Shown: positions 1 to 37,861 of the stretch, piece by piece
Layout: the number at the start of each line of letters is the position of its first letter
Position numbering within the stretch: position 1 is the stretch's first letter
The notes under the pieces: model-generated
Seen by the model: the letters and a program-made list of their open reading frames with translations, nothing else
Database searches by the model: none
What the model was told of the DNA's origin: nothing
Origin: an uncultured Pelagibacteraceae bacterium
GTDB lineage: Bacteria > Pseudomonadota > Alphaproteobacteria > Pelagibacterales > Pelagibacteraceae
Length of the DNA: 37,861 bases
Direction: 5' to 3'
Assembly (NCBI GenBank): GCA_902569725.1
Contig: CACFVG010000010.1
Location: forward strand, 1 to 37,861
Position numbers and translations under genes: made by a program

Positions 1-846
1 GAGTTTAGATACAGAAAAAATAAATTTAAAAAAGATGCACTTTATGTTTTTGTATCTCAATCAGGTGAAACAGCAGATACATATGGAGCTTTAGATTTAT
101 GCAATAAAAACAATATGAAAACTTGTTCTATAGTAAATGTTGTAGAAAGTTCTATTGCAAGAGATTCTAAATTTGTTTTACCTATCCATTGTGGTCCAGA
201 AATTGGTGTAGCATCTACAAAAGCATTTATAGGTCAAATGCTAGTATTGTATTTATTATGTATTAAAATTGCAAAAGATAGAAAAGATATATCAAAAGAT
301 ATTTTTTCTAAAAAAATAAAATCTCTTAAATCATTATCTGAATTAATTAAAGAAACTTTAAAAACTGAAAATGAAATTCAATCTATTTGCAATTCATTTA
401 CTGAAGCAAAGGGTTCAATGTTTTTGGGAAGAGGATATTCTTTTCCTATAGCTCTTGAAGGAGCATTAAAATTAAAAGAATTAGCTTATGTTCATGCCGA
501 AGGCTATCCAGCAGGGGAAATGAAACATGGGCCACTAGCTTTAATAGAAGATGGAATGCCAGTCGTAGTTTTGGCTCCTAGAGATAAATATTATAAAAAA
601 ACAATTTCTAATATGCAGGAGGTGATTGCTAGGGGTGCAAGAGTTCTCTTAATTACAAATAAAAGCAAAGACGAAGTTTATTCAGAAAATATTTGGCAAA
701 CAATTGAAGTAGAAAATACTTCAGAAGATTTATTTCCTTTTCTTGTTACAGTTCCATTACAAAAACTTGCTTATTACTCTGCATTAAAAAAAGGATATGA
801 TATAGATAAGCCTAGAAATCTTGCAAAATCTGTCACTGTTGAATAA
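1..846 (+). CDS. glmS: Glucosamine-fructose-6-phosphate aminotransferase (isomerizing), 3' part
   Basis: GlmS makes glucosamine-6-phosphate from fructose-6-phosphate and glutamine, the first step toward UDP-GlcNAc for peptidoglycan and lipid A. The reading frame is open from base 1, so the gene enters from the left and 281 codons are present. The visible part is the two-SIS-domain isomerase half: SQSGETADT near residue 19 is the sugar-phosphate loop of the first SIS domain, and LKELAYVHAEGYPAGEMKHG in the second carries the Glu, Lys and His positions of the isomerase site. The end, LAKSVTVE, is the family's usual C-terminus. The glutaminase domain with Cys2 lies outside the window. An ATG at 115 is internal, because the conserved SIS loop lies upstream of it. 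The family is usually about 600 residues, so just over half is missing. Identity is secure. Confidence 0.96.
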   Translation, partial: EFRYRKNKFKKDALYVFVSQSGETADTYGALDLCNKNNMKTCSIVNVVESSIARDSKFVLPIHCGPEIGVASTKAFIGQMLVLYLLCIKIAKDRKDISKDIFSKKIKSLKSLSELIKETLKTENEIQSICNSFTEAKGSMFLGRGYSFPIALEGALKLKELAYVHAEGYPAGEMKHGPLALIEDGMPVVVLAPRDKYYKKTISNMQEVIARGARVLLITNKSKDEVYSENIWQTIEVENTSEDLFPFLVTVPLQKLAYYSALKKGYDIDKPRNLAKSVTVE

Positions 847-881
847 TCAATAAACTCTGCTAGAACACTCTAAGGTTGAAT

Positions 882-2261
882 ATGAAAAAATGGAAAACAA
901 ATAGCTGGAGAAATTATCCTGTAAAACACATTCCTACTTATGGGAATGAAAAAGAACTTAATATGGTTCTTGGAAAAATAAAAGATTTTCCTCCTTTAGT
1001 GTTTGCTGGAGAAACAAGGCATTTAAAACAACAACTTGCTGATGTTGTAGATGGAAAAGCTTTTCTATTACAGGGAGGAGACTGCGCTGAAAGTTTTGCT
1101 GAGTTTAATCCAGATAATATTAGAGATTATTTTAAAGTTATGTTGCAAATGTCTTTGGTTTTAACTTATTCAGCATCTTTGCCAGTTGTTAAACTAGGAA
1201 GAGTTGCAGGACAATTTTCTAAACCAAGAAGTGCACCAACTGAAAAACAAGGCAATATTGAATTACCAAGCTATCTTGGTGATAATATAAATGGTATAGA
1301 ATTTAATAAAAAAGCAAGAATACCTGATCCAAAAAGATTATTTAAAGCTTATTCTCAAGCTGCATCAACATTAAACTTAATAAGAGCTTTTTGTCATGGT
1401 GGATTTGCTGACTTAAAAAAAGTACACCTATGGAATTTAGGTTATATTAAAAAAAGTCCACAGGCTAAAAAATTTAAAGAATTAGAAGATAAAATTGCAG
1501 ATGCATTAGCCTTTATGGATGCATGTGGAATAAATTCAGATTTTAATAGAAGACTAAAAACAGTTAACTTTTGGACTTCTCACGAAGCTTTACTACTTCC
1601 TTTTGAAGAAAGTATGACAAGAATTGATTCAACAACAGGTGAGTACCATGATACATCGGCGCACTTTGTATGGATAGGTGATAGAACAAGACAGTTGAAT
1701 GGTGGCCATGTCGAATTTTGTAGAGGGATTGAAAATCCAATTGGAATTAAATGTGGACCTACATCAAAACCAGAAGAAATAGTTAAAATTTGCAATGTTA
1801 TAAATCCTAAAAATGAAAAAGGAAAAATAACTTTAATTTCTAGATTTGGTCATGAAAATGTTGGAAAATTTTTACCAAAACTAGTTAGAACTATTAAAAA
1901 AGAAGGTTTAAATGTTATTTGGTCTTGTGATCCTATGCATGGAAATACTGTTAAATCTTCTACAGGTTTTAAAACCAGACCATTTAACAATGTTTTAAAA
2001 GAAGTTAAAAATGTTTTTGCAGTGCATCAAAGCGAAGGATCTTATGCTGGAGGATTACATATAGAAATGACTGGGCAAAATGTCACCGAATGCACAGGTG
2101 GTACACAAAAAATTTCTGATAAAGATTTATCAAGTAGATATCGTACACATTGCGATCCAAGATTAAATGCTAATCAGGCATTAGAACTGTCATTTTTAAT
2201 TTCCGATGAAATTAAAAAAAATTCCATTTACGCACGAAGTGGAATTAGAGCGGTTTCTTAA
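882..2261 (+). CDS. aroG: 3-deoxy-7-phosphoheptulonate (DAHP) synthase, class II
   Basis: It condenses phosphoenolpyruvate with erythrose-4-phosphate, the first step of the shikimate pathway to aromatic amino acids. The 459-residue product is the class II (plant/Mycobacterium-like) type and not the E. coli AroFGH type. It shows GGDCAESF (about 65-72, with the metal-binding Cys), GRVAGQFSKPRS (about 102-113), SRFGHENV, WSCDPMHGNT and ECTGGTQ near the C-terminus. The ATG at 882 is preferred over a TTG at 876 because TAAGG at 871-875 sits about 6 nt ahead of it. The gene starts 35 nt after glmS and is probably co-transcribed with it. The symbol is conventional for this class, and other names are in use. 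No allosteric ACT or chorismate mutase domain is fused. Confidence 0.95.
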   Translation: MKKWKTNSWRNYPVKHIPTYGNEKELNMVLGKIKDFPPLVFAGETRHLKQQLADVVDGKAFLLQGGDCAESFAEFNPDNIRDYFKVMLQMSLVLTYSASLPVVKLGRVAGQFSKPRSAPTEKQGNIELPSYLGDNINGIEFNKKARIPDPKRLFKAYSQAASTLNLIRAFCHGGFADLKKVHLWNLGYIKKSPQAKKFKELEDKIADALAFMDACGINSDFNRRLKTVNFWTSHEALLLPFEESMTRIDSTTGEYHDTSAHFVWIGDRTRQLNGGHVEFCRGIENPIGIKCGPTSKPEEIVKICNVINPKNEKGKITLISRFGHENVGKFLPKLVRTIKKEGLNVIWSCDPMHGNTVKSSTGFKTRPFNNVLKEVKNVFAVHQSEGSYAGGLHIEMTGQNVTECTGGTQKISDKDLSSRYRTHCDPRLNANQALELSFLISDEIKKNSIYARSGIRAVS

Positions 2262-2300
2262 CGCATTTATAAAAGAAATCTTTTAACGTATATTTGAATA

Positions 2301-3038
2301 ATGGAAGTAAATAAAAAAGTCATATTTATAAAAGATTGGATTTTGAATTATGTAAATTCAATGCCTTCAAAAGCCCAATCATTAGTTATTGGTATTTCAG
2401 GAGGAATAGATTCTTCAGTCACAAGCACCTTATGTGCTATGACTGGTTTGAAAACTATTGTATTAACAATGCCAATCAAACAAAATAAAGAACAGAATGA
2501 CCTAAGTCTTTTGCATAAGAAATGGTTAAGCGAAAAATTTAATAATGTACAATCTCATTCGTTAGAGCTCGATAATGTATTTAATAGTTTTGAAAATACA
2601 TTGTCAGAATTTAAAAGTGAACATGGTATGGCAAATTCAAGAGCAAGGTTTAGAATGACAACACTCTATCAAGTAGCTGCAGCAAATAAAGGAATTGTAG
2701 TTGGCACAGGAAATAAAGTAGAAGATTTTGGTGTAGGTTTTTATACAAAATATGGAGATGGTGGTGTTGATATTTCACCAATTGCCGATTGTACAAAAAC
2801 TGATGTCTGGGAACTTGGAAAAGAATTAAAAATAGCCGAAGCAATAATTAAAGCAAAACCAACAGACGGTCTATGGGATGATGGAAGAACCGATGAAAGT
2901 CAATTAGGATTAAAATATGAAGAAGTAGAAGATGCTATGAATAACCCAGATTCCCCTAATTATGAAAAATACATAAAAATTAGAAAATTAAATCTTCACA
3001 AAATGGAGCCAATTCCAGTTTGCAAGATTCCTAAGTAA
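2301..3038 (+). CDS. nadE: NAD+ synthetase, ammonia-dependent type
   Basis: NadE amidates deamido-NAD to NAD+ with ATP, the last step of NAD biosynthesis. The 245-residue protein has the N-type ATP pyrophosphatase P-loop SGGIDSS at 33-39, followed by GTGNKVEDFGVGFY and DGGVDISPIADCTKTDVW, which form the nucleotide and deamido-NAD site. There is no N-terminal nitrilase (glutaminase) domain, so ammonia is the expected nitrogen donor. The length is close to the short NadE form, slightly shorter than the E. coli enzyme. The 39-nt gap after the DAHP synthase gene ends in TATATTTGAATA directly before the ATG. The -10-like TATATT at 2289-2294 would place transcription initiation at or next to the A of the start codon, and no Shine-Dalgarno is visible. 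The metabolic partner NAD kinase lies in the same window at 17860. Confidence 0.95.
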   Translation: MEVNKKVIFIKDWILNYVNSMPSKAQSLVIGISGGIDSSVTSTLCAMTGLKTIVLTMPIKQNKEQNDLSLLHKKWLSEKFNNVQSHSLELDNVFNSFENTLSEFKSEHGMANSRARFRMTTLYQVAAANKGIVVGTGNKVEDFGVGFYTKYGDGGVDISPIADCTKTDVWELGKELKIAEAIIKAKPTDGLWDDGRTDESQLGLKYEEVEDAMNNPDSPNYEKYIKIRKLNLHKMEPIPVCKIPK

Positions 3039-3083
3039 TCTAAAAGATTCACAAACATCAAATTAAAGTATATTTCTAGAATA

Positions 3084-4445
3084 ATGAATAAAGATATTTT
3101 TTTAACAAATAGCCTAGGCAACAAAAAGGAAAAATTCACACCAATTGATCCAAAAAAAATTGGAATGTATGTTTGTGGACCAACTGTTTATGATAATCCA
3201 CATATTGGAAATGCAAGACCTTTGGTTGTATTCGATATTCTGTTCAAAATTTTAAAATGTAGATATGGAAATAATTCAGTTAGCTATATAAGAAATATTA
3301 CAGATATTGATGACAAAATAATATCTTCATCAATCGAAAAGAATATTCCAATTGAAAATCTTACAAAAAATATTACGGATATTTTTCACCAGGATTGTAA
3401 ATATTTAAATTGTGAAGTTCCTACAAACGAACCAAAGGCAACTGAAAATATTTCATTAATGATTGAAATGATTAATAAACTTATTCAAAATAAAATTGCA
3501 TATGAAATTAATAAACATGTTTATTTTGAAGTAAAAAAATTTAAAGATTATGGAAAATTATCAAATAAAAATTTAGATGAATTAATTGCAGGTGCAAGAG
3601 TGGAGATTTCAGAAAACAAAAAAAATCCAGCTGATTTTGTTTTATGGAAACCATCAACGGAAAATGAACCGTCATGGGATTCTCCGTGGGGAAAAGGTAG
3701 ACCTGGTTGGCATCTTGAATGCTCGGTAATGTCAAAAAAATTTTTAGGTGATAAATTTGATATTCATGGAGGAGGAATGGATTTAATTTTTCCACACCAC
3801 GAAAATGAGATTGCACAATCTAGATGTGCCAATGAAAATGAAACATTTGCTAATTACTGGGTTCATAACGGATTTTTAACAATCTCAAGTGAAAAAATGT
3901 CTAAATCCCAGGGCAACATTTTAAAAATTGGAGACTTTAAAAATAAAGTAAGTGGTCAGGTGTTAAGATTAGCTTTGATTAGTGCTCACTATAAACAGCC
4001 TTTAGATTGGAATGATAAGCTTTTATCTGAATGTGAAAAAACAATTAACAAGTGGTACGAAAGCTATATTGATATTAAAAAACAAGCACTGATTCCTGAA
4101 GACTATCTTTCTCCACTGTATGATGATTTAAATACACCAGGTTATATTGCTAATTTACATAAATTATTTGAAAAATCTCAAAAAGGCTCGAATAAAGATA
4201 AAGAAATATTTGTTTCAGCGTGTAATTTTATTGGTCTACTAAATGAAAATAAAAATTCATGGGTTCAATTTAAGCAAAGTAAGTCAAAGATTTCTGAAGA
4301 TGAAATTAAACAAAAAATTGCTGAGAGAAATAAAGCTAGAAAGAATAAAGACTATAAATCTGCTGACGAAATAAGAAATGAATTATTAGACAAAGGAGTT
4401 TTAATTGAAGACAAAGATGATAAAACCCTGTGGAAATTTAAATGA
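3084..4445 (+). CDS. cysS: Cysteinyl-tRNA synthetase
   Basis: This class I aminoacyl-tRNA synthetase charges tRNA-Cys in the cytoplasm. In the 453-residue product, the HIGH-type motif is HIGN at 40-43. The zinc ligands of the family are visible as the Cys of VCGPTVYD near 31, the Cys of WHLECSVMS and the HHENE motif. The second signature is KMSKS within SSEKMSKSQGN. The C-terminal region is Lys-rich with a DALR-like helical end. The length is normal. The 45-nt upstream gap contains TATATT at 3069-3074, only 9 nt before the ATG, and no clear ribosome-binding site. The stop codon overlaps the next gene by 4 nt (ATGA), which indicates translational coupling with the citramalate-synthase-like gene. 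Confidence 0.97.
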   Translation: MNKDIFLTNSLGNKKEKFTPIDPKKIGMYVCGPTVYDNPHIGNARPLVVFDILFKILKCRYGNNSVSYIRNITDIDDKIISSSIEKNIPIENLTKNITDIFHQDCKYLNCEVPTNEPKATENISLMIEMINKLIQNKIAYEINKHVYFEVKKFKDYGKLSNKNLDELIAGARVEISENKKNPADFVLWKPSTENEPSWDSPWGKGRPGWHLECSVMSKKFLGDKFDIHGGGMDLIFPHHENEIAQSRCANENETFANYWVHNGFLTISSEKMSKSQGNILKIGDFKNKVSGQVLRLALISAHYKQPLDWNDKLLSECEKTINKWYESYIDIKKQALIPEDYLSPLYDDLNTPGYIANLHKLFEKSQKGSNKDKEIFVSACNFIGLLNENKNSWVQFKQSKSKISEDEIKQKIAERNKARKNKDYKSADEIRNELLDKGVLIEDKDDKTLWKFK

Positions 4446-6043
4446 GTAAAGAAAAAATATATATTTTTGATACCACATTGAGAGATGGGGCACAAACACA
4501 AGGTGTTGATTTTTCAATAGATGATAAATTAAAAATAGCAAAATCTTTAGATGATTTAGGAGTAGATTATATAGAAGGAGGTTGGCCAGGTGCTAATCCC
4601 ACAGATACTGAGTTTTTTCAAAAAAAAATTAAATTTAATAATTCAGTATTAACAGCCTTTGGTATGACAAAAAGATCAGGCAGAAGTGCTGATAATGATC
4701 CAGGACTTTCATCAATTTTAAATAGCAATACACCAGCTGTATGCTTAGTTGGCAAATCTTGGGATTTCCATGTTGATGTTGCATTAGGAATATCAAATGA
4801 AGAAAATTTAGAAAATATTTCAGAAAGTGCAAAACTTTTTGCGAAAGAAAAAAGGGAATTTATGTTTGATGCAGAACATTTTTTTGATGGTTTTAAAAAT
4901 AATAAAGAATATGCACTTTCATGTATAAAATCAGCATACGATAATGGAGCTAGATGGGTTGTACTTTGTGATACAAATGGTGGAACCTTGCCTAATGAAG
5001 TTACAGATATTGTAAATGAAGTTATTAAATCAGTACCAGGAAAAAATATTGGTATTCATGCTCATAATGATACAGGAAATGCTGTTGCTAATTCACTAGC
5101 AGCAGTTTTATCAGGTGCTAGACAAATACAAGGAACGATTAATGGATTAGGTGAAAGATGTGGAAATGCAAATTTAATGTCTGTGATTCCAACTTTACAC
5201 TTGAAAGAAACTTATTCAAATAGTTATGAAACAAATATTAAAAAAGAAAATATTAGTAAATTAACTCAGTGCTCAAGATTACTTGATGAAATATTAAATA
5301 GAAAACCTAATCAACATTTACCTTATGTTGGAGCTGCTGCCTTTTCACATAAAGGTGGTTTGCATGTTTCTGCTGTACAAAAAGATCCAAAAACATATGA
5401 GCATATAAAACCTGAAGATGTAGGTAACGTAAGAAATATTGTAGTTTCTGATCAATCTGGAAAATCAAATATAGTTTCAAGGTTAAAATCTATTGGAATT
5501 GACTTTAAACAGGATGATCCAAAAATAAAAAAACTTTTAGAAGAAGTTAAGGATAGAGAATTCATCGGTTACAGCTACGATGGTGCAGATGCATCTTTTG
5601 AACTATTAGCAAGAAGAATAATGGGAGAAATTCCAAGGTATATCTCAATTAAAGAATACGATGTTTCTGTAAAAAAAAATAGCTCAGGAGAAATAGTTTC
5701 TTCCGCAAAGGCACAGTTAGAAGTTGATAAGAAATTAATTCTTTGTGAAGGAGAGGGCAATGGTCCTGTCCATGCACTTGACAATGCAATAAGAAAAAAT
5801 GTAGATAAACTTGCAAAATATTCTCAGTATTTAAAAGATTTAAAACTAGTAGATTATAAAGTTAGAATTCTTAATACTGGAACGGAGGCTGTAACAAGAG
5901 TTTCAATTGAGAGCACAGATTCAAAAGGTAAAAACTGGTTTACAATTGGAGTTTCTCCAAACATCATCGATGCATCATTTAAAGCACTTGTTGATAGTTT
6001 AGATTATAAACTGTTTAAGGATAAAGCACCTGCAAGCCTTTAA
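4442..6043 (+). CDS. cimA: Citramalate synthase (LeuA/homocitrate synthase family)
   Basis: It is predicted to condense pyruvate with acetyl-CoA to (R)-citramalate, giving 2-oxobutanoate for isoleucine synthesis without threonine deaminase. The 533-residue protein begins with FDTTLRDGAQ (9-18), the acyl-CoA condensing TIM-barrel signature. It has HAHND at 206-210, which supplies the two metal-ligand histidines, and the conserved segment NGLGERCGNANL. From about residue 385 onward there is a LeuA-type dimerisation/allosteric domain, which in the family binds the feedback amino acid. The length matches the CimA branch (about 520-540) better than LeuA. Isopropylmalate or homocitrate synthase remains a less likely alternative that only phylogeny would exclude. 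It overlaps cysS by 4 nt and the next gene by 1 nt, so these three genes form one translationally coupled block. Confidence 0.88.
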   Translation: MSKEKIYIFDTTLRDGAQTQGVDFSIDDKLKIAKSLDDLGVDYIEGGWPGANPTDTEFFQKKIKFNNSVLTAFGMTKRSGRSADNDPGLSSILNSNTPAVCLVGKSWDFHVDVALGISNEENLENISESAKLFAKEKREFMFDAEHFFDGFKNNKEYALSCIKSAYDNGARWVVLCDTNGGTLPNEVTDIVNEVIKSVPGKNIGIHAHNDTGNAVANSLAAVLSGARQIQGTINGLGERCGNANLMSVIPTLHLKETYSNSYETNIKKENISKLTQCSRLLDEILNRKPNQHLPYVGAAAFSHKGGLHVSAVQKDPKTYEHIKPEDVGNVRNIVVSDQSGKSNIVSRLKSIGIDFKQDDPKIKKLLEEVKDREFIGYSYDGADASFELLARRIMGEIPRYISIKEYDVSVKKNSSGEIVSSAKAQLEVDKKLILCEGEGNGPVHALDNAIRKNVDKLAKYSQYLKDLKLVDYKVRILNTGTEAVTRVSIESTDSKGKNWFTIGVSPNIIDASFKALVDSLDYKLFKDKAPASL

Positions 6044-6759
6044 TGTTTAATAATATTTCTTTCATTTTACATAAGCCTCAGTTATCAGAAAATATTGGTG
6101 CTTGCGCTAGAGCAATGAAAAATTTTAATTTTTCTAAATTAGTTGTAGTTAACCCCAAACCTATTTTTCCAAATGATAAAATAATCGCTACTTCAGTAGG
6201 GGCTCAGGAAATTATAAAAAAAAGCAAGGTGTATGATTGTTTAGAACCTGCAATAAAAAATATTGATTTGTTAATTTCAACAACCGCAAGATTTAGAAAT
6301 AAAAATATTAAGCATATTAAGTTAAATGAATTAGGCAAAATAGATTTTAAAAAAAAGATTGGTTTTTTATTTGGACCTGAGGCATCTGGTTTATCAAATG
6401 ATGAAATTAGTTTTTCTAATTATGTACTGCAAATACCCAGCAATCCAAACTTTAAATCTTTAAATTTATCACATAGTTTAATAATTGTAGCTCAAACTGT
6501 TTTTCAATTACTAAATATAAAAAAATCAAAATATTCTAAATCTAAGAAAATTAAATCTGCATCTAAAAAAAATATTCAAGCAATGACAAATTTATGTATT
6601 AAACATCTTGAAGAAATAAATTTTTTCAAACCAGAAGAAAAAAAGCCAAAAATGTTAGAAAACTTAAGAAGTATATTTTACAAAATGGATTTATCTGAAA
6701 AAGAAACTCGTATTTTATCAAGTGTATTTGCCAGTTTAGCAAAAAAAAAGGCTGATTGA
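6043..6759 (+). CDS. trmJ: tRNA/rRNA 2'-O-methyltransferase, TrmJ-like SPOUT family
   Basis: This is a SpoU/TrmH-class knotted methyltransferase. The TrmJ branch methylates the ribose at position 32 of tRNA anticodon loops. In 238 residues one sees the N-terminal motif ENIGACARAMKNF (about 16-28), motif 2 as FLFGPEASGL near 108-117, and motif 3 in the segment NFKSLNLSHSLIIV near 136-149. These make up the AdoMet trefoil knot. The basic C-terminal tail, about 80 residues long and rich in Lys, is like the C-terminal extension of TrmJ. The ATG overlaps the cimA stop codon by one base (TAATG). The exact RNA target is inferred from family similarity. A second SPOUT enzyme of the window, rlmB at 19824, belongs to a different branch. 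Confidence 0.85.
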   Translation: MFNNISFILHKPQLSENIGACARAMKNFNFSKLVVVNPKPIFPNDKIIATSVGAQEIIKKSKVYDCLEPAIKNIDLLISTTARFRNKNIKHIKLNELGKIDFKKKIGFLFGPEASGLSNDEISFSNYVLQIPSNPNFKSLNLSHSLIIVAQTVFQLLNIKKSKYSKSKKIKSASKKNIQAMTNLCIKHLEEINFFKPEEKKPKMLENLRSIFYKMDLSEKETRILSSVFASLAKKKAD

Positions 6760-6783
6760 CAAAATTAATCTTAAGTTTATAAA
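6756..6783 (+). promoter_or_regulatory. Promoter of rpsD
   Basis: A perfect TTGACA (6756-6761), a 16-nt spacer and TATAAA (6778-6783) match the sigma-70 consensus closely. The -35 box overlaps the TGA stop of trmJ. Initiation about 7 nt after the -10 would leave a leader of roughly 5-6 nt before the rpsD ATG at 6796. The prediction is from sequence only. Confidence 0.65.
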
Positions 6784-6795
6784 GCGTTCTATTAA

Positions 6796-7413
6796 ATGAC
6801 AAAAAGATTAAACTCTAAACATAAAGTTGATAGAAGATTGAAAGTAAATCTATGGGGAAGACCGAAAAGTCCTTTTAATAGCAGAGCATACCCCCCAGGA
6901 CAACATGGTCAAACAAAATCAGCCAAGCCATCAGATTACGGAATTCAATTAAATGCAAAACAAAAATTAAAATCATATTATGGTAATATAAATGAAAGAC
7001 AGTTTAGAAATATTTATAGAAAAGCTATAATGAAGAAAGGTGATACAGCAGAAAATTTAATTGGCTTACTAGAAAGAAGACTTGATGCTGTCATATATAG
7101 ATCTAAACTTTCAAATACAATTTTTTCATCAAGACAGTTAATTAATCATGGTCATGTAAGAGTAAATGGAAAAAAAGTTAATATTTCAAGCTATCAGGTT
7201 AGAGAAGAAGATAATATAGAGATTAGAGATAAATCAAAACAATTAGCTTTAATCGATATAGCTCTTGCTAATAAAGAAAGAGAAGTACCAGAATATTTAC
7301 AATTAGACGAAAAAAATAAAAAAGTAAAATTTGTAAGAGTACCTAAATTTGAAGAGGTTCCTTATCCTGTCGTAATGGAGCCAAACCTAGTAATAGAATA
7401 TTATTCCAGATAA
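6796..7413 (+). CDS. rpsD: 30S ribosomal protein S4
   Basis: S4 is a primary 16S rRNA binding protein that nucleates 30S body assembly. The 205-residue product starts with the basic RNA-binding N-terminal domain, including GRPKSPFNSRAYPPGQHG. It continues with the S4 RNA-binding domain, roughly residues 93-150 (RRLDAVIYRSKL, NHGHVRVNGKKVNI), and ends EPNLVIEYYSR as is typical. It has no cysteine zinc cluster in the N-terminal domain, so it is the zinc-free (C-minus) form. It stands alone here, separate from the alpha operon where rpsD lies in E. coli, and has its own near-consensus promoter. Its TAA abuts the stop codon of the convergent glutaredoxin gene with zero intervening bases. Confidence 0.98.
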   Translation: MTKRLNSKHKVDRRLKVNLWGRPKSPFNSRAYPPGQHGQTKSAKPSDYGIQLNAKQKLKSYYGNINERQFRNIYRKAIMKKGDTAENLIGLLERRLDAVIYRSKLSNTIFSSRQLINHGHVRVNGKKVNISSYQVREEDNIEIRDKSKQLALIDIALANKEREVPEYLQLDEKNKKVKFVRVPKFEEVPYPVVMEPNLVIEYYSR

Positions 7414-7746
7414 TTATTTTTTAAAATTAATCCCTTTATCTTCAAAAACTTTTTTAAGTTCTCCGTTTTCATACATTTCTTTTATTATATCGCAACCACC
7501 CAAAAATTCCTTCTTAATATATAACTGAGGTATTGTTGGCCAATCACTAAATTCTTTTATTCCTTGTCTTAGCTTTTGATCTTCTAAAACATTAACGCCT
7601 TTAAAATTTACTTCTAAAATTTTTAAAATGTTAGAAACAGCCATTGAAAAACCACATTGAGGAGCGTCCGGAGTTCCTTTCATAAAAAGGCAAACTTCAT
7701 TACTTTCAATTTCTTTACTGATTAATTCATTTGTTTGTTGATCCAT
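7414..7746 (-). CDS. grxD: Monothiol glutaredoxin, Grx4/GrxD family
   Basis: Monothiol glutaredoxins bind a [2Fe-2S] cluster with glutathione, transfer it to targets, and form heterodimers with BolA proteins. The 110-residue protein carries the diagnostic CGFS active site (Cys31 to Ser34) in the segment KGTPDAPQCGFSM. Further on it has the cis-Pro segment WPTIPQLYIKKEFLGGCDI, which holds the glutathione-binding TIP and GGCD elements. The length matches single-domain GrxD. It is the last gene of the long minus-strand directon, one base after the BolA-family gene. This adjacency matches the known Grx-BolA partnership. No separate promoter is visible in that one-base gap. Confidence 0.95.
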   Translation of the reverse strand: MDQQTNELISKEIESNEVCLFMKGTPDAPQCGFSMAVSNILKILEVNFKGVNVLEDQKLRQGIKEFSDWPTIPQLYIKKEFLGGCDIIKEMYENGELKKVFEDKGINFKK

Positions 7747-7747
7747 A

Positions 7748-7975
7748 TTATTCCTTTGTTTTAATTGCTAACGCATGCAGCTCGTTTCCCATTCTTCCCT
7801 TTAACGAATTGTATACCATTTTGTGTTGTTCAATTTTACTTTTTCCTGCAAAAGTAGACGATGTAACTGTCGCAGAGTAATGGTTGCCATCCCCAGCTAA
7901 GTCTTGAATTTCAATTTTTGCATCTGGCATCGCATCTTTAATCAATCTTTCAATTTCTTTTAAATCCATTGCCAT
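7748..7975 (-). CDS. BolA/IbaG family protein
   Basis: BolA-family proteins are small partners of monothiol glutaredoxins in iron-sulfur trafficking and iron signalling. The 75-residue product has the family's alpha/beta fold pattern. A short N-terminal helix (LKEIERLIKDAMPDA) is followed by beta strands containing DGNHYSATV, the invariant His in KSKIEQHKMVYNSL, and the terminal strand ELHALAIKT. The length and sequence fit the short IbaG/BolA2-type better than full-length BolA (about 105 residues). Two start codons lie 6 nt apart (MAMDLKE) and both are plausible. It lies one base after purL and one base before grxD, so the three genes are very probably co-transcribed and translated in coupling. 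Confidence 0.9.
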   Translation of the reverse strand: MAMDLKEIERLIKDAMPDAKIEIQDLAGDGNHYSATVTSSTFAGKSKIEQHKMVYNSLKGRMGNELHALAIKTKE

Positions 7976-7976
7976 A

Positions 7977-10169
7977 TTATTTATCCATATATTCTTCTAA
8001 CCATTTTTTATTAGATTCAATTAAATCGTCAATATGTAGAATTGGCTCTTTATCAACTATTATCTCATTTTCAGTAACAATTCCAATATCATCATAATGT
8101 ACTGAATTATCTTTTAAAATCTTTTGTACTTTTAAGAGATTATTTGGTTCAATTTCAATAATATACCTTCCTTGATCTTCACTAAAATAATAATCAAATT
8201 TGTTCATTAAAACTTTAAGCTTATTAAGTTTAAAGCCTTTTTTACCTTTCATTGCCATTTTTGAAACTGCCGTGATAATTCCTCCTAAAGATACATCGTG
8301 AGCTGACTTAATTAATCCTTCTTCTATTAATTTTAAGGTAGTTTCACCATTATTTTTTTCATTAAATAAATTTACAACTGGTGGAGGACCTTTTTTTTCA
8401 TTTAAAATATTTATTGCAAATACGCTTTGATCTATATGACCTTCAGTTTTTCCAACAACTATAATTAAATTATTATTTTTTTTGAGGTCCATAGTGATCA
8501 TTTTTTTATAATCTTTAATTAAACCAACTCCTCCAATAGCAGGAGTAGGCTTAATTCCCTTACCCTTTGTTTCATTGTAAAAAGATACGTTTCCAGAAAC
8601 TATAGGATAATCTAAAAATTTACTTGCTTCATTAATTCCTTCAACACACTCAACAAACTCACCCATATTTTCTTCTTTTTCAGGATTTCCAAAATTTAAG
8701 CAATTTGTAATAGCAATTGGTTTAGATCCACATGAAATTAGGTTTCTCCAACTTTCGCAAACAACTTGCTTTCCACCTGTAAGAGGATGAGCGTAACAAT
8801 ATAAAGCAGAAGAATCTACTGATGCTGCAACAGCTTTATTTGTGCCATGAACCCTTACCACTCCAGAGTCAGAGCCAGGTTTTTGAATTGTATCTCCCAT
8901 AACTGTATGATCATATTGTTGCCAAATCCATTTCTTGCTTGAAATATTTGGCAATCCTAATATTTTTTTAAGAACTTCAGTAATTTTTAATTTTTTAAAA
9001 TTATCTTTTTCAAACTTTATTTTTTGTGGAAGTTTTGTTTTTTTCCACTTTCGATCATATACAGGTGCATTTTCTGCCAAAATATTAATAGGAATTTCTG
9101 CAACTTTATTATTATCAAAAAATAGTTCAATTTTTTTTGTATCAGTGGTCTTTCCTATTACTGCAAAATCTAAATTCCATTTATCAAAAATCTTTTTTGC
9201 ATCATCTTCTTTTCCATTTTCTAGTACAATCAACATTCTTTCTTGGCTTTCGGAAAGCATAATTTCATAAGGTGTCATTTTTTCTTCACGGCATGGAACT
9301 TTATTAAGATTTAACTCTATACCTAAATTGCCTTTTGATGCCATTTCAATACTTGATGATGTTAATCCTGCAGCTCCCATATCTTGAATTGATATAATTG
9401 ATTTTCCTGCCATTAACTCTAAACAAGCTTCCAATAATAATTTTTCTGTAAAAGGGTCTCCAACTTGAACTGTAGGTTTTTTTTCTTCTATTTTTTCATC
9501 AAATATTGCTGAAGCCATACTTGCACCATGGATGCCATCACGTCCAGTTTTTGATCCAACATAAATTACTGGTTTATCTATGCCTGCAGCTTTCGAGTAA
9601 AAAATTTTATTTTTATTAACTAAGCCTAAAGTCATTGCATTAACTAAAATATTTCCATTATAAGATTCATCAAAATTTGTTTGACCGCCTATAGTTGGAA
9701 TGCCCATACAATTTCCATAACCTCCTATACCTTTTACAACTCCTCTTAATAAATTTTTTGTTTTAGGATGTTGTGGTGAACCAAAATGTATTGAATTTAA
9801 GTTTGCAATAGGTCTTGCACCCATTGTAAAAACATCTCTCATTATACCTCCGACACCAGTAGCTGCTCCTTGATAAGGTTCTATAAATGAAGGGTGGTTA
9901 TGACTTTCAATTTTAAAAACTATCGCGTCATCATCCTCAATATCAATAACTCCAGCATTTTCACCAGGACCTTGAATAACTTTTTTTCCTTTTGTATTTA
10001 GTTTTTTTAAATGAATTCTTGATGATTTGTATGAACAATGCTCATTCCACATTGCAGAAAAAATTCCAAGTTCAGTTAGGTTTGGTGTTCTTTTTAATAA
10101 ATCACAAATTTTATTAAATTCTTCTTTTTTTAAACCGTGATCAACTGCTATCTGTTCGTTAACTTCCAT
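7977..10169 (-). CDS. purL: Phosphoribosylformylglycinamidine synthase subunit PurL (small type)
   Basis: PurL uses ATP to convert FGAR to FGAM in the fourth step of IMP synthesis, receiving ammonia from PurQ with PurS as the bridging subunit. At 730 residues it is the small PurL without the fused glutaminase and PurS-like domains. Visible hallmarks are [12 protein letters not shown] with the active-site His, the segment [19 protein letters not shown], and [21 protein letters not shown] second PurM-like half with [10 protein letters not shown] and [10 protein letters not shown] follows. The start ATG overlaps the purQ stop by one base. The order purS, purQ, purL reflects the physical complex. 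The bolA-like gene follows after one base. Confidence 0.97.
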
Positions 10170-10852
10170 TATTTTAAATTTTCAAATAAGCTTTCAAAGA
10201 AAAAATTTCCATCATTACTTGAAAGATACTTATCAATCATTCTTTCAGGGTGTGGCATCATACCTAAGATATTTTTTTTTTTACTAAAAATTCCAGCAAT
10301 GTTATTTAATGCTCCATTTGGATTAAATTGATCATCTTCCTTCCCCTTTTCATTGCAATAGGTGACTGCAATTTGATTATTATCATTTAAGGACTTAATT
10401 TCTTCATCTGAACAAAAATAATTTCCTTCATTATGAGCAATATGTAATTCTAGAATTTCCTTTTTGATATTTTTAAAATATTTATTTTCCTTATTATTTA
10501 TTTTCACATGAACATTTTTGCATATAAATTTTTGATATTTATTTTGTAAAAGTACACCTGGTAACAAACCAGTCTCTGTTAGTATTTGAAATCCGTTACA
10601 TATACCTAATACTAAGCCTCCTGAATCTGCAAACTTAAAAACTGATTTAATTATTTTTGACTTGGCAGCAATACTTCCACAACGTAAGTAATCTCCATAT
10701 GAAAAACCACCAGGCAGAACAATTAAGTCACTTTTAGGAATTTCTAGATCATCGTGCCAAACCATTTGGTTTTTAAAACCAATTTTTTTTAGCGCTACAT
10801 CCATATCTCTATCACAATTAGATCCTGGGAAAATTATTACTGAAGATTTCAT
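10169..10852 (-). CDS. purQ: Phosphoribosylformylglycinamidine synthase subunit PurQ (glutaminase)
   Basis: PurQ hydrolyses glutamine and channels ammonia to PurL. The 227-residue protein is a class I (triad) glutamine amidotransferase. The nucleophile is Cys85 in GICNGFQIL, and the His-Glu pair lies in MMPHPERM near the C-terminus. The N-terminal segment [12 protein letters not shown] and the loop [13 protein letters not shown] are typical of PurQ. It begins 5 nt after purS and its stop overlaps the purL start by one base, consistent with stoichiometric expression of the complex. Its length is within the usual range of 220-230 residues. Confidence 0.97.
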
Positions 10853-10857
10853 TAATT

Positions 10858-11091
10858 TTATAAAATTTTATAATCTTCAATTACTAGATTAGCTAAAAGT
10901 TTTTTACACATTTCTTCTACTTTAGCTTTTGCTTTTTTTTCATCTTCTAAGTTAACTTCGATATCAAAATATTTTCCTTGTCTAACTTGCTTTACGTCTG
11001 AAAAGTTCATTCCATTTAAGGTTTGTTGTATAGCTTTACCTTGAGGATCAAGCACTCCTTCTTTTAGAGTAACAATTGCTTTTATTTTCAT
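10858..11091 (-). CDS. purS: Phosphoribosylformylglycinamidine synthase subunit PurS
   Basis: PurS is the small bridging subunit that holds PurQ to PurL and helps form the ammonia channel. The 77-residue product shows the family pattern: the strand MKIKAIVTLKEGVLDPQGKA, then IQQTLNGMNFSDVKQVRQGK and the conserved segment YFDIEV, then the helix EKKAKAKVEEMCKKLLANL. The length is standard (75-85). Its start overlaps the purC stop by 4 nt, and purQ follows after 5 nt. Its presence confirms that the small PurL of this organism works as the three-subunit complex. Confidence 0.95.
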   Translation of the reverse strand: MKIKAIVTLKEGVLDPQGKAIQQTLNGMNFSDVKQVRQGKYFDIEVNLEDEKKAKAKVEEMCKKLLANLVIEDYKIL

Positions 11092-11873
11092 TTATTTTTT
11101 TTAATTTTAACTGCTTTTGGTTTAGAGAATTTAATTGGTCTAATATTGTTAGATTGTTCATGTAAAATTCCAAGCCTTCTAGCAATTTCTTGATAAGCAT
11201 TAATCACATTACCTAAATCTTTTCTAAATCTATCTTTATCTAATTTTTTGTCTGTATCGGCATCCCATAATCTGCATGTATCAGGGCTAATTTCATCAGC
11301 TAAAATTATTTTTCCATCAGATTTTCTTTTTCCAAATTCAAGCTTAAAATCAACTAATTTAACTCCAACACCTTTAAACATTCCTTGTAAAAAATCGTTA
11401 ATTCTTAAACATTGTTCAGATATCAAATCTATTTCAAGAACAGAGGCCCATTCAAAAGCATATATATGTTCTCTTGACACCAATGGGTCACCAAGTTCAT
11501 CGTTTTTATAACAAAATTCTATTAATGGTTTTTTCAATACTGTTCCATCTTCAATACCAAGTCTTTTTGTCAAAGAACCAGTAGCAATGTTTCTTACCAC
11601 AAATTCAATTGGTATAATGTCAACCATATCAATCAATTGTTCTCTCATATTAAGTCTTTTAATTAAATGATTTTCAATTCCGACTTCTTTTAAGGAAGAT
11701 AAAATATGCTCTGATATTCTATTATTTAGAATTCCTTTTCCTTCTATATTTGCTTTTTTTTGATTGTTAAACGCAGTCGCATCATCTTTAAAATGCTGAA
11801 TAACTAAGTTTTTTTCAGCTGAAGCGAATAAAATTTTTGCCTTACCTTCGTAAAGTTTTTTACCTTTTTTCAT
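11088..11873 (-). CDS. purC: SAICAR synthetase (phosphoribosylaminoimidazole-succinocarboxamide synthase)
   Basis: PurC joins CAIR and aspartate with ATP to make SAICAR in IMP synthesis. In 261 residues the N-terminal GKKLYEGKAKILF and HFKDDATAFN form the ATP-binding lobe. IPIEFVVRNIATGSLTKR, LVDFKLEFGK and ADEISPDTCRLWD are the family signatures for substrate and metal binding. The basic C-terminal tail (SKPKAVKIKKNK) extends slightly beyond the core. It overlaps the purB stop by one base upstream and purS by 4 nt downstream. PurB, which acts on the product of PurC, is encoded immediately before it. Confidence 0.97.
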   Translation of the reverse strand: MKKGKKLYEGKAKILFASAEKNLVIQHFKDDATAFNNQKKANIEGKGILNNRISEHILSSLKEVGIENHLIKRLNMREQLIDMVDIIPIEFVVRNIATGSLTKRLGIEDGTVLKKPLIEFCYKNDELGDPLVSREHIYAFEWASVLEIDLISEQCLRINDFLQGMFKGVGVKLVDFKLEFGKRKSDGKIILADEISPDTCRLWDADTDKKLDKDRFRKDLGNVINAYQEIARRLGILHEQSNNIRPIKFSKPKAVKIKKNK

Positions 11874-13165
11874 TATTTAAATACTCTTCTAAAAATTAAA
11901 TTTACATTTTTAAAATGAGAAGAGTAATTAAATATTGAATTTAATTTAGACTTGCTAATTTTACTCATTATTAATTTATCTTTTGATATTAAATCAAACA
12001 AAATTTTATTTTCAGAAAAACATTTTTTTGAATGTGATTGAACAATCTTATAAGATTTTTCTCTACTCAATCCACTTTTTGTGAGTTCTAACATTATTTC
12101 TTGAGAAAAAATTAAACCTTTTGTTAAATTAATATTTTGAATCATTTTTTTTGGATAAATTATCATTTTATCTAAAATATTTGCCAACCTATTTAAAGCA
12201 AAATCTAAAGTAATATTTGCATCAGGACCTATATTTCTCTCAACACTAGAATGCGAAATGTCTCTCTCATGCCATAGCGCTATATTTTCTAGCGCAGGTG
12301 TTACGTAACTTCTTACCATTCTAGATAATCCAGTTAAGTTTTCACTTAGAATAGGGTTTTTTTTATGAGGCATTGCAGAAGATCCTTTTTGATCTTTCGA
12401 AAAGTATTCTTGTAATTCATAAACTTCAGATCTTTGAAGGTGTCTAATTTCAGTTGCTACTCTCTCAACTGATCCAGCAATAATTCCTAAAACAGAAAAA
12501 TAAAATGCATGTCTATCTCTTGGAATTATTTGTGTTGATATTGGCTCTACCTTTAAACTAAGTTTTTTTGCAACATGCTTTTCTACATTTGGATTTATAT
12601 TTGCAAAAGTTCCAACAGCTCCTGAAATAGCGCAGCTAGAAACTTCATCGACTGCATCAACTAATCTTTTTCTATTTCTTTTAAATTCTTCATAAAATGA
12701 TGCCAATTTTAATCCAAAAGTAATTGGTTCTGCGTGAATTCCATGACTTCTTCCAACACAAGGTGTAAACTTATATTTTTTTGCCTGTCTTTTTAAAACT
12801 TTTAAAATTAGATCTAAATCTTTTAATAATATTTTTCCTGATTGAATTAATTGAATATTAAAACTTGTGTCTAGTACGTCTGATGAAGTCATTCCTTGGT
12901 GGAGATAACGACCTTTAATTCCTACTTTTTCAGTAACCGAAGTTAAAAATGCAATTACATCATGTTTTACTTTAGTCTCGATATTATGAATTCTTTTTAC
13001 ATTTATTTTTGCTCTTTTTCTTACAGCTGAAGAAACACCTTTTGGAATTTGACCTAATTTTTCCATCGCTTGCGCCGCTGCTATTTCTACATCAAGCCAA
13101 ATTTTATATTTGTTCTCTTCAGACCAAATTTTTGTGAGTTCTTTTCTTGAATATCTATTAATCAT
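11873..13165 (-). CDS. purB: Adenylosuccinate lyase
   Basis: PurB cleaves SAICAR to AICAR and adenylosuccinate to AMP, releasing fumarate each time. The 430-residue protein belongs to the fumarase/aspartase superfamily. The signature loop GSSAMPHKKNP at 261-271 carries the catalytic Ser. His141 in GRSHGIHAEPITFG is the proposed general acid, and HQGMTSSDVLDT near 89-100 is the third conserved region. The length matches the short bacterial/archaeal-type enzyme (about 430). It starts 3 nt after map ends and overlaps purC by one base. Confidence 0.96.
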   Translation of the reverse strand: MINRYSRKELTKIWSEENKYKIWLDVEIAAAQAMEKLGQIPKGVSSAVRKRAKINVKRIHNIETKVKHDVIAFLTSVTEKVGIKGRYLHQGMTSSDVLDTSFNIQLIQSGKILLKDLDLILKVLKRQAKKYKFTPCVGRSHGIHAEPITFGLKLASFYEEFKRNRKRLVDAVDEVSSCAISGAVGTFANINPNVEKHVAKKLSLKVEPISTQIIPRDRHAFYFSVLGIIAGSVERVATEIRHLQRSEVYELQEYFSKDQKGSSAMPHKKNPILSENLTGLSRMVRSYVTPALENIALWHERDISHSSVERNIGPDANITLDFALNRLANILDKMIIYPKKMIQNINLTKGLIFSQEIMLELTKSGLSREKSYKIVQSHSKKCFSENKILFDLISKDKLIMSKISKSKLNSIFNYSSHFKNVNLIFRRVFK

Positions 13166-13168
13166 TAA

Positions 13169-13942
13169 TTATTTGTATGGAGGCTTAGAATAACCTTTAA
13201 CAGATTCTGTAAAGATTTCATATCCATTTTCAGTAATTCCTACAGTATGTTCAAACTGTGCTGATAATGATTTATCTTTAGTGACAGCTGTCCATCCATC
13301 ATTTAATACTTTTACATCATATTTTCCAAAATTAATCATTGGCTCTATTGTAAAAGTCATTCCAGGATAAACCTTAATTCCTGTATTTTTTTTCCCATAG
13401 TGCAAAATATTTGGAGGCTCATGAAATGTTGTACTTATTCCATGACCACAAAAATCTCTTACAACACTAAAACCTTTTTCTTCAACATAAGATTGGATTT
13501 CATAACCAATGTCACCCAAACTTAATCCTGGTTCTAAAATATTGATAGCTTTCATCATTGAATTATAAGTTGCATCAATTAAATTCTTAGATTTAATTGA
13601 AACTTCACCCACAGTATACATTCTACTTGTGTCACCATAATGGCCATCTAATATTGCTGTTACATCAATATTTATAGCATCACCTTCATCTAAAATTCTA
13701 TCTGATGGTATTCCATGACAAACAACATAATTTAATGAAGTACATAAAGACTTTTTAAAACCTCTATAAAATTGTGGTGCAGAATAAGCTCCATGATCTT
13801 TTATAAATTCATACCCAAGATTATCCAACTTGTCTGTTGATACTCCCGGTTTTATATGATCAGTTAGCATATCTAAAGTTCTAGCAGCTAAATTCCCAGC
13901 AGCACGCATCTTCACAAATTTTTCTGTATAATCACTCATCAA
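13169..13942 (-). CDS. map: Methionine aminopeptidase, type I
   Basis: Map removes the initiator methionine from nascent proteins. All five metal ligands can be placed in the 257-residue product: Asp93 and Asp104 (AINIDVTAILDGHYGDTS), His167 (DFCGHGISTTFHEPP), Glu200 (TFTIEPMI) and Glu231 (QFEHTVGITENG). The substrate-binding His76 lies in NYVVCHGIPSD. Two ATGs are adjacent (MMSDYTEK), and the second would shorten it by one residue. It overlaps the 3' end of sfsA by 11 nt. A translation-maturation gene heading a purine cluster is a matter of linkage, and no functional link is implied. The length is typical of the short type Ia form. Confidence 0.97.
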   Translation of the reverse strand: MMSDYTEKFVKMRAAGNLAARTLDMLTDHIKPGVSTDKLDNLGYEFIKDHGAYSAPQFYRGFKKSLCTSLNYVVCHGIPSDRILDEGDAINIDVTAILDGHYGDTSRMYTVGEVSIKSKNLIDATYNSMMKAINILEPGLSLGDIGYEIQSYVEEKGFSVVRDFCGHGISTTFHEPPNILHYGKKNTGIKVYPGMTFTIEPMINFGKYDVKVLNDGWTAVTKDKSLSAQFEHTVGITENGYEIFTESVKGYSKPPYK

Positions 13943-14630
13943 TAATTTTCAATTTTTTATCTATTTTTATTTGCTTAGGATCAATTTTACATTTATAGGC
14001 AAGAAATTGAACTCCAGATTTTTTTGCAATTAAATAATTTTCATAATAGTCCCTATCTATATCTTTTGCTATTTTAAAATATTTCATATTTTCAATTTGT
14101 ACTAAAAATAAAACATATGATTTAAAGCCTTTTTTTGATGCCTCTATTAAAGTTTTAATATGTTTTGTTCCTCTAGATGTAGGAGCGTCAGGAAATTCAG
14201 ATACTTTGTTATCTCTAAATAGAGTAACATTTTTAACTTCTATAAATATATTTTTATTATTTTTATTTACTAAAAAATCAAAACGAGTTTCTTTATTATA
14301 AAATACCTCAGGCTTGATACTCTTTAAATTATTAAACTCTTTAAATGAGTTATTTTTAAGACCTTCGGCAACAATCTTATTTGCTAAATGAGTGTTAACA
14401 CCAACAAGATTATTTTTAACTTTGATTATTTCCAAAGTATACTTAAGTTTTCTTTTTGGATTGTCATTTTTTGTAACCCAAACATCATTATATTTGTCCA
14501 ATAATCCCATCATTGAACCAGTATTAGGACAATGTGCTGTAATAATTTCTTTATTTGCTTTGATATCAGCAAAAAATCTCTTATATCTTTTTACAAGTTT
14601 GCCTTTAATTAAAGACTTGGTAAATTTCAT
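13932..14630 (-). CDS. sfsA: SfsA family protein (sugar fermentation stimulation homolog)
   Basis: SfsA proteins are widespread and named from an E. coli effect on maltose metabolism. An OB-like N-terminal domain and a nuclease-like C-terminal domain suggest nucleic acid binding, but their role is not settled. In 232 residues one sees ITAHCPNTGSMMGLL near 38-52 (the family's HCPNTGSM signature), RFDFLVNKNNKNIFIEVKNV with the nuclease-fold acidic pair, and FPDAPTSRGTKHIKTLIE. A frame extension to 14681 adds 17 hydrophobic residues but would run into the divergent gene. The ATG at 14630 gives the normal family N-terminus (MKFTKSLIKGKLVKRYKRF) and is chosen. It opens the minus-strand directon and overlaps map by 11 nt. 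Confidence 0.92.
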   Translation of the reverse strand: MKFTKSLIKGKLVKRYKRFFADIKANKEIITAHCPNTGSMMGLLDKYNDVWVTKNDNPKRKLKYTLEIIKVKNNLVGVNTHLANKIVAEGLKNNSFKEFNNLKSIKPEVFYNKETRFDFLVNKNNKNIFIEVKNVTLFRDNKVSEFPDAPTSRGTKHIKTLIEASKKGFKSYVLFLVQIENMKYFKIAKDIDRDYYENYLIAKKSGVQFLAYKCKIDPKQIKIDKKLKIIDE

Positions 14631-14644
14631 ATTCAAAATATATA
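14617..14644 (+). promoter_or_regulatory. Predicted promoter of the CinA-like gene
   Basis: TTGGTA (14617-14622), a 16-nt spacer and TATATA (14639-14644) lie just ahead of the ATG at 14651. The -35 is inside sfsA. Six bases separate the -10 from the start codon, so initiation at the A of the ATG is predicted. No Shine-Dalgarno is present in the 20-bp intergenic region. Confidence 0.42.
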
Positions 14645-14666
14645 TAAGAAATGTCTGAAAAAACAA
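14637..14666 (-). promoter_or_regulatory. Predicted promoter of the sfsA-map-pur directon
   Basis: Read on the minus strand, TTGTTT (14661-14666) and TATATT (14637-14642) are separated by 18 nt. The -10 ends 6 nt before the sfsA ATG at 14630, so a leaderless transcript is predicted. The -35 lies inside the divergent gene. The -10 overlaps the -10 proposed for the plus strand. Sequence prediction only. Confidence 0.42.
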
Positions 14667-15403
14667 AAATAAATGCTGCAATACTGATTATAGGTAATGA
14701 AATTTTATCTGGAAGAACTCAAGATACTAATACAAGTACATTAGCTTTATGGCTAAATTCTATTGGAGTAAAAGTTCAGGAAGTTAAAGTTATTCCTGAT
14801 GTTGAAGAAACAATTGTTAATTCAGTAAATTTATTAAGAAAACAGTACGATTATGTTTTTACAACAGGAGGTATAGGTCCTACTCATGATGATATTACCG
14901 CTGAATCAATTTCTAAAGCATTTAATATTAAGTACGAGATGCACAAAGAAGGTTATAAGCTTCTCGAAAAATATTACAAACCTGGAGAGTTTAATGAAGG
15001 TAGACAAAAAATGATTTGGATGCCTGAAAATGCAAAATTAATATTAAATCCAACAAGTGGAGCTCCAGGCTTTAATGTTGAAAATGTTTTTTGTTTACCA
15101 GGAGTGCCTTCAATTTTAAAATCTATGTTAGGTAGCTTAAAAAATGAAATAGTAGGGGGAGAACCAATACTAAGTCATACTATTAATCTTCGCACTGTCG
15201 AAAGTGAGATAGCAAATTCTTTAACCAAAGTTCAAGATAATAACAAAGATGTTGAAATAGGAAGCTATCCATTTTTTCAAGCAGGTAAATTAGGTGTTTC
15301 AATTGTAATTAGATCTGAGGACCAAAAAAAAATTGATGTTTGTAATTCGCAAATACTAGAATTTGTTAAAGAAAAAAAAATAGAAGTAGTAAAAAGAGAT
15401 TAA
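14651..15403 (+). CDS. CinA-like molybdopterin-binding (MoCF) domain protein
   Basis: The protein is the N-terminal half of the CinA family. This domain resembles MoaB/MogA, and in related enzymes it acts as a nucleotide pyrophosphatase on ADP-ribose or NAD-like substrates. The 250-residue product begins NAAILIIGNEILSGRTQDTN, the family signature. It has FTTGGIGPTHDDITAESISK near 75-95 (the GGIGPTHDD phosphate loop) and SGAPGFNVENVFCLPGVPS. The C-terminal NMN deamidase domain of full-length CinA (about 160 residues) is absent. Many alphaproteobacteria have such a stand-alone form. Its physiological role is unclear. It is divergent from sfsA across 20 bp and followed by the next gene after one base. 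Confidence 0.88.
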   Translation: MSEKTKINAAILIIGNEILSGRTQDTNTSTLALWLNSIGVKVQEVKVIPDVEETIVNSVNLLRKQYDYVFTTGGIGPTHDDITAESISKAFNIKYEMHKEGYKLLEKYYKPGEFNEGRQKMIWMPENAKLILNPTSGAPGFNVENVFCLPGVPSILKSMLGSLKNEIVGGEPILSHTINLRTVESEIANSLTKVQDNNKDVEIGSYPFFQAGKLGVSIVIRSEDQKKIDVCNSQILEFVKEKKIEVVKRD

Positions 15404-15404
15404 T

Positions 15405-15848
15405 ATGCTTTATTTTGCATACGGAAGCAATCTTAACCATCAACAAATGGAAAATAGGTGTGATGGAGCTAAATATTTAAAGTCCTATACACTAAAAGGG
15501 TATAAACTTTGTTTTAGCCATAAAACTCAAACATCGGTTTATGGGCATGCAAATATTATTAAAAGTAAAAATTCAAAAGTTCCAGGAGCAATTTGGAAAA
15601 TTACAAAGGCTGACGAAAAAGAATTGGATGGCTACGAAGGTGTTGATTACAACTATTATTCAAAGCATTATTTATCAATAAATGGCAATAAAACTTTAGT
15701 ATATATTCAAAATATTTATTATCTTCAAAAACCTAGTTCATCATATTTACATACAATTATACAAGGTTATAAAAACTGTGATTTAGATTTAAACTATTTA
15801 AAAAGAAAGATCTCAAACTACACTGTAAATTACATTATAAATTGGTAG
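15405..15848 (+). CDS. Gamma-glutamylcyclotransferase-like (GGCT/AIG2 fold) protein
   Basis: The family releases 5-oxoproline from gamma-glutamyl compounds, although many bacterial members have unknown substrates. The 147-residue product starts MLYFAYGSNLN, which is the YGSN substrate loop (4-9 plus). The expected catalytic Glu is Glu78 in LDGYEGVDYNYY. PGAIWKIT precedes it as in the family. It starts one base after the CinA-like gene. The stop codon TAG (15846-15848) and the two codons before it (AAT TGG) lie in the 42-bp sequence shared with tRNA-Leu, so the present C-terminus (INW) was probably set by the insertion event. The native end may have been different. The fold assignment is strong and the activity uncertain. 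Confidence 0.85.
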   Translation: MLYFAYGSNLNHQQMENRCDGAKYLKSYTLKGYKLCFSHKTQTSVYGHANIIKSKNSKVPGAIWKITKADEKELDGYEGVDYNYYSKHYLSINGNKTLVYIQNIYYLQKPSSSYLHTIIQGYKNCDLDLNYLKRKISNYTVNYIINW

Positions 15849-15880
15849 ACATAAAGGACTTAAAATACTTGCCACTTACG
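15839..15880 (+). repeat. tRNA-Leu fragment, left copy of islet A direct repeat
   Basis: This 42-bp segment matches 17781-17822 inside the intact tRNA-Leu(UAA) gene, in the same orientation, with four mismatches and no gaps. It covers the D-arm, the anticodon arm and the start of the variable region. The acceptor 5' strand and the whole 3' half are missing, so it cannot be a functional tRNA. It looks like a degenerate attachment-site remnant. Confidence 0.85.
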
Positions 15881-15896
15881 AACTAATTAGTAGAAA
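15869..15896 (+). promoter_or_regulatory. Candidate promoter of the C5 methyltransferase gene
   Basis: TTGCCA (15869-15874), a 16-nt spacer and TAGAAA (15891-15896) precede the ATG at 15916 by 19 nt. The -35 falls inside the tRNA-Leu fragment, so the attachment remnant may have supplied half of the promoter. Both boxes match the consensus at only about four of six positions. Confidence 0.3.
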
Positions 15897-15915
15897 TAAA
15901 GAATCTTAAATTAAT

Positions 15916-17118
15916 ATGAAAAATAAAAAAAATGCGATTAAAGTCATCGATCTATTTTCTGGTTGTGGAGGTCTGAACGAAGGTTTTAAAGATGCAGGTT
16001 TTAAAACAACAGTTTCTAATGATATTTGGGAACCAGCAGGAAATACTTTTAGCAGAAACAACAAAGACTCTAATTTTATTTTGGGTGACATAACTCAAAA
16101 GAAGATAAGAGAAGATATAATTAAATACGGAAAAGGTTCTGATGTTTTAGTTGGTGGCCCTCCATGTCAAGCTTATAGTATGGCGGGTGCAAGAGATGTT
16201 GATGATCCTAGAGGCAAATTATTTGAAGATTACGTTAAAATTGTAAAAGCAATCAAACCAAAATATTTTGTTATGGAAAATGTTAAAGGTTTAGTGTCAA
16301 TGGAACATGACAAAACCAGACTTAATAAAAATGATCAAAAAAAATTAGACAAAATAAAAAAACTTGAAAATAAAAAAAATGAACTTTTACGAAAAAGAAA
16401 ACAGTCAAAAAATACACCAAAAATTAAATTTACAAAATCGGAAGAAAGTCAATTAGAAGAAATTAAACAAAAATTAAGTGAGGAAAGAAAACTTACCTCC
16501 TCTTTAAGGGTTAAAGTTACTGAGACTATAAAAAAAAGATTTTTAAGCTTAGGCTATGATGTTCAAATTAAAGTTTTAAATGCAGCTGATTTTGGAGTTC
16601 CTCAAAAGAGACAGAGAGTAATAGTTATTGGTGGATTAGATGGTTATCCTGTGAAATTTCCTGACGAGACTTATAAAGAAAAATCTAATGGAAAAAATTT
16701 AGAATTATTCAAAAGTAATTTATCTGATTGGGTAACGGTTAAAGAGGCCATAGAAGATTTAAAAAATTCTCCCGAAGATATTCCCTTTAATCATATATTT
16801 ACTAAATGTGGACAAGATTTTCAAAAAAAGATCAATAAAACTCCAATAGGAAGAACAGTTTATGGTGGTTTTTCTGATGCTTACTTCAGGTGTTATCCAA
16901 ATGAACCTAGCAGAACTGTTAAAGAAAATCATGGTGGTGTGTTTATTCATTATGAAAAAAATAGATTTATGACGCCAAGGGAGCTTGCGAGGCTTCAGTC
17001 ATTCGATGATGATTTTATATTCGAGGGATCTAAAAGCCAAATTTTAGTTCAGATAGGAAATGCTGTGCCACCAAAACTTGGATATCATATTGCCAATGTT
17101 TTAAAAGAAAATTTATAA
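15916..17118 (+). CDS. DNA (cytosine-5)-methyltransferase
   Basis: It transfers a methyl group from AdoMet to C5 of cytosine in a specific DNA site, here presumably protecting DNA from the neighbouring endonuclease. The 400-residue product has motif I DLFSGCGGL (12-20), motif IV GGPPCQ (80-85) with catalytic Cys84, motif VI MENV (120-123), motif VIII QKRQRV (230-235) and motif X GNAVPPKLG near the end. The likely target-recognition domain lies between about 250 and 350. A Lys/Glu-rich stretch of roughly 70 residues (about 131-200), partly coiled-coil-like, is inserted between motif VI and the conserved FGVPQKR region. No Vsr or Dcm features are seen. The recognition sequence cannot be read from the protein. 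Confidence 0.94.
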   Translation: MKNKKNAIKVIDLFSGCGGLNEGFKDAGFKTTVSNDIWEPAGNTFSRNNKDSNFILGDITQKKIREDIIKYGKGSDVLVGGPPCQAYSMAGARDVDDPRGKLFEDYVKIVKAIKPKYFVMENVKGLVSMEHDKTRLNKNDQKKLDKIKKLENKKNELLRKRKQSKNTPKIKFTKSEESQLEEIKQKLSEERKLTSSLRVKVTETIKKRFLSLGYDVQIKVLNAADFGVPQKRQRVIVIGGLDGYPVKFPDETYKEKSNGKNLELFKSNLSDWVTVKEAIEDLKNSPEDIPFNHIFTKCGQDFQKKINKTPIGRTVYGGFSDAYFRCYPNEPSRTVKENHGGVFIHYEKNRFMTPRELARLQSFDDDFIFEGSKSQILVQIGNAVPPKLGYHIANVLKENL

Positions 17119-17123
17119 TATAT

Positions 17124-17699
17124 TTAGATGATTCTTATTTTTTTTTGAAAATCTCTAATATCGTACCAAAAACATCCAATACAGCCATCTGGTGATTCAA
17201 GATAATCTTTTTCACCTTCCGAAAAAGACTTTTCAAAACCTAGAATTTTGGCATCAAACCTTTGATTTGTTTTTTTACAATTTTTACAGAATTGCCTCTT
17301 AGCTTTATTCGCGGCTTGACCAAGAGGTTGAAAATCACTGTGCTTTTGAGTTTCTTTATTATTTACTCTAGGATTATTATATCTACCATTTTTATGATCA
17401 GCTTCAGGCTTGGTAGTACCTAAAAGAATACATCTTTTTTTATTTATTGAATTTACTATTTCTTTTCTAATACTTTTATTTGGAACTTTATTGAAACCTA
17501 TACATTTGTAACTTACAATTCTTTTTCCATCTCTTTTAAAATCAAGAATATAAGGAAAGCTATCTTGTCTTCCCCAGCTTAAGCCATTTTCTGTATATAA
17601 ACTTTTGTATTTTCCGACAAATTCAGACCTATCTACCCATCTACTTTTCCCATTAGAATCAGGTCTAGCTAATTCTTTAAATAGCTCTAGCTTAGTCAT
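17124..17699 (-). CDS. Putative type II restriction endonuclease with zinc/HNH-like (beta-beta-alpha-metal) site
   Basis: The 191-residue protein has an HNH-like core. EADHKNGR places Asp101-His102 as the general-base pair, followed by DFQPLGQAANKAKRQ with Asn131 and Lys134 in the helix. Two CxxC pairs, Cys138/Cys141 (FCKNC) and Cys173/Cys176 (GCIGCFWYD), could bind one structural zinc, as in several HNH nucleases. The N-terminal 90 residues (WVDRSEFVG, NGLSWGRQDS) match no domain I recognise. It is convergent with the methyltransferase, with 5 nt between stop codons, and is divergent from tRNA-Leu. The pairing suggests a type II restriction-modification system with two genes. The cleavage site and activity are unknown. 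A solitary methyltransferase next to a homing-type HNH nuclease is the main alternative. Confidence 0.72.
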   Translation of the reverse strand: MTKLELFKELARPDSNGKSRWVDRSEFVGKYKSLYTENGLSWGRQDSFPYILDFKRDGKRIVSYKCIGFNKVPNKSIRKEIVNSINKKRCILLGTTKPEADHKNGRYNNPRVNNKETQKHSDFQPLGQAANKAKRQFCKNCKKTNQRFDAKILGFEKSFSEGEKDYLESPDGCIGCFWYDIRDFQKKIRII

Positions 17700-17721
17700 A
17701 AATAAATTTTACTTATTACTC

Positions 17722-17750
17722 TTGTTCAATTATAAATATTAGCATAAATA
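17722..17750 (+). promoter_or_regulatory. Predicted promoter of tRNA-Leu and nadK
   Basis: TTGTTC (17722-17727), a 17-nt spacer and TAAATA (17745-17750) lie 18 nt before the mature tRNA 5' end. The -10 sequence is the same as that proposed for tRNA-Thr. It lies in the 69-bp region divergent from the endonuclease gene, so if islet A was inserted, this promoter came with it or was rebuilt. Confidence 0.45.
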
Positions 17751-17768
17751 CTCATGAAAATCATCAAT

Positions 17769-17854
17769 GCCCTCGTGGTGAAATTGGTAGACACAAAGGA
17801 CTTAAAATCCTTGCCATTTATGGAGTGCCAGTTCGAGTCTGGCCGAGGGCACCA
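17769..17854 (+). tRNA. tRNA-Leu (anticodon UAA)
   Basis: The 86-nt gene folds as a class II tRNA. The acceptor stem pairs GCCCTCG with CGAGGGC, followed by A and an encoded CCA. The anticodon stem AAGGA/TCCTT encloses CTTAAAA, giving anticodon UAA. There is a long variable arm and the T-loop TTCGAGT. The internal stretch 17781-17822 is duplicated at 15839-15880. The NAD kinase start codon follows only 5 nt after the CCA. Confidence 0.97.
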
Positions 17855-17859
17855 CTAAT

Positions 17860-18627
17860 ATGAATAAACCTATAATTATTTCTGACTCAAACAATAAATC
17901 ATTAAAGATAAAATCTTTTCTTGTAAAAAATTTAAAAAATATATCATACAAATCAAATGTGATAATTGTGATCGGTGGTGATGGTTTTATGCTTAAAACA
18001 TTAAAAAAAAATAAAGATTCATCAAAATATTTTTATGGAATAAATTCTGGAAATTATGGTTTTCTAATGAATAAATTTTCTCCAAAACACACTATTAAAA
18101 ATTTTTCAAAAGCTAAAATGGTTACTATTTCACCCTTAGAATTAATTGTAAAAAATAAACAAGGATTAAAAAAGAAATCAATTGCAATTAATGAAGTTTC
18201 AATTTTAAGACAAAGTAGACAGGCCGCATCTTTATCCATTAGAGCTGGAACAAAAACAATTATTAAAAAATTAATTTCTGATGGAGTCTTGGTATCAACA
18301 CCCGCAGGTAGTACAGCTTATAATTTATCAGTTCATGGTCCTATCCTAAGTTTGCACTCAAAAAAACTTTCTATTGCACCAATAAGTGCATTTAGACCTA
18401 GGAGATGGAGAGGCAAAATTATAAGTGATAAATCAATAGTAAGTATAAAAAATTTAAATCCAAAAAAAAGACCAATAAGCGCTGTTGCTGATAATTTAGA
18501 ATTTAGAAATGCAAAAATCATTAAAATTAAAACTAACAATAAAATAAAATTTAACTTACTTTACGATTCAAATAGAAGTCTGCAAAAAAAAATTAAGATT
18601 GAACAATTGAGAAGAGAAACTCGTTAG
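17860..18627 (+). CDS. nadK: NAD kinase
   Basis: NadK phosphorylates NAD+ to NADP+ with ATP or polyphosphate. The 255-residue protein has the GGDG motif at 39-42 (VIVIGGDGFML), then NEVSILRQSRQAASLSI with the NE/D motif that contacts NAD. The third signature is DGVLVSTPAGSTAYNLS, and near the C-terminus comes LLYDSNRSLQKKI, as in alphaproteobacterial enzymes. The ATG is 5 nt after the CCA end of tRNA-Leu, so the two are almost certainly one transcript. After tRNA 3' processing the mRNA would start within about 5 nt of the ATG. The only purine-rich stretch upstream, GAGGG, is part of the tRNA acceptor stem. The TAG stop adjoins the tRNA-Thr fragment of islet B. Confidence 0.94.
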   Translation: MNKPIIISDSNNKSLKIKSFLVKNLKNISYKSNVIIVIGGDGFMLKTLKKNKDSSKYFYGINSGNYGFLMNKFSPKHTIKNFSKAKMVTISPLELIVKNKQGLKKKSIAINEVSILRQSRQAASLSIRAGTKTIIKKLISDGVLVSTPAGSTAYNLSVHGPILSLHSKKLSIAPISAFRPRRWRGKIISDKSIVSIKNLNPKKRPISAVADNLEFRNAKIIKIKTNNKIKFNLLYDSNRSLQKKIKIEQLRRETR

Positions 18628-18676
18628 TGGTGCTCCGTAAGGATTCGAACTGCGGACCTATTGATTAAAAATCAGT
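18624..18676 (-). repeat. tRNA-Thr 3' fragment, left copy of islet B direct repeat
   Basis: The segment matches 19715-19768, which includes the 3' half of the intact tRNA-Thr, in the same orientation with a handful of substitutions and one deleted base. It runs from the anticodon stem through the T-arm to the CCA and includes four flanking bases (CTAA on the minus strand). The T-stem pairing is broken, so it is a decayed copy and not a tRNA. It begins at the nadK stop codon. Confidence 0.85.
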
Positions 18677-18868
18677 AAGCGTAAATATTTTTCCTTTCAT
18701 TATGGTTGATATTACTTAACTTTTAGACACTCGCCTACAAGCATCATCTATAAAGACTACACTTCCTGTCTCACTAATTAGTATAGCGATTTATTTATAT
18801 AAAAGAGTTCAAAATAATAGAAAAGATATAATACTTGATAGAGATTTATAATTATATAAAATATAACT

Positions 18869-19114
18869 GTGAAACATAAAAGCTGTTACTGGGATCCAGG
18901 CCAAAAAAAAATCATAATCGACGGAAGAAAATATACACCTCACAATCAAAGTACTCATCCCGATGTAATTGTAAGTGCACATTTAGAGGGGGACAACACA
19001 GTAGTTGTAACAGTAAAACAATTTAAAACTAGCCCTACAGCAAGTGCAAAAGTAATATTTAAAAATGTTGGGCTCAATAGTACATTGACCGGTGGTACTA
19101 AAGTTAGGCTTTAA
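18869..19114 (+). CDS. Hypothetical protein, 81 residues, islet B
   Basis: I do not recognise this protein. It would start at GTG (18869), as no in-frame ATG exists before the body. No Shine-Dalgarno is visible. The sequence opens KHKSCYWDPGQKKIIIDGRK, then has alternating hydrophobic/polar strands (VIVSAHLEGDNTVVVTV, ASAKVIFKNVG), suggesting a small beta-sandwich-like fold, and ends in GGTKVRL. It lacks a signal peptide and membrane segment. A perfect TATAAT at 18827-18832 and a TATAAA at 18855-18860 lie upstream, but neither has a convincing -35. The Gly/Thr/Val-rich composition differs from the Lys/Ile-rich random frames of this DNA, which supports real coding. It is 75 nt ahead of the 112-residue gene. 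Confidence 0.55.
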   Translation: MKHKSCYWDPGQKKIIIDGRKYTPHNQSTHPDVIVSAHLEGDNTVVVTVKQFKTSPTASAKVIFKNVGLNSTLTGGTKVRL

Positions 19115-19189
19115 TTATATTTTTTATCAATTTATCAACTATTGAACTTATGTTAATCTAAAAGAAAATTAATAAGTAAGGAGAATAAA

Positions 19190-19528
19190 ATGGCATTAAG
19201 ATCACTATTCACAAAAGGAATTGCATTAACTTCAGCAGGACGTACAGGAAAACATTCTAGAAAAGCATCTTCTTTAGCCAGACAAGCAATGAATACCTTT
19301 AGACAGGCAAGATCACTTAAGGGAGATAAAAAAATTGATAAGATGTTAGATGGTCTTAATTATTTATCAAATTCAGTTCTTGAGGTTTCAGATAGCATAA
19401 CTCCAATTTCTACAATGAATGCAACAAGTGCCTTATTAGCTGATAATATTCAAAAAATGATAAATCAAAGTCAATTAAATATCATTAGTACTCTTGGAAA
19501 TAAAAAAATAAAGAGAGCAAGTAAATGA
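19190..19528 (+). CDS. Hypothetical protein, 112 residues, islet B
   Basis: I do not recognise this protein. Translation signals are strong: TAAGGAG (19177-19183) lies 6 nt before the ATG, one of the best Shine-Dalgarno sites in the window. The product has a basic N-terminal 45 residues (MALRSLFTKGIALTSAGRTG, then KHSRKASSLARQAM) that could form an amphipathic, nucleic-acid- or membrane-binding helix. A largely helical remainder follows, with NYLSNSVLEVSDSITPIS and SALLADNIQKMINQSQLNI, and a basic tail KKIKRASK. It contains no cysteine and no predicted transmembrane segment. Its TGA overlaps an ATG that opens a 13-codon frame ending at 19566. Possible roles such as small structural, DNA-binding or defence-related protein are guesses. 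Confidence 0.65.
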   Translation: MALRSLFTKGIALTSAGRTGKHSRKASSLARQAMNTFRQARSLKGDKKIDKMLDGLNYLSNSVLEVSDSITPISTMNATSALLADNIQKMINQSQLNIISTLGNKKIKRASK

Positions 19529-19718
19529 CTTTCACAGAGTGGGATAATACTTTAGCAGATTTATAACTATACTTCTATGAAGATTAAATTTGCACTTTAG
19601 TTTTTTTTTAAATCCATATTACTTAGTCTTAAGATTAATTGGTATTGGTTTTTATTTATTCTTCATCTAAAAAACCTCTAGAAATTTTTAAGTTTATTGA
19701 AAATAAATGAGAGTTTAG

Positions 19719-19794
19719 TGGTGCCCCCGCACGGATTCGAACCGCGGACCTATTGATTACAAATCAATTGCTCTACCAGCTGAGCTACAAGGGC
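19719..19794 (-). tRNA. tRNA-Thr (anticodon UGU)
   Basis: The 76-nt gene has acceptor strands GCCCTTG and CGGGGGC with A and an encoded CCA. The anticodon stem ATTGA/TCAAT encloses TTTGTAA, giving UGU. The T-arm is CGCGG-TTCGAAT-CCGTG. It lies 29 nt downstream of rlmB on the same strand. Its 3' half is duplicated at 18624-18676, marking it as the integration target of islet B. Confidence 0.97.
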
Positions 19795-19802
19795 TTGCTG
19801 AA

Positions 19803-19831
19803 TATTTATTAATATTCTTATAACTAATCAA
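19803..19831 (-). promoter_or_regulatory. Predicted promoter of tRNA-Thr
   Basis: On the minus strand TTGATT (19826-19831), a 17-nt spacer and TAAATA (19803-19808) lie 8 nt upstream of the mature tRNA 5' end. The -35 overlaps the end of rlmB. Co-transcription with rlmB is an alternative. Confidence 0.42.
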
Positions 19832-20570
19832 GTCCTTTTTTCCTTTTCATTATATGATGAAAAGCAATGGCTGCACTATTAGATATATTTAAACTTTCAA
19901 TATTTTGATTAATTTCTATTTTAACTAAAAAGTCAGCATATTTTTCAGTATGTTTTTTAATACCAAAGCCTTCAGAACCAAAAAGAAGAATATTGTTTCC
20001 TTTCCAATCAACATCTGTAAAATTTTTATTACTTTTAGAATCAAACCCATATACCCAAAAATTTTTTTCTCTTAAATATTTTAAAGAAGTATTTATATTT
20101 GAAACTTTAAAAATATTAATATGTTCCATACATCCACTTGCTGATTTATACATTAACTTACTCTCTTCAGGAAAATGTCTTTCTTTTACTATGATCCCAT
20201 TCAATTTAAAAGATGCTGCACTTCTAATTATTGAACCAATATTTCTAGGATCAGTTACTTCATCTAAACACGCGAGAGTTAGGTTTTTTTTATCTTTAAT
20301 AAACTCTTTTAAGATTATATCATCCAAGTGTTCTAATTCTGCAACATAACCCTGATGAAGAATGTCATCATTTCCTGTGTACTTATCTAATTCTTTTTTG
20401 GTCTTAAAATATACCTTTATATCTTTTAAAAGATTTATCTTTTGATTTTCTCTATGTATGTTTTTTTTACTTTCTTCAGTTAAAAAGACTCTCAAAACCT
20501 TTCGATTTGGATTTTTTAAGGCCTCCGTTACAGCATGTTTGCCAACTATAAAAAATGATCTTTTATTCAT
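19824..20570 (-). CDS. rlmB: 23S rRNA (guanosine-2'-O)-methyltransferase RlmB, TrmH family
   Basis: RlmB methylates the ribose of G2251 (E. coli numbering) in the peptidyl-transferase P loop of 23S rRNA. The 248-residue protein begins FFIVGKHAVTEALKNPNRKV, the substrate-binding L30-like domain of the TrmH/RlmB group. Its SPOUT domain has CLDEVTDPRNIGSIIRSAASF (motif 1), ILLFGSEGFGI (motif 2) and NIESLNISNSAAIAFH (motif 3). The length is typical. It is divergent from the tRNA-Tyr/tuf unit, and a TATAAA in its upstream region (minus strand, around 20588) may be its -10. The related enzymes TrmL or YsgA are less likely because of the N-terminal domain. Confidence 0.9.
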   Translation of the reverse strand: MNKRSFFIVGKHAVTEALKNPNRKVLRVFLTEESKKNIHRENQKINLLKDIKVYFKTKKELDKYTGNDDILHQGYVAELEHLDDIILKEFIKDKKNLTLACLDEVTDPRNIGSIIRSAASFKLNGIIVKERHFPEESKLMYKSASGCMEHINIFKVSNINTSLKYLREKNFWVYGFDSKSNKNFTDVDWKGNNILLFGSEGFGIKKHTEKYADFLVKIEINQNIESLNISNSAAIAFHHIMKRKKGLD

Positions 20571-20624
20571 AAATTCTATTGTTTTTTATACGTTTTTTTA
20601 TTTGTTTACTCACTATTTCTCGTA

Positions 20625-20652
20625 TTGCATTTATGCAATAAAAATATATAAA
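20625..20652 (+). promoter_or_regulatory. Predicted promoter of the tRNA-Tyr/tRNA-Gly/tuf transcription unit, with palindrome
   Basis: TTGCAT (20625-20630), a 16-nt spacer and TATAAA (20647-20652) precede tRNA-Tyr. The -35 is part of a perfect inverted repeat, ATTGCAT-TT-ATGCAAT (20624-20639), which could be a protein-binding site between this unit and the divergent rlmB. The site could also be chance symmetry in A+T-rich DNA. Confidence 0.42.
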
Positions 20653-20681
20653 CCGCTTGTTGTTTAAAGCTTTATTGAACA

Positions 20682-20697
20682 AGGGGACGCTTCCCCT
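20682..20697 (+). other. Small G+C-rich hairpin ahead of tRNA-Tyr
   Basis: AGGGG and CCCCT pair across a 6-nt loop (ACGCTT), ending 7 nt before the tRNA 5' end. It is conspicuous in a region otherwise nearly all A and T. No T-tract follows, so it is not a terminator. A role in 5' processing of the tRNA precursor is possible. Confidence 0.4.
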
Positions 20698-20704
20698 GCG
20701 AAAA

Positions 20705-20790
<86 letters not shown>

Positions 20791-20832
20791 TTCAATAAAG
20801 TTCTAGATAACATTGGAGTGAACTTGGGTGAT

Positions 20833-20906
20833 GCGGGTGTAGTTCAATGGTAGAACGCTAGCCTTCCAAGCTGGATGTAAGGGTTCGATTCCCTTTACCC
20901 GCTCCA
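20833..20906 (+). tRNA. tRNA-Gly (anticodon UCC)
   Basis: The 74-nt gene has acceptor strands GCGGGTG and TACCCGC with T and an encoded CCA. The loop CTTCCAA gives anticodon UCC, and the T-loop is TTCGATT. It lies between tRNA-Tyr and tuf, 40 nt before the tuf ATG. The Tyr-Gly-tuf-Trp linkage is a common bacterial arrangement. Confidence 0.96.
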
Positions 20907-20946
20907 AAAATTATTAATAAAAAAAAAGGAAAAAAGGTAAAATATA

Positions 20947-22137
20947 ATGTCGAAAGAAAAGTTTGTAAGAAATAAACCGCACTGTAACATTGGTACAATC
21001 GGTCACGTCGATCATGGTAAAACAACTTTAACGGCCGCTATAACTAAAGTTCTATCTGAAAGTGGTGGTGCGAATTTTGTTGCTTATGATCAAATAGATA
21101 AAGCTCCTGAAGAAAAGGAAAGAGGAATTACAATTTCAACAGCCCACGTAGAATATGAAACTGAAAAAAGACACTACGCACACGTTGATTGCCCAGGTCA
21201 TGCTGACTATGTAAAAAATATGATCACAGGTGCGGCACAAATGGACGGTGCAATTTTAGTTGTTAATGCAGCTGATGGTCCTATGCCTCAAACAAGAGAG
21301 CATATTCTTTTGGCAAGACAAGTTGGAGTTCCAGCAATTGTTGTTTACCTAAATAAAGTTGATCAAGTTAAAGATAAAGAATTGATCGATTTAGTTGAAG
21401 AAGAAATCAAAGAATTATTAACTTCATATAAATTTCCTGGAGATAAAACACCAATTATAAAAGGATCAGCATTAGCTGCTGTAGAAGGAAAAGATGATGA
21501 AATTGGTAAAAATTCAATTATGGAATTAATGAAAGCAGTTGATGAACATATTCCGCAACCAGACAGACCCAAAGATAAACCTTTCTTGATGCCTGTTGAG
21601 GATGTTTTTTCAATTTCTGGAAGAGGTACAGTTGTTACCGGAAGAGTAGAGTCTGGTGTAATAAAAACTGGAGAAGAAATAGAAATAGTTGGTATTAGGG
21701 ATACAAAAAAATCAGTTTGTACTGGTGTTGAGATGTTTAGAAAACTTTTAGACACAGGTGAAGCTGGTGATAATATCGGAGCACTTTTAAGAGGTGTAGA
21801 AAGAGACGATGTTGAAAGAGGTCAAGTTTTATGTAAACCAGGTTCAGTTACACCGCACACTAAATTTGAGGCACAAGCATACGTTCTTAAAAAAGAAGAG
21901 GGAGGAAGACACACGCCTTTCTTTACAAAGTATAGACCTCAATTTTATTTTAGAACTACAGATGTGACTGGAGAAGTGGAATTACCATCTGGCACAGAAA
22001 TGGTTATGCCAGGAGACGATGCCAAGTTTACTGTTAAATTAATTACACCAATCGCTATGAGTGAAAAGTTAAACTTTGCTATTAGAGAAGGTGGAAGAAC
22101 TGTAGGAGCTGGAGTAGTAACGAAAATTATAGAGTAA
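20947..22137 (+). CDS. tuf: Elongation factor Tu
   Basis: EF-Tu delivers aminoacyl-tRNA to the ribosome with GTP. The 396-residue protein has G1 GHVDHGKT (19-26), the switch II region DCPGHADY (81-88) with the catalytic His, NKVD (G4) and GSAL (G5), then the beta-barrel domains II and III ending [10 protein letters not shown]. It is the only tuf in the window. The copy near fusA in the str cluster that many proteobacteria carry is absent, since fusA is followed directly by rpsJ. The 40-nt region after tRNA-Gly contains an A/G-rich stretch (AAAGGAAAAAAGG) that may serve as ribosome-binding site. Codon use includes more C and G at third positions than the surrounding genes, as expected for a highly expressed gene. 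Confidence 0.99.
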
Positions 22138-22145
22138 GCTCCCAT

Positions 22146-22221
22146 AGGAGTGTAGCTCAATTGGTAGAGCGCCGGTCTCCAAAACCGGAGGTTGGGGGTT
22201 CGATTCCCTCCGCTCCTGCCA
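22146..22221 (+). tRNA. tRNA-Trp (anticodon CCA)
   Basis: The 76-nt gene has acceptor strands AGGAGTG and CGCTCCT followed by G and an encoded CCA. The anticodon stem CCGGT/ACCGG encloses CTCCAAA, giving CCA, and the T-loop is TTCGATT. It begins 8 nt after the tuf stop and ends 20 nt before secE, so it is excised from the tuf-secE-nusG transcript. Confidence 0.97.
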
Positions 22222-22241
22222 AATAATGAAAGTATAGATAT

Positions 22242-22433
22242 ATGAAAAATCCTTTAAAATTTATACAAGAGGTGAAACAAGAAGCTTTTAAAGTAACTTG
22301 GCCCACTGGTAAAGAAACTTTACAAGGGACATTAATGGTTGCTGCAATGGCCATAGTTGCTTCATTATTTTTTTTGCTACTAGATCAGTTTTTAAAGTTT
22401 TTCTTAGAACTAGTTTTAAGGATTAGTCTATAA
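22242..22433 (+). CDS. secE: Preprotein translocase subunit SecE
   Basis: SecE clamps SecY in the inner-membrane translocon. The 63-residue protein is the short single-span form. An amphipathic N-terminal helix (NPLKFIQEVKQEAFKV) is followed by the conserved TWPT, then one membrane segment at about 31-57 (MVAAMAIVASLFFLLLDQF). E. coli SecE has two extra N-terminal spans that are lacking here, as in most bacteria. Its position directly before nusG is the classic arrangement. The gap to nusG is 3 nt. Confidence 0.94.
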   Translation: MKNPLKFIQEVKQEAFKVTWPTGKETLQGTLMVAAMAIVASLFFLLLDQFLKFFLELVLRISL

Positions 22434-22436
22434 GTT

Positions 22437-22967
22437 ATGAAAAATTGGTATATAGTACAGTCTCATTCAAGCTTTGAGAACAAAGTTGCTCAGCTAATAA
22501 AAGAAGAAGCTGAAAAAGCAAAAGTAGCTGAAAAAATTGAAGAAATAGTGGTACCTACTCACGATGTCACTGAAGTAAAAAGAGGAAAAAGAGTACAAAG
22601 GAAAAGGAAATATTTTCCTGGTTACGTTTTGATAAAAAGTGAAATGGATAATGATTTATATCATATGATAAAAGGAATAAAAAAAGTAAGTGGTTTTTTA
22701 GGAAGCAAAGGTATTCCTGTACCAGTTTCTGATAAAGAGATTGAAAAAATTTTAGGTCAAATCAAAGATGGCGTAGCTCAACCAAAATCCAGCATTGAAT
22801 ATTCGGTCGGTGAAAAAGTACAAGTTATTGATGGACCTTTTGCATCTTTTAGTGGTTTAGTTGAAGATATCGATGAAGAAAAATCTAGACTTAAGGTTTC
22901 AGTTTCTATATTTGGTAGACCAACACCAGTAGATTTAGAATATAACCAAGTGGAGAAAGCAAGTTAA
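22437..22967 (+). CDS. nusG: Transcription termination/antitermination factor NusG
   Basis: NusG binds the RNA polymerase clamp, prevents pausing, and links polymerase to Rho or to the ribosome. The 176-residue protein has the NGN domain from [20 protein letters not shown] through [12 protein letters not shown] to about residue 118. The KOW domain follows ([20 protein letters not shown]). The length is normal and no domain II insertion is seen. The final A of its TAA stop is the first base of the rplK ATG, a one-base overlap. Confidence 0.97.
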
Positions 22968-23395
22968 TGGCAAAAAAAGAAATTAGTGGATATGTAAAAT
23001 TACAAATTAAAGGTGGACAAGCTAATCCAGCTCCTCCAGTTGGTCCTGCGTTAGGGCAAAGAGGAATAAACATTATGGAGTTTTGTAAGGCATTTAATGA
23101 AAAAACTAAAAACTTTATGGGCAAACCAGTTCCAGTAATTATTACAGTATATAAAGATAAAAAATTCGATTTTGTTATTAAATCACCACCAGCATCTCAT
23201 TTTATAAAAGAAGCTGTAAAGTTAAAAAGTGGATCACAAGAACCAGGTAGAAATATAGTTGCATCTATAACAAAAAAACAACTTGAAGAAATTGCTAAAC
23301 AAAAAATGGCAGATTTAAATGCACATGATATAGAAGAAGCTTCTAAAATTATTGCAGGCTCAGCTAGATCTATGGGTATCGAGGTAAAAGAATAA
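22967..23395 (+). CDS. rplK: 50S ribosomal protein L11
   Basis: L11 forms the GTPase-associated centre with 23S rRNA helix 43/44 and the L10-L12 stalk. The 142-residue product has the proline-rich N-terminal signature [20 protein letters not shown] (about 16-35) and [15 protein letters not shown]. Its C-terminal rRNA-binding domain ends [12 protein letters not shown]. The length is standard. It overlaps nusG and rplA by one base each. Confidence 0.98.
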
Positions 23396-24084
23396 TGACA
23401 TCAAAAAGATACAAACAATTACTTGAAACAACTAAACAGTTAAAAGCAGAATTAATAGAAAAATTAATTCCAGATATAAAAAAAAATTGTACTACAAAAT
23501 TTGATGAATCAATTGATCTAAGTATTCAAATAAATAATAAACAGAAAAAAAGTGAAATAAATTTAAGGACAGTAGTTAATCTACCAGCAGGTTCTGGAAA
23601 AAAAATTAAAATTGCTGTAGTTTGTGAAGATTCAAAATCTCAAATTGCAAAAGATGCAGGAGCAGACATTATTGGTGGAGAAGATTTTATTGAAAAAATT
23701 AAAGCTGGAGAGTTAAATTTTGAAAAATTAATTTGTACTCCTTCAATGATGATTAAGCTTTCTAAATTGGGAAAAGTACTTGGACCAAAAGGTTTAATGC
23801 CAAATCCCAAATTAGGAACAGTCACAGACGATTTAAAAAAAGCTATTTCAGATGCAAAACTAGGTCAAGTAGAAATAAAAAACGACAAAGATGGAAATAT
23901 AGGTTTAAGTTTAGGAAAAAAATCATTTACAGATGATAAAGTAATTAAAAATTTTACTGCCGTTCTCGATGTTTTAGAAAGAGAAAAAAGTAATCAAACT
24001 ATTAAGGGTGACTTAATAAAAAGTGCATTTTTAACTTCGACAATGGGAGTTTCGTATAAACTAAAATTACCAAAAAATATTTAA
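23395..24084 (+). CDS. rplA: 50S ribosomal protein L1
   Basis: L1 builds the mobile L1 stalk that guides E-site tRNA release. In many bacteria it also represses translation of the rplK-rplA mRNA. The 229-residue product has the signature LGKVLGPKGLMPNPKLGTVT near 122-141, and the conserved end IKSAFLTSTMGVSYKLK. The start overlaps the rplK stop by one base. With nusG overlapping rplK, no room remains for a separate leader, so any L1 feedback site would have to lie within coding sequence or around the nusG-rplK junction. None was identified. Confidence 0.98.
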   Translation: MTSKRYKQLLETTKQLKAELIEKLIPDIKKNCTTKFDESIDLSIQINNKQKKSEINLRTVVNLPAGSGKKIKIAVVCEDSKSQIAKDAGADIIGGEDFIEKIKAGELNFEKLICTPSMMIKLSKLGKVLGPKGLMPNPKLGTVTDDLKKAISDAKLGQVEIKNDKDGNIGLSLGKKSFTDDKVIKNFTAVLDVLEREKSNQTIKGDLIKSAFLTSTMGVSYKLKLPKNI

Positions 24085-24089
24085 TTATT

Positions 24090-24599
24090 ATGATGAATAA
24101 AGAAAAAAAACAAAGCTATATATCTGAAATGACTACACAGTTCGATAAATCTGAAGCGGTAATTGTTGCTCACTATCAAGGTTTAACCGTTAATCAATTG
24201 GATGAGCTTAGAGCAAAAATGCGCGAACATGGAATAATTTTTAAAATAACCAAAAATAGAATAACCAAACTTGCTCTTGAAAAAACTAGATGTAAAGAAT
24301 TATCAAATTTATTTACTGGCCCTACAGCTGTAGCTTTATCCCAAGATGCAATTGCTTCAGCAAAAATCCTAACTAACTTCTCTAAAGAAAATAAAAATTT
24401 AAAGATTCTTGGCGGAATCATGGGTAATGACATTTTAGATGTAGCAGGTGTAAAAAATGTCGCTACTTTGCCTACATTGGATGAAGCAAGGGCTAAAATT
24501 GTAGGTATTTTGAGATCACCAGCTCAAAAAATTGCAAGTATTTTGCTTGCACCTGCCTCAAAAATCGCTATTTTGGCGCTGGAAAAATCAAAAAAATAA
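24090..24599 (+). CDS. rplJ: 50S ribosomal protein L10
   Basis: L10 anchors the L7/L12 dimers to the ribosome. The 169-residue product begins MMNKEKKQSYISEMTTQF with two adjacent ATGs (24090 and 24093). Hallmarks are AHYQGLTVNQLDELRAKMRE (about 31-50) and KNRITKLALEKT. The C-terminal helix that binds L12 dimers is PAQKIASILLAPASKIAILA. Only 5 nt separate it from rplA, so the long L10-binding leader seen upstream of rplJ in E. coli cannot exist in the same place. Confidence 0.97.
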   Translation: MMNKEKKQSYISEMTTQFDKSEAVIVAHYQGLTVNQLDELRAKMREHGIIFKITKNRITKLALEKTRCKELSNLFTGPTAVALSQDAIASAKILTNFSKENKNLKILGGIMGNDILDVAGVKNVATLPTLDEARAKIVGILRSPAQKIASILLAPASKIAILALEKSKK

Positions 24600-24614
24600 C
24601 CTAGGCAAATTAAA

Positions 24615-24986
24615 ATGGCAGATCTAAATAAAATTATAGATGACTTATCAAGTTTAACTGTTGTAGAGGCAGCTGAACTTTCAAAACAACTTGAAGAAAA
24701 ATGGGGCGTTACTGCAGCAGCAGCTGTAGCAGCAGCACCAGCAGCAGCAGGTGGAGCTGCGCCAGCAGAAGAAAAAGATGAATTTACAATTGTACTTGCA
24801 TCAGCTGGTGATAAAAAAATTAACGTGATTAAAGAAGTTAGAGCAGCAACATCACTTGGATTAAAAGAAGCTAAAGATTTAGTAGAAGGAGCACCTAAAG
24901 AAGTAAAATCAGGTGTAAACAAAAAAGAAGCTGAAGAAATTAAAGCTAAGTTAGAAGCTGCGGGCGCTAAAGTAGAACTTAAGTAA
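24615..24986 (+). CDS. rplL: 50S ribosomal protein L7/L12
   Basis: L7/L12 forms the stalk that recruits and activates translational GTPases. The 123-residue product has the N-terminal dimerisation domain (about 1-33), then an Ala/Gly/Pro-rich hinge ([20 protein letters not shown], about 35-55). The C-terminal factor-binding domain contains [20 protein letters not shown] and ends AGAKVELK. The hinge gives a GCA/GCT-rich stretch that is a local G+C peak. A stable hairpin follows before rpoB. Confidence 0.98.
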
Positions 24987-25003
24987 CAATAGAAAGAATT
25001 TTA

Positions 25004-25029
25004 ATTGTTGGTTTAGTTGAACCAACGAT
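25004..25029 (+). promoter_or_regulatory. rplL-rpoB intercistronic hairpin
   Basis: ATTGTTGGTT and AACCAACGAT pair over ten positions (one G-T wobble) around a 6-nt loop (TAGTTG), ending 8 nt before the rpoB ATG at 25038. No T-tract follows, so it is not an intrinsic terminator. E. coli has an attenuator and an RNase III site in the same place, so a role in setting the ratio of ribosomal protein to polymerase is a reasonable inference. It could also affect rpoB ribosome access. Confidence 0.55.
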
Positions 25030-25037
25030 AGACATTG

Positions 25038-28000
25038 ATGCATTTATCTTTTACTGAAAAGAAAAATATTAGAAAAAATTTTGGTAAGCTTAAAGAAAGC
25101 TTGTCAATTCCTAACTTAATTGAAGTACAAAAAAATTCTTATAAAGAACTGACCGAAAGTAATGCTCTTGTTGACCAAAATTTAATAAAAGGTTTTGATA
25201 GAGTATTTAAAAGCATTTTTCCTATAGAAGATTTAAATGATAAAGCAACTTTAGAATATGTTTCGTACAGATTAGAAAAACCAAAATTTGATGTAGAAGA
25301 ATGCATAACTAGAGGACTAACATATTCAGCCGCTCTAAAATGCAAACTTAGGTTAGTCGTTTATGAGATAGATCAAGAAAATAATACAAAAGATATATTA
25401 TCTGCTAAAGAACAAGAAGTTTATATGGGAGAAGTTCCTATGATGACTAACAGCGGAACTTTTATAACAAATGGAGTTCAAAGAGTTGTAGTAAACCAAA
25501 TGCATAGAAGCCCAGGTGTATTTTTTGATCATGATAAAGGAAAATCACACGCTAGCGGAAAACTTCTTTTTAATTGCAGAGTTATACCAAATAGAGGTTC
25601 ATGGTTAGATTTTGAATTTGATGTAAAAGATTTTTTATACTTTAGAATTGATAGAAAAAAGAAAATTTTTGTTACAACTCTTTTTCAGGCATTGGGTTAC
25701 TCAAAAAGCGATATAGTCAATGAATTTCACGAAAAAGAAAATTATTTGTATGACCACAAGTTAAAAAAATGGAAAACTAAATTTGATCCAGAAAATTACA
25801 AGGCTAAAAACTTTTCTGAAGAAGTTGTTGATGCAAAAAATAACAAAATTGTAGTTAAAATTGGTGAAAAAATTAATTTTTTAACAGCAAATAAATTAGC
25901 AAAAGATGGTTTAAAAGAAATTTATGTTTCAAATGAATCTTTGTATGGAAAATTTTTACATAAAAGTATTATTGTTGGAGAGGAAACTTTTAATATTGGA
26001 ACAGAATTAAATGAAGTTATTTTAACTAAATTTATTGAAAATAATATAGATTTAATTGAAATTTCTAAAACAAATTCGATCAACAAAGGGCCATACATTT
26101 TGCAAACTTTATTTAGCGATAAAAATGAAAATAAAAATGATGCTATTACAGAAATATATAAAATGCTTAGACCTGGAGAGCCTCCAACTTTAGAAATTGC
26201 AACACAAATTTTTAATAATCTTTTTTTTAGTTCTGACAGATATGATCTTTCAGATGTGGGTAGAGTAAAAATGAATTCAAGATTAAATATGAATTGTTCC
26301 GATAAAATAACGATATTGAGAAATGATGATATCATTTCTATTGTTAAAAAAATGCTTGATCTAAGAGACGGTAAAGATGAAGTTGATGACATTGATCATT
26401 TAGGAAATAGAAGAGTAAGATCTGTTGGTGAACTTGTTGAAAATCAGGCACGAATTGGTGTTTATCGTATGGAAAGAGCCATAAAGGAAAAAATGACAAC
26501 ATTAGATATTGAGTCAGCTATGCCACAAGATTTAATAAATGCAAAACCTCTTACAGTTTCGCTTAAAGATTTTTTTGCAACTTCTCAATTATCTCAATTT
26601 ATGGATCAAACAAATCCATTATCTGAGATAACTCATAAAAGAAGAGTTTCAGCTTTAGGTCCTGGGGGACTAACAAGAGAACGAGCAGGTTTTGAAGTAA
26701 GAGATGTACACCCAACTCATTATGGAAGAATTTGTCCAATAGAAACTCCAGAAGGACCAAATATAGGTTTAATAAACAGTTTATCTACATACTCTAAAAT
26801 AAATAAATATGGTTTTATAGAAAGTCCATATAAAAAAGTTAAAAATGGAGTAGTAGAAGATTCTATAGAATATCTTTCAGCAATGGAAGAAACAAAATTT
26901 ACTATAGCACAAGCTAATTCAATTTTAGATAAAAATGGGAAATTTAAAGAGCAACTAGTATCTTGTAGACAAAATTTAAATTTTATTTTATCAAAGCCTG
27001 AAAATATAGATTATATCGATGTATCTCCAAAACAATTAGTATCAGTGGCAGCATCATTAATTCCATTTTTAGAAAATGATGATGCTAACAGAGCTTTAAT
27101 GGGATCAAATATGATGAGACAAGCTGTTCCATTGCTCAAACCAGAAGCTCCGTTGGTTGGCACAGGTATAGAAAGTGATGTAGCATTAGATTCTGGAGTT
27201 ACTATAGTAGCAAAAAGAGACGGTGTAGTTGATAAAATTGATGGAAAAAGAATAGTAATAAAGGCGACAGACGAAAAAGATTTTAGCAAATCTGGTGTAG
27301 ACATATATAATTTACAAAAATTTAAAAGATCGAATCAAAATACATGTATTAATCAAAAACCACTTGTAAGAGTTGGGGATAAAGTTAAACCAGGAGATAT
27401 TATCGCCGATGGCCCATCAACTAAAATAGGTGAACTTGCTTTAGGAAAAAATGTGACAGTAGCCTTTATGCCTTGGCAAGGATATAATTTTGAAGACTCA
27501 ATCTTAATATCTGAAAGATGTGTGACAGACGATGTTTTTACTTCAATTCATATAGAAGAATATGAGGTGATGGCGAGAGATACTAAACTTGGAGAAGAAG
27601 ACATTACTAGAGATATTCCAAATGTTAATGAAGAGTCTTTAAAAAATCTTGATGAGTCTGGGGTAGTATATATTGGAGCAGAAGTTAAACCTGGAGACAT
27701 CTTGGTTGGCAAAGTTACTCCAAAAGGAGATTCGGCCTCTGGTCCAGAAGAAAAACTTTTAAGATCAATATTTGGTGAAAAAGCTATTGATGTTACCGAT
27801 ACTTCCTTAAAAATGCCAAGCGGAAGTGGTGGCATAGTTGTAGATGTTAGAGTTTTTAATAGACATGGAATTGAAAAAGATGAAAGATCTATTACAATTG
27901 AGCGAGCAGAGATAGAAACTGTCCAACAAGATAAAATCGTAGAAGAAGAGATATTAGAAAGAAGCATTAAACAAAGAGCATCTTCAATTATTTCTGGAAT

Positions 28001-29120
28001 TAAATTAAGTAAAAAAATAAAAAATTTAGAAGCTGGAGAAACCCTAAACGAAAAAATAATCAATGATTTAAATATTTTTGATATTTTTAAATTGTCATTG
28101 TCAGATCAAAAAAAAATTGAAGCGTTAAATCAATTAAAAGAACAATACAATATTGCTAAAAATGATATTCAAGAAAGATTTGAAGATAAGGTGTTAAAAA
28201 TTAAACAAGGTGACGATTTACTTCCAAGTGTAATGAAAATGGTCAAAGTTTTTGTTGCTATAAAAAGAAGATTAAGACCGGGTGATAAAATGTCAGGAAG
28301 ACATGGTAATAAAGGTGTTGTTAGTAAAATTGTTCCAGTTGAAGATATGCCATATAGAGAAAATGGAAAACCAGTTGATATAGTTCTCAATCCTCTTGGA
28401 GTACCTAGTCGTATGAACGTTGGTCAAATTTTAGAAACACACCTAGGATGGTCTTGTACTGAATTAGGTGAAACACTAAATAAATTAATAAACGAAAATC
28501 AAAAAAATATTGAAAAAAATGAAAAAATTTCTTCATTTTTAAAAGCAGCTTATGGAAAAGAAATTTATGAAGAATCAATTGATAAACTTACAAATCCAGA
28601 ATTTAAAGATTTGTGTGAAAATATTAAAAATGGAATTCCAATCGCAACACCTGTATTTGATGGCGCTAAAGAACAAGATGTTACAAAAATGTTAGATTTG
28701 GCAAAACTTCCAAATTCAGGTCAGACTCATTTATGGGATGGCAGAACTGGAGAAAAGTTTGATAGACCTGTAACAGTCGGAACAATTTATATGTTAAAAC
28801 TTCATCACTTAGTTGAAGATAAAATTCATGCACGATCAACGGGACCCTATAGTTTAGTTACACAACAACCGCTTGGAGGAAAAGCACAACTTGGTGGACA
28901 AAGATTTGGGGAAATGGAAGTCTGGGCTTTAGAAGCTTATGGTGCATCTTATACACTTCAAGAAATATTAACAGTAAAATCAGATGATGTTGCTGGAAGA
29001 GTTAAAGTTTACGAAACGATTGTTAAGGGAGAAGAAAATTTTGAATCAGGTATACCTGAGTCATTTAACGTTTTGGTAAAAGAAATCAAATCTTTAGGAT
29101 TAAATGTAGAATTAAATTAA
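25038..29120 (+). CDS. rpoB: DNA-directed RNA polymerase subunit beta
   Basis: The beta subunit forms one pincer of the polymerase and much of the active-site cleft. The 1360-residue product begins [15 protein letters not shown]. The rifampicin-binding cluster around residues 517-540 reads [18 protein letters not shown], identical in its key positions to sensitive enzymes. [12 protein letters not shown] and [15 protein letters not shown] (the site of active-site lysines) are intact. The end has the conserved [18 protein letters not shown]. The ATG at 25038 is chosen over a TTG three bases upstream. The rpoC ATG follows the rpoB stop after 2 nt. The length is usual for alphaproteobacteria. Confidence 0.98.
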
Positions 29121-29122
29121 TT

Positions 29123-32100
29123 ATGAAAAAAGAATTAACAGATTTATTTAAAAATACAGAAATTTCTGAATCACAAAATTTTAATAGTATTAAAATAACT
29201 CTAGCAAGCCCTGAAAAAATTAAATCTTGGACCTACGGCGAAATTAAAAAACCAGAAACAATAAATTATAGAACATTTAGACCTGAAAAAGATGGTTTGT
29301 TCTGTGCAAGGATATTTGGACCTATAAAAGATTACGAGTGTTTATGTGGAAAGTATAAACGAATGAAATTTAGAGGGATTATATGCGAAAAGTGTGGTGT
29401 TGAAGTTACAAAATCGAATGTTCGAAGAGAAAGAATGGGTCATATAAATTTAGCAACACCGGTAGCACATATTTGGTTTTTAAAATCTTTACCAAGCAGA
29501 ATTTCTTTAACAATTGATATGAAACTTAAAGAGGTAGAAAGAGTTTTATATTTTGAAAACTTTATAGTAATAGAACCAGGATTAACAAATTTAAAAAAAC
29601 ACCAGCTATTAAATGAAGAAGAACTTGTAAAATATCAAGATGAGTACGGAGAAGAAGCTTTTACTGCAGGAATCGGAGCTGAAGCAATAATTGAAATTTT
29701 AAAATCCCTTAATTTAGAAGAAGAAAAAGCTTTACTAATTAAAACAATTAATGAAACAAAATCTAAAGTAGCCGAGGAAAGATCAATAAAAAGATTAAAA
29801 TTAATAGAATCGTTTATAGAAACAGGAAATAAACCTGAATGGATGATATTAACTGTAATTCCCGTAATTCCACCAGAGCTTAGACCCTTGGTTCCTCTTG
29901 ATGGTGGTAGATTTGCTACTTCAGATCTTAATGATTTGTACAGAAGAGTTATAAATAGAAACAATCGTTTAAAAAGACTAATTGATTTAAAAGCTCCAGA
30001 TATAATTGTACGTAACGAAAAAAGAATGCTGCAAGAATCAGTTGATGCACTTTTTGATAATGGTAGAAGAGGAAGAGTAATAACTGGAACAGGAAAGAGA
30101 CCACTTAAATCATTAGCAGAAATGCTAAAAGGAAAACAAGGAAGGTTTAGACAAAATCTCTTAGGAAAAAGAGTTGATTACTCAGGAAGATCAGTAATCG
30201 TAGTTGGTCCAGATTTAAAATTACACGAGTGTGGTCTACCAAAAAAAATGGCCTTAGAATTATTTAAGCCATTTTTATATGCTAGATTAAATAAATTAGG
30301 ACTCGCTTCCACAATTAAACAAGCAAAAAAACTAGTAGAAAAAGAAAGAGATGAAGTTTGGGATGCGCTTGAAATAATTGTTAGAGAACATCCTGTAATT
30401 TTAAATAGAGCACCAACACTTCATAGATTAGGTGTTCAAGCATTTGAGCCTAAATTAATAGAAGGAGATGCAATTGAATTACACCCATTAACTTGCGCAG
30501 CATTTAATGCGGACTTTGATGGTGACCAGATGGCTGTTCATATTCCTTTAAGCTTAGAAGCGCAATTAGAAGCTAGAGTATTAATGATGTCAACAAACAA
30601 TATTTTAAGCCCATCAAATGGAAAGCCAATCATTGTGCCAAGCCAAGATATGATACTTGGAATATATTATTTATCACAACCCCCTTATCAAGATAAAAAA
30701 ATAGAAGGTTATTTTGTGAATAATTCAGAAATTGAACATGCGTTAGAGACTGGTCAGATAAAAGTTCATTCAAGAATTGTTTCCAGATTTGTTACTTTAG
30801 ATGAAAATGGAGACACTAAATTTGAAAAACATATAAGTACAGCTGGTAGATTTTTATTAGCAAATTTATTACCTAATAATGTAAACAATAAATTTTCTTT
30901 AATAGACAGACTATTACCAAAAAAAATAGTTTCAGAAATAATTGATCACGTATTTAGATTTTGTGGACAAAAATCTACAGTAATCTTTTGCGATAAGTTA
31001 AAAGATTTAGGATTTAAACATGCCTTTAAAGCAGGAATTTCTTTTGGAAAAGATGATTTAGTCATTCCAGAAAACAAAGAACAATTAATTGAAGAAACTA
31101 AAAAATTAATAACAGATTATGAAAACCAATATACCGAAGGTCTTATAACTAGAGGTGAAAAATATAATAAGGTGGTCGATGCTTGGTCAAAATGTACTGA
31201 TAGAGTAGCTGCTGAAATGATGAAAAGAATCTCTGCTACAGAAGTTACAAAAGATGGTTTAAAAATAAATTCTGTATTTATGATGGCTGATAGTGGTGCA
31301 AGAGGTTCAGCTGCACAAATGAAACAACTCGCTGGAATGAGAGGTTTGATTGCAAAACCGTCAGGTGAAATTATAGAGTCACCAATTACATCAAATTTTA
31401 AAGAAGGTTTAACTGCATTAGAGTATTTTAATTCAACACACGGTGCCAGAAAAGGTTTAGCTGATACAGCATTAAAAACTGCAAACTCAGGTTATTTAAC
31501 TAGAAGACTTTGTGATGTTGCTCAAGACCTTACGGTTACTAGTGAAAAATGCGACAATCCTGGTTTTATTCAACTATCTGAAATTATTGAAGGTGGTAAT
31601 GTTATAGTAAGCTTGTCGGAACGTGCTCTTGGAAGAGTAGTAGCTGCAGATGTTAAAAATCCAATTAACGGTGAAGTTATTATAAAAAAATCTAAAATTA
31701 TAGATGAAGCAGGATGTGAAAAAATAGATGCTGCTGGTGTTAAATTTATTAAAGTTCACTCAGTAATTACATGCAGCTCAAAAGAAGGTATTTGTGCAAG
31801 ATGCTATGGAAGAGACTTATCGAGAGGAAAAATGGTTCATGTAGGAGAAGCAATTGGAATGATTTCAGCTCAATCTATTGGTGAACCAGGAACACAATTA
31901 ACTATGAGAACTTTCCACGTTGGAGGTACTGCTTCAATAAAACAAGAATCTCAAATTGTTGCAAAAACTGATGGAATATTGAAAGTCATAAATACAAATT
32001 TACTTGAAGATTCAAAAAAGAACATGGTTGTTATGGGACGAAATACAGAACTATCGATCGAAGATGAAAATGGCTTACAAGTAGCATCTTATAAAGTACC

Positions 32101-33286
32101 TTATGGGTCAAAATTATTTTACCAAAATGAAGATAAAGTTAAAAAAGGGGTAAAAATTTGTGAATGGGATCCTTATACAACACCAGTGATTGCTGAAAAA
32201 GATGGTTTAGCAAATTATGTTGATTTGATTGATGGTATATCTTTAGCTGAAACTGTAGATGACACTACTGGAATATCTACAAAAGCAGTAGTAGATTGGA
32301 AAACTCAATCAAAAAATACCGATTTAAAACCAAGAATAACTCTGAGAGACGAAAAAGGTAACGTTGTTAAAAAGGCTGATGACAATGAAGCAAGGTATTA
32401 TTTAGTTCCTGACTCAATTCTTTCAGTTCAAGATGGGCAAAAAATATTTGCTGGAGATGTTATTGCTAGATTACCTAAGGAAACATCAAAAACTAAAGAT
32501 ATCACAGGGGGTCTACCCAGAGTTGCTGAACTATTTGAGGCTAGAAAGGCAAAAGACAGCGCTATCATAGCTGAAAATGATGGTAAAGTTATTTTTGGTA
32601 AAGAAGTAAGAGGAAAACAAAGAGTTTCAATTGTTTCAGAATCTGGTGAGTCTTCAAACTATTTAATCCCAAAAGGTAAACATATAAACTTCAATCAAGG
32701 AGAAAGTATTAAAAAAGGCGAATATCTACTTGATGGACAACCATTACCCCATGATATTTTGAGAATACTTGGAATAGAGGAATTAACAGATTATTTCGTA
32801 AACCAAGTTCAAGAAGTATATAGACTTCAAGGAGTAATAATTAATGATAAACATATAGAAACAATTTTAAGACAAATGCTTAAAAAAATTGAGGTAAAAG
32901 AAAGTGGAGATTCAAGTTTATTACCAGGAGAAATTATTGATAGAATAAAATTTGAACAAATGAACGAAAAATTAAAAGCGGAAGGAAAAAAACCAGCTAA
33001 AGGTGAGAGGGTCTTAATGGGTATTACTAAGGCATCATTACAAACCGAGTCATTTATTTCAGCAGCCTCATTCCAGGAAACAACTAGAGTATTAACTGAT
33101 GCTGCAATAAGAGGAAAAGTTGATAAATTATCAGGTTTAAAAGAAAATGTTATCGTTGGAAGACTTGTTCCAGCTGGAACAGGGTCAGTAAAAAATCTTT
33201 GGAACAAAAAAGCATTAGATGATGATAAAAAATTTCTTAGCGAACAAGAAGCAATAGAGACCTCAGAAACTCAAGTAAATCAATAA
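29123..33286 (+). CDS. rpoC: DNA-directed RNA polymerase subunit beta'
   Basis: The beta' subunit carries the catalytic magnesium site. In the 1387-residue protein the N-terminal zinc ribbon has Cys73, Cys75, Cys88 and Cys91 (CLCGKY to CEKCGVEV). The active site is [12 protein letters not shown] with the Asp triad within 464-468. The second zinc site uses the Cys of RRLCDVAQ and the [15 protein letters not shown] cluster. The trigger loop region [20 protein letters not shown] is intact. The C-terminal end, about 40 residues after [10 protein letters not shown], is acidic and ends in ETQVNQ. No split and no large lineage insertion was noticed. No clear intrinsic terminator separates it from the str promoter. 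Confidence 0.98.
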
Positions 33287-33315
33287 AAATAGAGGTATTT
33301 TCTACTCATTTTAAT

Positions 33316-33343
33316 TTGACAAAATACATTTCTATAGTATTTT
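33316..33343 (+). promoter_or_regulatory. Promoter of the str/S10 ribosomal cluster
   Basis: A consensus TTGACA (33316-33321), a 16-nt spacer and TATTTT (33338-33343) lie about 95 nt before the rpsL ATG. This is the only sizeable gap (153 bp) between rpoC and the rplD gene at the window edge, so the promoter probably drives rpsL through rplD and beyond. Confidence 0.5.
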
Positions 33344-33367
33344 GGCGATAATTTTTTGGTTGGAATG

Positions 33368-33383
33368 TAGTACTTCAGTACTA
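33368..33383 (+). promoter_or_regulatory. Hairpin in the rpsL leader
   Basis: TAGTAC and GTACTA pair around TTCA, within the predicted 5' leader of the str transcript. It lies about 55 nt before the rpsL start, whose ribosome-binding site AAAGGA (near 33425) is outside the hairpin. It could be part of a ribosomal-protein autoregulatory leader, but the fold is small. Confidence 0.35.
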
Positions 33384-33439
33384 AACGCTGCCATTGATAT
33401 CATAGTTAATTTCATCAAAAAATTAAAGGAATATTAAAT

Positions 33440-33811
33440 ATGCCAACTATTAATCAGTTGTTAAAAAAAAAACGTGTTAAACAAAAATCTAGGGACAAAG
33501 TTCCAGCTCTAGAAAGATCTCCTCAAAAAAGAGGTGTATGTGTAAAAGTTTATACTACAACACCAAAAAAACCTAATTCAGCTTTAAGAAAAGTTGCAAG
33601 AGTTAGATTATCTAATGGACACGAAGTAACTTCTTATATTCCGGGTGAAGGACACAATTTACAAGAGCACTCAGTCGTATTAATTAGAGGTGGTAGAGTT
33701 AAAGATTTACCTGGAGTTAGATATCACATTTTAAGAGGAAATCTTGATACACAAGGTGTTACTGCCAGGAAACAACAAAGATCTAAATACGGTGCTAAAA
33801 AAGGTAAATAA
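33440..33811 (+). CDS. rpsL: 30S ribosomal protein S12
   Basis: S12 lies at the decoding centre. The 123-residue product has [20 protein letters not shown], where the Lys after TTPKK corresponds to the streptomycin-resistance position and is wild type. It also has [20 protein letters not shown] and [15 protein letters not shown] with the Asp that is methylthiolated in E. coli. The length is standard. AAAGGA precedes the ATG with about 9 nt spacing, one of the few recognisable Shine-Dalgarno sites here. It is the first gene after the predicted str promoter. Confidence 0.98.
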
Positions 33812-33816
33812 ATATT

Positions 33817-34287
33817 ATGTCTAGAAAAAGAAAAGCACCAAAAAAAATTCCAGTAATTGATCCAAGGTATAAATCAACAATAATTCCGAAATTAATTAAT
33901 TCAATAATGTATGATGGTAAAAAAACTGTTGCTGAGAAAATTATTTATGATGCAATTGATAAAATTAAATCTAAATCTAAAGATGAGCCAATTACAATAT
34001 TTAATGAAGCGATAAACAATTTAAGACCTACAGTTGAAGTTAGATCTAGACGAGTAGGTGGTGCAACATACCAAGTCCCAGTTGAAGTTAAACCAAAAAG
34101 ATCACAAGCATTAGCCTTAAGGTGGTTGATTGATGCTTCAAGAAAAAGAAAAGATAAGAATATGTCAGATAAAATTTTTAATGAAATTTATGATGCATAT
34201 CAAAACAAAGGGTCAGCAATAAAAAAAAAGGAAGACACACATAAAATGGCAGAGTCGAATAAAGCTTTTGCTCATTTTAGATGGTAA
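33817..34287 (+). CDS. rpsG: 30S ribosomal protein S7
   Basis: S7 nucleates assembly of the 30S head and in E. coli represses the str operon. The 156-residue product begins MSRKRKAPKKIPVIDPRYKS. It has the family signature in NNLRPTVEVRSRRVGGATYQ and the conserved VKPKRSQALALRWLI, and ends in KMAESNKAFAHFRW. Its length is normal. It starts 5 nt after rpsL. The short rpsL-rpsG gap lacks the E. coli S7-binding intercistronic site, so feedback, if any, must act elsewhere. Confidence 0.98.
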   Translation: MSRKRKAPKKIPVIDPRYKSTIIPKLINSIMYDGKKTVAEKIIYDAIDKIKSKSKDEPITIFNEAINNLRPTVEVRSRRVGGATYQVPVEVKPKRSQALALRWLIDASRKRKDKNMSDKIFNEIYDAYQNKGSAIKKKEDTHKMAESNKAFAHFRW

Positions 34288-34293
34288 AAAATT

Positions 34294-36369
34294 ATGCCTA
34301 GAACTCATACTTTAGATAAATACAGAAATATAGGGATCATGGCACATATTGATGCTGGTAAAACAACCACTACAGAAAGAATTTTATACTATACAGGAAA
34401 AAGTCATAAAATTGGTGAAGTGCACGATGGCGCAGCAACAATGGACTGGATGGAACAGGAACAAGAAAGAGGAATAACAATTACTTCAGCTGCTACAACT
34501 TGTTTTTGGAGAGAACACAGAATTAATATAATAGATACTCCTGGTCACGTAGACTTTACAATAGAGGTCGAAAGATCTTTAAAAGTCTTAGATGGAGCTG
34601 TCGCAGTTTTTGATGGAGTTGCAGGTGTAGAACCACAATCAGAAACTGTTTGGAGACAAGCCGATAAATACAAAGTCCCAAGAATTTGTTTCGTAAACAA
34701 ATTAGATAGAACTGGAGCAGATTTTTTCAGATGTGTTGAGATGATAAAAGATAGATTGGGAGCAAAACCCTTAGTTCTACAAGTTCCAATCGGTATTGAA
34801 GCTTCATTACAAGGAGTTGTTGACTTAGTAAAAATGAAAGCAATTGTATGGAAAAATGAGGACTTAGGTGCTGCATGGGAAGAAAAAGATATACCTGAAG
34901 ATTTAAAAGAAATTTGTGAAAAATATAGGCAGGAACTAGTTGAAACAGCGGTTGAGCAAGATGAAAAATTAATGGAAAGTTATTTAAATGGTGATGCTAT
35001 CAAAGATGAAGATTTAATTAAATGCATAAGAAAAGGATGTTTAAATTTTGATTTTGTACCAGTTTTAACTGGATCTGCCTTTAAAAATAAGGGTGTACAA
35101 CCTCTTTTAGATGCAGTTGTAGATTATTTGCCTAGCCCTAAAGATATTGGCTCAATCAAAGGTACAAAACCAGGAACTGAAGATGAATTAGAAATGAAAT
35201 TTGATGACAAAGCACCATTTTCAGCTTTAGCTTTTAAAGTAGCCAACGACCCTTTTGTGGGATCATTAACTTTTATAAGAATATACTCAGGAACTATAAA
35301 ATCTGGGACTGGAATTTACAACACTTCAAAAGAAAAAGAGGAAAGAGTAGGAAGAATGTTGTTAATGCATGCAAACTCTAGAGAAGATATTAAAGAAGCT
35401 AATACAGGAGATATTGTTGCTCTAGCAGGATTAAAAAATACAATTACTGGACATACTTTGGCAGAGGAAGAAAATCCTGTTCTATTAGAACCAATGGAAT
35501 TTCCTGATCCTGTCATAGAGATCGCCGTTGAACCTAAGACAAAAGCTGACCAAGAAAAGATGGGTGAAGCTTTAGGAAGGTTAGCTAAAGAAGATCCTTC
35601 TTTTAGAGTTACCTCTGACGAAGAATCTGGTCAAACAATTATAAAAGGAATGGGTGAACTACATTTGGATATTATTGTTGACAGGATGAAGAGAGAATTT
35701 AAGGTTGAAGCTAATGTTGGTGCACCGCAAGTTGCTTATAGAGAAACAATATTGAATTCAGCTGAGTTTGACTATACTCATAAAAAACAAAGTGGTGGCG
35801 CAGGTCAATTTGCTAGGGTAAAACTTTCAGTAGAACCATTAGAACCTGGCAAAGGACGTGAAGTTGAAAGTAAAATTAAAGGTGGCGCTATACCAAAAGA
35901 ATTTATTCCAGGTGTAGAAAAAGGAATAGAAACAATATCCGACTCAGGTATTTTAGCAGGATTTCCAATAATTGACTATAAAGTTACAATTTTAGATGGA
36001 TTACACCACGATGTTGATTCTAGTGTTCTAGCCTTTGAACTTGCTTCAAGACAATGTTTTAAAGAAGCATGTAACAGAGGAACTCTTAAGCTCTTAGAAC
36101 CAGTTATGAGAGTTGAAGTTGTTACACCTGAAGATTATATGGGTGATGTAATTGGTGATTTAAACAGTAGAAGAGGACAAATAAATACTCAAGAACAAAG
36201 AGGAAATGCCACTGTTATAACTGCTATGGTACCATTAGCAAATATGTTTGGTTACATTAATAGTTTAAGATCAATGTCTCAAGGTAGGGCTCAATATTCA
36301 ATGTTCTTTGATCATTACGATAAAGTTCCACAAAATGTACAAGAAGAAGTAACAAAAAAAACTGGATAA
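34294..36369 (+). CDS. fusA: Elongation factor G
   Basis: EF-G drives translocation of tRNAs and mRNA with GTP. The 691-residue product has G1 [14 protein letters not shown] (17-30), G2 with [14 protein letters not shown]3 DTPGHVDFT and G4 [10 protein letters not shown]. Domain II follows, then domains III-V, with the domain IV tip in the segment around [17 protein letters not shown], ending in QEEVTKKTG. The length and motifs are those of the canonical EF-G1. It lies 6 nt after rpsG and 3 nt before rpsJ, with no tuf gene between as in many proteobacteria. Confidence 0.99.
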
Positions 36370-36372
36370 ATA

Positions 36373-36681
36373 ATGGATAAACAAAATATTAGAATTAAAC
36401 TTAGAGCGTACGATAATAAAATTCTTGATCAGTCAACTGAAGAGATTGTTAATACAGTTAAGAGAACAGGAGCCAATATCAAAGGTCCAATCCCACTACC
36501 TACAAAAATTGAAAAATATACCGTATTAAGGTCTCCACATATTGATAAAAAAAGTAGAGAACAATTTGAAACAAGAACACATAAAAGATTAATAGATATT
36601 ATTGAACCAACACCACAAACAGTCGAAGCATTAATGAAATTAGATTTAGCTTCTGGAGTTGATGTGGAGATAAAAATTTAA
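36373..36681 (+). CDS. rpsJ: 30S ribosomal protein S10
   Basis: S10 is part of the 30S head and, as NusE, a partner of NusB and NusG in antitermination. The 102-residue product has the usual start [18 protein letters not shown], the extended loop [20 protein letters not shown], and the conserved [14 protein letters not shown]. The length is standard. It follows fusA by 3 nt, showing that the str and S10 clusters are fused into one directon with no intervening promoter. Confidence 0.98.
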
Positions 36682-36687
36682 ATTATT

Positions 36688-37398
36688 ATGAGCGAAATAT
36701 CTTTATTAGGAAAAAAAATTGGAATGACTAGAGAATTTTACAAAACTGGTCAATCTGTTCCAGTTACAGTTATAAAAATGGAAAAAGGAAGAGTAATAGA
36801 CGTTATTACAGAAGACAAAAGAGGCTACAAGGCTGTACAGATTGGTTTTGGAAAAATAAAAAATTCAAAAATTTCAAAAGCAATGAAAGGTTATTTTACG
36901 AAAAAAAATACTGAGCCAAAAAAAAAATTAAAGGAATTTAGGGTAAAAAATTTAGAAAATTATAAAGAAGGTAATGAATTAGGACTAGAAATTTTTAAAG
37001 ATGTAAAATTTGTAGATATAAGATCAACAACAATAGGTAAGGGATTTGCAGGAGCAATGAAAAGACATAATTTTTCAGGTTTAAGAGCATCACATGGAGT
37101 TTCGATTTCACATAGAGCACACGGATCAACTGGTCAAAATCAAGATCCAGGAAAAGTGTTTAAAAATAAAAAAATGGCTGGTCATATGGGAAATAAATTA
37201 AGAACGATGCAAAATATTGAAATTATAAAATCAGATAATGAAAACAATTTACTTTACTTGAAAGGATCAATACCAGGTTCAAAAAATACCGAAGTAATAA
37301 TTAAAAAATCAGTGAAAAATATAAGAAAACTAACAATTACTGAAAAAATTGCAGAAATAGAAAGATTAAAAAAAATTCCAGATAAAAAGAAAAAATAA
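36688..37398 (+). CDS. rplC: 50S ribosomal protein L3
   Basis: L3 is an early-assembly protein whose loop reaches the peptidyl-transferase centre. The 236-residue product has GKKIGMTREFYKTGQSVPVT at the start, then GKGFAGAMKRHNFSG and SHRAHGSTGQNQDPGKVFKN with the central-loop Gln, and KKMAGHMGNKLRT. The C-terminal 30 residues form a Lys-rich tail (IERLKKIPDKKKK) beyond the core, longer than in E. coli L3 (209 residues), which is common in alphaproteobacteria. It lies 6 nt after rpsJ and one base before rplD. Confidence 0.98.
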   Translation: MSEISLLGKKIGMTREFYKTGQSVPVTVIKMEKGRVIDVITEDKRGYKAVQIGFGKIKNSKISKAMKGYFTKKNTEPKKKLKEFRVKNLENYKEGNELGLEIFKDVKFVDIRSTTIGKGFAGAMKRHNFSGLRASHGVSISHRAHGSTGQNQDPGKVFKNKKMAGHMGNKLRTMQNIEIIKSDNENNLLYLKGSIPGSKNTEVIIKKSVKNIRKLTITEKIAEIERLKKIPDKKKK

Positions 37399-37399
37399 A

Positions 37400-37861
37400 A
37401 TGAAAATAGAAAAATTATCAATCGATGGAAAAAAAGATTCATTAGAAATAACAGATAAAATTTTTCCATCAAAAATAAACAAAAAATTAGTTAGCAATGT
37501 TCTTTACAAAACAAATGCAAATTACAAAGGAAGAAAAGCAAAAACAAAACAAAAAAATGAAATTATTGGGTCAACATCTAAAATATATGCGCAGAAAGGA
37601 ACAGGTAATGCCAGACACGCAAGTAGAAAAGCACCAATATTTGTAGGAGGTGGAGTTGCACATGGTCCCAAAGGTGAATCAAAATATAAAATTAGAAAAC
37701 TAAATAAAAGTGAAAAAAAATTAAGTATAGCTACCCTAATATCAGAAAAAAATAATTTAAAAAATTTATTAGTTTTTAATGATTTTGATAAAGAAATAAA
37801 AAAAACCAAGGAAATGAATAATATTTTAATTAAGTTTGATGCAAAAAATTCATTAATTATA
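37400..37861 (+). CDS. rplD: 50S ribosomal protein L4, 5' part
   Basis: L4 binds 23S rRNA near the exit tunnel and in E. coli controls the S10 operon. The frame starts at ATG 37400, one base after the rplC stop, and stays open to the window end (154 codons). Its tunnel-loop signature is visible: QKGTGNARHASRKAPIFVGG, followed by GVAHGPKGESKYKI, near residues 64-100. About 50 residues of the usual 200-210 should lie beyond the window. Identity is certain from the loop and the rpsJ-rplC-rplD order. Confidence 0.95.
   Translation, partial: MKIEKLSIDGKKDSLEITDKIFPSKINKKLVSNVLYKTNANYKGRKAKTKQKNEIIGSTSKIYAQKGTGNARHASRKAPIFVGGGVAHGPKGESKYKIRKLNKSEKKLSIATLISEKNNLKNLLVFNDFDKEIKKTKEMNNILIKFDAKNSLII

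What the first reader, a model, noticed from the sequence alone, without database searches (positions are those of the whole stretch)
15839..17822. Restriction-modification islet bounded by a 42-bp copy of tRNA-Leu
A stretch of 42 bp immediately after the GGCT-like gene matches the inside of the intact tRNA-Leu(UAA) at 17781-17822 with four mismatches. Between the copies lie only a C5 methyltransferase and a convergent putative endonuclease. Restriction-modification genes are uncommon in streamlined SAR11-type genomes, and tRNA-bounded cargo without an integrase suggests a small element moved in trans or a decayed island. The geometry is odd: the fragment lies upstream of the tRNA and lacks the acceptor 5' strand, so simple excision would damage the tRNA. 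Either the element carried the whole tRNA with it, or the left end was later eroded.
Basis: partly seen in the sequence, partly recalled or inferred. Interest (0 to 1): 0.75.

Follow-up and report, generated by a model that had tools for sequence, protein, structure and literature searches.

The report
SAR11 tRNA-Leu mobile gene cassettes
The restriction-modification genes sit in a small mobile cassette that, like well over a hundred others seen in related ocean SAR11 bacteria, carries the front half of a leucine tRNA gene and inserts next to that tRNA, so even these streamlined genomes keep a busy gene-swapping port; the copy in this window is worn and probably fixed.

Summary
In detail: 15839-15882 is a worn copy of tRNA-Leu(UAA) nt 13-56 (26/27 up to nt 39). 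The geometry is explained. Relatives carry cassettes (median 2.5 kb) that bring the tRNA's 5' half, nt 1-39 up to the anticodon loop, plus a leader. Each insertion rebuilds the tRNA with the cassette's half and leaves the old half upstream; cassettes stack, up to four. Of 399 genus genomes, 110 hold two or more copies of the half, the intact tRNA's included. Whole cassettes occur at 89-99.5% identity in hosts with more diverged nadK. The window's cassette is shared with G242: left end and methyltransferase at 93.7% DNA identity behind a perfect half, nadK about 77%; relative AG-414-B08 lacks it. Only 4 of 133 elements carry the tyrosine recombinase found here; three of those share the cassettes' left arm but not their right end, and one is a circle in a viral contig. 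Inference: mobilisation in trans. Most cassettes also carry matched, element-specific tag repeats at both ends, absent from the window's; their role is unknown.

The parts
15405..15848 (+). gamma-glutamylcyclotransferase-like gene (GGCT), left chromosomal flank; its stop codon lies inside the displaced tRNA copy
   Evidence: Pfam GGACT/AIG2_2; map-sfsA-cinA-GGCT flank found in relatives; stop TAG at 15846-15848
15839..15882 (+). displaced, worn copy of tRNA-Leu(UAA), nt 13 to about 56
   Evidence: local score 34 vs max 13 in 200 shuffles
15839..15851 (+). left boundary: stretch shared by both the cassette-free relative AG-414-B08 (homology ends 15851) and the G242 cassette (homology begins 15839)
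15866..15915 (+). cassette left end between tRNA nt 39 and the methyltransferase start, shared with G242; it lacks the AGTC arm and tags of the common cassettes
15916..17118 (+). C5-cytosine DNA methyltransferase, 400 aa (cargo)
   Evidence: PF00145 5e-77; nearest solved chain M.HaeIII 1dct; 97% aa identical in G242
17124..17699 (-). ICEA-family protein, 191 aa, putative restriction endonuclease (cargo)
   Evidence: PF05315 4e-48; 41% identical homologue beside a homologous methyltransferase in G020
17722..17768 (+). conserved cassette right end (47 bp, directly upstream of the tRNA), 44 of 47 to consensus
   Evidence: consensus from 125 sites, 103 of which match at 40 of 47 or better; window value; empty site G365 scores 23 of 47
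17769..17807 (+). tRNA-Leu nt 1-39, the half repeated in relatives (attachment core, anticodon loop at its 3' end)
17769..17854 (+). intact tRNA-Leu(UAA)
17860..18627 (+). nadK, right chromosomal flank
   Evidence: Pfam NAD_kinase_C; next to or near the tRNA in relatives

Best explanation
The window holds a worn member of a large family of small mobile cassettes that use the tRNA-Leu(UAA) gene of SAR11 as their attachment site. Shown by comparison: each common cassette ends in a copy of the tRNA's 5' half (nt 1-39, ending with the anticodon loop) preceded by a conserved leader, so that after insertion the chromosomal 5' half is left upstream and the tRNA is rebuilt from the cassette's 5' half and the chromosomal 3' half; repeated insertion makes tandem arrays upstream of the tRNA; whole cassettes occur in distant hosts. 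Inferred: strand exchange by a tyrosine recombinase in the anticodon loop, supplied in trans by 7.7-8.8 kb integrase-bearing elements whose left arms match those of the cassettes, or by pelagiphages that use the same 39-bp site. In the window the cargo is a C5 methyltransferase with an ICEA-like nuclease, presumably anti-phage restriction-modification. The left half has lost nt 1-12 and the common arm and tags are absent, so the cassette is probably no longer able to excise cleanly.
For: 279 of 399 genus genomes have at least one copy of the 39-nt half (up to 2 mismatches, the intact tRNA's own included) and 110 have two or more; reversed-pattern control 0 (the 110 counted). In the 149 sequences assembled, 279 halves lie on one strand and 0 on the other. 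After 130 of 139 displaced halves, at most 3 of the next 8 positions match the tRNA. Empty site G365, and halves at the same GGCT overlap in G359 and G375. Of 133 cassettes, 103 share both the AGTC left arm and the right-end consensus. All 20 near-full-length pairs at >=88% identity are more alike than their hosts' nadK, e.g. 99.5% vs 77.6%; for G031/G392 (98.5%) map, sfsA and cinA are 74-78% too. The window's own cassette is shared with G242 (93.7% over 1280 bp, nadK 77%) and absent from AG-414-B08, where left-flank homology (89.6% over 2751 bp) stops inside the tRNA copy. Displaced halves are mostly perfect (115 of 139; the window's own is too worn to be in that count). Int-bearing elements with the same half and AGTC arm: L152 (circular, 99-bp terminal repeat), G192, G144. 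Pelagiphages HTVC105P and MedDCM-OCT-S35-C6 carry the same 39 bp beside an integrase.
Against: The Int-bearing elements do not have the cassettes' right end (18 to 22 of 47 for G192, G144, G226, L152), and none of the four passed the criterion for a tag pair at both ends; G226's also lacks the AGTC arm. Int homologues are rare: 7 of 399 genus genomes, the weakest at E 9e-4. Other recombinase or transposase families were not searched for specifically in the cassettes, and only 25 of 94 Pfam families hit by cargo were listed. No recombination was tested. The window's cassette and G242's lack the AGTC arm and tags, so they may use another recombinase or homologous recombination; their left copy runs on to about nt 52-57; their partner genes differ. 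nadK is one gene beside the island and may itself be exchanged: the window and AG-414-B08 are 89.6% alike on the left flank but 80.2% over tRNA and nadK, and for 19 of the 20 pairs nadK is the only host gene compared. The loci were chosen for having half-tRNA hits or nearness to the window, not at random.
Confidence: 0.75

Rival explanations
1. The cassettes spread by homologous recombination between repeated half-tRNAs and conserved arms after DNA uptake or transduction, without a site-specific recombinase.
For: 129 of 133 elements lack the recombinase found here. The window/G242 type has no arm or tags. A single gene is about 99% identical (by eye) in two different shells (G116 vs G187), and G142 looks like a tag-tag fusion. 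Int-bearing elements have another right end.
Against: Boundaries at nt 39 in most junctions (130 of 139), orderly 5'-half displacement, AGTC repeats at fixed 10-bp positions, and left arms shared with Int-bearing elements point to an integrase. A 39-bp repeat is short for homologous recombination (general knowledge).
Confidence: 0.2
2. The modules are remains of pelagiphage prophages or satellites that lost their phage genes; the R-M genes are prophage cargo.
For: Pelagiphages have the same 39-bp attP beside an integrase; viral contig L155 shows the cassette right end directly followed by a different arm (contig not annotated here).
Against: HTVC105P, MedDCM-OCT-S35-C6 and 19 of the 23 viral contigs lack the AGTC arm; the four that have it are the Int-element contigs. 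Cassettes are compact, with one to a few genes mostly in one orientation and both ends intact, repeated in many genomes, which is not what random decay gives.
Confidence: 0.12
3. The 42-bp match is an ordinary tandem duplication or decay of the tRNA and the R-M genes are an old vertical insertion.
For: The window's left copy is worn and longer than in other cassettes.
Against: The methyltransferase is in 3 of 399 genus genomes; DNA identity with G242 is well above nadK identity; AG-414-B08 lacks it.
Confidence: 0.03

Closest known systems
Additive flexible genomic islands with tRNA-fragment repeats (Ca. Actinomarinales PMC7771536; Methylophilaceae PMC10872708; passages read)
   Same: Small gene cassettes inserted at tRNA genes, marked by direct repeats of part of the tRNA, variable between close relatives, in streamlined plankton
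   Different: In Methylophilaceae the repeat is the last 20 bp of tRNA-Lys; here it is the first 39 bp of tRNA-Leu. The passages read mention no attachment arms, matched tags or integrase-bearing relatives.
T7-like cyanophage and pelagiphage attP at tRNA-Leu (PMC8776855, PMC3861242, passages read; Zhao 2018 seen only as a citation)
   Same: attP matches tRNA-Leu; the cyanophage motifs are 39 bp and match the first half of the gene; an integrase beside attP
   Different: Those are phages with their own integrase; the cassettes have none of the L152 type and no phage structural genes were noticed
Tycheposons (Hackl 2023, paper not held; described in PMC10872708 passages)
   Same: tRNA-bordered cargo elements of aquatic bacteria with tyrosine recombinases
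   Different: Described there as 4-200 kb with a recombinase; these cassettes are mostly 1-5 kb and nearly all without one
Virion-encapsidated satellites / PICMIs (recalled; for PICMIs only a search listing seen)
   Same: L152-type elements: small, integrase plus primase, in a viral contig set
   Different: Packaging was not tested; the cassettes have no such genes among the families listed
Integrons (recalled)
   Same: Array of small cassettes, newest next to the insertion site (inferred)
   Different: Repeats are half-tRNAs; attC sites and integron integrases were not searched for

Membership tests
tRNA-cassette additive island | small cassettes bounded by direct repeats of part of a tRNA | tested here: met
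   133 cassettes bounded by tRNA-Leu halves, median 2530 bp; window copy
tRNA-cassette additive island | presence/absence and different cargo between relatives at one locus | tested here: met
   GGCT-to-tRNA gap from -13 to 16578 nt in 44 loci; relative without the cassette
Tycheposon | element carries a tyrosine recombinase | tested here: not met
   none between the window copies; Int profile hits 4 of 133 elements; other recombinase families not searched for specifically
Tycheposon | size 4-200 kb (as given in PMC10872708) | tested here: not met
   window cassette about 1.9 kb; 121 of 133 cassettes under 6 kb
Type II restriction-modification system | DNA methyltransferase plus cognate endonuclease | tested here: inconclusive
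   PF00145 and PF05315 matches; a similar pair in G020; activity and site not testable
Integron | attI/attC sites and integron integrase | not tested
   no dedicated search made
Phage satellite (for L152-type elements) | integrase and replication genes without structural genes | tested here: inconclusive
   L152: PHROG integrase 4e-20 and primase 9e-27 (Pfam integrase 4.9e-5, below its cut-off). Six further ORFs in Pfam gave nothing but coiled-coil noise in one; two of them were also tried in PHROGs, no hit
Phage satellite (for L152-type elements) | packaged by a helper phage | not testable with these tools
   only presence in an IMG/VR contig

The most novel reading that the evidence does not exclude
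The cassettes are a two-level mobile system. The outer level is a roughly 270-bp shell (half-tRNA attachment core, AGTC arm, right end) that inserts at tRNA-Leu through a shared integrase. The inner level is cargo units delimited by matched, element-specific 11-bp tag pairs, so that n cargo units are flanked by n+1 tags: empty shells with one tag pair (G101, G248), usual cassettes with two, and a two-cargo element with three (G142). The tags would be recognition sites that decide which helper or which other cassette can exchange with it.
Probability: 0.25. Interest if true: 0.9.

Novelty: new variant of a known kind. Interest (0 to 1): 0.72.

Why it matters
SAR11 are among the most abundant cells in the sea and are thought of as poor in mobile elements (general knowledge). 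A shared docking site at tRNA-Leu, used by cassettes that include restriction-modification and other defence-like genes, by small integrase-bearing elements and by pelagiphages, would explain how these streamlined genomes swap anti-phage genes. It gives a concrete attachment core, arms and a candidate recombinase to test.

Tried and rejected
The idea that the window's left copy is a simple attL ending at nt 39 was rejected: homology continues to about nt 57 (13 of 18 beyond nt 39), and G242 shows the same continuation as part of the cassette's left end. A reading of the sequence just right of the fragment as decayed AGTC repeats was considered and dropped, since G242 has nearly the same sequence there without AGTC repeats. 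PF00589 as a detector of a cassette recombinase was too weak: in 62 genomes it found an island hit only in G192 and missed the G226 Int. The Rfam scan gave nothing beyond tRNAs and an rpsL sRNA. PADLOC gave no hit for the ICEA protein, and no solved structure is similar to it by sequence. The two G242 partner proteins had no Pfam match. Charybdis elements (PMC12324425, abstract and passages) are a different thing. The internal tag scan is not above background as a whole: 17 of 133 cassettes gave 19 internal hits in 428 kb, against 44 hits in 854 kb of flanking DNA and 20 on the reverse strand of the cassettes; most do not look like the element's own tag. G142 is the one clear case; G226, G204 and G409 are less clear. 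The first tag test kept 47 of 58 cassettes, in which the own right tag was best or tied-best for only 19 of 47, since many elements share tag classes. A statement that the SAR11 system is undescribed rests on paper searches in a partial library; Hackl 2023 and Eppley 2022 are not held, so it may already be partly in print.
Full report
Observation. Window 15839-15882 is a worn copy of tRNA-Leu(UAA), whose intact gene is 17769-17854. Identity is 26 of 27 for nt 13-39 and 13 of 18 for nt 40-57. Between the copies are a C5 methyltransferase and a convergent ICEA-family protein. The match is far above chance (E 1.7e-11 in 6 kb; score 34 vs at most 13 in 200 shuffles). G000, about 81% complete, has one match to the 39-nt half, that of the intact gene.

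Host. The 80 best nadK loci among named genomes are titled Pelagibacteraceae, Pelagibacterales or Candidatus Pelagibacter, and the tRNA half is found exactly in Pelagibacter phage HTVC105P, so this is SAR11.

The locus in relatives. The frame map-sfsA-cinA-GGCT-[variable]-tRNA-Leu-nadK recurs. In 44 loci with both ends the gap from the GGCT stop to the intact tRNA ranges from -13 nt (G365, an empty site where the GGCT stop lies inside the tRNA) to 16578 nt. Within the gap lie copies of tRNA nt 1-39, mostly exact; in the 149 sequences assembled, 279 halves (133 of them in intact tRNAs) lie on one strand and none on the other. Most are preceded by the same leader (103 of 125 sites at 40 of 47 or better). 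A genus-wide search with up to 2 mismatches found at least one copy in 279 of 399 genomes and two or more in 110, the intact tRNA included; two of the 110 (G007, G369) have them on opposite strands; the reversed control found none (the 110 were read off its table and counted). The loci fetched were chosen because they had hits or were near relatives, so they are not a random sample. They hold 133 complete cassettes: 77 entries with one, 25 with two, 2 with three. G226 was entered as two overlapping stretches, which together make an array of four. Median length is 2530 bp, and 121 are under 6 kb.

Anatomy of a cassette. After nt 39 comes a left arm with AGTC at +24, +34 and +44 (49, 50 and 40 of 50 arms that were picked for having the repeat). 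Cargo genes, mostly pointing to the tRNA, begin about 200 nt in. The right end is conserved for about 70 bp up to the tRNA half. Of 133 cassettes, 108 have at least two AGTC in register, 117 have the right end (38 of 47 or better), and 103 have both. At least two other end types exist. The core is the anticodon stem-loop, nt 33-39 CTTAAAA between AAGGA and TCCTT (read from the sequence), the usual form of a tyrosine recombinase site (general knowledge). AGTC resembles the lambda Int arm site (recalled).

Mobility. Twenty near-full-length pairs of cassettes at 88% identity or more occur in different genomes. In all twenty the cassette is more alike than nadK, for example 99.5% vs 77.6% (G065/G284) and 98.5% vs 75.5% (G031/G392). 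The smallest excess is G031/G326 (98.9 vs 97.0). Only G031/G392 could also be compared at map, sfsA and cinA: 78, 76 and 74%. nadK values are best local alignments.

The window's cassette. G242 carries the same left end and methyltransferase right after a perfect tRNA half: 93.7% over 1280 bp, starting at window 15839, with nadK at 77%. Its partner genes are different. The methyltransferase occurs in 3 of 399 genus genomes (E <= 1e-60) and the ICEA gene in 2 of 399. G020 has both, with no tRNA-Leu half noticed in the 3.6 kb read. AG-414-B08 (L274) aligns with the window's left flank at 89.6% over 2751 bp up to window 15851, inside the tRNA copy, and has no cassette between GGCT and the tRNA. 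It is not the nearest relative by nadK (81%; AG-313-I15 and AG-435-J18 are at 92-93%), and in those two the locus held does not reach GGCT. The boundary lies in tRNA nt 13-25. AG-414-B08 also shows the tRNA piece nt 13-26 at the GGCT end, so the loss of nt 1-12 is older than the present cassette's arrival, or shared. The right end (44 of 47) is that of the family. The AGTC arm and tags are missing in both the window and G242.

Which enzyme. A profile of nine Int proteins, run on all six frames of the 133 elements, hit four: L152, G144, G192 and G226 (the first 58 gave the same four). L152 is a 7.7 kb circle (99-bp terminal repeat) with a 545-aa integrase next to attP and a 781-aa primase-helicase. 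R373, K400 and R485 are invariant in nine homologues and H508 is present in eight of nine. The left arms of G163 (no Int) and G192 (Int) are nearly identical over about 45 nt. Against this, the right ends of the four Int elements match the cassette consensus at only 18 to 22 of 47, and G226's left arm has no AGTC repeat. Int homologues were found in 7 of 399 genus genomes, the weakest at E 9e-4. One, G350, follows a half tRNA-Ser (by eye). Of 23 viral contigs with the half, 4 have the AGTC arm (L152, L167, L171, L173, all Int-element contigs); the two pelagiphages do not.

Tags. In most cassettes the left arm (about +120 to +150) and the right end (about -105 to -80) each hold two 11-bp repeats followed by AGAGAGATAA, and both ends of one element carry the same 8-mer although it differs between elements. 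In the enlarged set 99 of 133 cassettes had a tag pair at both ends (34 dropped, the four Int elements and the window's relative G242 among them). Own ends match at 7 of 8 or better in 84 of 99, against 13.5% of cross pairs; 0 of 20000 permutations reached the observed mean. Within left-arm types A, B and C of the first set (25, 9 and 8 cassettes) permutations reaching it were 0, 34 and 300 of 20000. A shared origin of the two ends could explain part of this. Two cargo-free shells with one tag pair (G101, G248) and one element with three tag pairs around two cargo units (G142) suggest that tags can recombine. Against this, internal tag-like hits as a whole are not above background, and G116 and G187 share one gene at about 99% (by eye) but have different tags and arms, with the boundary at the start codon.

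Cargo. Of 103 cargo proteins of the first set (110 aa or longer, near-duplicates removed), 94 Pfam families were hit and 25 listed, among them N_methyl (9 proteins), N6 methylase (4), MORN (4), trypsin (3), type I specificity (3), MmeI (2) and caspase (2). PADLOC hits include mad2 (6) and several R-M classes (25 of 119 families listed). The 831-aa protein of the widest-spread cassette has no Pfam match.

Known work. tRNA-repeat cassettes are known in Actinomarinales and Methylophilaceae (PMC7771536, PMC10872708, passages read). A 39-bp attP equal to the first half of tRNA-Leu is known in T7-like cyanophages (PMC8776855, passages read), and a pelagiphage with a 46-bp tRNA-Leu match was reported (PMC3861242, passages read). 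I therefore rate this a new variant of a known kind. The new points, as far as the searches named in Tried and rejected show, are the SAR11 tRNA-Leu array itself, the integrase-free cassettes sharing left arms with integrase-bearing elements, and the matched tags.

Noticed in passing
L153 to L174 (viral contigs), L175, L176: Several viral contigs and two pelagiphages carry the same 39-bp tRNA-Leu half with different flanks, so phages and cassettes appear to share one site.
   Followed up: partly
L140 (G116), L109 (G187): A first gene about 99% identical (by eye) in G116 and G187 lies in two different cassette shells; the shared part starts at a repeated signal-peptide-like start also seen near other cassette ends.
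   Followed up: partly
L187 (G350), reversed strand, ORF 10533-12209: An Int homologue of the L152 type follows a half tRNA-Ser(UGA), so the design is probably not limited to tRNA-Leu.
   Followed up: partly
L111 (G204) 19171-19226; L141 (G222) 1-45: The opposite geometry: a tRNA-Leu 3' part (nt 31-86, nt 31-75) on the far side of the intact tRNA, in G204 directly before nadK, suggesting 3'-half-restoring elements at the same tRNA.
   Followed up: no
L090 (G409) 2002-17196; L125 (G375): Two large cassettes (11-15 kb) with an 853-855 aa protein of unknown family and, in G409, a pilin-like N_methyl protein; the Int profile found nothing in them.
   Followed up: partly
L151 (G020:C7): The same convergent methyltransferase-ICEA pair (86% and 41% identical) sits beside further genes that look like Vsr-type nucleases and moaA (read by eye, not tested).
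   Followed up: no
window 33342-33425: Rfam rpsL sRNA match (RF01823, 64.8 bits).
   Followed up: no
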